Of a stretch of 47,465 nucleotides of DNA, positions 1 through 47,465 are shown piece by piece. A model generated the notes under the pieces. The model worked only from the letters and a program-made list of their open reading frames with translations. It ran no database searches and was not told where the DNA came from. The stretch is taken from positions 1-47,465 of IMG/VR virus record IMGVR_UViG_3300042540_000135, one strand, 5' to 3'. Positions within the stretch are counted from its first letter, which is position 1, and each line of letters opens with the position of its first letter. Origin of the DNA: a virus. The position numbers and the translations under genes are program-made.

Positions 1-1746
1 TCTAAAGCTGCACAACAGGCTCTTGGTAGATTTGTAACTACTCGAACTCCTGTTCGTAATGCATATAAGATTAACCCTGTTGCCGGTAAACTTAACCGTT
101 TTAATAGAGTAGTTGGTGAAGATGCAGTAGATGATATAAGATTTAATGAAGTAGTAAGAAGCGGTGAAGGAGTAAAAGTAAAAATCCCTTGGGGAAGTAA
201 TAGAATTAAAACAGTTAATAGACAGACGCCATTTGCTTCTTTTAGTGAAGGTATGCCCCAGCAAAGATATATTGATCAGGTATTAGCTGAAGGTAAACAA
301 CCTTTTATTATTTCTACTAATAGACCTATGGGTGTATCTACTCTTGGTAGACATGGTAAAGGAAGTACAATGTTTCCTGTAGATCAGAGTGGTAAGTACG
401 TTCGTAGTTTTCCAGCATCTGAAGCTGATGTATTTCCAAGTACTCCTCACTGGTTAAAAGGGTATCAAAAGATAAAATTTGGTCCTTATAGTAGTAAGAG
501 AGAGATCATGGGAATAAACGATCCAGCTGTACTTGCAGGTCAGCTTGGAGAATCATTATCAGGAAATACTGGACAGTTTAATAGTGGAGTATTTACATTA
601 AAAAATAATCCTAATGTTTTAGTAAAGTTTGAAAACCCAAAGAATGTTGGAGACTTTATGGGATTTGATGATTATGCAAACTACAACTTTGTAGATGCAA
701 TGAAGAATATATCTAATCCAAATGTTGGAACTGTTTTTCATCAGCTTAATATTGGCCCAGGTCAAAGAGCTATGTTTTTAAGAAGACTTCCTGGAAAAAG
801 CTTTGGTTCTATACCTACTAAAATAACACGTAAAATAGATCCTGCAGCTATAAGTAGATTTTATGATGATTTAAAAGAGGTGAGAAATCAAAACATGGGA
901 TTTGATTTTGTAGGTGATAACTATATGTTTGATCCTAAGTCTGGTACATTTAAGCTTTTTGATATAAACCCAACTTTTCAGAGAAGCACCTCTAGTGCAG
1001 AAAACTGGATGAGTCATGTTTTAAAAAATACAGATATTCCAGGACATACTTTCCCAGGACATGATCCTTATGTTATAACAGGTAAGAATTTAAAAGAAGC
1101 TCTTACCCAAAAATTGTTGAGAGACTTTAGCAGAGGTCTTGGGCAAGATGTACGAGAGATGTATGGTAGGTATGGTAATACACCTGTAAGTCCTGACCGA
1201 ATATCATTGTTTCACCAAAGATCTCTTGATAACTTTTCAAAGAAACTCAAAGATGCTTTAAGTAAATATGATGAATCTAACCCTTCTTCTTTTTATAAAC
1301 AAGGAGGACTTATAGAAGACAATGGTGGTCAGTGGAATCATCCAGGAGATATTACACGCATACGTTCTAAAAATATTACTATGCAAGGTGTACCGTATCC
1401 TGTATATGCTATACCTAACAAGGGCAAAGGTGGTATAATGTATCCGGGGGAAAATTACTTTTTCCCCAAAGCTGATTATGTAGATGAGTATCCTATGATG
1501 AAGTCAGGTGGTCAGCACGGTGGTCTTGATAGATGGTTTGCAGAAAAGTGGGTTGATGTAAAGACAGGTAAAACATGTGGTAGACAAGAAGGAGAAAACA
1601 GAGCTTATCCAGCCTGCCGTCCTTCTAGACGTGTATCATCAGAAACACCAAAGACCAGCTCAGAGATGAGTCCTTCTGAGAAGGCTAAATTTAAGAGGAC
1701 CAAAACGTCCTCACAACGTATACCTTATAATCATAAAAGAAAGTAA
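1..1746 (+). CDS. Kinase-like-fold protein with virion-associated C-terminal modules (5' end outside window)
   Basis: The frame is open from base 1, so the ATG at 253 is probably internal and the true start lies upstream of the window. The middle shows a protein-kinase-like pattern: a beta-3-type lysine (codon 625-627, context VLVKFE), a catalytic-loop pattern GFDFVGDN with D at 904-906 and N at 919-921 (the D-x4-N spacing of HRDLKPxN), and a metal-binding-type D at 961-963 (KLFDINP), 14 residues after the N. This resembles HopBF1/effector-type kinases, in which GFD replaces HRD. The C-terminus (about 1420-1746) holds a 'MYPGENYFFPKADYVDEYPM' segment and a Trp/Cys/Arg-rich tail (DRWFAEKWVD, CGRQ, YPACRPSRR) like short modules in phage and large-virus proteins (similar to DUF5872). 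It is basic at the end and lies upstream of likely virion cargo genes. Kinase activity is inferred; it could be a pseudokinase. Confidence 0.6.
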   Translation, partial: SKAAQQALGRFVTTRTPVRNAYKINPVAGKLNRFNRVVGEDAVDDIRFNEVVRSGEGVKVKIPWGSNRIKTVNRQTPFASFSEGMPQQRYIDQVLAEGKQPFIISTNRPMGVSTLGRHGKGSTMFPVDQSGKYVRSFPASEADVFPSTPHWLKGYQKIKFGPYSSKREIMGINDPAVLAGQLGESLSGNTGQFNSGVFTLKNNPNVLVKFENPKNVGDFMGFDDYANYNFVDAMKNISNPNVGTVFHQLNIGPGQRAMFLRRLPGKSFGSIPTKITRKIDPAAISRFYDDLKEVRNQNMGFDFVGDNYMFDPKSGTFKLFDINPTFQRSTSSAENWMSHVLKNTDIPGHTFPGHDPYVITGKNLKEALTQKLLRDFSRGLGQDVREMYGRYGNTPVSPDRISLFHQRSLDNFSKKLKDALSKYDESNPSSFYKQGGLIEDNGGQWNHPGDITRIRSKNITMQGVPYPVYAIPNKGKGGIMYPGENYFFPKADYVDEYPMMKSGGQHGGLDRWFAEKWVDVKTGKTCGRQEGENRAYPACRPSRRVSSETPKTSSEMSPSEKAKFKRTKTSSQRIPYNHKRK

Positions 1747-1761
1747 TTATATATATATATC

Positions 1762-4053
1762 ATGGCAAACAAACCTAATAATCCATCATTATGGTCAAAA
1801 GCTAAGTCTTTAGCTAAACAGAAATTTGATGTCTATCCTTCAGCCTATGCTAACGGCTGGGCAGCTAAGTGGTACAAATCTAAAGGTGGTACTTGGCGTA
1901 AAGCCGAGTACGGTATGGAAGTACCATATATGACTGATGGTGGAGAGAAAATGCCACCTGATATAGCTCGTGCACGTTTTGCAGCAGCAGGTAATTTAGA
2001 TAAACTAGAAGACTATGGGTATGCCTATGGTGGGTATATACCAGAGATGGCAGCAGGAGGTTGGGCTCAGCAAGCAGCTATTGCTATAGCAATGAAAAAA
2101 GCTGGTAAGAAGCCTAAGAATGATAATCTTCCTAAAGCTCCATTTGGTATGTTTTTACTACCTGGCATAATGAACAAAGCTAATAAAGCAATGGATACTT
2201 TAAAGAGTAATCCAGAACTTCTTAATCTAATAGCACCAGGAGCTGGAAGTATGGCAGGAATGATGCAAGATGGTGGTGAACCAGATGGTGAAATGGCCCT
2301 TGGTCAGATTGCTGCAGTAGTAGATAAGATGGATAAGCTTCGTCAGTTCATTCAGCCAGACTCTGATTTAGAACCATGGGTTAGCTCTAAACTATCTGTT
2401 ATGGATCACTATGCTGATGCTGTATCAGATTATATGACGTACAACCCAGAAGCTCAGGGAGAAATGATGGATGAATCTCAAGGGCTTCCAATGGAAGAAA
2501 TGAGAGATGGTGGAATTCCTACTCGTTACAAGAACATGGGTTTTACTAAAGTGGGTGTTAAGAAGAACAGTACACGTCCCGGTAAGAAGTGGATGGTGCT
2601 AGCAAAAAAAGGTAATGACTACAAGGTAGTGCATGGTGGTTACGACGGTATGAAAGACTTTTCTCAGCATGGTTCTGAAAAACGTAAAGAAAAATTCTGG
2701 AACCGTATGGGAGGTAAGAACTCTTCTAAAGCAACAGATCCATTTAGCCCTTTATACTGGCACAAACGTTTTGGTACTTGGGAAGAAGGTGGAGAAATAG
2801 GTATACCTGAAATGAAAGGTGGCGGATCTACTTGGTCAGGTAATGCATGGTATGCAAATGGCGGAAATACTTTAAATAATACAAATATGTTTACTTATCC
2901 TTTTTTACCTATGGCCCAAGGCGGCTATGAGGCTCCTCCTAGACAGGAAGATTATCCTGATTATAACAGTTATGCTGCAGCAATGGACAACTGGATGGCT
3001 GGTTTAAATTATATGCCAGAGCAACCAATTGAGCAAGATACTCCAGGTGGAATACCTAGACCATTACCTGTTGAGCTTCAGCAGCAATCTGTTTCTTCTA
3101 TGCCTGCACCTCAGTCTGCACCTAAAATTGACTATAAAGGTGTCAGTGTTGTAGATCTTTTAAATTCAGTAGGTGCCCCTTCAGACTATAATTCAAGAAA
3201 GTCTCTTGCTGTAGAGTTAGGTATCACTAACTATATAGGTAGTGCTGAGCAGAACTCAAAGATTATTAAAATGGTTATGAGTAATCCTACTGTACTGGAT
3301 GAATATAAGAAAGCTATTGTTAATACTAAACCCAAATCTCAGACTAGGACAAGAAGTTCTGCAGCTACTAACACCCCTGCTAAGTCTTCTTCAGCTGAGC
3401 AATCTGCCCCTAGACGTACAAATCAGTCTCAAAGAGCTGAAGCTGCCAATGCAAGAGCTGCACAAGAAGCTATGCAAGAAGCTGCCATGTTAGCTGTTAA
3501 TCCAATGTCTCAGTTTTCTACAGATCCTAGTAAATTTTTAGTACGTAGAGATCTTATGACTGGTCGTTTTGTTCCAAACTTAGTTGGACAAGGACTTATG
3601 GATGCCAGAAATGCTGAACGCATAAAGCTTGCCGAACAAATGAACATGGCAGAGGCTGTAAAAAAATCAGGTCAACCCTACTTTTCACAAAGCAGAAACT
3701 ATGAAATGGGAGGTTTCCCTTACTATGACTTTGGTGGAGCATTTGCTTATGGAGGATATCTTCCTGAGCAATATGCAGAAGGAGGTATAAATATTCAACC
3801 TGCTAACAAGGGTAAGTTTACTGCAAAAGCTAAAGGTGCTGGAATGAGTGTTCAAGAATTTGCTAATAAAGTACTAAATGCTCCTGAAGGAAACTATTCA
3901 CCATCTCTTCGTAGACAAGCCAACTTTGCCCGTAATGCTTCAAAGTGGAAAAAGGCAGAGGGTGGTCCTGTCGAAGGAGATGTTTTAGATGTTACACCTG
4001 AAGAACTTCAGATGCTTAAAGCTGGTGGCTACACCTTTGAAATTATAGATTAA
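1762..4053 (+). CDS. Mosaic virion-module protein with repeated GG motifs (763 aa)
   Basis: No enzyme signature is visible. The protein is a string of short modules. The N-terminus carries PSLWSKAKSLAK, YPSAYANGWAAKWYKSKGG, a module common in phage and giant-virus proteins. Around residues 255-345 there is a basic module ending FSPLYWHKRFGTW, similar to DUF5754-type modules. Residues about 375-600 are low-complexity, rich in Pro, Gln, Ala and Ser. The C-terminus has NKGKFTAKAKGAGM, then FARNASKWKK, and ends VTPEELQMLKAGGYTFEIID. At least ten GG motifs often followed by Pro (for example YGGYIPEM, DGGIP, MGGFPYYDFGG, YGGYLPE) are scattered between modules. It starts 15 bases after the kinase-like gene and is followed after one base by the 1,049-aa gene, so the three are probably one transcript. 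A structural or cargo role is inferred from context and resemblance to crAss-like phage proteins. Confidence 0.7.
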   Translation: MANKPNNPSLWSKAKSLAKQKFDVYPSAYANGWAAKWYKSKGGTWRKAEYGMEVPYMTDGGEKMPPDIARARFAAAGNLDKLEDYGYAYGGYIPEMAAGGWAQQAAIAIAMKKAGKKPKNDNLPKAPFGMFLLPGIMNKANKAMDTLKSNPELLNLIAPGAGSMAGMMQDGGEPDGEMALGQIAAVVDKMDKLRQFIQPDSDLEPWVSSKLSVMDHYADAVSDYMTYNPEAQGEMMDESQGLPMEEMRDGGIPTRYKNMGFTKVGVKKNSTRPGKKWMVLAKKGNDYKVVHGGYDGMKDFSQHGSEKRKEKFWNRMGGKNSSKATDPFSPLYWHKRFGTWEEGGEIGIPEMKGGGSTWSGNAWYANGGNTLNNTNMFTYPFLPMAQGGYEAPPRQEDYPDYNSYAAAMDNWMAGLNYMPEQPIEQDTPGGIPRPLPVELQQQSVSSMPAPQSAPKIDYKGVSVVDLLNSVGAPSDYNSRKSLAVELGITNYIGSAEQNSKIIKMVMSNPTVLDEYKKAIVNTKPKSQTRTRSSAATNTPAKSSSAEQSAPRRTNQSQRAEAANARAAQEAMQEAAMLAVNPMSQFSTDPSKFLVRRDLMTGRFVPNLVGQGLMDARNAERIKLAEQMNMAEAVKKSGQPYFSQSRNYEMGGFPYYDFGGAFAYGGYLPEQYAEGGINIQPANKGKFTAKAKGAGMSVQEFANKVLNAPEGNYSPSLRRQANFARNASKWKKAEGGPVEGDVLDVTPEELQMLKAGGYTFEIID

Positions 4054-4054
4054 T

Positions 4055-7000
4055 ATGAAAATACGAATCAAAAGTAAGGGCTTGCCTAAAGCTCAGATGT
4101 GGAACAGTATTATTGGTCAGCCAAGTATTGATCAAAACGGATTGATCTGGGGTGCTAATCCTGGTGTTGTAACAAAACAGGATACTGATTTGTTGAATAA
4201 TCAAGGTGCACCTCAGCCGCCCAACTACAGTAATATACCTGCTGTAAACTATAATAGAGTTATCTATAACACTCTAATGGGTAATACTCCATCAATATTA
4301 AATACCCCTGGGCAACAATTAAACTTAACAGGAAGTGGTAGTCAAAATTATGCATGGACTAATTTTAATACAAGCCCCCCTCCTGTTAATCCAAATGCTA
4401 ATAAAGGGTACAAACTACAACCGTTAGACCCTAATTTAAAAAATGATCCTAGTCAGAATCCAATCTTTGGTGCAGCTAAAAATTTGCAGAATACTTTTGA
4501 TACCGGTTCTGCTAAAGATATTAAAAAAGGTATTGCAGGCTTTAATGATACCTATGGTACAAAACTTAAAAACCCAAACTTAATTACGTTTGGTGCTAAG
4601 GGTAGAGAAACTGCTCAGAAGATTGGTGATGTATCTAAAGGTGTACAGATGGGTATAGGTTTTGCATCTGCAGTAACTGACTATGTTGAAGGACTAAATA
4701 ATGAAAGAGATACCAAGACCCGCAACCGATTTGCTGGACTTACAGATAATGTATTTAGTCCTGTAACTCAAGAAGATAGAGGAGATTATGTAGAGACAGG
4801 TACTTCTTATGGTATGTTTAGACCTGATCAAATGGTTGTTAATAAGGGTATGTATACAGCTAAACAAGGTGGTGAAAATCCTAATTCTATGAAAATACGT
4901 ATTGTATCTGGTCCTTCTGTAATGGCCTATGGGGGACAAAGTAATTACGGGCTCGATCTTGGTAGAAAAGATGTCTACACTGATATGCCTGAAAGTAAAT
5001 CAGATTCTGTTTCTAATACTATAACTGGTGTTCCTCGTGAAATGGCTAATATAGAAGCTGAAGGTGGTGAAACAGTATATGGTGATTTAGATAGTGATGG
5101 TATCCTTGAACATATGAAAATAGGTGGTCCAAGACATAGTGAAGGGGGTGTACCACTGAATGTACCTGAAGGAAGTTTTATCTTTTCTGATACAGCAAAG
5201 ATGAGAATTAAAGATCCCGAGGTTCTTAGATACTTTGGATTAGCTGCTAAAAAAGGTGGGTATACTCCTGCTGAAATAGCTAAACGCTATGATATAAATA
5301 AGTACAAAGCTATACTTGAAGATCCTAATCAAGATGAGTTGTCAAAAAACACAGCTCAGCTTATGATTAATAATTATAACAAAAAGCTTTCTCAGCTTGC
5401 TCTTCTTCAAGAACAGATAAAAGGATTTCCTCAGGGTGTTCCAAATGTTTCTAAAGAACAGATTGTTCGTTATGGTGGTCACATTGGTTTACCTAAGTAC
5501 CAAGATAAAGGTCAGGTAAAGACTACAACAGATAATATTGTAGATCCAACTACTTCTCCAAAACAACTTGCTGATGTAAATGATCCTGAATATCAGAAAT
5601 TTATGGATCTTATTAATAGGCTTAATACAAAGAGTTTGCCAGGGTATCAGTTGATAAACAAACTAAGTGTTGATGATGCAAAAGAGTTTGCACGTCTTGC
5701 TACCAAGTTTGGTTTTAATCGTAAAGATGATAAGGGTAACTATTTATATAGAGTGATGCAAGGTCGTACTCCTGACTATACATACTCAGTTGGGGATAAC
5801 AAAAGAGCTGGTTTCTTTGGAGGTTATACCCCTGATCTTTACGAGCGTCGTGTGGTAGAAGATATTGTTGGGCCAGATGCTATTAAAAACATGTCAGAGT
5901 TAGATATCCGAAAAGCATACTTTAAAGAACTTGGAGTGGATCTTACAGGCATATCTGATGACAAGTTAAAGAACCCTAAGACTTTATATACCGATAGAAG
6001 ATTTTTCAAAGAGAAGTTCTATCCTCAGTTTATTAAACGTTTTGGTAAAGATGACTATCGTACACTTATGGGTGATGATCTCATGATTGGTGCTGAACAC
6101 TATGATAGTTATCGTAAAAAAGTACCACCTCCTCCACCTCCAGGACCAAAAGTATATCCTGGATTTTTCTGTGAGGGTACAGATGCTAATGGAATACCTA
6201 ACATAAAAACACAGGAGTTCAAATCTGAAGAAGAAAGAAAAGCTGCTGGTATGTATGCTTCCAGACAAGAAGCTCTTGTAAACTGTCCTGGCACACCTCC
6301 TGGTAAAATTCCCCCAGGGAAAAAAGGAGAAGTACCTCCTAAATATTGGACACCTGATGACTGGGCTTTAGTTGGAAGTGCACTGTATCCTCCAAAGAAA
6401 TACAATCCGTACATAGCACCTGTTAATCTTGAGGTACCAGAACCTACTTTTTACGATCCTAATCGTGAACTTGCCGCTAACGCTGAACAGTTAAACATAC
6501 TGACTCAAGGTTTAACAAACTTTGGGGCACCCCAGTCTTTTATGGCAAACGCATCTTCAGCCCAAGGAAAAGGGTTAGAAAACGCAGCTAATATTCTTAG
6601 CAGATATAATAACCTAAACGTTGGTGTAGCTAACCAGTTTGCACCTATGCAATCTCAGATCCGCAACCAGCAGAGAATGATGGATGCAGAAAGAGCAACT
6701 GAACTTTATAAAGGAAACGTTATTGCTGCTCAGCAGTTTGATAATGCCCGTAGAAAGTACACAAGAGGTATTATTAATGCCGCACAAAATAGATTTGGTA
6801 ATAGAATGTATATGGATATGATTAATAAAGTCAATCCTATATACAACTTAGATCCTAGATCTGGTCTCTCTTTTTTTAAAGAAGGTTTTAGTTGGGACAA
6901 ACTTGGTGGCGGAGGGTCAGGAGCCGGTGGGTCAGACTGGGACTCTATTTCTAAAGCATACGTTGAAGCTAAAAAGAAACCAGGATTAGCGGACATGACT

Positions 7001-7204
7001 CTTAATGACTTCTTACGTGTTTCTCTTCCACGAACAACAGCAACTGATAGTAATAATGATGGTATACCTGACAATACAAGATTTTCTGGTGTCAATCCCT
7101 CTTTATTAAATAATATGGCAGTACAAGCTGTGCAAGCTTTTCCTCAGATACTAAGTAATATACTAGGTAGAGGAAATAGTAGATCCACTGATGAAGATTA
7201 TTAA
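4055..7204 (+). CDS. Large crAss-like virion-module protein (1,049 aa)
   Basis: I recognise a family common in crAss-like and other Bacteroidota phages but know no firm function. The marker region is about residues 325-405: IEAEGGETVYGD, then IGGPRHSEGGVPLNVPEG, SFIFSDT and DPEVLRYFG. A second copy of the opening MKIRI occurs near residue 279 (base 4889). GG motifs (MAYGGQSNYG, RYGGHIGLPKY) link it to the two genes upstream. A proline run at residues 691-696 leads into a short Cys-containing segment (FFCEGTDANG, LVNCPGTPPG) and then a proline/glycine linker. The last 300 residues are Asn/Gln-rich and probably helical, starting EPTFYDPNRELAANAEQ. The gene starts one base after the previous stop. 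The role is most likely capsid, neck or packaged cargo. Confidence 0.7.
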   Translation: MKIRIKSKGLPKAQMWNSIIGQPSIDQNGLIWGANPGVVTKQDTDLLNNQGAPQPPNYSNIPAVNYNRVIYNTLMGNTPSILNTPGQQLNLTGSGSQNYAWTNFNTSPPPVNPNANKGYKLQPLDPNLKNDPSQNPIFGAAKNLQNTFDTGSAKDIKKGIAGFNDTYGTKLKNPNLITFGAKGRETAQKIGDVSKGVQMGIGFASAVTDYVEGLNNERDTKTRNRFAGLTDNVFSPVTQEDRGDYVETGTSYGMFRPDQMVVNKGMYTAKQGGENPNSMKIRIVSGPSVMAYGGQSNYGLDLGRKDVYTDMPESKSDSVSNTITGVPREMANIEAEGGETVYGDLDSDGILEHMKIGGPRHSEGGVPLNVPEGSFIFSDTAKMRIKDPEVLRYFGLAAKKGGYTPAEIAKRYDINKYKAILEDPNQDELSKNTAQLMINNYNKKLSQLALLQEQIKGFPQGVPNVSKEQIVRYGGHIGLPKYQDKGQVKTTTDNIVDPTTSPKQLADVNDPEYQKFMDLINRLNTKSLPGYQLINKLSVDDAKEFARLATKFGFNRKDDKGNYLYRVMQGRTPDYTYSVGDNKRAGFFGGYTPDLYERRVVEDIVGPDAIKNMSELDIRKAYFKELGVDLTGISDDKLKNPKTLYTDRRFFKEKFYPQFIKRFGKDDYRTLMGDDLMIGAEHYDSYRKKVPPPPPPGPKVYPGFFCEGTDANGIPNIKTQEFKSEEERKAAGMYASRQEALVNCPGTPPGKIPPGKKGEVPPKYWTPDDWALVGSALYPPKKYNPYIAPVNLEVPEPTFYDPNRELAANAEQLNILTQGLTNFGAPQSFMANASSAQGKGLENAANILSRYNNLNVGVANQFAPMQSQIRNQQRMMDAERATELYKGNVIAAQQFDNARRKYTRGIINAAQNRFGNRMYMDMINKVNPIYNLDPRSGLSFFKEGFSWDKLGGGGSGAGGSDWDSISKAYVEAKKKPGLADMTLNDFLRVSLPRTTATDSNNDGIPDNTRFSGVNPSLLNNMAVQAVQAFPQILSNILGRGNSRSTDEDY

Positions 7205-7277
7205 TTCACAATTGTTTAAACCTGCCAAGTTTAGTTTTAAACTTTATAGATTTTTAAGTATATTATTAATGTAACCT

Positions 7278-9764
7278 ATGGCAACTTACCTACCCAATGT
7301 TACTGATGTAATACCCGAGCCGTCCTTATTTACACCTAACTTCACCTTCATTGATCAGATGTTGAGGCGGAGACAGGGGTTGTATGAGCAAGGGTTTGCA
7401 CAGGTTAACAGTGCCTATAATTTTGTTAACAGAAACGCTACTAATCCTTACAGTCTTAAGGTAAGGGACACGTTTTTGATGCAGGCAAAGGAAAATCTAA
7501 AGAATCTATCTAGTATGGATTTATCCCAGCAGCAGAATGTTAATTCTGCGAGAGGGGTATTTGAACCTTTTATTAAGAATAAGCCAGTTCTTATGGATAT
7601 GGCTACTACTGCACACTGGGATCAACAAGAATCTATTGCTGAAAGTTACAGACTAAAAGACGGTGGTAAAGAGTTCAGTGAGGATAATTTAAATTATATC
7701 CGTCAGCAACGTGCTGCTTTTGCTTCTGATGATATTAGTTCTGTAGGTTCTTATTATTCTAATCGCAGATCATACAATCCTTACTATGACTACTACAAAG
7801 AGGTTCAGGATGCTATGAAGAACTTCAAACCAAGCAGTTATAAGATTGATAAGATTCAAGGTTTATATAAGATAACCGAATCAGATAGTTCTTGGAAAGA
7901 AGCTGAACTTAAAGAGTACTTAAACGGTGTACTTTCTGATAAGGCTAAACAGCAAATGAAGATTGAAGCTAGCGTAAGACTCGGAAATAATCCAGAAGCT
8001 TTAACAAGTGCATACTTACAAAGTGCTGATAACATGGTTAAAATGAATCAGCATAACATTGGACTTATTGATAAGCAGCTTTCAGGTAATCTTAAAAAAG
8101 ATGAGGTTGCTCTTTTAAAAGAAAAGAAACAACAGCTAGAAGATGCTACTCGTGAGATAAATACCAATATAGAAACTATTAAGAAAGGTGATGTAAGTTT
8201 TATAAAAAATAACTCAGAACGTTTAGCTTATGGTATGTACTTTAATAGTAAACTATCAGGTTTTATTAAAGCATACAGTCATGATGAAATAGAAAGAAAG
8301 ATTGATGGAGATGATGTTGGTATAGCTTTAATGAGAGAAGATAGAGCTGATAGAAGAGCTGCCGCAAACAGAGCTCATCTTACAAAGCTTAAGATGTTGG
8401 AGCTTCAAGGGATGCCTGGAAACTTTCAGATACGTGAGCTTGCAGAAGGAGATGCTCAGGGAAAACAAGTAACAGTTTCTGGTTTACAAAAAGAACTAGA
8501 AGGTATTGATACTAATATAAATAACATCAGTAACTCTATGAAGCAACACGTTCTTATGAAGATAAAAGAACGTGATCCTAATAGTAAGCTTACAGTTAAT
8601 ACATTAACTGATGATGATATTAAAAAATGGATTAACACAGGTGGTATTGGTGGAAAAAGAATAGCTGATAATGATCCATACTTCACTTTTAATAATCAAC
8701 TAGCTCAACTCCGTGCATCTCAAGCTAGAATCAATGGTACTTTTGACAAGATTAATAATGGTGCTTTTGCTGGAATGAGCGATGCTGATAAGACCAAAGT
8801 AAATGCTGTTAATGAAAAACTTTTAAAAATAGGAGATGTTAAGTTAGATGATGGTACAGTAATTTCTGGATCAAAACTGGTAGGTGGTGTTAAAAATGGG
8901 ACTATTAAATTAAAGCTTAATTTACTTGGTAATAGTGGTAGCGTTACTATTGATGGTAAAACATATGAAATAATGGATATCCTTCAAGTCCGATCTGATA
9001 TCCCTATTAAAAAGAATTCAGAGTTATTCAGTGCTATTAAACAAATAAAAAGTATAACCGCAGAGGGTGGAGCTGCTTACGAAAGATATGAAAAAGGTAT
9101 TGACACATATTTGAAAAATAATTACGCTGACCTTAGTTTACTCACCAAGGTAGTTTCATTTGATGAAGGTAGTGCTCAGAATAAATCTTTAGAAGCTAGT
9201 GGTAGTGTATATGTACCAAATGACTTTACCGTAAGAGCTGCAGGTGTAGGTGCAACTGCACAGAATCAAGGAAACGCCTACTTCTATATTACTCCTAAAG
9301 GGGACTCTAAGGTATCGGCTGAAGAAATTCTTGCTAAAATGCAAGCATTAGGAGCTACCGGTGCAAGGGTTATTAAGACTGACAAAGGGGAAGCTGTTTT
9401 TGAAATACCTAATCTTAGAAATAACATTACTCAGCAGTTCAGAACATACACACCATTACAAGCCGATGTTATAGGAGAGGTGACTCAGTATTCAGGGGCT
9501 GGAGAGTATCATAGTACTCCTTTTACTGTGGAAAACAGTAATACTAAATACATAATTAAGAAGTATGGAGGGTTATATTATCTCCATATTAATGGTATTG
9601 GGGAGAGCTATCCTCAAGCCTTTACAGATCCCGGAGAAGCTGTTAATACAGCTAAACTTTTAAGTAGAACCGGCACCGATAAACTTTTTACTGAAGCTAC
9701 TGGTGGCGTACCTACTTTGAGTACTTCTGGAACAGAGTTGGACTTTCTTAACAATGAAGAGTAA
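7278..9764 (+). CDS. crAss-like virion-module protein, mostly helical (828 aa)
   Basis: The N-terminus has the pattern YLPNVTDVIPEPSLFTPNF, FIDQMLRRRQGLYEQGF, then LSSMDLSQQQNVNSA and FEPFIKNKPVLMDM, which I recognise from a family in the RNA-polymerase/virion region of crAss-like phages. The following 350 residues are charged and probably helical or coiled-coil (about residues 230-320 and 370-480). The last 300 residues look more beta-rich. No catalytic motif or membrane segment is visible. A 73-base gap precedes it, and the start codon is in the context taacctATG, the same as the next gene. It lies directly upstream of the giant RNAP gene, so a role as internal capsid protein or partner of the injected polymerase is reasonable but inferred. 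Confidence 0.65.
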   Translation: MATYLPNVTDVIPEPSLFTPNFTFIDQMLRRRQGLYEQGFAQVNSAYNFVNRNATNPYSLKVRDTFLMQAKENLKNLSSMDLSQQQNVNSARGVFEPFIKNKPVLMDMATTAHWDQQESIAESYRLKDGGKEFSEDNLNYIRQQRAAFASDDISSVGSYYSNRRSYNPYYDYYKEVQDAMKNFKPSSYKIDKIQGLYKITESDSSWKEAELKEYLNGVLSDKAKQQMKIEASVRLGNNPEALTSAYLQSADNMVKMNQHNIGLIDKQLSGNLKKDEVALLKEKKQQLEDATREINTNIETIKKGDVSFIKNNSERLAYGMYFNSKLSGFIKAYSHDEIERKIDGDDVGIALMREDRADRRAAANRAHLTKLKMLELQGMPGNFQIRELAEGDAQGKQVTVSGLQKELEGIDTNINNISNSMKQHVLMKIKERDPNSKLTVNTLTDDDIKKWINTGGIGGKRIADNDPYFTFNNQLAQLRASQARINGTFDKINNGAFAGMSDADKTKVNAVNEKLLKIGDVKLDDGTVISGSKLVGGVKNGTIKLKLNLLGNSGSVTIDGKTYEIMDILQVRSDIPIKKNSELFSAIKQIKSITAEGGAAYERYEKGIDTYLKNNYADLSLLTKVVSFDEGSAQNKSLEASGSVYVPNDFTVRAAGVGATAQNQGNAYFYITPKGDSKVSAEEILAKMQALGATGARVIKTDKGEAVFEIPNLRNNITQQFRTYTPLQADVIGEVTQYSGAGEYHSTPFTVENSNTKYIIKKYGGLYYLHINGIGESYPQAFTDPGEAVNTAKLLSRTGTDKLFTEATGGVPTLSTSGTELDFLNNEE

Positions 9765-9792
9765 TTTATATCCTTCTAATAGCTACTAACCT

Positions 9793-12700
9793 ATGGCTGA
9801 AAACTATCTAGACAATTCTTTTGATACAGAATCTATAGAACCAGGTATTGAACAAGCTCAGTTAGAAACAACTGATCAGCAAATACCAGGTGGCCCTGGT
9901 ATACCTGTGAATGCTATAACACAGCCTTCTTTGTTCATGAACAAAAAAGGTAAACCTATAGACCAGCTTCCTCCTAGCCAGGCTGCTGCTGCACAAGCTT
10001 TTATAACTAATTCATACCCCAAACCTAAGACATTAGAAGAAGGTATGAGACTAGTTAATTCTTTACAACAATCTGATCCATTATTCGGCACAGGAGCTCG
10101 TTCATCAAATGCTTACTCTACAAAGATGGTTGAGAAGTATGATGATCAGGATTATGGTTTTATTCCCGGTATGGATCTGGATGACTTTTATGGTAAACGT
10201 GAATCATGGTATGATACATTTGGAAAACTTGCACTTAGACTTCCTGTATATACTGCAACTAAAGTACTTGAAGGTTTTGGTTTTTTAGGTGGACTATTAA
10301 GTCCTTGGAACTGGGGTACAGAAGAGGGTATAATTTCTAAAGCAGCTGATAATACTTTATATCAAGCTATGTCTCAGTTTGATGACTGGACTAAAAATGA
10401 GTGGATGCCTACCTTCCAGGAGGCTGCTGATAGAGAGAAAGGATTCTTTTCAAGATTAGCTACAGATGGTGACTTTTGGGCAGAAGATGTTGTTGATGGT
10501 GTGGCTTTTATGGCTTCAGCATTTGTACCCGGAGCTATATTAAGTAAGATTGGTGTAGGTGCTAAAGCAGCTGCTGGACTTTCTGCATTAAGAATAGGTG
10601 TTGCAGAAGCAGAAGTGGCTGTTCAAGGAGCGGGAGCAATGGCTAACTACTTTACCAAAGCTCAAAAGATTGGTCAAGGTATTGACAAGTTTAATATGTG
10701 GGCTTTAGCTACTACTACTGAATCTATGTTTGAAGCTAAAGAGGTACGTGATAATGTAAGAAATGGTTTACGTTTAGATGAGTTTGGTTTTACAAGACTT
10801 AAAGATGATGGTACTGCATATACAGATAGTGAGATAAACAAGATATCTGGTGAAGCTGCTAGAAACACCTTTGCAATGAATGCGTTGTTATTAGGTGGTA
10901 CTAATGCTTTTCAAATGAAATACTTTCTTAAACCTTTTGGACTAGCAGATGATGCTGGTAAGATTGGTTTACGTACAGGTGCTGGTCTAGCTGATGAAGC
11001 TGTTCTAAAACCTGCAGAAAGTGCTTTTAAATATTACGGTAAAATTGCTGGTGGTGGTATACTAAGAGAAGGTTTTATTGAAGAGAATATGCAGCTGGCT
11101 ATTCAGCGTGTTAATGAAAAGTATGGAATAAAAGGTTCAGTACTTTCTTTAGGTGATACTAACTTATATAAAGATTTATTAAATCAGTACGCTAATCAAA
11201 CAGTATCAGCAGTTTCTGGCAAGGATAAAGAAGCCGCTTTAAATATTGGTCTTGGCGGTTTGATCGGTGGAGGATCTAACGTTCTTTTAAGTATTGGTCA
11301 AAGAGCTTCTGATCTTAAAGCTTCACAAGCAGGTCTTGCTGACTTTTCAGATGCACAGAAAAACTGGTTAAAGTTTGGCAACATATATAAAACCCAAGAG
11401 GTTACTACTCAAGATGAGAATGGAAATCCTGTAGTAAAGAATCAGATAGTTTTTGATAAAGAAGGAAAGCCTGTTGTAGATGAGGTTAAACTAAATGCTG
11501 CCGTAACTGGTATTAGTAAAGCATCTGAAATGCTTACTGAGGCTGAGAACACTCGTAATAAGTTTCAAAGAAACTTCTTAAGAGTATCGGCTTTTTCAGA
11601 GTTTGTTCAGGCTCATATAAATGCTGGAGAAGAAGGTTCTTTAATGAAGAAGCTTGATTCTCTTAACGAGGCTTCAGCTGAAGATTTAGCAAAGCTTGGT
11701 TTTGCTGTTGGAGAAAACTTAAATGAGGATATACAAACCCATAAGAGTATAGCTTCAAGTATTATAAAGCAGAACAAGGTACTAAACGAAAGCATTCTTT
11801 TTGATAACTCTAAAGAAGATAAAGCACGTAAGTCTTATCTAACAAGTATTGCTGCTAAACAAGTTGTTTCTAAATATCTTGCTAATCTAATCCAAAAGGA
11901 TTTAGATGAGTCAAAAAATGAGTTGATTACTTCTGACATGACTTCTCTTTCTGATAGTCTTGTAGATCAGCTTAATGAGATGAAGTACAGGATAGAGTCT
12001 CAGAAACAGATTGTTGAGTACATAAAAGAAAACGGAAAAGAATCTGAGGTTCCTCTTAGTCTATATGAGGATGTACTGAAGGAACTAGAGAACAGTTTTA
12101 AAAAGATTGAGGAGAACAATCCTGAGTCTTTAAAGAACTTGCAAAAAGACAAAGACGGCTTCTATCTTTATGAAAAAGACGAGCGTACCATTGCTGGTGC
12201 AATGCTGGGTCTTAATACTATCTCTAGGCAAAAAGGTCAGGTTCTTAATGAGGTTAGAAATATAGGGGCAATGTGGGCTTACTATGCTGACAATAAAAAC
12301 GGTAAGAAGAACTATGTAGCTAACTTAAGATCAATTGAAGAAAACCTAAACGAGCAAGCTAAGAAAGCTGAAGAGGAAAAAGCTCGTAAAGAAAAAGAAG
12401 AGGCAGATAAAGCTGCTGGCATAACTCAGACCGAAGCCACACCAAGTACTGAGCAAGTGCCTCAACAAACTGAGGATCAAGAATCTGAAGAGCAAGAAGA
12501 TGATCCAGGATTACCCAGCTTCTTATTGGAAGCATTTGATATAATACAAAATAATGACCCAGAGTTTGAAGATGACTTTAACACTTGGTCAAAGAGTTTA
12601 GGTGCAAACTACTTTATACAGCAGTATAATAAGAAGTATAATAAATCTGAGCCTTTAAACGGTGCTCCAAAGACTGAGGCTCAGCCAACTTCTGCTCAAC

Positions 12701-15700
12701 AAAAGGACCTAGTTGATGGCTTATCTATAGCAGATACCACTTTGGCTACGCTTAGAAAAGCTATGGCTGCGGTTCGTGAAGTCTATAGTAAGATTGCAGA
12801 TAACGAGGATCTAGTTAAAAAGCTAATAGATAAGATCAATCAGGTAAAAGACGCCTTTGCAAAATCTACTCTTCTTAGCGTTATAACCGGTACTAGTTCT
12901 GAACAGCCTTCTGAACAGGCATCTACTTACATACCTATTAATGATGTTAATCCTTCTGTACTAACAGTTAAGGCTAATAATCATATTGGCTATGACAAAG
13001 TCAGCATGAACCAGGATGAGGTTGAAACTGGGTTTGTGCTTGTTGGTAATAAAGCATTAATAGAATCAATGGGTTCTAATACGGCTACTATAAACGATAA
13101 TGTAAAAGTAGTTGCTACAAGAAAGTTTGTTAATGAAAACCAGGAGAAGCTAAAACAGTTAGGTATACCTAACAGAACTATAATTACTTACGAGACGCCT
13201 GATGAGATTAATAAAAAACTCAAATTGGGGGTTTCAGTAATTGCTGCTGCAGCTCGATACAATGGTTTTGGAACACAGATATTCTTAAAAAATAATGAGG
13301 CAGCTGGTAATGTCTACATAGCGGGTATTGAGAACTATGCTATAGTTCATCCGGATAACACTACAGAACCTATTACTTTTTCTGAGGAGCAAAGAGAGTT
13401 TGTAAAAGCTAACATGTTGGTTAATGGTCAGCAAATGACTGATCAACAGTATGATCGTTTTCAAAAGCTATATACCAAGATTCAAGACTTCAATGAAGAG
13501 GTTGAGCTAGTGCTTGGAGAAAACGAGCAGATAGATATTACTCCAATATTTAATAAATATTTTACAGTAACTAAGTCTGGTAAGGATGCCGTAAAAGGAC
13601 AGAGCTTTGAGTCTCTTGTTCAAAACAATCCTGATAAGCTTTTTAGAATAACTTATCAGACAGAGTCTGGTGAGATATTGGAAAAAGACGTACCGCTGGT
13701 TGCTCGCAGTTGGGGTAGCGGTTGGATACTTGACTTTCCTTTGAACAGTGGGGAAACCCTTATGTATACAGATGACTCTGGAGAAGTGGTTCCGGTAACG
13801 GATACTAAAGAGTATGCTGCTACAGTACATGGTATTACTCCTGAGTTTACAGATAAGTTCGGTGCTAAATATGCCTGGGTAGCTAAAGAACCCACAGATC
13901 CTAAAGGATTTAAGCCATATGCTTTGAAGAGAGATACTGGTACTAGTCCTGTTGAGCACTTCAAAAAGTTTGCAAAAGACTTTGCTGAGTTAAAAGCTGT
14001 TCTTACTGAAGGAGAAAAAACAAAAGAATACAAGTATAAAGGGCAGACATTTAGTACTGTAAATCAGTTGATGTCTTTCTTTAACTCAAAGGTGTATGGT
14101 TTTTACCAGTCACAAAACTGGTTTGTGAATCTATCGTATAACCCAAAAACAAAGAAGTTTGCTTTTGAACTTAGACCTTCTGATAAAGAAGTTCGTAACT
14201 CTTTAACTGGTCCACAGAAGCAGGCACTCAATCTTTACTTTTCAGATGCTTCTATAACTAGCGTTACTGACAATACTCAGGATGCTGATGTATTGGAGGC
14301 CTATAAAAAATGGATGAACAGCTTGATGTCAGACTATAAAAAACTGACAGATAAACTGGAAAACAGTGATGATAATCTATTAAAACAGTTCAGATCTGAG
14401 TTGAAAACAAATACTCTTTTTGAGTATGAGAATGAAAACGATGTTAAAGAGTACATGCTTAAGCTTGTTGACAAAGATGGAAACACTGCTAAAGCACCTG
14501 TACAGTTTCTTAAATACAATGCTAGAGAAACGAAGAAGAAAGTTACTGTTGCTCTTAATGATGAGCCTGTACTTCCTGTTAAAAGAAAAGCAACTACTAG
14601 GCCAAAAAAATCTAAGGCTGAAGGTTTTAGTGTTCTTGGTACCCTTGGAGATAATGATGTTGCTGGTCAACAATTAATTCCAACACAAGAAACCGCTACT
14701 CCAACACAGGAAAAGAATAAACCTGTTTCAGCAGAGCCGGCTAAAAAGACTGGACGTAAGATTGTTAAGAAGCTAGATGACGAAGCTCCATTTATGCTTC
14801 GTTCTGAAGAAGAATACAAGAGCTATACAGATAAATCTTTTAATGAAGAAGTTCAGTGGTTAAGCCAAGCTCTAAGGAACTCAGGTATTTCATTGCGTGA
14901 TCTAGGTACAATTATAGATAATCTTTCTGCAGGAAAGCAGGTTCTTGGTTATTACAAGAATCGTGCAGTTTATGTAAATAAAAACTTATCTTCTGAGGGT
15001 ACTATTTATCACGAAGCTTTCCACGGTTTATTCCGTGACATTTTTACAAGTGACCAAAGAGCATTTTACTTAAGTAAAGCAAAAGCTCGTATGGGAACTG
15101 TTACACAACAGCAGATCTCTGACTTTCGTAATGAACGCAGATACTTTAATAAAACTGACCGTGAGATTATAGATCTTATAGCTGAAGAGTATTTGGCAGA
15201 TGGATTTAGAAAATATAAGCTTGACAAGAAAGAACCAATTGATTCTTGGTTTAAACGTTTTGTAAAACTTATAGAACGTATCATTAACTTCTTTAATAGC
15301 AATCAGCGTGCAATTGATAGACTGTATAAAGACTTTGATGGTGGAGTATATGCTGAGCAAGTAGTCAATCCTGAAAACAGTATATCTAACGAAGGAGTCT
15401 TTGCTTTAGCTTACGGGCGTCCTAAACTAGTAGAGACAATAGATGAGGAAACAAATGAGCCTGCTTTTGGAGTTATAAGCAAAGTACCTCTGAATCTAGA
15501 AGTACAGAATGAGCTTGTATCCAAGCTGACATACCGGGTGGCTAATATGACCACCGGTAACTTTGCTAGCAAGTTTGTTCAAGCTGTTGAAGAACTTAAA
15601 GCAGAATATGATCTTGAAGCTTTGATAGCAACAGGTAATCCTGAACTAGCAGATGCTATTCGTAATAAGTATCAGAATAAGTTTGCTGAAGCATCTTTTG

Positions 15701-18700
15701 TGTTAGGCGTTCCTGTCAAGTATGTTCTTGATGATCAACTACTTAATGACGAGGAGGCTAATGAGTTACTAACTGAACCTGGTGATAACACCGAGGCTTT
15801 AGAAACCATCAAGGGTCTTGTAAAAGAAAAGATAGACACTCTTGGTTTGGAAAAAACTTTAGCTGATAGTAATCTACAACTACCTGAAGATGAAGAAGAT
15901 GCAGAACAAACTAATAAAGGTGGTGAGTTTGATAAGGTTCATATCAATCCTTTAGAAGGACTCAGCCGTGAGTTTAGAAACCTGTTTGGAATCATTCCTT
16001 ATCAGTATACCGATCCTGATCTGGGAGTTACTGTAAGCAGAACTGCGGATGGCAGCATGCTTTTTAATGCTATGATTAAAGTGGCATCAGACAATACTAT
16101 AGATCAAATCCTACCTTCTTTGGCTAAGGCTGTAGAAATGATGGAGGAGGACAATGATCCAAAGTATGCCCCTTTAAAAGCTTTTGCTGACTTTATCCAG
16201 CGTCAGTTTGGAATAGCGGATCTTTCTGACTCAACTAGTAAACCGACAAGAAATCTATATCTCTATAAGCAGTTTATTGATACCTTCTTTGTAACAGAAC
16301 TTCCTAGTTATGTTATTAAGAGTACTACCACAAAGACTTCTACTAAGTCAGAGGTATTTGATGCTTCTATTAATCAAGACGTTAATCAGAAAAGAGAAGC
16401 AATTAAGTTCTACTATGACCAGGAGTATCGTAAGCTAAAGACTCCTGAACAGATTGAGGCGTTTAATAAGAAGTTTAAAGACCTGCAGAATTATATTAAT
16501 CAGAACCTGTTCACTCTATTCTTGGCCGGTAATGGTATCAACCAAAGAAAAGCGTTGAACCAAGTGGTAGACAAAGTTAAACAACTTATGGACGATGTAA
16601 ACATTGTTCTACCAAAGAGTCTGATAAGACAATCTTTACTAGCTATATACAACATTGAAGAGAAGAAACCTTTTAATGTTAGGTCTACTAGAAACATTCA
16701 AGACATTGAAGTGAATCAGACTTTGATGAAAGAAGGAGCCTATTTACAATCAGACTTCTTTAAAAACCTAGCTCAGATTGCAGCACCTAACTATCCTAAT
16801 CTTTTTGCTGATAAAGATGCTAACGTAAACCTTGGTAAAGATTACACTAAGATTGATGCTATTAATAAGATACTTAAGAAGGCTGCCAAGTTTATTATAA
16901 AGTATGATATTAACTCTGCGATGTCTGTTTATCAGAATGCAGAGTATGAGAACATATATAGATATACTAGACACACCCCTCCGTCATTACTAGTACAAAA
17001 AATTAGAGAAGAGGGTATAAGCTCTCTTCAAGATATGTATCCAATGCTTCGTGATTGGTATACAGATAATCCATTATTCAACGGATCAGAGGAAAACAAT
17101 CTTTTCTTAAACAACCTTTATCTATCAAGCTTTGGAGGGTTCCGTCAGGAGATAGGCGATACTAATCGTAAAGGTGTAACATTTGGTAGTATTGATCCTA
17201 AGACGTTCCTTCTTAGTGGTATTGTGCATTTTGCAAACCGTGAAAGGATATCTGAAGGTAAAGTATCTATCAACACATTCAGACGTAGTCGTACTCAGGA
17301 AGAAGCTACAACAACTAACTTTTTATTAACGGCAAAGTATAAGAGATATGCCGATGGTCTTGAAGCAAACTCAGAGTACATAAAAGATATTATGTCTTTG
17401 CTGCGTCAAGAATATAATCGTATTCAGCGTGAATGGGCAAACCGTAATGATGAGAATGCTGTACGTTATAACGGGTACAACAATCTTAATGGTGATGTTA
17501 ACAAGCTAAGAGCTTACCAGTTTAAACACTTTGAACATTTCTTTGATCAGCAGGAAACTACTGATGAGAATTCTGTATTAAGACAAGAGATGAAAGATGC
17601 TCTTGTTAATGCTGCAAAGTCTGGTGTTACTTTTGAACAGGCTTTAAAGTCTGATGTGCTTATGCAGCTTCCCAATCAGTTAAGTGATTATACTCAGGAA
17701 ACCTTTGAAGCTCTTAAGAAGAACTTAGAGAAGTATGAGCTTTTAAAGTACATGAAGAAAGACGGAGAAACTATTGCTACATCTGATCTACTACCTACTA
17801 AAATAAACCAGGACTTTAAAGACGGTACGCTTGAGGAAAATGGTTATGATACTCTTGATGAAATGCTTCTGGATTATCATCTAAACGTTGAGATGAATAA
17901 ACGTACGGTTAACCAGATTTTTGATGGTGACCTAGCTACGGGTATTAAGACAGCACAGGAATTTTACAAGCGTAACAAGAGTGGCGTTATATCAGGTAAC
18001 TCTGCTAAGGTTGGATATTTCCGTACTGCTGTAGTAGAAAACCTTCAGTCTTTTATACCAACATCAACTAATCCTCTTACTGGCAAGACAGACTTTGATC
18101 TTAATCAGTTGGCCCAGGATGAAGAAACACCTAATTCTAAAGGTGTAGATATTGCAGATGGACAGTCTTATCATATTATGAATCACAGGATAAGACTTAT
18201 GGACAACTGGGGCAGATTAAGTCCTGCCGTTAAGTCTATTCTTCACAAGGCTAAGTATAAAACCTTAGACAAAGAAGACATTGATTTTCTTAATGAGAAT
18301 AAAGTTGTACTTAACACTCTTAAGACAGCAACTGGTGGTATATTAGAATACTATAAGTTATCAGAGCATCTTCTTATTCGTCCAGATGTGTCCAGACTTG
18401 TAATACCTCAGGGTATGAATCAGGAAGAAGCTGAGCAAAAACTTGATGAGCTTTATTCTGAGATAGAAATGTTAGAAGACCAGATTATTGAAGATCCTTT
18501 CTCTGCAGAAGCTGCAGATTTAGAGTCTAAAGTAGAAGAATTGTATTCAGAAGTTCATGGCTTCTGGTCTCCAAAACGTGGGCGTGAAAAGCTACACTAT
18601 CTTCTTAACTCAATGGAAGCTAGTGGTATAGATCATTTATTTGATACAAATGCTTCAAAGAAAACCACAGTAGTACCAATAAAGCTTAATACAGATACCG

Positions 18701-21700
18701 TTACAAACTTAAAACCATCTAAGAGTTCTAGCTCTTCATTGTTTAAGTTTATGCAGGTAGAGACTTCTGGTATACATGATAAGATTACATTGCCATCCCA
18801 GGCACGTCAGCTATTGACTACATATATTAACAAGCTTGCAAATGATCAAGTATATCGTAACAAGTCTCTTAAAGATCTTGCCAAGGAATACTCTGATACT
18901 CTTGGTGATATATCAAAGAGCTCAATGAATAACCTTAACAAGGCTATTCTAGATGAAAAAGGAGAGCTTAACATTAGTCAGTTGTTTACTACTATGTACA
19001 ACGGACTTAAGAAACAGGGCATTGACAGCAATACTCTTAAGTACTTTGAGGTAAGAGACGGAAAACCTGTTCATAATCCAAACATACCTGCAATCAAGAA
19101 GATCTTTACATACTATTACTTTAGTATGTTTAACAACGCTGTATTCTCACAGAAGGTCAGCGGTAGAAGTGATATTCTTGTTTCAGAGTTTGGTTATGAG
19201 GTTTTATACGACACTCAGGATAATAATCGTATCATTACTCAAGAAGAACAAGAACAAAACCCTGAACTGTATAATGATACTGACAGGTTCAAAACCCGTC
19301 ATCTAGGTATATCAGTAGAAGAAGTTAATGGTAAAAAGGTGTATACCGTAGAGGTAATGATACCTAAAAAATTATTTGATAACGAGAGTGAGCGTGAGCT
19401 TTTCTTAACCAAGTTGTCAACCTTCTTCAGTACTCGTATTCCTACAGAAGATAAACGTTCCATGGTTGTTGCAAAAGCAGTAGACTATATAGATCCTGCT
19501 TATCAAAACTCCATCGTAGTTCCTCAATTGGTTCACATTCTGGCTGGTTCTGACCTTGACGTGGATAAGCTCTACTCTCATACATTTGATTACTATATAG
19601 ATTATAATGAAGTAGCTCACGTTTATGGAGACTACTCTAAGTATACAACCCCGTCACAAGGTCAGTTTGCAGAGTATATTCAGTATATGTCAAGCCATCC
19701 TTATTTTAAGGAGCTAGTTGACATTGAGATGGAAAAGATGGTTGTAAAACCTGTACTAACTTCTGATTTTAAAAAGGTTACTAAGGAGTTAGGTATCAGT
19801 ACTTTAGAGTTGACTCCAGAGGAAATTAAGCTGAAGAGAGATGATATTATCAGCAACTTAGATCTTCTTGAGAACGTAAGAAAGGATCTGCAGAATCAAC
19901 ATGATATTGCTTTTAACGAGTATGTATCAAGCAGTAAGAAAGATAGATCCTCTAAGCGTGATACGTTTATAAAGAAAAGAGCTGAGTATCTTATTGCCCG
20001 TGACGCTAAGGATGCAGCTAAAGAAGAACTTAGAGAAACTAAGAAAGAACTTAGAAAGGTAAACAATACGTTAAAGATAGCTGCTCTGGTAAATATCCTT
20101 AAGTCAAAGGGCATGCCTGTAACCCAGGCTGAGTTTAGCAAGTACTTAAAGACAAATCCTAGTCCTGTTATACCTGTTTTAAATAACACAAGCTTACAAC
20201 AGAAGATAGATATTCTATCAAACGAGAAGGTATTTAAGGATTTCTATATAAATGAACGTTCAACTGTTGAGCCTTTTAGAAATATTGCTGCAAGTATTGG
20301 AGCATCTGTTGATAGTGTTATTACTCAGAACTCTATCTTCTCAGTTATGGGTGACGTAGTTGCTAATGATCTTAACGCAACTAACAAAGACGGTATTGGT
20401 ATAGCAGCAAGCTTTAATAAGTTTATAGCTTTTGCTGAGAAAAATGACTTAGTTCTAAGTCAGCCTTTGATTAGAGTGTTAGATGAGAACAACAAAAAGA
20501 TTGATTACGTTGACTTTACTAATACATCAGCTATTAGACGTACTGGTGAAACACTTGGTATGTTTGCTGATGCAGCTAAAGAACCTATTCCGTCTGTACT
20601 AAATCTTAATCCTGATACTGCAGGTATCTCAAATGTTATTGTTGGTATGTCTGGTAATCTACAGCTTGGTTTGTTGATTAACAAAATACCTTTTATAGAA
20701 GAGATTATTCAAGACTACAGAACAACAAAGTCTGCAGCACAAGATACCAGCATTAATCTTGAAGGAAGTATTTCTTCAAGAATGAAAAACTATTTTAAAC
20801 AAACTGTTGGATCACTTCAACAGAGTGGAAGACTTGGTGAACTACTTGTTGCAAAAGAAAAGAATGGTAAGGTTATAGGATATGGTGAGGTTAGACCAAT
20901 GTATATTAAAACAATTGAACCTAATCCTGAAGTTGCCAAAATGGAACCTGAGAATATAAGGCTTGGTGATCTTGGCATTGAGTTACTCTATGAAGATAAT
21001 TCTGTAGTTGCAGAAGATGTAGCTAAAGCATATTTGGCTAGTACTTATGCCAGCATTATTCAATTAAACAGTGATATCTTGTTATTGGGTAAGGTGTTGA
21101 ATCTTATTAAACAGCAGGAACCTGATTTTAATAAGCTAGATGAAATTCTTTCTGCTTACAACTATTTCTTGTCTGGTACTTCTTTGTTTGGAGAGTCTAT
21201 TGTAAAAGCTTTGACATCTTCAAAAGAATACTCAAGTTTGATACAAGCAGCTTCAATGATGAGCTCTTATTCAAGACAGCTACTTATTGAAAGAACACCG
21301 TTATTTAAATCTGTTGTTGATATATTAAATCTTGGTTTGAACAACACCTTTGGTGATGAGAAAGCAAAACAAGATATCATTGATCAGGTTGGTAAGTTTA
21401 TTATCATCAACAAGATGAAGACTGAAATGAAGTCTCAGATTGATGATTTATCAACTAAAGACGATGCTGCTAGTAAGGCTAAGCTTGAGATGCTTGAAGA
21501 TTCTTACAAGTATTTCTCTGCTGATTTCTGGTTAGATAATAATACATTACTTGACGACCTAGATTATCTAAACTCAGTAAATCCCGGTAATCCTTTCGTT
21601 GACTTTTTAAAGGTAAATGTACGTCAGGATATAAATTATCTAGAGGCTACTAGTCGTATGCGTCTTGATAAAGATCTTACAGAGAATATTATCAATGGAT

Positions 21701-23391
21701 ATGAGTCCTTACAGAAGAGCAAAGATCCTAGAACCTTAAAGCTTTCTCGCCAACTTTTCTATTATCTTCTTACTAAAGACGGTTTAGGATATGGTGCATT
21801 TACATTCTTGAAGTATATCAATCCTGATATTCCTCAGATGTCAGAGGTATCTAGAGTTTTAGATCAGTTTCAGAAATTACTCTTTGATCAGCAAGCTTTT
21901 ATTTTTGAGAAAGAACAGGAGATCCGTAGTATAATGAAGTCTGGAGTAAAAGAAAACGAAAAAGAAGCTTATGTTAAAAAGATTGTTGATGAGATATTGA
22001 ATAACTATAACAAGCTGTTTGATAACTTCTTTAATAATAAAACAAAAGCAGGTAAGATTGACTGGATTAATGGTATTGTTAATAAGATATTCAGCTACGC
22101 TGGTAACCAAAAATACATCCGTACAAGCTATGGTATTAACATAGAGTCGGCCGATAATAAGAATTTAATGCAAGATATTCTTAATGCCGGTGTATTTAGC
22201 CACATGACTAATGTAAAGAAGCTATCTGGTAAGAAGTTTCAGTACACTAATGGTTCGATAGATAAGTTTACTGTTGATTTGAATCCTATTAAGAAAGCTG
22301 TACCTGGTCAAGATCCTTACAAGATAGATGAGCTTCTATATAGAGAGTTTGCTATTACAAGAGATCTGGCTACCATGGAGATTAATGGAGCTAAGTTCAA
22401 AGTACTGCTTTCTGATAATGATGGTAATCTCTTTAGATTAGTATCTGTTGATGATGTTCCTGTTTCAGATAGGATAGCACAACATTCAGTAGACAAGCTT
22501 ATGGGGCCAGTAAATACTGGACTTAAAGCTGAGTATGTAAGAATGGATGTAGAAGGTACAAAGAACCTTTTAAGCTTTGGATTTAATCAGCAAGATGGTA
22601 AGAAATTGTGGGAGGCAGTAAGACCTAAATCTGAGCAAGAAGAGGAAGTTAGATACTTTTTAAATGGTCAAGTTGTTAGTCCTTTGTCTGATAACATGAC
22701 TAAACAAGAAGCTCCTAGTAAGTACATGGGTGATATTGTTGGTCCTGTAGATCTTGGAATTGAAGGTATAGTTTCTGATGATGATATAGAAGGCATGATT
22801 GCCAGAGGAGAACTTAAGGGTGCTAAAGTTGGAAGCAAGGCTACAGCTCAGGCTCCGGATGAGATTGGTTTTAAAAAGATTGGCCAGCCAGCCACTGAAA
22901 CTACTGATACTAAGAAGGGTACAGAAATTACATATACTCCTAAGGGCAAGCAAGTACAGACTTATACTGTGGCAGGTAATCAGATCTTTAATAAAGACGG
23001 TCAAGAAGTATTTAAAGAAGACTCAGTAGTCCGCAATAAGATTTATGCTAACCTGGCTGTAAAGACTGGCAATGCTGTAATAGTTAACCATAAGGGTGCA
23101 AGCTATATAGTAAATAAGAAGAACCAAGTAATGTCTGTTAAGACTGGAAAGATCATGCAGTGGGATATAAATAATGGTGACATGAAAGCTATACTAGCTG
23201 AAGCCGCTAAGAAGTTTACTCCTGTAGGAGCAGATATAACAATCAAAGAAATAGACGAGCTCTACAATTCAAAGTCTACAAAAAATGTAACTTTGGAACA
23301 GTACCGTGAAGAAGCTAAAGAGTACATAAATACTATGACTCAAGCCGGTATGTCTAAATCCGCTATCCTTGAACAACTAAAATGTTTATAA
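9793..23391 (+). CDS. Giant virion RNA polymerase/metalloprotease protein (4,532 aa)
   Basis: This single frame spans 13.6 kb. Residues about 140-500 contain hydrophobic and glycine-rich stretches (for example 233-255, VVDGVAFMASAFVPGAIL) that could contact membrane. Residues about 850-910 are highly charged and repetitive, likely a linker. A zincin site HEAFH lies at residues 1740-1744 with a likely third ligand in DLIAEEYLADGF about 50 residues later. The motif GSDLDVDK, with Asp at 3254, 3256 and 3258, matches the DxDxD metal-binding centre of crAss-like/YonO-like single-chain RNA polymerases (GSDFDIDK-type in relatives). From established work on crAss-like phages (phage phi14:2), such polymerases are packaged and injected to transcribe early genes. 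Here the protease and polymerase are in one chain, so cleavage into parts is plausible but not shown. The first double-psi barrel was not located. The start is at taacctATG. Confidence 0.85.
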   Translation: MAENYLDNSFDTESIEPGIEQAQLETTDQQIPGGPGIPVNAITQPSLFMNKKGKPIDQLPPSQAAAAQAFITNSYPKPKTLEEGMRLVNSLQQSDPLFGTGARSSNAYSTKMVEKYDDQDYGFIPGMDLDDFYGKRESWYDTFGKLALRLPVYTATKVLEGFGFLGGLLSPWNWGTEEGIISKAADNTLYQAMSQFDDWTKNEWMPTFQEAADREKGFFSRLATDGDFWAEDVVDGVAFMASAFVPGAILSKIGVGAKAAAGLSALRIGVAEAEVAVQGAGAMANYFTKAQKIGQGIDKFNMWALATTTESMFEAKEVRDNVRNGLRLDEFGFTRLKDDGTAYTDSEINKISGEAARNTFAMNALLLGGTNAFQMKYFLKPFGLADDAGKIGLRTGAGLADEAVLKPAESAFKYYGKIAGGGILREGFIEENMQLAIQRVNEKYGIKGSVLSLGDTNLYKDLLNQYANQTVSAVSGKDKEAALNIGLGGLIGGGSNVLLSIGQRASDLKASQAGLADFSDAQKNWLKFGNIYKTQEVTTQDENGNPVVKNQIVFDKEGKPVVDEVKLNAAVTGISKASEMLTEAENTRNKFQRNFLRVSAFSEFVQAHINAGEEGSLMKKLDSLNEASAEDLAKLGFAVGENLNEDIQTHKSIASSIIKQNKVLNESILFDNSKEDKARKSYLTSIAAKQVVSKYLANLIQKDLDESKNELITSDMTSLSDSLVDQLNEMKYRIESQKQIVEYIKENGKESEVPLSLYEDVLKELENSFKKIEENNPESLKNLQKDKDGFYLYEKDERTIAGAMLGLNTISRQKGQVLNEVRNIGAMWAYYADNKNGKKNYVANLRSIEENLNEQAKKAEEEKARKEKEEADKAAGITQTEATPSTEQVPQQTEDQESEEQEDDPGLPSFLLEAFDIIQNNDPEFEDDFNTWSKSLGANYFIQQYNKKYNKSEPLNGAPKTEAQPTSAQQKDLVDGLSIADTTLATLRKAMAAVREVYSKIADNEDLVKKLIDKINQVKDAFAKSTLLSVITGTSSEQPSEQASTYIPINDVNPSVLTVKANNHIGYDKVSMNQDEVETGFVLVGNKALIESMGSNTATINDNVKVVATRKFVNENQEKLKQLGIPNRTIITYETPDEINKKLKLGVSVIAAAARYNGFGTQIFLKNNEAAGNVYIAGIENYAIVHPDNTTEPITFSEEQREFVKANMLVNGQQMTDQQYDRFQKLYTKIQDFNEEVELVLGENEQIDITPIFNKYFTVTKSGKDAVKGQSFESLVQNNPDKLFRITYQTESGEILEKDVPLVARSWGSGWILDFPLNSGETLMYTDDSGEVVPVTDTKEYAATVHGITPEFTDKFGAKYAWVAKEPTDPKGFKPYALKRDTGTSPVEHFKKFAKDFAELKAVLTEGEKTKEYKYKGQTFSTVNQLMSFFNSKVYGFYQSQNWFVNLSYNPKTKKFAFELRPSDKEVRNSLTGPQKQALNLYFSDASITSVTDNTQDADVLEAYKKWMNSLMSDYKKLTDKLENSDDNLLKQFRSELKTNTLFEYENENDVKEYMLKLVDKDGNTAKAPVQFLKYNARETKKKVTVALNDEPVLPVKRKATTRPKKSKAEGFSVLGTLGDNDVAGQQLIPTQETATPTQEKNKPVSAEPAKKTGRKIVKKLDDEAPFMLRSEEEYKSYTDKSFNEEVQWLSQALRNSGISLRDLGTIIDNLSAGKQVLGYYKNRAVYVNKNLSSEGTIYHEAFHGLFRDIFTSDQRAFYLSKAKARMGTVTQQQISDFRNERRYFNKTDREIIDLIAEEYLADGFRKYKLDKKEPIDSWFKRFVKLIERIINFFNSNQRAIDRLYKDFDGGVYAEQVVNPENSISNEGVFALAYGRPKLVETIDEETNEPAFGVISKVPLNLEVQNELVSKLTYRVANMTTGNFASKFVQAVEELKAEYDLEALIATGNPELADAIRNKYQNKFAEASFVLGVPVKYVLDDQLLNDEEANELLTEPGDNTEALETIKGLVKEKIDTLGLEKTLADSNLQLPEDEEDAEQTNKGGEFDKVHINPLEGLSREFRNLFGIIPYQYTDPDLGVTVSRTADGSMLFNAMIKVASDNTIDQILPSLAKAVEMMEEDNDPKYAPLKAFADFIQRQFGIADLSDSTSKPTRNLYLYKQFIDTFFVTELPSYVIKSTTTKTSTKSEVFDASINQDVNQKREAIKFYYDQEYRKLKTPEQIEAFNKKFKDLQNYINQNLFTLFLAGNGINQRKALNQVVDKVKQLMDDVNIVLPKSLIRQSLLAIYNIEEKKPFNVRSTRNIQDIEVNQTLMKEGAYLQSDFFKNLAQIAAPNYPNLFADKDANVNLGKDYTKIDAINKILKKAAKFIIKYDINSAMSVYQNAEYENIYRYTRHTPPSLLVQKIREEGISSLQDMYPMLRDWYTDNPLFNGSEENNLFLNNLYLSSFGGFRQEIGDTNRKGVTFGSIDPKTFLLSGIVHFANRERISEGKVSINTFRRSRTQEEATTTNFLLTAKYKRYADGLEANSEYIKDIMSLLRQEYNRIQREWANRNDENAVRYNGYNNLNGDVNKLRAYQFKHFEHFFDQQETTDENSVLRQEMKDALVNAAKSGVTFEQALKSDVLMQLPNQLSDYTQETFEALKKNLEKYELLKYMKKDGETIATSDLLPTKINQDFKDGTLEENGYDTLDEMLLDYHLNVEMNKRTVNQIFDGDLATGIKTAQEFYKRNKSGVISGNSAKVGYFRTAVVENLQSFIPTSTNPLTGKTDFDLNQLAQDEETPNSKGVDIADGQSYHIMNHRIRLMDNWGRLSPAVKSILHKAKYKTLDKEDIDFLNENKVVLNTLKTATGGILEYYKLSEHLLIRPDVSRLVIPQGMNQEEAEQKLDELYSEIEMLEDQIIEDPFSAEAADLESKVEELYSEVHGFWSPKRGREKLHYLLNSMEASGIDHLFDTNASKKTTVVPIKLNTDTVTNLKPSKSSSSSLFKFMQVETSGIHDKITLPSQARQLLTTYINKLANDQVYRNKSLKDLAKEYSDTLGDISKSSMNNLNKAILDEKGELNISQLFTTMYNGLKKQGIDSNTLKYFEVRDGKPVHNPNIPAIKKIFTYYYFSMFNNAVFSQKVSGRSDILVSEFGYEVLYDTQDNNRIITQEEQEQNPELYNDTDRFKTRHLGISVEEVNGKKVYTVEVMIPKKLFDNESERELFLTKLSTFFSTRIPTEDKRSMVVAKAVDYIDPAYQNSIVVPQLVHILAGSDLDVDKLYSHTFDYYIDYNEVAHVYGDYSKYTTPSQGQFAEYIQYMSSHPYFKELVDIEMEKMVVKPVLTSDFKKVTKELGISTLELTPEEIKLKRDDIISNLDLLENVRKDLQNQHDIAFNEYVSSSKKDRSSKRDTFIKKRAEYLIARDAKDAAKEELRETKKELRKVNNTLKIAALVNILKSKGMPVTQAEFSKYLKTNPSPVIPVLNNTSLQQKIDILSNEKVFKDFYINERSTVEPFRNIAASIGASVDSVITQNSIFSVMGDVVANDLNATNKDGIGIAASFNKFIAFAEKNDLVLSQPLIRVLDENNKKIDYVDFTNTSAIRRTGETLGMFADAAKEPIPSVLNLNPDTAGISNVIVGMSGNLQLGLLINKIPFIEEIIQDYRTTKSAAQDTSINLEGSISSRMKNYFKQTVGSLQQSGRLGELLVAKEKNGKVIGYGEVRPMYIKTIEPNPEVAKMEPENIRLGDLGIELLYEDNSVVAEDVAKAYLASTYASIIQLNSDILLLGKVLNLIKQQEPDFNKLDEILSAYNYFLSGTSLFGESIVKALTSSKEYSSLIQAASMMSSYSRQLLIERTPLFKSVVDILNLGLNNTFGDEKAKQDIIDQVGKFIIINKMKTEMKSQIDDLSTKDDAASKAKLEMLEDSYKYFSADFWLDNNTLLDDLDYLNSVNPGNPFVDFLKVNVRQDINYLEATSRMRLDKDLTENIINGYESLQKSKDPRTLKLSRQLFYYLLTKDGLGYGAFTFLKYINPDIPQMSEVSRVLDQFQKLLFDQQAFIFEKEQEIRSIMKSGVKENEKEAYVKKIVDEILNNYNKLFDNFFNNKTKAGKIDWINGIVNKIFSYAGNQKYIRTSYGINIESADNKNLMQDILNAGVFSHMTNVKKLSGKKFQYTNGSIDKFTVDLNPIKKAVPGQDPYKIDELLYREFAITRDLATMEINGAKFKVLLSDNDGNLFRLVSVDDVPVSDRIAQHSVDKLMGPVNTGLKAEYVRMDVEGTKNLLSFGFNQQDGKKLWEAVRPKSEQEEEVRYFLNGQVVSPLSDNMTKQEAPSKYMGDIVGPVDLGIEGIVSDDDIEGMIARGELKGAKVGSKATAQAPDEIGFKKIGQPATETTDTKKGTEITYTPKGKQVQTYTVAGNQIFNKDGQEVFKEDSVVRNKIYANLAVKTGNAVIVNHKGASYIVNKKNQVMSVKTGKIMQWDINNGDMKAILAEAAKKFTPVGADITIKEIDELYNSKSTKNVTLEQYREEAKEYINTMTQAGMSKSAILEQLKCL

Positions 23392-23394
23392 TCC

Positions 23395-26300
23395 ATGCCC
23401 TGTCCTAATAAGAACCTTGAATCTTGGAAGAGTTTAGTTTCAGCTTTAGGTAGTGAAGCTAAAGCTTTGGCTGCTTATACTTTAAATAACTATGATATAC
23501 CTAGTGTTCAGGAAGCAGAGCTTTTGCTTATTATGCAAGAGGCTAAAACTTCTGGTAAGGTAAAAGATAAAGCTAAATCAGAGCTTAAAGAACTGAAACT
23601 AGAAAGGGTAAATGATCAGATTACTACACTTGATCGGATCATACAGTCTTCCCCTAAAGATGGTAGGCAAGAAACCCTAAAGAAGATAAAGCAGAACTTA
23701 GAAGAATATCGTAAAGTTGTAGAACAAGAAGATACTACAGTTTCTGTAACTAATCTTTTTGCCGGGGGTGAATTAGAAGACCAGGAAAAGTATAAGGACT
23801 ATGCTGAGTTTGGAACCTTTCAGCACTACATACTTGAGTCTTTGCAGAAGGAAACAATTGGTACGGATAAAAGTCTTACAAGTGTATTTAGTAAAGCCAA
23901 ACTAAGAGAGCTTCTTAAAAGCTATGATAAGAAGTTTACTATAAACGGCTTAATAGAGAACGGGACCATTCTTAATGAGGACGAGCTCTACAATATGTCT
24001 AATGAGATTCTTGGTATACTTCAAACCTACACCTCTATGGGGTACACCATTCTTCCAGAGATAAGTGTGCTTGCGAAAGACAGGTTTGACAGAAACATTG
24101 TAGGTCGTCTAGACATGGTGGCAATAGATAAAAATGGTAAAGCTGTTGTAATTGATCTTAAGAGTAAAAAGCTAAAGAGTACTTCAACAGTTGATAGCCT
24201 TTCTTATTACTGGCCTGTAAACAGCAGTGCTCAAACAGATGCAGAGTTTCGTGGTGGTACAAGAAATGCTTACGAAAACTGGGATATCCAGCTCGGTATC
24301 TATGCAAGAATGCTTCAGCAGCTTGGTATAGATACAGATGAAAAGCGTATTCTTGGTTTGTACTATTATGGTACGTATGATACTGCCGATGGTAAGCAGT
24401 TCAACGAAAAGGGGGAAGATACTTTTAACTATACTTTCTATAAGGTAAAGAGCTATTTAAGTTCTGAGTTTGATAAAGCAGGTGAGTCTGATTATCTACG
24501 TTATAAAAATCATATGCGAAAGATAGCTAAGGTTTTACCCTTAGCTGAAGAGGATGTCACTCCTGCACGTGAAAAGAATAGAGATGATATTGTTTTTAAT
24601 ATGTCTCCTGAACAGGCTGACAAGCTTGTTGCTAAGTTAACTGAGATTACTGAAAGAGAGCTTATAAATGCAAGAGCTAAGCTAAAAGACGCAAAGAAAA
24701 AAGACTCAGGTAAAAATATAATTGATTACTACGAAGATCGTATTCAATCCTTAAATCAGATAAAAGAGGCATTAAAACAAGATGCCTGGGATTCAGCTTA
24801 TAAAGTTGGATTTGTTATTCAAGTACTGGCTAATGATACAGCCGCTCTACGTCAAACTGTTGAGAGCATGGATTCTATTGTTAATGACAGCGGTTTAGAG
24901 CAAAGATCTAAAGACTTAGATAAGTTTACTCGTTTAGCAGGTGGATATAATATTGTTATTAGTCAAGTAAGAAGGCTTCTTACTGAAGCAAAAGTTGGTG
25001 AAGATAGCAAGGCTGTACAGGTTTTGAATCAGATTGAAAACAATATAAGATCAATTAGGGCTGAATATAACAGACTTGGATTGTTTTATCTTACAAGCAT
25101 GCTAAAAGATAGTTTATCTGAAAATCAAGTATTTAGAATAAACGATCAAAGGAAGCAATTACTTGAAGCTCGTATAAAAAGACTAGAAGAAAAGAGATCA
25201 AAACTTTTATCTGAAGGTCAATCTGGTTCAGGCTTTTGGTACAGAATAAGTCAGAAAGTAAGTAATGTTGGAAGATCTGCTTTAAAATCTGATTTGCTTA
25301 ATCCAGAAAACGAACTAGAAAATATTGAGAAACAGCTTATTAAGTTACAGGTAGAAATGCAAGGTATAAACCTTGACGATGAGTCTGTTAACAAGTATAT
25401 CATGGCTGTTTTAGATCCCGCCTCTCCTGTGTATATGGGCCAGGGCACTACTGTTATAACAGGCGGTGTTGCTGCTACAGCAAGCGGTGACTGGGTAACT
25501 AGTGCCTATGCTACACAGTTAAAAGTAGCTATATCTAATGGTATACAGGACTATGTAAACTTCATTGAAAGAGAAAAGATACAGGATGAATATGATAGGT
25601 ATTCTGCCGGAAGTAGAAACATAGCTGAGCTTAATGAAGCAATCAGTGAGATCAGATCTGTAAATACTTATGATGACAACGGTAATCTTACAAAAATTCA
25701 AAGACGAGCTTTTGTAAATCCTATATCTCAAGAGTATTATGACACTATAGATGATTTTAGAAATAAGGAGCGGTTACTTAGTAAAAAGATTCAGGATGAA
25801 ACAGATCCTGAGGTCCGTAAAGAGCTAAAGAAACAGCTTAGTGAACAGCAGAATCAGTTTCTAGAGTGGAGGTTGGAGAACTCACAGATGGAGTATGTCA
25901 ATGAGTTCTATGAGATTGATAAACTTTTACCTGCGGAATATAGACAAGAAAGAGATGAACTTTTTGCTGAGAAGCGTTTGTTAGAAGCATCTGCTGGTTT
26001 TAATAATGCAGAGGAGCTAGATGAAGAAACTATAGATAGAATCGCTGAGATAGAAGTAGAGCTTAACAAGCTGCGTAAGAAGTATGCTGATATGAAAGAA
26101 GGCGGTTACGCTCGTTACTTAGCTCTACAGGAAAAGTACTATGAGTATGAAACTAACTTTAATTATTACGAGCGTCTTTATAATCAGAAAAGAATACAAT
26201 TAACTGACGCAAACGGTAATGTAGATATAGAAGCTCTTGCTAAATGGAAAGAGCAGAATACTATAAAGCGTCCTAAGGAAGAATGGTATCAGCTTGTTGG

Positions 26301-28944
26301 TGAAGTTTGGGATGAAGTCTTTATGATTATTGGTAGATCCAGTGGAGCTGTTGAAGGTTTAAATGACAGATATAAAGAAATCTTAAAGCAATACCGTAGA
26401 CGTGGTGTTATTGATAGCCGGTTTATGACTCAAGATGATGTAGATACTCTTAATGAGATAGAGAATCTAATTCAGATATACAAGATGGCATCACCATCAT
26501 TGGGTCTAAGTTACGAAGATAGAGTACAGCTTACTGAGTTATTTAAAGATCTAGAAGCTTTACAAACAAGAGTAGAGAATCCTTTTTATATTAAAGAGTT
26601 TAACTCTAGACTTGATGAGCTAGAGCTTGCATGGAATAACTACCAGACTGAGAAAGAAGCCAGTATGAAAGACTGGTATTTAGAACAGTTCTTATTAAAA
26701 GAAATGGACTTTAAAACTTGGTATGACAATAATCATACTAATAAGTATCAGTCTAAACTTGTATCTGATGAGGCTTTAAATCCTCTTCCAAAGAAGTATA
26801 ACATGCTTACTATTCCAACAAGTGAGGATATGTTGGAAGAGGTACCTGACTACAAGTTTTCTACAAGAATTATTAGACCTACTGCTTATAATATCAATCA
26901 GCAGGTAGATGCTTTGGGTTATCCTATGCCTAAGGGTTTAACGATTGATGAGGAAACATATAAGGTTGAGGGCAGTAGCAAATGGATTAATCCAAAGTAT
27001 GATCAGATACGTAACAATAAACGCACCTCTGACTTTTATCATTCATTTGTAAGTAGGTTTTTAAGAACACAGCAAGAGACAACTGGGCGTATGCTTGGAT
27101 ATAATTTCCCTGGATATGAGCAGCAGTCTTTAGCAGACTTAAGAGAGAAAGGCTTAAAAGAAGGATTGAAGAACAGGGCTAAAATGTTTAGAGATCAAAA
27201 TCTAGCTATTGGAACAGACTACGACTTTTCTATTAATGGTTATGGAACAGAACAAGATGATCGTATCCAGTTTAAACATAACACACCTTTACCAATAGAA
27301 CAACAAACTACAGACGGTATTGCTGCTGTAATACGTTGGTATGAGAATGCTCATGTTAATAAAGCTATGGCATCAGCTCAGATTATGTCTAAGAGTATGA
27401 TAAGCTTTATGGAGTCATTATATCAACAGCTTAGTGAAGAAGATTTTCCTGACAAGCAGAACCGCATGGAAAGAATGCGTAGAGCTATAGATCAAATGAA
27501 CTTTGAGTATAAGAAGTTCATTAAAGGTGAATGGAAAAAAGATGAAGGTTTGATAGGTAGATTTGGTGATTTGGGTCTTAGAGCAATTGGTTTGTCAAGA
27601 CTTGCTTTAGATGTACCTAACCAGGTTGGTAACATGTTATCAGGTAACATACAGGCTTTCTTGGGTAATCATAAATCAGCACATTACTCTGCTAAAAATA
27701 TGGCATGGGCCAAAGGTCAGATCTACGGTCGTAACGGTCTAATAGCTTCTATGATTAAAGACTATGGTAAGATTGGTGGTAAGACATTTAAAAGTAAGAT
27801 GCTTTTATATTGGAACCCACTTGGTCAGTCTTTAGATCACTATTACAACCGCACACGTTCTTCAGGAGATAGAATCAAACAAGGTTTCCTTGAGGGTAAT
27901 TTTGCAATGTGGATACAAGATAAGGGAGAGCTTGAGATATCATCTACTATATGGTTATCTATTCTAGATAATATAAAAGTTAAAGTTGTAAAGTCAAGAG
28001 ATGAGGAAGGTAATGTTACGGAGTATCAAAAAGACGAGAATGGAAACATCTTAACTATTAATGCCTATGAGGCTTATAAAGAAAACGCAAATGGTGAAGT
28101 TGTTATCAGAGAAGATGTTGAGTGGACTAAAAAAGATGAAGACGTTATAAAACGTACTGTATGGAGTGAGATACGTAGAACTCAGGGTCGATATGCTGAG
28201 TGGGATAAAACTAGAGCTGAGAGTGGAATTGTAGGTAGATTAATATTCTTCTATCGTAAGTACTTAGAGCCATTCTTGATGAATAGGTTTGGTAGAAGGC
28301 AGACTAACTATGAAGCAGGTGAAATGGCTGTTGGTTTTTATAGAGCACTAATAGATACTTATAAGTTTTATGGATTCCGTCAGGCTACTGCGGCTATTTT
28401 TGGGTCAAAGAAAACAGAGGTATCAGAGCTATATCAACAAAAGAGTCAAATGGCAGCAAGAGAATTAGCAGTTTCTTTAGCTATGATGATAATAGGAAGA
28501 ATGCTTCTTTCTGCTATACCAGATGATGATGAAGATGATAAAAGTTTTTCTAAGATCATTGCTTACAATCTACTCGCAGTCTATGCTAAAGCTGACATGG
28601 AAACCAGGTCTATGGTACCTATGGTAATTATAGGAGACCTAGACAACTACTTCCAAAACTTTACATCATTCACAAACGTTGGTCGTGATGTTGGTAGAAT
28701 AGGTAATTTACTTGAGCATGGTTTAGCACTTGTAGCTGCAAACACCCTTGCTTCTGAAAGTGAGTACTGGAATAAGTTGGCATACTATCAAAAGAAAACT
28801 AAAAGCTTTGATAAAGGTGATGCTAAAATCAAGAAAGATATAATGGCACTAACTGGTTACTGGAATTACTTTGAATTGTTCAATCCAGAAGAAAGAGTGA
28901 TAAACTACCAACGTAAGATGGGTGGTAAGCCTTCAGGAGATTAA
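23395..28944 (+). CDS. Large virion-module protein with N-terminal PD-(D/E)xK nuclease domain (1,849 aa)
   Basis: Residues about 140-310 form a RecB/Cas4-type nuclease pattern: E222 (ILPEISVL), D240 (GRLDMVAI), D254-x-K256 (VIDLKSKK) and a later Q-x3-Y (DIQLGIYARML). Residues about 420-1000 are strongly charged and probably coiled-coil. The C-terminal third carries conserved-looking segments LSRLALDVPNQVGNML, YWNPLGQSLDHYYNR and FFYRKYLEPFLMNRFGR, followed by a hydrophobic stretch near 1686-1706 (ARELAVSLAMMIIGRMLLS) and an acidic DDDEDD. It begins three bases after the giant RNAP stop and is the last plus-strand gene before a terminator. Large proteins of this type accompany the RNAP in crAss-like phages, so co-packaging and injection are likely. 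The nuclease could act on host or incoming DNA; this is inferred. Confidence 0.75.
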   Translation: MPCPNKNLESWKSLVSALGSEAKALAAYTLNNYDIPSVQEAELLLIMQEAKTSGKVKDKAKSELKELKLERVNDQITTLDRIIQSSPKDGRQETLKKIKQNLEEYRKVVEQEDTTVSVTNLFAGGELEDQEKYKDYAEFGTFQHYILESLQKETIGTDKSLTSVFSKAKLRELLKSYDKKFTINGLIENGTILNEDELYNMSNEILGILQTYTSMGYTILPEISVLAKDRFDRNIVGRLDMVAIDKNGKAVVIDLKSKKLKSTSTVDSLSYYWPVNSSAQTDAEFRGGTRNAYENWDIQLGIYARMLQQLGIDTDEKRILGLYYYGTYDTADGKQFNEKGEDTFNYTFYKVKSYLSSEFDKAGESDYLRYKNHMRKIAKVLPLAEEDVTPAREKNRDDIVFNMSPEQADKLVAKLTEITERELINARAKLKDAKKKDSGKNIIDYYEDRIQSLNQIKEALKQDAWDSAYKVGFVIQVLANDTAALRQTVESMDSIVNDSGLEQRSKDLDKFTRLAGGYNIVISQVRRLLTEAKVGEDSKAVQVLNQIENNIRSIRAEYNRLGLFYLTSMLKDSLSENQVFRINDQRKQLLEARIKRLEEKRSKLLSEGQSGSGFWYRISQKVSNVGRSALKSDLLNPENELENIEKQLIKLQVEMQGINLDDESVNKYIMAVLDPASPVYMGQGTTVITGGVAATASGDWVTSAYATQLKVAISNGIQDYVNFIEREKIQDEYDRYSAGSRNIAELNEAISEIRSVNTYDDNGNLTKIQRRAFVNPISQEYYDTIDDFRNKERLLSKKIQDETDPEVRKELKKQLSEQQNQFLEWRLENSQMEYVNEFYEIDKLLPAEYRQERDELFAEKRLLEASAGFNNAEELDEETIDRIAEIEVELNKLRKKYADMKEGGYARYLALQEKYYEYETNFNYYERLYNQKRIQLTDANGNVDIEALAKWKEQNTIKRPKEEWYQLVGEVWDEVFMIIGRSSGAVEGLNDRYKEILKQYRRRGVIDSRFMTQDDVDTLNEIENLIQIYKMASPSLGLSYEDRVQLTELFKDLEALQTRVENPFYIKEFNSRLDELELAWNNYQTEKEASMKDWYLEQFLLKEMDFKTWYDNNHTNKYQSKLVSDEALNPLPKKYNMLTIPTSEDMLEEVPDYKFSTRIIRPTAYNINQQVDALGYPMPKGLTIDEETYKVEGSSKWINPKYDQIRNNKRTSDFYHSFVSRFLRTQQETTGRMLGYNFPGYEQQSLADLREKGLKEGLKNRAKMFRDQNLAIGTDYDFSINGYGTEQDDRIQFKHNTPLPIEQQTTDGIAAVIRWYENAHVNKAMASAQIMSKSMISFMESLYQQLSEEDFPDKQNRMERMRRAIDQMNFEYKKFIKGEWKKDEGLIGRFGDLGLRAIGLSRLALDVPNQVGNMLSGNIQAFLGNHKSAHYSAKNMAWAKGQIYGRNGLIASMIKDYGKIGGKTFKSKMLLYWNPLGQSLDHYYNRTRSSGDRIKQGFLEGNFAMWIQDKGELEISSTIWLSILDNIKVKVVKSRDEEGNVTEYQKDENGNILTINAYEAYKENANGEVVIREDVEWTKKDEDVIKRTVWSEIRRTQGRYAEWDKTRAESGIVGRLIFFYRKYLEPFLMNRFGRRQTNYEAGEMAVGFYRALIDTYKFYGFRQATAAIFGSKKTEVSELYQQKSQMAARELAVSLAMMIIGRMLLSAIPDDDEDDKSFSKIIAYNLLAVYAKADMETRSMVPMVIIGDLDNYFQNFTSFTNVGRDVGRIGNLLEHGLALVAANTLASESEYWNKLAYYQKKTKSFDKGDAKIKKDIMALTGYWNYFELFNPEERVINYQRKMGGKPSGD

Positions 28945-28946
28945 AA

Positions 28947-28971
28947 AAAGGGTAGCACTTAGCTACCCTTT
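28947..28971. terminator. Bidirectional hairpin terminator between convergent units
   Basis: A 10-bp perfect stem (28947-28956 with 28962-28971, AAAGGGTAGC / GCTACCCTTT) encloses a 5-base loop. On the minus strand the stem is followed by a run of seven or more T, a strong intrinsic terminator. On the plus strand the tail is CCCTTTATT, weaker. It sits three bases after the stop of the 1,849-aa gene and ends the minus-strand accessory block. Confidence 0.9.
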
Positions 28972-29138
28972 ATTGTAAACTCTATACTGCCGAAAATAAA
29001 TCCAATGTCTAGAGCGTAAGCTTTGGGATACTCTTTTTCTGGATCATAAGATTTTAAATCGGTTACCAACTTAGTTATACCAAAACGTAGCCCTAAGAAG
29101 ATTTCATCTGAAGATAGGAGTTTGATTTTTGTATGCAT
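28959..29138 (-). CDS. Small conserved-looking phage protein (59 aa)
   Basis: The frame runs from ATG at 29138 (MHTKIKLLSSDEIFLGL) to a TAA whose bases fall in and next to the loop of the terminator hairpin. The ATG lies two bases after the stop of the upstream receiver-domain gene, and an earlier in-frame TTG at 29195 would overlap that gene. The C-terminus (YALDIGFIFGSIEFTIKGS) is beta-rich with alternating hydrophobic residues. The type is reminiscent of small proteins in other Bacteroidota phages; no function is known to me. It is the last gene of its operon. Confidence 0.6.
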   Translation of the reverse strand: MHTKIKLLSSDEIFLGLRFGITKLVTDLKSYDPEKEYPKAYALDIGFIFGSIEFTIKGS

Positions 29139-29140
29139 GT

Positions 29141-29584
29141 TTATTGATTTTCTACAGTAAAAGGATGCCGCCCAAGATAACAATCTTGTGGCCATTCCAT
29201 GTGTCTTTTAAACCCGTTGATGAGGCTCTGTATATTAGTAGCTCCAACAGGATTATGGCTGTGGACTGATACAGCATTAATTCTTTTCCCAGAATTTTGG
29301 GAAAACTCTACTAGCCATCGGGCACAGTCTAACCCGGTTTTTTCCTTATAGCTTTCATAGTCTGGTTGCTGCCAGCCAATGCTTAGCTTCTGTTTGAAGT
29401 AGTCATCTATATGCTCTTCAGCCAGGTCATGATCAAAACTGATTAGATCTGGGATGCCGTTACTAGATATCCACTCAACAAACTGATCATAATTTCTAAC
29501 TACCTGCCAGGGTTCATACCCCGGAATGGTTGTCGTTGGTGTCCTCTGATCGTCCAGATAGAGGGCTCTTTTTAAGATGTTCAT
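29141..29584 (-). CDS. Cyclic-phosphate-processing receiver-like (cREC) protein (147 aa)
   Basis: The motif set fits the cREC family, a receiver-like domain proposed to process cyclic phosphates. It has YLDDQRTP with D11-D12, then VVRNYDQFVEWI, LISFDHDLAE and AVSVHSHNPVGATNIQSLI. The acidic pair, the DHD and the HSHN histidines are the expected active-site residues. Length is typical for a single-domain member. I chose ATG 29584 over an in-frame TTG at 29596 because it has the local start context tacctATG. The start lies 71 bases inside the DUF5522 gene upstream. The HAD and metallophosphoesterase genes nearby suggest phosphate-ester or RNA-end chemistry; this is inferred. Confidence 0.75.
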   Translation of the reverse strand: MNILKRALYLDDQRTPTTTIPGYEPWQVVRNYDQFVEWISSNGIPDLISFDHDLAEEHIDDYFKQKLSIGWQQPDYESYKEKTGLDCARWLVEFSQNSGKRINAVSVHSHNPVGATNIQSLINGFKRHMEWPQDCYLGRHPFTVENQ

Positions 29585-29735
29585 AGGTAGGGTCAATGTC
29601 TTGGTTACCTTTTATATGCTTAGGTAAATAAGGACAGTGCCGGCATCCATTGCCACAACACTGTCCTCGGTTTATATGAAACAAAGGGGTTAGTATTACT
29701 CTATCACCTTCTATATAGTATAAGTCTTCGTTCAT
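29514..29735 (-). CDS. DUF5522-type cysteine-rich small protein (73 aa)
   Basis: The core RGQCCGNGCRHCPY is the hallmark of DUF5522, a small family of unknown function with a cysteine cluster that could bind metal. The N-terminus (YYIEGDRVILTPLFHINRG) also fits. The C-terminal 25 residues are polar and are encoded in the stretch that overlaps the start of the cREC gene in another frame. It starts with an ATGA overlap with the HAD gene upstream, a sign of translational coupling. It ends in TGA. Biochemical role unknown. Confidence 0.75.
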   Translation of the reverse strand: MNEDLYYIEGDRVILTPLFHINRGQCCGNGCRHCPYLPKHIKGNQDIDPTYEHLKKSPLSGRSEDTNDNHSGV

Positions 29736-30124
29736 TGAGCACTATTAAGAAGGACATTACATTTCTCCATCCAGTCTGAAGACATAACGTCTACTATTAC
29801 TGGTGTCTTCATGCCTTTTTTATAGGCCTCATAGCTTTCCTGTTCGTTATCGTCCAGATGCCAAATAAATTTGGTTCCCTCTAAATAGGTTGTCTTCCAC
29901 TGCATACAGGTAAATCTGACTCTGTGTCTTGGTATACCAATACGGTCTACTACTTCCCATAGATCATCTAGGGTAGCATTAAAAGGATACTTGTGTTTAT
30001 GGTTCTCGTCCCAGCGTGTGGTAACGACCCATACTTCTATACCAGACTCTATTAGTTCTTTGGCATAGTCTTGTACATTTTTAAACTCGAGTGTTCCGTC
30101 AAAATCAAAGGATACTTTTTTCAT
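29732..30124 (-). CDS. HAD-superfamily phosphatase (130 aa)
   Basis: The start MKKVSFDFDGTLEF contains HAD motif I, with nucleophile D7 and D9. Motif II threonine is in VWVVTTR, a later lysine is in VRFTCMQWKTTY, and the acidic motif is IWHLDDNEQE. The size is that of a cap-less or small-cap phage HAD phosphatase, perhaps acting on nucleotides or nucleic acid 5'/3' phosphates. ATG 30124 was chosen because it precedes motif I closely, has the ttcctATG context, and overlaps the stop of the small membrane protein gene as ATGA. An in-frame TTG upstream at 30151 is less likely. The 3' end also overlaps the DUF5522 start as ATGA. Confidence 0.8.
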   Translation of the reverse strand: MKKVSFDFDGTLEFKNVQDYAKELIESGIEVWVVTTRWDENHKHKYPFNATLDDLWEVVDRIGIPRHRVRFTCMQWKTTYLEGTKFIWHLDDNEQESYEAYKKGMKTPVIVDVMSSDWMEKCNVLLNSAQ

Positions 30125-30237
30125 AGGAATAAGGATATGACCCATCTCCAAAAGATGAAGCCTAAACAGAAAATAATAAACCAGGCTAGTATAAAAGTCC
30201 AGTTTAGTTTTAGGATACGGGATAATAAGTTTTTCAT
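30121..30237 (-). CDS. Tiny single-pass membrane protein (38 aa)
   Basis: The frame starts at ATG 30237 (MKNLLSRILKLNW) and ends in TGA overlapping the HAD start as ATGA. It fits exactly between its neighbours, since the upstream gene stops at 30239. After a basic N-terminus, about 20 residues are hydrophobic and aromatic (TFILAWFIIFCLGFIFW), enough for one membrane helix. Exact tiling and stop-start coupling argue that it is translated. Function unknown. Confidence 0.6.
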   Translation of the reverse strand: MKNLLSRILKLNWTFILAWFIIFCLGFIFWRWVISLFL

Positions 30238-30238
30238 A

Positions 30239-30508
30239 TTACTCAGTATTAAATGATAACCAGTCTTCAAACATTTGAGCTTCTTTTGGGTGCTCTGTTC
30301 TATACCAGTCAAGAGTAATTTCATAACGGGTTACTATTGTACTTGATATAAAGAGCTCGTTATTTACAGAGTCAAGTGTTCTTTTTGTGGTATCCAGTTC
30401 TCTTTTAAGCTGAGGTATTTGCTTAACCTGTTCTTTTAAATCAAACAGGGTATAGAATAGTATACCAATTGTGGCTATACTAAGGATAGGTCCAATGTAT
30501 TTTTTCAT
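30239..30508 (-). CDS. Membrane-anchored coiled-coil protein (89 aa)
   Basis: The N-terminus MKKYIGPILSIATIGILFYTLF is a membrane anchor or uncleaved signal. It is followed by a charged heptad-like segment (LKEQVKQIPQLKRELDTTKRT) and then TRYEITLDWYRTEHPKEAQMFEDWL. I recognise a similar 'RYEITLE' type of small protein in other crAss-like phages, without known function. The start has the ttcctATG context and overlaps the upstream stop as ATGA. An i-spanin-like role is possible, but it lies in an accessory block rather than a lysis cassette. Confidence 0.7.
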   Translation of the reverse strand: MKKYIGPILSIATIGILFYTLFDLKEQVKQIPQLKRELDTTKRTLDSVNNELFISSTIVTRYEITLDWYRTEHPKEAQMFEDWLSFNTE

Positions 30509-30777
30509 AGGAATGTGTTTTTACATTTATTCATCAGAGGTTCATCCTCTGGTAGCTTTCTTGATAATCTACAGGCTACTTCTTTCCCATATAAGGGAGA
30601 AAATACTCTTGTCTTTCTTGTACACCTTTGCTGTACAGCGGATGATATGATACCTAACATCTGCCCAGCTTTGTTATAACTAGGATAAACACCTATCAGT
30701 TTCTTGATTTCTGGATCGTATACTTTAACACAGGTGTCGTCATGTAGGGTATTTAAACCGTCTTTCAAATGGATCAT
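30505..30777 (-). CDS. NUMOD-like small DNA-binding candidate (90 aa)
   Basis: The central segment VYDPEIKKLIGVYPSYNKAG, followed by QMLGIISSAVQQRC and TRVFSPLYGKEVACR, resembles the NUMOD1-type repeat: a short beta strand, then a helix-turn-helix-like part found in homing endonucleases and phage regulators. No nuclease domain is attached. It is the first gene behind a predicted promoter (30803-30834), its start context is accctATG, and its end overlaps the next start as ATGA. A DNA-binding or regulatory role is inferred from the motif only. Confidence 0.55.
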   Translation of the reverse strand: MIHLKDGLNTLHDDTCVKVYDPEIKKLIGVYPSYNKAGQMLGIISSAVQQRCTRKTRVFSPLYGKEVACRLSRKLPEDEPLMNKCKNTFL

Positions 30778-30802
30778 AGGGTATTGTAGAACTTACTTAC
30801 TG

Positions 30803-30834
30803 TAAAAATAGAGAACTTGTAGACATCTACAAAA
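30803..30834 (-). promoter_or_regulatory. Bacteroidota-type promoter with a central palindrome
   Basis: Read on the minus strand: a -33 element TTTTG (30834-30830), a 19-base spacer and a -7 element TATTTTTA (30810-30803), close to TAnnTTTG. The element sits about 25 bases upstream of the 30777 start codon. The palindrome TTGTAGA-tg-TCTACAA (about 30818-30833) fills the -33/spacer region, where a regulator could block the polymerase. Confidence 0.6.
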
Positions 30835-31059
30835 TTAATCAAAGCTTATGTTTCTATCACTCATGTATTCTCTTAGTAATTCTCGGATCTCTTGATAAGC
30901 ATCGTACTTATCTTGGGGTAGACTATCAGGAGCATACTTTGTTTTAGCTCTGAGCTCCTGGTCAAGATCCCAACATACTGCATACCAGCTAAGAGCATTG
31001 GTTGCCATCTTAAAATCTTCTTGGTCATCTGGTAAGTTGAACTCTAGTATTGCTTTCAT
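30835..31059 (-). CDS. Conserved phage protein of unknown function (74 aa)
   Basis: The sequence starts MKAILEFNLPDDQEDFKMAT, then NALSWYAVCWDLDQELR and ELLREYMSDRNISFD. I recognise this as a widespread small phage family, often beginning 'MKAxLEFNLP', with no known function. It is acidic, probably alpha/beta, and has no membrane segment. ATG 31059 is preferred over an in-frame TTG at 31083 because the family starts here. It overlaps the upstream gene by 35 bases. A promoter for the next gene lies directly after its stop. Confidence 0.7.
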   Translation of the reverse strand: MKAILEFNLPDDQEDFKMATNALSWYAVCWDLDQELRAKTKYAPDSLPQDKYDAYQEIRELLREYMSDRNISFD

Positions 31060-31267
31060 TGTCTGGAATTTTACTGTGATCAAAAGGATAAGACTGTTCT
31101 ATTGCTTTTTTATAGTACTCCATCTCTAAACTGTCTCTTAGATATCTGATACGGGCCGGAGTTAGAGGCTCCGGCTTTCCGTCATCAAAATAGATAGCTA
31201 ACGCTAGAATAGTTAAGAGTCCTGTAAGACATGATATACTAACAATCATTTCTTTACTTATTCTCAT
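31025..31267 (-). CDS. Small single-pass membrane protein (80 aa)
   Basis: After a short basic start, residues about 7-27 (MIVSISCLTGLLTILALAIYF) are one hydrophobic helix, followed by a charged polar tail (LRDSLEMEYYKKAIEQSYPFD). No catalytic motif is visible. The start has an actATG context. Its 3' end overlaps the next gene, and its 5' end overlaps the zinc-ribbon gene by 14 bases, which suggests coupled translation. Function unknown. Confidence 0.65.
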   Translation of the reverse strand: MRISKEMIVSISCLTGLLTILALAIYFDDGKPEPLTPARIRYLRDSLEMEYYKKAIEQSYPFDHSKIPDNESNTRVQLTR

Positions 31268-31481
31268 AGTATAACTTTCTAACTTTTACACCTAATTCCA
31301 TATCATTAGGGGTGTTAATAATTATGTTTTCTGGTACCGTAATATGGTTACGGTTACTTCCTTCTCTAAAACATTTAGGGCATAGTTGACCAATTCCTTC
31401 TATGTAGCCTACCCGCATATCAACATGGGTAGACTCATCGTAAGCCGTCTCCACACCGCATAGGATACATGTGTCTTTCAT
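31254..31481 (-). CDS. Small zinc-ribbon protein (75 aa)
   Basis: Two cysteine pairs, CILC near the N-terminus and CPKC around residues 34-37, form a probable zinc ribbon. The segment between them (VETAYDESTHVDMRVGYIEG) and the GQLCPKC that follows are reminiscent of small zinc-ribbon proteins in Bacteroidota phages. The C-terminal half is hydrophilic with no further motif. Such proteins often bind nucleic acid or protein partners; the partner here is unknown. Confidence 0.7.
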   Translation of the reverse strand: MKDTCILCGVETAYDESTHVDMRVGYIEGIGQLCPKCFREGSNRNHITVPENIIINTPNDMELGVKVRKLYYENK

Positions 31482-31493
31482 AGTATTTGGATT

Positions 31494-31751
31494 TTATAGT
31501 TCTGCGTTTACATGCTGGGTTACTTGGTTCCATCTCTTTTGAAGGTCTTCCCAGTAGCCAGTTTCATCATTGAATCGGTTACAAACTGCAACCAGCTCAG
31601 GATAACCAAGAGCTATCTTAGCTCTATTGTTTCTATCTAATTTCCAAATGGCTTCTATAAGAGCAGCCATACCGCTGCCAGCCATACCTTTTTTGTAGAA
31701 CATAAATAGTTCTTCTGCCTTTGTTAATGTAGGCTTTGTTTCTGTACTCAT
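31494..31751 (-). CDS. Hypothetical phage protein (85 aa)
   Basis: I do not recognise the family with confidence. The protein is probably all-helical, with the segments KAEELFMFYKKGMAGSGMAAL and GYPELVAVCNRFNDETGYW. No membrane segment or metal-binding pattern is seen. Its ATG overlaps the stop of the metallophosphoesterase gene as ATGA, so the two are probably co-translated. Confidence 0.65.
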   Translation of the reverse strand: MSTETKPTLTKAEELFMFYKKGMAGSGMAALIEAIWKLDRNNRAKIALGYPELVAVCNRFNDETGYWEDLQKRWNQVTQHVNAEL

Positions 31752-32440
31752 AGTGTAAGTATATTTCCGTGTGATGTAAGTCCAAGGTCAAATCTGCCAT
31801 CGTACACACAAGCTGCATTAGAGAATACAGTTTTAGTACGGGAATAGTGAGCCACGCCTTGGTTAGTGTCTACGCCATCCATATTATGTATGTGACCGAA
31901 ACAAACTAGTTTTAATGTGTCCTTTAGAGCCCAGCATCTTTTCATAAGAGACAGGTCTCCACACATTTCTAGATTTCCTTCTCGGTCAAAGCTCAGGTCC
32001 CTAACTCCTTTTGGGGGGCCATGGACTATTAATACGTCAGTATCTTCTGGGATTTGTTGCCATACTGCATGCGTCTTAGCTCTGGCTTTCATAAAAGCCC
32101 AGTCACAGAAGCTTGGTGTAATTGGGCTACCCCAGAACTTAACTCCATCTATTGTAGTGCCAGCGTTTTCTAAATAAATTATACCGGCCTTAGCAAAATG
32201 ACCGGGAGTAACCAGTCTACGCTCTATAGAGGTATCATGGTTACCAGCTACGTATATCTTATGCTGGACGGGTACATTCTTGTACCATTCTATGAAGTCT
32301 AGTACCTCATTATTATTACGATACGGATCTCTGTAGTTACTACAGTCACCGCTGTGCACTACAACATCTACCCCCTGGAATCTTTCGTCAGGGAATGTAC
32401 CATGATACCCATGGGTGTCAGATATGTGTAGTATTTTCAT
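31748..32440 (-). CDS. Calcineurin-like metallophosphoesterase (230 aa)
   Basis: All signature blocks are present in order: D8-x-H10 (ISDTHG), G31-D32 (HSGDC), G66-N-H-D69 (VAGNHD), a later HGPP, and GHIH near the C-terminus. These bind two metal ions that hydrolyse phosphomono- or diesters. Length and spacing fit a small single-domain phosphoesterase of the type often found in phages. The substrate is unknown; nucleotides, cyclic phosphates or nucleic acid ends are possible given the HAD and cREC genes downstream. It overlaps the next gene as ATGA and the previous one by 23 bases. Confidence 0.88.
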   Translation of the reverse strand: MKILHISDTHGYHGTFPDERFQGVDVVVHSGDCSNYRDPYRNNNEVLDFIEWYKNVPVQHKIYVAGNHDTSIERRLVTPGHFAKAGIIYLENAGTTIDGVKFWGSPITPSFCDWAFMKARAKTHAVWQQIPEDTDVLIVHGPPKGVRDLSFDREGNLEMCGDLSLMKRCWALKDTLKLVCFGHIHNMDGVDTNQGVAHYSRTKTVFSNAACVYDGRFDLGLTSHGNILTL

Positions 32441-32642
32441 CGTTTAAATATTTTTGTTCGTTTATATAGTTTTCAGCATCATTAATATGATTGCATTTAG
32501 CATCATTATATCCCATGTTGTAGTCTGTTATTCGCTGCTGATACTCCAGCTGTCTAGCTTGTTCTATTAGTTCAGCTACTTTATCATAGCTAGTTCTATT
32601 AATTCTAGAAACTAGCCAGTCAACTACAGTTTGTTTTGTCAT
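32418..32642 (-). CDS. Conserved small phage protein (74 aa)
   Basis: The pattern TVVDWLVSRINRTSYDKVAE, then LIEQARQLEYQQRI and YNMGYNDAK, matches a small helical family frequent in Bacteroidota phages ('AVEWLxxxI...EQAKxME'). No function is known to me. The start has the aacctATG context. Its 3' end overlaps the metallophosphoesterase start by 23 bases. It is very hydrophilic after the first helix. Confidence 0.7.
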   Translation of the reverse strand: MTKQTVVDWLVSRINRTSYDKVAELIEQARQLEYQQRITDYNMGYNDAKCNHINDAENYINEQKYLNDENTTHI

Positions 32643-32645
32643 AGG

Positions 32646-33500
32646 TTAAAATATATATCTGATGCCGGCTGGGTTAAAGTATTCTGCGTACAAGCGGGTA
32701 AACTCATGTATCATTTGACGTTTCAGCTGAAACTGATATCTAATGTTATCAGGAGCATAATGACTATCTTTCTTCTCTTGAATGTCAGGACGCCACAGTA
32801 GATCCTGTACAGGTTTACTGTTACGCTCATGCTGATGGATGTTGTGTGTTAAGAAAATACATTCACATTTTATATCATCACCAGCAGCAAACTGCAGTTC
32901 AGTAAATAGTTTTTTGTATTCATCTAACCATCCATCTGTGTAGATTATTGGAGAGAAGTTAACATGTACTTCCATGTGCTCTTTTAACATAGGAATGCAC
33001 GCTAAACGATCAGATATAGAATCAGTCCTTGGCTCAAGTACATCTGAGTATTTCTGAGGCATCAGACTAACTCGGATACGGTGCTTTTCAGGATAAAGCG
33101 TATAATTACTAGGCTTGAACAAAGTAGGGTACTTAGTAGCAAACGTACTCTTTGGCATTTTGTAGTAATTGAAATAATCAAATACCGTCTGCCAGTTATA
33201 GTGTTTACTCATCAGTGCTACATCTGTACTGCAACCAATGTCTATTACATAATACTTTGGATCACATTGGTTAGGTACTTTTGGCCAGGGTTGTTTGTGA
33301 ACCCATTGTGCAATAGACTGAAGAATGACATCAGTGTTTTCGTTGATATACACTTTATCATGATTATATCTTCCTACATAACAGTAAGAGTTCATACAAC
33401 CACCTAGACACCCATAGATAAAGTTTGGAGCTACAGCATCTGAGCTACGTCCATTATCACGGGTGATCAGTGTTTTGGTTTGTTGTTTAATTATTCTCAT
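32646..33500 (-). CDS. Spore photoproduct lyase-like radical SAM protein (284 aa)
   Basis: The N-terminus has YGCLGGCMNSYCYVGRY with C31, C35 and C40 as likely 4Fe-4S ligands, a CX3CX4C spacing rather than the usual CX3CX2C. Later segments fit the SplB family: IDIGCSTDVAL, where C90 aligns with the conserved hydrogen-donor cysteine of spore photoproduct lyase; RIRVSLMPQKYSDVLEPRT; DRLACIPML; VNFSPIIYTDGWLDEYKKL. Spore photoproduct lyase repairs a UV thymine dimer using S-adenosylmethionine. In a phage the substrate might be damaged or modified DNA; this is inferred. Its start overlaps the Cys-rich 118-aa gene by 14 bases, suggesting they work together. Confidence 0.75.
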   Translation of the reverse strand: MRIIKQQTKTLITRDNGRSSDAVAPNFIYGCLGGCMNSYCYVGRYNHDKVYINENTDVILQSIAQWVHKQPWPKVPNQCDPKYYVIDIGCSTDVALMSKHYNWQTVFDYFNYYKMPKSTFATKYPTLFKPSNYTLYPEKHRIRVSLMPQKYSDVLEPRTDSISDRLACIPMLKEHMEVHVNFSPIIYTDGWLDEYKKLFTELQFAAGDDIKCECIFLTHNIHQHERNSKPVQDLLWRPDIQEKKDSHYAPDNIRYQFQLKRQMIHEFTRLYAEYFNPAGIRYIF

Positions 33501-33843
33501 ATTTCTTTCTAATCTTTTTAAGATACTTTTTAAATTCAGGATCAGAAGAGTATGGAAAAGATGTGATGCTTATTCTTTTACGGAATATTCTATGAATACT
33601 TTTCTTTTCATCAAGTATTCTAGAGGCATGCCACAAGCAGGGAACAAAAGATGTACTTACTGGCTGATTATGTTTGCCTGCTCTTATTCTCATATGATGA
33701 GGAGGCCTACCAGTTTTATAATCTTTTATGTACTCTTCTGTACAGCATTTAGGATATCCTAAGAATTTACCCACTTCTCTAATAAACTGTTCTTGTGTTA
33801 ACCAATCTGGCTTTGAACAGAAGCTGCATTTACAAGTACTCAT
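33487..33843 (-). CDS. Cysteine-rich protein, possible Fe-S or zinc partner of the radical SAM protein (118 aa)
   Basis: Cysteines are clustered: CKCSFC at the N-terminus, CC in FLGYPKCCTEEY, and one in SFVPCLWHASRI. The 'GYPxCC...PC' pattern is loosely like DUF483-type proteins, but I am not certain. The C-terminus is basic (RKRISIT, YLKKIRKKYE). It overlaps the dNMP kinase gene as ATGA upstream and the radical SAM gene by 14 bases downstream. A metal-binding helper or nucleic-acid-binding protein is possible. Confidence 0.6.
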   Translation of the reverse strand: MSTCKCSFCSKPDWLTQEQFIREVGKFLGYPKCCTEEYIKDYKTGRPPHHMRIRAGKHNQPVSTSFVPCLWHASRILDEKKSIHRIFRKRISITSFPYSSDPEFKKYLKKIRKKYENN

Positions 33844-34496
33844 ATAAGTTTTTCTTTTCTTAGCATACCACCAACACTAAATAGCAAGGAAGTCATATCA
33901 GAACCGTTCATAATTTTATGATCAAAGTCCCAGTTATCTAATCCTACTTCTGAAGGATGATCATTAATAGCTTTTACTCCTGGTCTGTCTACACGGATTA
34001 CTATACCACCGGCATCTTTGATAGCCTGGGCCTCATTTGGAAAACGTGTATCTGTAATAATCCAGTTAGGCTCACTATAGAAATCTTCACCTAGAGATGT
34101 AAATCCTACAACAGAAAGCTTATAGTCAGCCATAAGAGCATTAACCCAGGTATTTTCATGCAATCCTGTACGTAGACCTTCTGTGCCAATCTTTTGTAAG
34201 AAGTCTCTGACAGTCATATTCCACTCAGGACCCAGGTTGGTTTTCTTGAATTCTTGATCTTCAAACTTCTCTACAGGAATACCGGTGAGTAAACTGCTTA
34301 TCTGTTTTAATTTACCTGCCCACTTCTTGATCTCCCAGCCGGACTGTTCTTCCAGCCACCATTCATGTTGATCGTAGTTTTCAAGTAGATCTTCTATACC
34401 TTGTCCATCAGGCAGGTCTGTACAGCAGGCTATTTGTATTAGTCTTCCTATAGTGTCTTTACCAGATCCGGCATAGCCGTTTATGCCTATTATCAT
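33840..34496 (-). CDS. Deoxynucleoside monophosphate kinase (218 aa)
   Basis: It starts MIIGINGYAGSGKDT, a Walker A loop ending in K13. The middle has the lid-like segment FKKTNLGPEWNMTVRDFLQK, then IGTEGLR and WVNAL, as in T4 gp1-type phage dNMP kinases. Walker B-like WIITDTRFPNEA and VIRVDRPG follow. The enzyme phosphorylates dNMPs to dNDPs and would supply precursors for phage DNA synthesis. Length (218) is close to that of known phage enzymes. The start is one base after the stop of the 62-aa gene. Confidence 0.85.
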   Translation of the reverse strand: MIIGINGYAGSGKDTIGRLIQIACCTDLPDGQGIEDLLENYDQHEWWLEEQSGWEIKKWAGKLKQISSLLTGIPVEKFEDQEFKKTNLGPEWNMTVRDFLQKIGTEGLRTGLHENTWVNALMADYKLSVVGFTSLGEDFYSEPNWIITDTRFPNEAQAIKDAGGIVIRVDRPGVKAINDHPSEVGLDNWDFDHKIMNGSDMTSLLFSVGGMLRKEKLI

Positions 34497-34497
34497 A

Positions 34498-34686
34498 CTA
34501 ATCTTCTTTAATTAAATGATTGTATTCTTCCCAAACTTCTTCAGGTAAATAATGAATTAGATTTTGTTTTGGACAAAAGCTAAGTAGCTCTTCTATAGCT
34601 TCTACATATCCTTCATTAATATCTTCTTTTATTTGGTCAACAACCACTTTTACTAAATCATCTAGTGTCTTATCTGTATTTTTCAT
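34498..34686 (-). CDS. Conserved small acidic phage protein (62 aa)
   Basis: The sequence MKNTDKTLDDLVKVVVDQI, with EAIEELLSFCPKQNLIHYLPEE, matches a small helical phage family seen in several Bacteroidota phages ('EELLxFLPxENLIxFLPEE'). Function unknown. ATG 34686 is preferred to an upstream in-frame start at 34728, which would lie inside the GC-rich hairpin. The stop is TAG, one of the clear TAG stops in the window. Confidence 0.65.
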   Translation of the reverse strand: MKNTDKTLDDLVKVVVDQIKEDINEGYVEAIEELLSFCPKQNLIHYLPEEVWEEYNHLIKED

Positions 34687-34705
34687 TTTACACTTTTTGA
34701 ATAGT

Positions 34706-34731
34706 GGGGTGGAGCTAAAACACTCCACCCC
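34706..34731 (-). terminator. GC-rich hairpin after the DUF932-like gene, possible terminator or RNA element
   Basis: A perfect 9-bp stem (34706-34714 with 34723-34731, GGGGTGGAG / CTCCACCCC) with an 8-base loop lies between the 277-aa and 62-aa genes. There is no T-run after it on either strand, so it may be a weak terminator, an mRNA processing or stability element, or an attenuator. Confidence 0.5.
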
Positions 34732-34747
34732 GGCTATTATGGGTTTG

Positions 34748-35581
34748 TTAATTAAATACTACACCAAAATCAGAATCAACTGTTTCTGTGTATTCTTCTG
34801 TTACGTCAACAGCTAAAGGAATCTCTTGCTGTATATCATCCTCTACAGCAGCATATACATTCTGGAGCTGACCGAACTCGTTTACGAAGAAACTATGGAC
34901 CTTCTGGTGGTCTGATAAGTAGTTCAGTGGATGTGAATCTTTAAGAGCTAACGTTACATGGTTATACAAGTCCCAAGCTGAATTAGGATTACTAGAGTAA
35001 CTATGCGTTGGCTTTTCAATCTCACGCTGAATAATGCCTACTTGAGTAAGAGTTAAGATCTCTTGATCAATTAGTAGACGTCCAATGATTGATCCTTGTT
35101 CGTTCTTCTTAAGGCTAACTTGCTTGAGCATTTCTTTGTCTGCTACAAGGTTATCATAGTATTCTTTAGCTCGGCTTATCTGGTACTGGATAGAATTGGT
35201 TACATCTATAAGTGCTGAACCAGTGTGCTTACGCTTGTAGTTTACTAGATCACCAGATACAACTCCGTTCATACAGATGAAGACCTGTGCACCAATAGCA
35301 CACTTGAACCTCATCATTTTATTGTAAGAGTTAGACCAGGCAAACATCAGACCCATGTCTGGATCATTGCCATAGTTAAGGTGATAAATACCTTGAGCTA
35401 TTTGGCCATCTAGAGATGTCTTGTACATCTCTTTGTCAATACTGAAACCGGCAGCAGCCAGTTCTCTACGGGTTTCGTCTATAATAAACCCGTGTGGAAT
35501 TACTGTGTAACGTTTACCATGACTAGGTAAAGCAGCGTTACGAAGGTGTTGTTCTGTTACGAAGGAGGTTTTCGCGGGCAT
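34748..35581 (-). CDS. DUF932-like phage protein (277 aa)
   Basis: The region FAWSNSYNKMMRFKCAIGAQ, then VFICMNGVVSGDLVNYKRKH, resembles the DUF932 phage/plasmid family (a 'W.NSyD..., ...vC.Ng..., ...kHtg' pattern). The family is widespread in phages and plasmids and has no firm biochemical role. The C-terminus is acidic (VDVTEEYTETVDSDFGVVF). It lies directly downstream of the DNA polymerase, so a role linked to replication is likely but inferred. It is followed by a GC-rich hairpin. Confidence 0.65.
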   Translation of the reverse strand: MPAKTSFVTEQHLRNAALPSHGKRYTVIPHGFIIDETRRELAAAGFSIDKEMYKTSLDGQIAQGIYHLNYGNDPDMGLMFAWSNSYNKMMRFKCAIGAQVFICMNGVVSGDLVNYKRKHTGSALIDVTNSIQYQISRAKEYYDNLVADKEMLKQVSLKKNEQGSIIGRLLIDQEILTLTQVGIIQREIEKPTHSYSSNPNSAWDLYNHVTLALKDSHPLNYLSDHQKVHSFFVNEFGQLQNVYAAVEDDIQQEIPLAVDVTEEYTETVDSDFGVVFN

Positions 35582-35591
35582 AACTAAATGT

Positions 35592-37529
35592 TTAAAAAAG
35601 TGATAATTGTGTGAATGATCTTGGTTTCTCTTTTTCTATTTGTGTGATCTGTTTATAGATCTCTTCCAGATAGTACTGGGTATTAATATCATAGGTATTG
35701 AATGGGATTTCAGGATCAATCTTGTTGATTACAGTTTGTAACCATTGACCTGCCTCTACCTGTATTTCTCTTCCATCTTTGTTACACTTTACCAGCTTAC
35801 TGCCATCATTTGATACATAGTATCTGACTATCTTCTGAAGCCGATTTATTTCAAGTTGACCTTGAACTATTTGTCGTTCTTCATAGTGCCAGCCTGACTT
35901 AGCCTTAACACCTGCACAGTAATCATGTATATCTTGATTTTGTGCTAAGTAATCTTCTGGTATAGTGCCTTGTACGAAGTATGCATAGATAGCTTTTGGT
36001 ATAACTAAAAAGCTTTTGTTCTTGTGGAAGACTGATACTTTTTTATTATCTAGATCTTCCCACTCAAACGCACCTTTACATTTGACTTTATCTTTTAATG
36101 TAATAGCCATGTAGTTATTTACATCTCGGATAATCATCTTCTTGTACTGGTCATGTTCTAGGCTGAGCTGAGTAAGTTGTTCCCATCTGGAACAGATATC
36201 CATATATTTTCCTACAGCTGCTGTAGGTATCATGGTTTCTAAACCATCTGTGTTTTGCATTAGAGGTTTAGCATCCGGTATTTCCTCACAGATCATTTCA
36301 TAGAGCATACTCAGGCTGAGCTGTCCATTGATAGTAATCTGCATAGTCATCTTGGGATCATACAGGAAAGAGTTTTCATCTCCTGTGAGTCCATAGGTGG
36401 AATTTAAAATAAGCTTGTAAACATAGTTTTTAGGATCTGTCTTAGGTATTTTCTTACGTTCTTCAAAGAACCATTCATAGAGCTCACCAAATTCTTTCTT
36501 TGGTAGGTGCTCGGGATGAAACCCATTCTTGATAGCAAGATTAGGATAGAAGCTAGTAACATCTGAGGTCATTATTGTCCAACCTGGTTGGGCTTCATAT
36601 ACACCTGCATCAGCTGCACCATGGATACCACCGAGACCGTAGTCTGTAGTGACACCTTTGTACTTTATGCTGTGTTTGAATCCGTCTTTGGTCGAAGTGA
36701 TAACTTTCTTTCTGAAGTATTCCAGTACACCGTTAAACAATTCTGTTTTGAAACTGATGTAAGGAAGTATACATTCTGCTAAAATGATATACGGCCTGGG
36801 TGTTCTGAGTCTTTTGATCTCAGCTTTGTCCCAGCCAATCTTTTCATGCAAGAAGTGAAGGAAAAGTTCCTTAGATATTCTAGGTTCTGAAGCACTGTAT
36901 AGATTAATACCATACTCTCTGGTCAGGGTCTGACGCAAAGTGATCTGCTCCTTGCTATGTTCTAAGATTTTCTTAGTAGAGAGTACGTCGTTGACACAGT
37001 ACTTTACCAGACTCTTAAGTTGTTCACTGTCTGTGACCGGCTGATAATGTGGGTGAGGCATCTCTTCTACATTATCCCAGTCCATGGAATATTGTATCCA
37101 TTTAAGTGAACTTCTTTTGGCTTTGTTATCCCAGTGGTTCAACTTAAATAGATCAATCTGACTGATCATTAACTTGTAAGGAGCGTATTCAGGAAACTGT
37201 TCTTTTTCTGTACGATTTATGGTCTTTTGTGCATACTCATAAATGGCTTTTACAAGATCAGCAGTAGACAGCTTAGCTAGCTCTACTCTGTTATCTATCA
37301 TCCATTGAGTTATTTGTGCATCAAATGCAAGACCGTTGTAAGATATATGCCACTCTTTATCAGATTTACATCTTTTAAAAAAGTTAATTAACTTTTTAAA
37401 GTCGTTTCTGTCTTCATGTATAATAAAAAGATGGCGTATACTATCATCTTTGTAGTGCTGGAACACGGCTACAAAACAATTACATATTGTTTCATAGTCC
37501 ATAACCCAGTGTGTTTTTTCGTTACTCAT
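35592..37529 (-). CDS. Family B DNA polymerase (645 aa)
   Basis: The exonuclease domain has D11-x-E13 (VMDYETI), N65...F69-D70 (YNGLAFD) and Y177-x3-D181 (YCVNDVL). The polymerase domain has motif A D323 (SDVTSFYPNLA), motif B K372-x3-N376-S-x-Y-G (KLILNSTYGLTGD) and motif C T427-D428 in QNTDGLE. Motif C is NTD rather than DTD. The A-to-B distance is only about 50 residues, so there is no TPR1 insertion and protein priming is unlikely. It copies the phage genome with proofreading. It lies between a terminator (upstream) and the DUF932-like gene. Family B polymerases occur in one branch of crAss-like phages. Confidence 0.9.
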   Translation of the reverse strand: MSNEKTHWVMDYETICNCFVAVFQHYKDDSIRHLFIIHEDRNDFKKLINFFKRCKSDKEWHISYNGLAFDAQITQWMIDNRVELAKLSTADLVKAIYEYAQKTINRTEKEQFPEYAPYKLMISQIDLFKLNHWDNKAKRSSLKWIQYSMDWDNVEEMPHPHYQPVTDSEQLKSLVKYCVNDVLSTKKILEHSKEQITLRQTLTREYGINLYSASEPRISKELFLHFLHEKIGWDKAEIKRLRTPRPYIILAECILPYISFKTELFNGVLEYFRKKVITSTKDGFKHSIKYKGVTTDYGLGGIHGAADAGVYEAQPGWTIMTSDVTSFYPNLAIKNGFHPEHLPKKEFGELYEWFFEERKKIPKTDPKNYVYKLILNSTYGLTGDENSFLYDPKMTMQITINGQLSLSMLYEMICEEIPDAKPLMQNTDGLETMIPTAAVGKYMDICSRWEQLTQLSLEHDQYKKMIIRDVNNYMAITLKDKVKCKGAFEWEDLDNKKVSVFHKNKSFLVIPKAIYAYFVQGTIPEDYLAQNQDIHDYCAGVKAKSGWHYEERQIVQGQLEINRLQKIVRYYVSNDGSKLVKCNKDGREIQVEAGQWLQTVINKIDPEIPFNTYDINTQYYLEEIYKQITQIEKEKPRSFTQLSLF

Positions 37530-37572
37530 GGTACTGGATGTTCAGTTAAGCTGTTCCCCCTTTGTTCTTGCC

Positions 37573-37597
37573 AAAAAAAGGCAGAGTATCTGCCTTT
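37573..37597 (-). terminator. Intrinsic terminator after the 133-aa gene
   Basis: On the minus strand a 9-bp stem AAAGGCAGA / TCTGCCTTT (37597-37589 with 37585-37577) with a 3-base loop is followed by more T, giving seven T in total. It lies 44 bases upstream of the DNA polymerase start, so polymerase expression would need read-through or another promoter. Confidence 0.85.
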
Positions 37598-37623
37598 AGT
37601 TTTGGTTGCTCACAGGTCTGTCC

Positions 37624-38025
37624 TTAGACAGTAACTAAGCTTGATGGTTCTGCTTGGTATGCAGTCTCCATGTACTGTTTGAAGTCAAAGCTATCTGCGT
37701 TGACTGCTAACAGATTTACTATGTTTTCAATTTCAGTTGGGTTCTCTATATAGTACTCATAGTACGTTTCAAGAGCCTTGCGTTCTTCTGCATAGTCTTT
37801 ACCGTTGCTACGTTTACCAATCTTGAGTGTTTGAACATCTCCAAGATCAGTTAGCTTAGGTAGCATGTGAAAGCTTTGCTTTTTCTCTCTACCAATTAAT
37901 GCAAGTACTTTACTATCTCTATCAAAGATGGCCTCGTTATAAGGGCAATCTGGTGTTGCAGGAATAAGTTTGAATGTCTTATTGTTACCCCAGCTGCCGG
38001 TAACTAGCATCATAGTTTTATTCAT
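37624..38025 (-). CDS. Conserved phage protein of unknown function (133 aa)
   Basis: The N-terminus MLVTGSWGNNKTFKLIPAT, with CPYNEAIFDRDSKVLALIG and KLTDLGD, is reminiscent of a family in Bacteroidota phages without known function. It appears alpha/beta with a helical C-terminus. It has its own predicted promoter (-7 at 38046-38053) and its own terminator (37573-37597), so it is a single-gene transcription unit. That isolation suggests it is needed at a level or time different from its neighbours. Confidence 0.7.
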   Translation of the reverse strand: MNKTMMLVTGSWGNNKTFKLIPATPDCPYNEAIFDRDSKVLALIGREKKQSFHMLPKLTDLGDVQTLKIGKRSNGKDYAEERKALETYYEYYIENPTEIENIVNLLAVNADSFDFKQYMETAYQAEPSSLVTV

Positions 38026-38042
38026 AGTTCTACAGGTTAGGT

Positions 38043-38612
38043 CTACAAATTTATAGACTTTTTTGTTAAGTTCTCTAAATTATCTACAGGAATTTTTAAT
38101 TTTTCTTTATCTAAATCACAGGGATCACAGAGCTCACCAACTTTCTTTAATACAGATGCTTCTACATCAAGCAGTTTGGCATAGTTCTCAAAGTATCGGT
38201 CTGGGAATAAGTAAGATTCTATATACTTATATTCAGATGAGTTCTCCCCGTAATAGCTTTTAATTGCTCGTTTCAGTACGTTTGACAGTTTGGAATACCT
38301 TCCCATAAGAAAAGTAAACCAGTCTTCTGTATATGTTTGATAATCAAATACATACAGGTTATAATCTTGTATTTGAAGGACTTGGAAGAATAGAGGATTA
38401 CTTAGAAGCATCTGCTCTTCAAAGGCTTTAAACCCGGCAGTGCTGTCTTCCTTAAAAGCACAGACTAACTTGGTGTCTTCTGGCTCTATCAGGCCCTCTA
38501 TGGCTACATAGGTACCGGATGGAGAGAAGTGAGCAGTCCTCTTTATACCCAATGCAGGGTATAAAAAGGACCTCGACTTCTGGAAATACTTAGTGTATAA
38601 ACTCTCTATCAT
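38043..38612 (-). CDS. Hypothetical phage protein (189 aa)
   Basis: The pattern TKYFQKSRSFLYPALGI, then GRYSKLSNVLKRAI and LFPDRYFENYAKLLDV, KVGELCDP resembles a family in phages and Bacteroidota genomes with no function known to me. It appears soluble with a helical C-terminus. It ends in TAG, and the -7 promoter element of the downstream gene begins right behind the stop (38046). It lies next to a RecE/Cas4-type nuclease gene with a 13-base gap. Confidence 0.65.
   Translation of the reverse strand: MIESLYTKYFQKSRSFLYPALGIKRTAHFSPSGTYVAIEGLIEPEDTKLVCAFKEDSTAGFKAFEEQMLLSNPLFFQVLQIQDYNLYVFDYQTYTEDWFTFLMGRYSKLSNVLKRAIKSYYGENSSEYKYIESYLFPDRYFENYAKLLDVEASVLKKVGELCDPCDLDKEKLKIPVDNLENLTKKSINL
38046..38053 (-). 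promoter_or_regulatory. -7 promoter element TAAATTTG for the 133-aa gene
   Basis: On the minus strand TAAATTTG matches TAnnTTTG exactly and is followed by TAGAC, giving the extended motif TTTGTAGAC. It lies about 20 bases upstream of the start at 38025. An upstream TTTAGAGAACT lies at the same distance (15 bases after GAGAACT) as in the 41233 promoter. Confidence 0.55.
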
Positions 38613-38625
38613 CCTGGGTTGGAAT

Positions 38626-39654
38626 TTATAGAGCTACAAGTCCGTTAGCAAATTCATACGGTAGTTCATAGCTCTTGTTTACATAGTGCCATTCAGCTTT
38701 AGCAATGGTTTCTTGAAATCTATCCAACCAACTGTTTAATGTTCTTTCTGATACAGGAAAGGCATAACTCTGGAAGGTTCGGTCAATAACAACAAAGTGG
38801 AACTTTGTCTGATAACCTTTGTTTACAAGCTCGGCATATAATTGGCTTACAATAATCATATAGATGATTGCTTGTAACCAGTAGGAGTAATACTCAATAC
38901 TCTCAGGAAAATCCTTAAGATCTTTAGAACTACTCTTGATGTCGTTAATAAATATGGTCTTGTTCTCGTGATCAATAACAATGTTGTCAATGATACCTTT
39001 TAGACCGTATATTTTATTAGGTAGATCTATACTAACTGGCATCTCGTTAATAACCTCACGGTTATCAAACTCTGTGATGTCACAACCAATAAGCTTACAT
39101 ACTTGCTTATTTGTTTTAATTATCTCTACAGCATCTGTACAGAACTTAAGAGTGTCTGGATCAACCAAGGTTTTATCACCTTTGGTTTTTAAGAACTCCC
39201 AGTAGCTGACAGCTTCTGAAGTGATGATCTTGTCAAGTCTTTGCTGGTCTGTCTTAAGATTCTGGAAGTAATTCATGTCTTTCATTACATCCAAAATTGC
39301 TCCGTCAAACTCAGCAAGCTCTGTCCGGGGGTCACCATTTTGTGCAAGCTCAGCGTGGTGTCTATACACACGGTCTACTACTACACGAAGATTACCGGTA
39401 GGAAGTGAAGACGGTGTCATTAAGAACTGCTGTTCAAACTTCTCTGGCTCTAAAAGTAAAAGATGAATCAGCTTGCCCTGTATGAGATGCTGATCTAATT
39501 TCTCTTCTTTAAGTCCCAGTACATACATCTGATAAAAGATCTGTGGATTCCAGATCAGTTTATTCAGGCTACTATATGAGTAGTAAAACTTCTTTTTATA
39601 AAAATCTTTTTCCAGGATCTCTATAGATTCCTGCATGATAGTTTCTAGTTCCAT
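38626..39654 (-). CDS. RecE/Cas4-type PD-(D/E)xK exonuclease (342 aa)
   Basis: The nuclease core is D223 (KGIIDNIVID) followed by D238-x-K240 (INDIKSSS), the PD-(D/E)xK pair typical of RecE/YqaJ/Cas4-type exonucleases. The N-terminus YSYSSLNKLIWNPQIFYQMY, then HLIQGKLIHLLLLEPEKF, fits the family ('S.S.L......F', 'G..~H.~l~P'), as does the later YYSYWLQAIIYM (Q). It likely resects DNA ends for recombination together with the Sak4-type ATPase and the SSB-like protein. It overlaps the next upstream gene by 10 bases. Confidence 0.8.
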   Translation of the reverse strand: MELETIMQESIEILEKDFYKKKFYYSYSSLNKLIWNPQIFYQMYVLGLKEEKLDQHLIQGKLIHLLLLEPEKFEQQFLMTPSSLPTGNLRVVVDRVYRHHAELAQNGDPRTELAEFDGAILDVMKDMNYFQNLKTDQQRLDKIITSEAVSYWEFLKTKGDKTLVDPDTLKFCTDAVEIIKTNKQVCKLIGCDITEFDNREVINEMPVSIDLPNKIYGLKGIIDNIVIDHENKTIFINDIKSSSKDLKDFPESIEYYSYWLQAIIYMIIVSQLYAELVNKGYQTKFHFVVIDRTFQSYAFPVSERTLNSWLDRFQETIAKAEWHYVNKSYELPYEFANGLVAL

Positions 39655-39983
39655 CCTTCTTCGGGTTTTTGTTTTAACAATGCCATAGCAGCATCACATA
39701 GTTGCATACCGCTGATCTGATTACCTGCTTGTATACCGTGACTACAAGAAAACTCTGGATACTTTTCAGCAAATAGTCTTGCTACTCCTCTCCAGCTGTG
39801 CGTATTTGTATCTTCAGGTCCGTCACCGACACGCCATTCACGTATGTCAGATACCATATCCTGGGAAAGATCCTCATCTAATCCTTTCATTATTTTATCC
39901 TGGGCTTCTTGCATGTCTTTACAGAGTTGTTGATACTCTTCAGACTGAAACCATTCTTTAAAACTGGACATCTGGTTCGGCAT
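39645..39983 (-). CDS. Hypothetical phage protein (112 aa or 108 aa)
   Basis: I do not recognise the family. The N-terminal half is acidic and helical (SSFKEWFQSEEYQQLCKDM); the middle has WRVGDGPEDTNTHSWRGVA and RLFAEKYPEFSCSHGIQAG. No metal site or membrane segment is clear. Two ATGs are possible, 39983 and 39971; both overlap the zinc-ribbon protein gene (26 or 14 bases). The end overlaps the nuclease gene start by 10 bases. Confidence 0.6.
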   Translation of the reverse strand: MPNQMSSFKEWFQSEEYQQLCKDMQEAQDKIMKGLDEDLSQDMVSDIREWRVGDGPEDTNTHSWRGVARLFAEKYPEFSCSHGIQAGNQISGMQLCDAAMALLKQKPEEGWN

Positions 39984-40398
39984 TTAGTGGTTTCCAATTA
40001 TAGTTGTCTCCTGCGCACTTCTGACATAATACTGTAATCCATCCACCAGTGCGTCCGATATTTTCTTCAGATCCACATTCTTGACAAGTGTAGTCACACA
40101 TATACTCTGCCATGCTGATCATACCTTCTACTACTTCATCAGTATTGTCTGCATAGAATCTAAGACCGCCAAACTTTTCTTTCATCTGTATACAGGTAAC
40201 TTGTTTAGGCTTTACTTGTTTACCATCTATGTAGCGGCTTACATTATCTATGTAGCTCTGTATAGAACCACACAGCTTATCTATAATAGGAAGCCAACCG
40301 TCTGGTACCCCATACCAGTTGACCATCCCAGGGTTTCCTTCGTACTGCTGAAATATCTTAGGATACTTAGCTATCAGTTGTTCTGTTGTGATGGCCAT
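39958..40398 (-). CDS. Phage zinc-ribbon protein of unknown function (146 aa)
   Basis: The pattern GVPDGWLPIIDKLCGSIQSY, then VTCIQMKEKFGGLRFYADN, and a zinc ribbon (CQECGSEENIG ... VLCQKCAGD) is a common family in phages and some bacteria ('QIKEKFGgLRFY'). No function is known to me. The two CxxC pairs near residues 115-135 should bind zinc. It starts in the gtatATG context, 25 bases inside the preceding small gene. Confidence 0.75.
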   Translation of the reverse strand: MAITTEQLIAKYPKIFQQYEGNPGMVNWYGVPDGWLPIIDKLCGSIQSYIDNVSRYIDGKQVKPKQVTCIQMKEKFGGLRFYADNTDEVVEGMISMAEYMCDYTCQECGSEENIGRTGGWITVLCQKCAGDNYNWKPLNAEPDVQF

Positions 40399-40553
40399 AT
40401 ACCTAGTTCTATAAGTTTTAAACGTATGCGTCTTTCAGTCATAGGGTCAGCTGTATAAGCATTTTCATATTCTAAGAATGCTATTACTTCATCATACTTA
40501 CCCTGTAAGTCTGCTATACTTGTAGGACAGCTTTTTACTTCTGTAGTTTCCAT
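40374..40553 (-). CDS. Small hypothetical protein (59 aa)
   Basis: This short frame starts at ATG 40553 (METTEVKSCPTSIADLQGK) and ends in TGA at 40374. It fills the gap between two genes: its ATG overlaps the upstream stop (TAATG), and its end overlaps the zinc-ribbon gene by 25 bases. It has a central acidic helix (YDEVIAFLEYENAY), then TERRIRLKLIELGIW. No motif is recognised; the tight fit is the main support. Confidence 0.6.
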   Translation of the reverse strand: METTEVKSCPTSIADLQGKYDEVIAFLEYENAYTADPMTERRIRLKLIELGIWPSQQNN

Positions 40554-40762
40554 TAGAGCATGTTTATAAGGTTAATAACATCAGCTTGTGTCTTAGGTCT
40601 TTGTACACTAATGGCTCCCTGCTCTTCATCAAAGAGTACTTGAACATCTGAGTTTTTAGTTAACTCTCTAAGTTTCTTTTCTGCAGCTGTCTGACTTGAA
40701 AAAGCGGCAACTTCTTTTTCTTTAGTTTCTTTGTTTTCCCATTTGATTAGATAGATAGTCAT
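40553..40762 (-). CDS. Small hypothetical protein (69 aa)
   Basis: The sequence MTIYLIKWENKETKEKEVAA, then SSQTAAEKKLREL and VQVLFDEEQGAIS, looks like a small alpha/beta protein with a single helix. No known motif is visible. It begins with an ATGA overlap with the stop of the GIY-YIG gene and ends in a TAATG junction with the next gene, so it is probably translated as part of a coupled series. Confidence 0.6.
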   Translation of the reverse strand: MTIYLIKWENKETKEKEVAAFSSQTAAEKKLRELTKNSDVQVLFDEEQGAISVQRPKTQADVINLINML

Positions 40763-41211
40763 GGATAACAGTTTTTCATATCCCGGGGATAGTAACGGCC
40801 CAGGATGTTTCCGTTATAAGTGTCTTGTCTTAATACGTCTAGCTTTATCTGCCAGGCAACCTCTGCATAGGAGAGGTATTTTTTAGTACAGCATAGCTCT
40901 AAGATTACTCTTTTAAATCTTTGCTTGCCATACTTCTGTATATCAGCTAAGAGTTCTTTGGATGAACCATAATAGTCTATCCAGTCGGACTCTTTTACTG
41001 TACGCTCGTAGGTCTTACGAGTCTTTGTTGCTTTCTTAATTTTTTGAGATATCTTTTTCTTGCGGATATTACGCAGTACCTTTTTTCCTACATAAGGTTT
41101 AAAGGTTACAGTATCTTGTATCAGATAGACGAACCCATGTATTGTTTCATGTTCCGGAAGGTCTTCTATTGTATTAATAGGTTGGTTCTTATATTGCCAT
41201 GGGTTATACAT
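40759..41211 (-). CDS. SegE-like GIY-YIG endonuclease (150 aa)
   Basis: The GIY-YIG core appears as GFVYLI (residues 26-31) and YVGKK (40-44). Then come a basic stretch (NIRKKKISQKIKKATKTRK), SDWIDYYGSSKELL, a conserved Arg-containing RFKRVILELC and a catalytic-type Glu in SYAEVAWQIKLDVL. This fits the SegE-like GIY-YIG family, small phage endonucleases that may act as homing nucleases or in recombination. The start has the atcctATG context just behind a -7 element (41233-41240). Confidence 0.75.
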   Translation of the reverse strand: MYNPWQYKNQPINTIEDLPEHETIHGFVYLIQDTVTFKPYVGKKVLRNIRKKKISQKIKKATKTRKTYERTVKESDWIDYYGSSKELLADIQKYGKQRFKRVILELCCTKKYLSYAEVAWQIKLDVLRQDTYNGNILGRYYPRDMKNCYP

Positions 41212-41232
41212 AGGATAGGATATTAAGCTCTA

Positions 41233-41240
41233 CAAATATA
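41233..41240 (-). promoter_or_regulatory. -7 promoter element TATATTTG for the GIY-YIG operon
   Basis: On the minus strand TATATTTG matches TAnnTTTG exactly and is followed by TAGAG (extended TTTGTAGAG). It lies about 22 bases upstream of the 41211 start. A possible -33 TTG is present at 41265-41263, but the 22-base spacer is longer than usual. Confidence 0.55.
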
Positions 41241-41253
41241 ATGTAGAAGAAGA

Positions 41254-42222
41254 CTAGTTCTCCAACATTTTATTCAGAATGGGTACAATTCTTGTGTGTA
41301 CCACTTTAGCTCCATAGTCTCTGATAGAGTCTGATGGGTCTTTGCTCATAGGTAGAACGGCTGCTTGTACTTCAGGATAGAGTTCTCTATACTTTTCCAT
41401 TGCTTTAATCCCGGCCTCATCATAGTCAAACATAACCATGACCTTCTTATACTTCTTTAAGTACTCGGTCATAGTTTCTTTGCGTATAAGACTGTTCTCA
41501 GAGTCTGGAGCTATGATATCAATGCTTAGCTTAAGACTTTTAAGAGACATTATATCTTTAAGAGAACTGGTAATAAGCAGAAAAGGATGTTCTTTAAGTT
41601 GTTCAGAACCTTGGATGTAGTCAGTTACTTTGATAAACTTCTTATCCAGTGTTTTTGGTTGATAGATCTTATAGAGGGTACCGTCTTTTTTAAAATAACC
41701 ATACAGATAGTTACCACGGATACATAGTTCTTTATCGTCTTTAATCATACAGTATGACTCCAGTGGTGTAACACCATGTTCTGTCAGGAGCTTTGTACCA
41801 ATGTTAAACTGAGTCCAGAAATATTGATCCTGAGTAGTCCATTGTCTAGCTGTGGTAGAACAGACTTTGTATTTGCTTGCCTGCTTGAATTCCTGCAGGT
41901 CATAGCCTCCGTTGTTATGAAGTACAAAGTCGTTATACTTTTCAACAATAAGCTGTCCGGCTTTATGATAAGTCGTTGCATGAAGATCTTTGACTAGATC
42001 CACAGCAGAGCCACCTCTTCCTGAAGAAAAGTCTTTATACTTATATACCTTATCCTTATTTAAATAGATGCACATGCTAGGAGTACGTTCCTTTGGATTG
42101 AACATACTCTTAATCTTTATGTCATGTCCGTTTAGTTTCTCTTTAAGCTTACAGAAGTGCTCAAAGATCCAGGACACCGGTACATCTTTGACGTCATGTA
42201 CTAAGTTCTTTGTCTTAAACAT
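41254..42222 (-). CDS. DnaG-like primase with degenerate motifs (322 aa)
   Basis: The N-terminal part resembles a DnaG zinc-binding domain (SMFNPKERTPSMCIYL, YKYKDFSSGRGGSAVDLV) but lacks the zinc cysteines. The C-terminal TOPRIM domain has D266-Y-D268 (VMVMFDYDEAGIKA) but TSSLKD (S219-D223) where a catalytic Glu-Gly is usually found. Similar 'SSLKD' versions occur in other phage primases, so this is probably a subfamily feature. It would make RNA primers for the replisome. ATG 42222 is preferred to 42285, which would put the start inside a terminator stem. It ends in TAG. Confidence 0.75.
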   Translation of the reverse strand: MFKTKNLVHDVKDVPVSWIFEHFCKLKEKLNGHDIKIKSMFNPKERTPSMCIYLNKDKVYKYKDFSSGRGGSAVDLVKDLHATTYHKAGQLIVEKYNDFVLHNNGGYDLQEFKQASKYKVCSTTARQWTTQDQYFWTQFNIGTKLLTEHGVTPLESYCMIKDDKELCIRGNYLYGYFKKDGTLYKIYQPKTLDKKFIKVTDYIQGSEQLKEHPFLLITSSLKDIMSLKSLKLSIDIIAPDSENSLIRKETMTEYLKKYKKVMVMFDYDEAGIKAMEKYRELYPEVQAAVLPMSKDPSDSIRDYGAKVVHTRIVPILNKMLEN

Positions 42223-42237
42223 ACAAACGGTGTTGAA

Positions 42238-42269
42238 TAAAAAATTAGGGGAGTGTAGAAACACCCCCC
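42238..42269 (-). terminator. Intrinsic terminator between SSB-like and primase genes
   Basis: On the minus strand GGGG(G)TGT / ACAC(T)CCCC, a 9-bp stem with one G-U pair and a 4-base loop (42248-42269), is followed by CTAATTTTTTATT. It lies 20 bases after the SSB-like gene and 16 bases upstream of the primase start, so it probably lowers primase expression relative to SSB. Confidence 0.85.
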
Positions 42270-42288
42270 GTTTATACTCATGCAAAAA

Positions 42289-42900
42289 TTACATAGAGAA
42301 GTCGTCTGTAGCTGGTTCAAAGCTGCTTACAGATTTAGTCTGAAGACCTTTGAAGTGCCACTTGTTTGTCTTGTCAAACTTGTCAAGCTTTTGCTCGTCA
42401 ACTGAACAGAACTTGTATTTTGGAAGAGACAGCTTAACAAGTGTCTTACCATTATATTCTTCTTCTGTACCTTTCAAGAACCAGTATAGATCACCGTTCT
42501 TTACTAGATCAAGAGCCTCTTTTACCCACTCATCAATAGAGTTAGCTTTTATTGAATCAAGCTCGTGCTTAAGACCTAATTCTGTTGCAATCAGAGTTAA
42601 CTTAGACATGATCTCGTTACGAGAGATGTTTGTATTGTTAAACTCATCAGTCCAGGATGTGGCAGCAACACGGGCTGTTTGACCTTTATACTTAGGGCCG
42701 TCTGGATTTTCTCTGTCAATTGGCCAACCTTCAAAGTTTTCAAGAGCTGGACCCTCTAAATAGAGTTCCAATACTTTCTTGTCCCCTTTGTTAGAAGTTC
42801 TTAACTGACCGCTGGTAATGTGTGCATAAGCTACACCTGGTTGAAATGACTTGGAAGTACCGCCACCTTGCTTTACTTCCTGTCCGTTTGTACTAAACAT
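42289..42900 (-). CDS. Probable single-stranded DNA-binding protein (203 aa)
   Basis: The N-terminal half is beta-rich with an OB-fold-like look (VAYAHITSGQLRTSNKGDKK, then VLELYLEGPAL, LYWFLKGTEEEY), and the C-terminus is acidic, ending ATDDFSM, similar to SSB tails that recruit partners. The gene sits between the Sak4-type ATPase and the primase, where phage SSB genes are common. No catalytic motif is present. I infer SSB from fold, tail and position; a recombination mediator is an alternative. Confidence 0.6.
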   Translation of the reverse strand: MFSTNGQEVKQGGGTSKSFQPGVAYAHITSGQLRTSNKGDKKVLELYLEGPALENFEGWPIDRENPDGPKYKGQTARVAATSWTDEFNNTNISRNEIMSKLTLIATELGLKHELDSIKANSIDEWVKEALDLVKNGDLYWFLKGTEEEYNGKTLVKLSLPKYKFCSVDEQKLDKFDKTNKWHFKGLQTKSVSSFEPATDDFSM

Positions 42901-42933
42901 ACGCTGTGTTTTTGAAGTTATTAAATGAGGAAA

Positions 42934-43617
42934 TTAGTTTTCATAGGAATAAATAGACTCTTTAACAAGAGCTAGATCGTTGGGTATCTCAAAGTCTTGA
43001 AACATACCCTTTGGACTTTTGCAGGTATTCTCACCGTTGTTTCTTGTCTCAAACACAAAACGGATATTACCGTCTTTATCTTTCTTGACTTTACTAAATA
43101 GTACAATAGAGAAAAGACCTTCTAAGCTAAGCTTCTCATCAACCATACGACCAATGGTCTTTGCTTTGAACTTACGTTTACCTTCTAGGTCAGTGGACTC
43201 CTCTGCGTGTGTTAGAAAGAATATAGTTAGATCATCTCTTAGATCTTTAGGCATTCTTGCTATACGTGCAAGGTTTGCACCGATCTGAGTAAATTTCTCA
43301 TAACCTTTCTCGTCACTACGGTCAAAGAATTCAAAGCTTGACATGTACTGAAAGTCATCAATAACAATAGTCTTGATGTCAGGTCGTTTAGAGTTAACAT
43401 AACCAAGGCATGCTTCTATCTGCTGGGCAGAAGATCCTGTATAAAGATTACCTGTTGGATTATCTTTACTCCAGAGTACATACTTCTTTTTCCAGCCTTT
43501 AAATGGTAGCGGCTTGTTGGCTACGTTGATAATAAATGTTTCTTTTGGGTCCAGGTTTTCAATAGATGTTGACTTACCTGCACCACTTTCTGCAATGATT
43601 AAGATGCCTTGTGCCAT
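42934..43617 (-). CDS. Sak4-type P-loop ATPase, recombination (227 aa)
   Basis: A Walker A loop AESGAGKS (K15-S16) and a Walker B IVIDDFQYM (residues near 86-94) are followed by FFLTHAEES, a sensor-like block. The layout MAQGILIIAESGAGKST at the very N-terminus is typical of Sak4 phage recombinases (RecA-like core, single-strand annealing or RecA-like function). Its neighbours, SSB-like and RecE/Cas4-type nuclease genes, support a phage recombination set. It starts one base after the next gene's stop. Confidence 0.75.
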   Translation of the reverse strand: MAQGILIIAESGAGKSTSIENLDPKETFIINVANKPLPFKGWKKKYVLWSKDNPTGNLYTGSSAQQIEACLGYVNSKRPDIKTIVIDDFQYMSSFEFFDRSDEKGYEKFTQIGANLARIARMPKDLRDDLTIFFLTHAEESTDLEGKRKFKAKTIGRMVDEKLSLEGLFSIVLFSKVKKDKDGNIRFVFETRNNGENTCKSPKGMFQDFEIPNDLALVKESIYSYEN

Positions 43618-43618
43618 A

Positions 43619-44194
43619 TTACTTTGTTGATTTTATAAGTTCGTTAAGCCAGTTTTTTGTGCTTACAGGTTTACCAGTGTGAATAGCATAGAAGTCCCTG
43701 ATGGTCATTTCACCATAAGGTGCATCTTCCATTGGTGCTGGTGCTTTATAAGCGGCTGTTGGCTTAGGACCCTGCTTTGGCTTTTCCAGTAAAGCAGATG
43801 TTCCACTAACTGCTACACTTTGTGCATCAATAGCTCTGAGCTCTTCAAGAGGAACTAAATAAGATCCTTTCTCATTTAGCTCATACTCTTCTTCAAAAGA
43901 GCTGTTAAACGGAATACGATATACTGTGCGGTTAGAATCTGCAGGTTCAAGATCTCTGGTGATAAGTTCAAAGTAGAACCCTTTTTCTTTTCTGAATTCA
44001 GAAGCAAAGATTCCTACAACATAGCGTGCTTGCTTGTCATAAAACGGCATCTTCATATTAAAGTCTGTTCTAGGTATACCTAGGTTACTAATCAGTGATT
44101 GGTGATAATCACGGATTTCTTCAAGCTTCTGCTTTTTTAGCTCTTTGACTTCATCAAAGGCTGTTGTGTTTTGTTGTTGTGCTGTGTTAAACAT
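43619..44194 (-). CDS. Hypothetical replication-region protein (191 aa)
   Basis: I do not recognise the family. The N-terminal 60 residues are charged and helical; the middle is beta-like (YVVGIFASEFRKEKGFYFE, then TRDLEPADSN); the Pro/Ala/Lys linker (KPKQGPKPTAAYKAPAPME) looks disordered; and the end is DAPYGEMTIRDFYAIHTG, KNWLNELIKSTK. The linker followed by a small end module is like a protein-interaction tail. It sits between helicase and Sak4 genes, so a replication or recombination accessory role is likely. Confidence 0.55.
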   Translation of the reverse strand: MFNTAQQQNTTAFDEVKELKKQKLEEIRDYHQSLISNLGIPRTDFNMKMPFYDKQARYVVGIFASEFRKEKGFYFELITRDLEPADSNRTVYRIPFNSSFEEEYELNEKGSYLVPLEELRAIDAQSVAVSGTSALLEKPKQGPKPTAAYKAPAPMEDAPYGEMTIRDFYAIHTGKPVSTKNWLNELIKSTK

Positions 44195-44205
44195 GTTGTT
44201 AAGAT

Positions 44206-45270
44206 TTAAAGTTCACTACCTATAGGAGCAGTAACAGCTGTTCTACCTCGTCCTCCTGATCTTTGTGAATACGGTATGTATCCTGATCCATCAGGACGAT
44301 CGGCTTTGAACTCTGCTACTTCAACCATTCTTTGTTGTCTGCCATCCATCTTTAAAAACACAATGTTCTTTTTCTTATCATCAGCATTACGGACTTTTAG
44401 TAGATGCATAAAAACATCATCTTCAGTACACTCATATGCATACGGACCATAAGAACGTATGTCTGATTTAAATGGACGTGATAGTACCACGACCATATCA
44501 GATCCTTGCATAAGAGCATCACCGCCAAAAATGTCTGAGGAAGTAGGATAGTTAGAAATTGAACCCGGTGTCTTTCGGGCAGCTTCATCAATAGATCTAT
44601 TGAGCTGAGTAACCATAAGAACAGTGACAGGGATTTGGTTCTTTAGTTTCATCAACATCTCTGTGGTGTTGTACAAAACATCAAACTTGTCTTTATCTCC
44701 ACCGCCTTTCTTTATGAGCCAGCTGTGATCTATAGTAACGATAAGAGGTTTTCTTCCACCATCAATGTAGAACTCTTTGATGGCTTCTTCCATTTCGTTA
44801 CAGGTAAGGGATTGTGATATCAGCTCACGTCTGATACCTTTAGATGCAAGATGTGTACACTCTTCTACGTACTGTTTAAGTCTATCAACTACAAAGTCAT
44901 CTAGTCTTTTATCTTTACTGAGAATAACTCCATAGTCCAATGCTACCTCACCCGCAAATTGGCGGGAAGCATATTGTTCATCACCCATCTCAAACTGAAA
45001 TTCTAGGATGTTAAACTTCTGATCTGGATTAAGTCTGTGTGACTCTCTTAAGATCTGAGAAACGAGCATAGTCTTACCTGCACCGGGTCTTGCACCGATG
45101 GTAAGCATGGAGCCCCATTCAAGACCACCGATACCGGCAGCGTTGAATCCAGGCCAGGGAGTACGTAGGGATTTTATATCACCGTTTCTTCTTTTCTCTA
45201 TATAAGCAAGGCCTTTTTTAAGAATATCAATATAGCTCTTGCGTCCAAACTTGTTTGACTGAGTATCCAT
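44206..45270 (-). CDS. DnaB-like replicative helicase, SF4 (354 aa)
   Basis: The RecA-like core has Walker A GARPGAGKT (G59-T67, K66), a Walker B-type IVTIDHSW, and the H3-like TQLNRSIDEAARK. The short N-terminal region (about 50 residues) means the usual DnaB primase-interacting domain is reduced. It unwinds the fork 5'-3' as a hexamer. Upstream are a 74-aa gene and the DnaA-like gene. Its 3' end is 11 bases from the 191-aa gene. Confidence 0.85.
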   Translation of the reverse strand: MDTQSNKFGRKSYIDILKKGLAYIEKRRNGDIKSLRTPWPGFNAAGIGGLEWGSMLTIGARPGAGKTMLVSQILRESHRLNPDQKFNILEFQFEMGDEQYASRQFAGEVALDYGVILSKDKRLDDFVVDRLKQYVEECTHLASKGIRRELISQSLTCNEMEEAIKEFYIDGGRKPLIVTIDHSWLIKKGGGDKDKFDVLYNTTEMLMKLKNQIPVTVLMVTQLNRSIDEAARKTPGSISNYPTSSDIFGGDALMQGSDMVVVLSRPFKSDIRSYGPYAYECTEDDVFMHLLKVRNADDKKKNIVFLKMDGRQQRMVEVAEFKADRPDGSGYIPYSQRSGGRGRTAVTAPIGSEL

Positions 45271-45285
45271 AATATGTAAGTAAGA

Positions 45286-45510
45286 TTAGTATTTAGCAAA
45301 AGTTTCGTTTACCATAGATTCCAATGAGTCTAATGCCTCATGTTTACCTCGGTAATAAGCTTTTGCCATCATCTTACTTACAAGTGATTCTAGCAGAGAA
45401 AAGTTAATGCACTTAAGCACGTCTTCAGTTAGCTTAGAAGGATAAGCTGAAGGTAATTTGTCAAAGATTTCTCGTAACTCTTGTTCGAGAGTAAGTTCTT
45501 GTGTTTCCAT
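45286..45510 (-). CDS. Small acidic hypothetical protein (74 aa)
   Basis: METQELTLEQELREIFDKLP, then AYPSKLTEDVLKCINFSLLE, is helical and acidic with no recognised motif. It is the first gene behind the predicted promoter at 45536-45570 and precedes the helicase by 15 bases. A helicase-loader or regulatory role is possible by position only. Confidence 0.6.
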   Translation of the reverse strand: METQELTLEQELREIFDKLPSAYPSKLTEDVLKCINFSLLESLVSKMMAKAYYRGKHEALDSLESMVNETFAKY

Positions 45511-45535
45511 GTGGATTGAGTTTTGTGTAGAGGTG

Positions 45536-45570
45536 TAAATTTAGAGACCTTTTTGTAGATGACCAAAAAA
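45536..45570 (-). promoter_or_regulatory. Bacteroidota-type promoter before the helicase operon
   Basis: Minus strand: -33 TTTTTTG (45570-45564), a 20-base spacer, -7 TAAATTTA (45543-45536), which differs from TAnnTTTG only at the last base. TGTAGA/TCTACA half-sites lie at 45526-45532, 45554-45560, 45571-45577 and 45583-45589, in or around the core promoter. Confidence 0.6.
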
Positions 45571-45594
45571 GTCTACATAATAATCTACAACTTT

Positions 45595-46173
45595 TTAGGC
45601 AGTCTTTAAAATTTCTGGGTTATCCAGGATCATTTGGCAATGATCAGCTAGAGCTGACCGGCTGATCTTGGTCCGAGGGTCAGTCTTCTGGATAAAGTAA
45701 GAGCTGGTTACTGTGTACATAAAGCCGTCTTTTTGCTTGGTAAACAAGTAATAATCAGTGGCATCAAGTACCAAATCCCAGTCATAATCAGGGTAGGTTT
45801 TAAAGAACCATACAAACTTGTCCCTGAGTTCTTGTACAGATTGTCTGGCCAGTTCTCCGCTGGGGAGCTTAACAGCCGGGAACATATTTCTGTATTCTTT
45901 AATACGTTCTAAGAAGTTGGTACCCAATATGTCAGATGCTACCTTCTTCTTGGTCTTTACAAGCAGAGTTTCAAACTCATCTAGGATAAAAGCTGCACCT
46001 GAGGTAAGCTTCCCATCTTGGTCTAAGTGTCCTCTTTCAAGGGCAACTTGCTTTTCAGCTTCTTGATTTATAAGCTGACTAGGTTGGATTTTGTGACGAC
46101 AGCAATCAAGGAAGTACAGCTGGTTCGGGCTCACATTGTACTTGATCAAGACTGTCCATAGTTGGTGACTCAT
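45595..46173 (-). CDS. Conserved replication-region phage protein (192 aa)
   Basis: The C-terminal half has YRNMFPAVKLPSGELARQSV, then YPDYDWDLVLDATDYYLF, MYTVTSSYFIQK and SRSALADHCQMI, which I recognise as a phage family often found near replication genes, with no known biochemical role. The N-terminal half is helical and hydrophilic. Its first 68 bases overlap the DnaA-like gene, and it is followed by an 84-base region with promoter half-sites. Confidence 0.7.
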   Translation of the reverse strand: MSHQLWTVLIKYNVSPNQLYFLDCCRHKIQPSQLINQEAEKQVALERGHLDQDGKLTSGAAFILDEFETLLVKTKKKVASDILGTNFLERIKEYRNMFPAVKLPSGELARQSVQELRDKFVWFFKTYPDYDWDLVLDATDYYLFTKQKDGFMYTVTSSYFIQKTDPRTKISRSALADHCQMILDNPEILKTA

Positions 46174-46603
46174 AATGTTGTTTTATGTAATTGAGGATTG
46201 TTAAGTACTTCTGTCTGAAACCTTCATCTGTCTCAAGCAGGTTTTTGAAGCATGTGATACTGTGTATTACAGTGGTATGGTCACGGTTACCAAGACTTTG
46301 GCCAATGTTTACAAGGCTGTAGCTAAGCTGCCTGGCTAGAAAACAGTAGATGTTTCTTAACTCTACTAGCTCCCTGTACCGGTCTTTACTCTGCAGGCGT
46401 AGTCTTTTTTGGTAACGGGTAGGCAAGAATGGTTCAAAGAAACCCTGTAGGGTTTCAAGACTCATCATGGGTATATACTGTTCTAGGTCTGTCTGGACCC
46501 TTGTAAGGACCGTTGGGTAGTATCCGATCTTTTCATAGAATGTTTCTTTGAACTGCTCTATCAACTTCTTTTCTAGTTGAATGGCATAGTTTTTACTGTC
46601 CAT
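46106..46603 (-). CDS. DnaA domain IV-like replication initiator (165 aa)
   Basis: Residues about 97-116 (LVNIGQSLGNRDHTTVIHSI) match the DnaA domain IV DNA-binding signature, and the preceding helix (RELVELRNIYCFLARQLSYS) fits the same domain. The AAA+ ATPase domain of DnaA is absent; the first 60 residues are a separate helical part. It likely binds DNA boxes at the phage origin. It is the first gene of the leftward unit and is flanked by a divergent region with an AT-rich stretch. Start ATG 46603. Confidence 0.8.
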   Translation of the reverse strand: MDSKNYAIQLEKKLIEQFKETFYEKIGYYPTVLTRVQTDLEQYIPMMSLETLQGFFEPFLPTRYQKRLRLQSKDRYRELVELRNIYCFLARQLSYSLVNIGQSLGNRDHTTVIHSITCFKNLLETDEGFRQKYLTILNYIKQHYESPTMDSLDQVQCEPEPAVLP

Positions 46604-46625
46604 AGAGTTTTAGGGATTTGGTCTA

Positions 46626-46633
46626 CAAATATA
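46626..46633 (-). promoter_or_regulatory. -7 promoter element TATATTTG before the DnaA-like gene
   Basis: On the minus strand TATATTTG matches TAnnTTTG exactly and is followed by TAGAC (extended TTTGTAGAC), about 23 bases upstream of the start at 46603. A TTTTGGAGAACTTA block upstream echoes the one before the 41233 promoter, but no -33 at normal spacing is clear. Confidence 0.55.
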
Positions 46634-46664
46634 GGTAAGTTCTCCAAAATTTCGTATATTATAT

Positions 46665-46688
46665 TGTAGAGTTTATTTCGGCTCTACA
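46665..46688. repeat. Inverted repeat TGTAGAG / CTCTACA
   Basis: A 7-bp inverted repeat (46665-46671 and 46682-46688) with a 10-base spacer lies just upstream of the plus-strand unit at 46717. Its half-sites belong to the TGTAGA/TCTACA group found at the minus-strand promoters, so it may be an operator for the divergent promoters. Confidence 0.6.
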
Positions 46689-46693
46689 TAATA

Positions 46694-46701
46694 TAGGTTT
46701 A
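46694..46701 (+). promoter_or_regulatory. Possible -7 element TAGGTTTA for the rightward unit
   Basis: TAGGTTTA differs from TAnnTTTG only at its last base and lies 15 bases upstream of the ATG at 46717. No good TTG at -33 is seen, so support is weak; the inverted repeat directly upstream would overlap such a promoter. Confidence 0.35.
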
Positions 46702-46716
46702 TAAATCTTTTATACA

Positions 46717-46989
46717 ATGGCTAAGAAATTCTACGCTCAGAAAGATGCTCTGGGCTGGCCTATCCCCGGTACAATGATGAGCGGAGCTAAGGTTCCTGCT
46801 AATCTGATTGAGATTCCTGCTCAGGATGTTACTCCTGGTGCTAATCAAGTAGCTGTAGTTCACCCTGGTGATCTTAGATACTTTGTCCGGAAAGACAAGA
46901 AAGGAAACATCATCCCTAACTCTTTGATTATCAGCTTGAAAAAGCCGGCTGGGGATGTTTATGAGTTCAAACTTGTAAAGGCTAGTTAA
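46717..46989 (+). CDS. Small conserved crAss-like phage protein (90 aa)
   Basis: MAKKFYAQKDALGWPIPGTM, then MSGAKVPANLIEIPAQDV, DLRYFVRKDKKGNIIPNSL and KKPAGDVYEFKLVKAS, has the look of a small all-beta protein that I recognise from Bacteroidota phages ('FY...D..G.PIPGTM', 'NSL'). A structural or head-decoration role is possible; I know of no firm function. It is the first gene of a rightward unit that continues beyond the window, next to membrane protein genes. Strongly coding in appearance, with a clean start and stop. Confidence 0.7.
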   Translation: MAKKFYAQKDALGWPIPGTMMSGAKVPANLIEIPAQDVTPGANQVAVVHPGDLRYFVRKDKKGNIIPNSLIISLKKPAGDVYEFKLVKAS

Positions 46990-46991
46990 TC

Positions 46992-47297
46992 ATGGTTAAA
47001 GAGAATCCAGCTATAGCAGCATTCAAAATCTGGGTGTTTCCCAGTCTTGTTTCTATCATTAGTCTTCTGATATGGAATGATGTCAATGAGATTAAAGCTG
47101 ATGTAAAGGCTCTTATGGCTCAGTCTAATATTGACAAGACACGTATAGATAATCTTGAACGTCAAGTTTATGGTAAGCAAGCTAGCAATACTCCTCAGGA
47201 CGAAGAACCTAAGAAGTTATTGATCAATGAGATGTATGCTGTTTTACCTAGTAACGACAAGAAAAGTAAGTATAAAACCTTATCATATGACTTTTAA
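46992..47297 (+). CDS. Single-pass membrane protein with coiled coil, lysis candidate (101 aa)
   Basis: Residues about 10-28 (FKIWVFPSLVSIISLLIW) form one membrane helix, followed by a coiled-coil-like segment (NDVNEIKADVKALMAQSN, then IDKTRIDNLERQVYG) and a charged tail. The layout resembles small phage XhlA-type or holin-partner proteins, but no signature proves it. It begins 2 bases after the previous stop and overlaps the next gene by 11 bases. Confidence 0.6.
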   Translation: MVKENPAIAAFKIWVFPSLVSIISLLIWNDVNEIKADVKALMAQSNIDKTRIDNLERQVYGKQASNTPQDEEPKKLLINEMYAVLPSNDKKSKYKTLSYDF

Positions 47298-47465
47298 GCA
47301 ATGGATCTTAGATCTTTTTAAAGATGAGCGTGGCTCTACTTCCATCAAACCAGTTGTTGGTTTTATGGGAGCCCTGTTTCTCTGTGTGACTCTTACAGCT
47401 AATTCTTTTACTCACGGGGACATTAAACCTTCTGACGCTCTTGTAGACGCTGTACTGATCATGAC
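47287..47465 (+). CDS. Small membrane protein, holin-like candidate (3' end outside window)
   Basis: The frame starts at ATG 47287, overlaps the end of the previous gene by 11 bases and is open to the window edge (59 codons). After an amphipathic N-terminus (MTFKQWILDLFKDERGS) comes a hydrophobic helix (KPVVGFMGALFLCVTLTA), and a second hydrophobic stretch seems to begin near the edge (LVDAVLIM). Two small membrane genes in a row suggest holin or lysis-regulator functions; this is inferred. Confidence 0.55.
   Translation, partial: MTFKQWILDLFKDERGSTSIKPVVGFMGALFLCVTLTANSFTHGDIKPSDALVDAVLIM

Follow-up and report, generated by a model that had tools for sequence, protein, structure and literature searches.

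A predicted crAss-like virion RNA polymerase chain whose separate cargo pieces are probably disulfide-joined tail to head and ejected as one thread

crAss-like phages are among the most abundant human gut viruses. An open reading frame of 4,532 aa lies at 9793–23391 (+ strand) of the window, which is the entire 47,465-base linear virus record IMGVR_UViG_3300042540_000135, a fragment from an uncultured phage. It bears on two questions: by what means narrow-tailed phages inject such large polymerase machinery in a set order, and what holds its split subunits together. The frame has zero internal stops (table 11). The initial annotation had placed a zincin-type HEAFH motif (residues 1740–1744; 15010–15024) and a polymerase-type DLDVD motif (residues 3254–3258; 19552–19566) within this single uninterrupted chain, and both the frame and the occurrence of each motif once in it are confirmed.

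The giant chain and its modules

Comparison with known polymerases identifies the DLDVD region. A tblastn search against 33 crAss records matched residues 3001–3700 to the RNAP catalytic subunits of crAss002, p-crAssphage, jaberico, and others, and a profile (A4) built from the window and its IMG/VR relatives, with phi14:2 left out, aligned to the phi14:2 RNAP (6vr4_A) over 1,200 residues with E = 9.7e-137. The AlphaFold (AF2) model of the polymerase region (residues 2499–3698; 17287–20886) has a pLDDT of 82 and a pTM of 0.80; Foldseek returned 6vr4_A as the sole significant PDB match (E = 3.5e-22, TM 0.60), whereas other two-barrel RNAPs gave weak local matches over 56–78 columns that were not significant (E > 0.3). 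The double-psi-barrel fold expected around the DxDxD site is thus present in the model, and the earlier assignment to the injected crAss-like type of polymerase holds. When aligned with crAss-like RNAPs, DLDVD falls on their catalytic site, where the G-x-DxDxD and RIP motifs are invariant; this alignment, together with the invariant columns at HEAFH described below, indicates that neither motif is due to chance. Scanning the giant chain against PHROGs and Pfam was uninformative. The homology and the model identify the 4,532-residue protein as the predicted virion RNA polymerase of a crAss-like phage. Homologues in phi14:2 and crAss001 are packaged in virions, and the phi14:2 enzyme transcribes early genes (PMC10172136, PMC10136315).

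Upstream of the polymerase lies an N-terminal module (residues 77–640; 10021–11712) homologous to Phi14:2_gp078 (26.9% identity, E = 2e-29). It includes a moderately hydrophobic stretch (residues 233–251; 10489–10545; Kyte-Doolittle mean 1.70), for which a role in delivery across the membrane had been suggested; the segment exists, and phi14:2 gp78 has a comparable one (172–190), but it is missing from most relatives checked, and such poor conservation lends the suggested role little weight. A second chain of 1,849 aa (23395–28944, + strand) matches crAss001 gp49, Phi14:2_gp076, and the C-terminus of p-crAssphage-type gp44, and constitutes the C-module; it contains a PD-(D/E)XK nuclease-like domain (23785–24381; Pfam PF12705, E = 7e-7) and a conserved part (27415–28734) on which calls of the module as fused or separate are based. 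These homologies give the gene order N-module, zincin, RNAP, and then a separate C-module. The end of the N-module, as defined by sister phages in which it is split off, was not placeable on the window chain, in which the linker is too divergent.

An 828-aa protein with no cysteine (7278–9764, + strand) is encoded directly upstream of the giant chain, and its place there suggests that it may be part of the ejected cargo, similar to crAss001 gp46. Two ORFs further upstream of the cargo genes (253–4053) carry DUF5872, DUF5754, and DUF3597 domains. The right half of the window holds replication genes reading leftward, encoding a DnaB-like helicase, a Sak4-like protein, a primase, a family B DNA polymerase, and a PD-(D/E)XK nuclease. 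Terminase and capsid genes (TerL, portal, major capsid) were not seen in the 47-kb window; the proposed placement of the phage in Crassvirales rests on homology of the RNAP and its modules.

The HEAFH motif lies in a zincin-like region (residues 1640–1930; 14710–15582) that has homologues in the C-terminus of crAss001 gp47 and, at a corresponding position, in the giant chains of the Suoliviridae (residues ~1612–1820 of cr50_1 and cr109_1). Among 37 relatives the sole fully invariant columns are H, E, and H of the motif and a Glu pair ~55 residues downstream (residues 1798–1799; 15184–15189), the probable third zinc ligand; in pattern, these columns are the ligands expected of an HExxH...E peptidase. 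The model of the domain (pLDDT 71, pTM 0.62) has the order helix, strands, HExxH helix, Glu helix, and the same order is given for the minimal zincin of polyvalent proteins (PMC5512222). The triad and the secondary-structure order support the assignment as zincin-like, but the zincin fold itself is unproven, since a Foldseek search with the model gave no match at E < 0.001. Pfam provided no credible family match for the domain, and an FtsH match in a search of PDB sequences with the zincin profile was rejected as chance similarity around HEAxH.

Some lineages have altered sites. In L067, L074, and L093 the motif reads WEAFR and the downstream Glu is replaced by Thr, such that the ligands are lost together; other loci have HEVFE, HEAFE, or HEIFE. 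The occurrence of altered sites in chains that are still fused implies that the domain is retained without catalysis in some lineages. The pseudo-zincin of L067, L074, and L093 sits in cysteine-free chains fused to the C-module. These three loci pointed to a link between full fusion and loss of zincin activity, which was not borne out: active sites are present in the fully fused L187 and L203, and dead sites in chains with a separate C-module. Another HExxH motif (HELxHxxT type), ~800–1,230 residues after DxDxD, is frequent in lineages without the window-type zincin (RNAP-ORF residues 2190 in L050, 2268 in L063, 2120 in L069, 4182 in L083, 2309 in L087, and 4081 in L092; in L012, at residue 245 of Phi14:2_gp076). 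It is placed near the RNAP/C-module joint, where it may represent a zincin family distinct from that of the window.

The fusion of zincin and RNAP in one chain is not new and is already present in public genomes: cr50_1 has HEAFH at 1665 and DFDID at 3154 in 4,774 aa, and cr109_1 has HEAWH at 1718 and DFDID at 3222 in 4,328 aa when TAG is decoded as an amino acid. The fusion was found in most loci with a zincin in a first IMG/VR sample, and in 59 of 147 further loci, the zincin being located elsewhere in 7 and not detected in 81. Across the virus group the order N-module, zincin, RNAP, C-module is constant and is split into one to four genes at varying places; the gene boundary lies ~200 aa past HExxH in Intestiviridae and crAss001, and just ahead of HExxH in L055 and L059.

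Cysteines at the ends of cargo pieces

The two cargo chains of the window have a single cysteine each. Cys4531 (TGT, 23383–23385) is the second residue from the C-terminus of the 4,532-residue chain, and Cys3 (TGT, 23401–23403) lies at the start of the 1,849-residue chain; both are at the inner ends, which face each other, and the outer ends are without cysteine. Cysteine density is 1.0 per 1,000 aa in the cargo versus 6.2 in the other ORFs, and non-cargo genes of the window and of public crAss loci have ~8 per 1,000.

We compared this arrangement across related loci, scoring a C-terminal cysteine when it fell in the last 12 residues, and an N-terminal cysteine when, within the first 50 residues of the stop-to-stop frame, a Met was followed by Cys within seven residues. 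Modules were called fused or separate by profile hits, with loci lacking a hit uncounted; the N-module profiles detected their module in only part of the loci. In the first set a C-terminal cysteine is present in 57 of 58 RNAP ORFs with a separate C-module versus 0 of 15 with a fused one (p = 1e-14), and an N-terminal cysteine in 21 of 21 with a separate N-module versus 0 of 11 (p = 8e-9). The separate modules mirror this pattern: C-modules carry cysteine at the inner N-end (58/58) and never at the outer C-end (0/44), and N-modules at the inner C-end (21/21) and never at the outer N-end (0/15). The lone exception, L090, has an RNAP frame broken at DxDxD, and the fragment that follows ends in Cys.

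An out-of-sample set of 147 loci, obtained from three new scans, sharing <90% identity among themselves and with the first set, and scored with the same fixed criteria, gave the same result. RNAP pieces carried the C-terminal cysteine in 112/112 cases with a separate C-module versus 0/16 fused (p = 1e-20), and the N-terminal cysteine in 43/44 with a separate N-module versus 0/36 fused (p = 5e-22); inner ends were positive in 112 of 113 C-modules and 41 of 44 N-modules, and outer ends in 0 of 103 and 0 of 36, respectively. Three exceptions have their sole cysteine 18–32 residues from the end, ahead of a basic tail, and the fourth, L141, is apparently frame-broken. When the sets are pooled (~225 loci), RNAP pieces have a terminal cysteine at 233 of 235 ends that face a separate module, and at none of 78 fused ends. 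For comparison, 65 annotated non-cargo genes include one with an N-terminal and seven with a C-terminal cysteine.

The rule extends to other divisions of the cargo. In the four-piece blocks L020, L021, and L022, the pieces between RNAP and C-module carry exactly two cysteines, one per end; fully fused chains (4,630–5,714 aa) have none in six of seven new cases, as is also observed for the fully fused L057, L062, L067, and L074. Internal cysteines, several per chain, are retained mainly in Intestiviridae and in L046, L078, and L081. On the RNAP tree the N-module changed state at least 19 times and the C-module at least 8 times, counts that depend on the fast tree used for the pooled set. Independent pairs of loci agree with the rule in 11 cases for the N-module, with none against and one tie (p = 0.001), and in six of six for the C-module (p = 0.03). 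The rule also holds for pieces encoded on the opposite strand (crAss001, L251, L297, L319) and is thus not an effect of translational coupling; together with the use of both TGT and TGC at the ends, this excludes translational coupling or recoding as the source of the cysteine pairs.

An N-terminal tag, M-x-x-C-P-N-x-N...W, occurs in 57 C-modules and 15 RNAP pieces (window, 23395; L055, L059, L065, L082), and may serve in docking, its position shifting with that of the cut. The cysteine rule across crAss-like cargo is apparently undescribed; within a partial coverage of the literature, nothing relevant was found on terminal cysteines or disulfides in crAss cargo.

Proposed disulfide joints and alternative explanations

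What is conserved in these phages is the continuity of the cargo and not its gene structure. On balance we favor a reading of the facing cysteines, drawn from their distribution, as partners in a disulfide that would stand in for the missing peptide bond; in the window this would be a single joint, from Cys4531 to Cys3 of the following chain. We infer further that the joined pieces leave the capsid through the narrow tail as one ordered and largely unfolded thread, and that the reducing host cytoplasm would then cleave the disulfides, releasing the pieces such that the polymerase could fold and transcribe early genes. Taken as a whole, the proposal of a crAss-like virion RNAP chain with separate cargo pieces disulfide-joined tail to head and ejected as one thread appears probable to us. 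We also lean toward its extension to crAss-like phages in general, in which terminal-cysteine disulfides would join separate injected giants into a redox-cleavable thread of ~5,000–7,000 residues with a fixed exit order, the cysteine pair substituting for a peptide bond and making gene fusion and splitting interchangeable. If true, this would be a new way to build delivery cargo, with release built in through the reducing cytoplasm, and would explain the free exchange of gene fusions and splits in these phages; the terminal-cysteine rule would offer a sequence-based way to tell which proteins are strung together, and where.

The crAss001 virion contains gp47, gp49, and gp50; the cargo, mostly unresolved in the reconstruction, must cross constrictions under 50 angstrom, partly unfolded, and other inter-subunit disulfides are found in tail, hub, and vertex proteins only (PMC10172136). 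Reducing gels show bands at 150, 270, and >300 kDa, among those yielding virion proteins including gp47, gp49, and gp50 (PMC6235969). These bands fit uncut gp49, gp47, and gp50, whose masses are 154.5, 262.5, and 276.9 kDa, respectively, as expected if reduction separates the pieces without cutting. Without guidance by docking, a middle piece with a cysteine at both ends could cyclize or join to an incorrect partner. The cytoplasm of anaerobic Bacteroides is reducing during assembly, so oxidation would need to be late or post-lysis. Thioredoxin-like proteins, of interest if disulfides matter for the cargo, are annotated in the crAss-like genomes L005 and L007.

Among the other explanations, the one that survives best concerns the zincin, which may act on host proteins after entry, serving anti-defense or takeover; such a role has been suggested for polyvalent proteins and for domains of the ArdC type. 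No domain is found more often than the zincin in injected polyvalent proteins (PMC5512222), and the loss of the domain in some lineages, with none detected in 81/147 loci, suits a host-dependent accessory; however, the domain matches no Pfam family. We regard this as a tentative possibility that is compatible with the disulfide thread and does not exclude it. Most likely, the zincin would serve in host-directed or occasional processing, an activity since lost from some lineages, and not in obligatory self-cutting.

It is also conceivable, if improbable, that the facing cysteines form no disulfide between neighbors and serve as ligands for zinc or a different cofactor, or as a docking site between two copies of the complex. 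Each joint has two thiols, and two copies would create a four-cysteine site; the cysteine pattern alone does not separate this arrangement from a disulfide. However, we noticed neither a histidine/cysteine cluster nor a conserved metal motif near the ends, each side contributes one cysteine, and fused relatives need no such site.

Somewhat less probable still is that the locus is an ordinary crAss-like virion RNAP in the fused Suoliviridae layout, with a cysteine pattern that reflects mere avoidance of cysteine in ejected proteins and has no mechanical meaning. The same fusion in cr50_1, cr109_1, and the 59 further loci, and the cysteine depletion of the N4 vRNAP and ejection proteins, would be expected on this account, but avoidance alone predicts cysteine-free ends, whereas in both data sets, and across state changes that arose independently several times, cysteine is found at partner-facing ends and is missing from outer ones.

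Least probable is that the zincin is a processing protease which, in the virion or in the host, severs itself from the RNAP of the fused chain and so yields pieces that other crAss-like phages encode separately. The gene boundaries on either side of HExxH would suit such processing, and for N4-like RNAP-zincin proteins it was put forward by Iyer et al. (2017; PMC5512222). However, dead sites (WEAFR, HEVFE, HEAFE) occur in fused chains of several lineages, true splits carry cysteine on both sides where the fused joint has none, which suggests that continuity is kept, and the crAss001 bands fit uncut proteins, so the initial proposal of a protease cutting its own chain is not borne out.

Comparison with known systems

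The closest layouts are those of the Suoliviridae cr50_1 and cr109_1, in which HEAFH or HEAWH and DFDID lie in one chain at positions matching those of the window, and a separate chain of ~1,385 aa follows, with cysteines at the facing ends as in the window. They differ from it in sequence (~20% identity), in a few extra internal cysteines, and, in cr109_1, in the use of TAG as a residue. The phi14:2 virion RNAP (gp66 of the published work, Phi14:2_gp077; PDB 6VR4) shares the two-barrel fold and DxDxD with the window chain, is packaged in virions, and is adjoined by homologues of the N-module and C-module. In contrast to the window, phi14:2 uses three genes and lacks the window-type zincin, having another HExxH in gp076. 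It follows the same terminal rule, with cysteine in gp078 only at the last residue, Cys3 and Cys2179 in gp077, and Cys3 in gp076. The crAss001 proteins have cysteines at -3 in gp47, which is encoded on the other strand, at 5, 1334, and -9 in gp50, and at 5 in gp49.

p-crAssphage shares the module order, its gp45 being recorded as an RNAP associated protein fused to a zincin protease and its gp44 as an RNAP fused to an unknown subunit. Unlike the window, it is cut after the zincin and has the C-module fused to the RNAP; cysteines are present at the C-end of gp45 and the N-end of gp44, and the C-end of gp44 is without one because the C-module is fused there.

The virion RNA polymerase of phage N4 likewise combines RNAP and zincin in one giant chain that is injected (PMC5512222), although its polymerase is of the T7-like single-subunit type, unrelated to the two-barrel crAss RNAP. 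In L094 (14524–27524) the N4 vRNAP and the ejection proteins gp51 and gp52 are all without cysteine, and cysteine avoidance may, from such compositions, be a general mark of ejected proteins. The N4 polymerase has no cysteine in 3,500 aa, and it lacks terminal cysteines because it is one chain.
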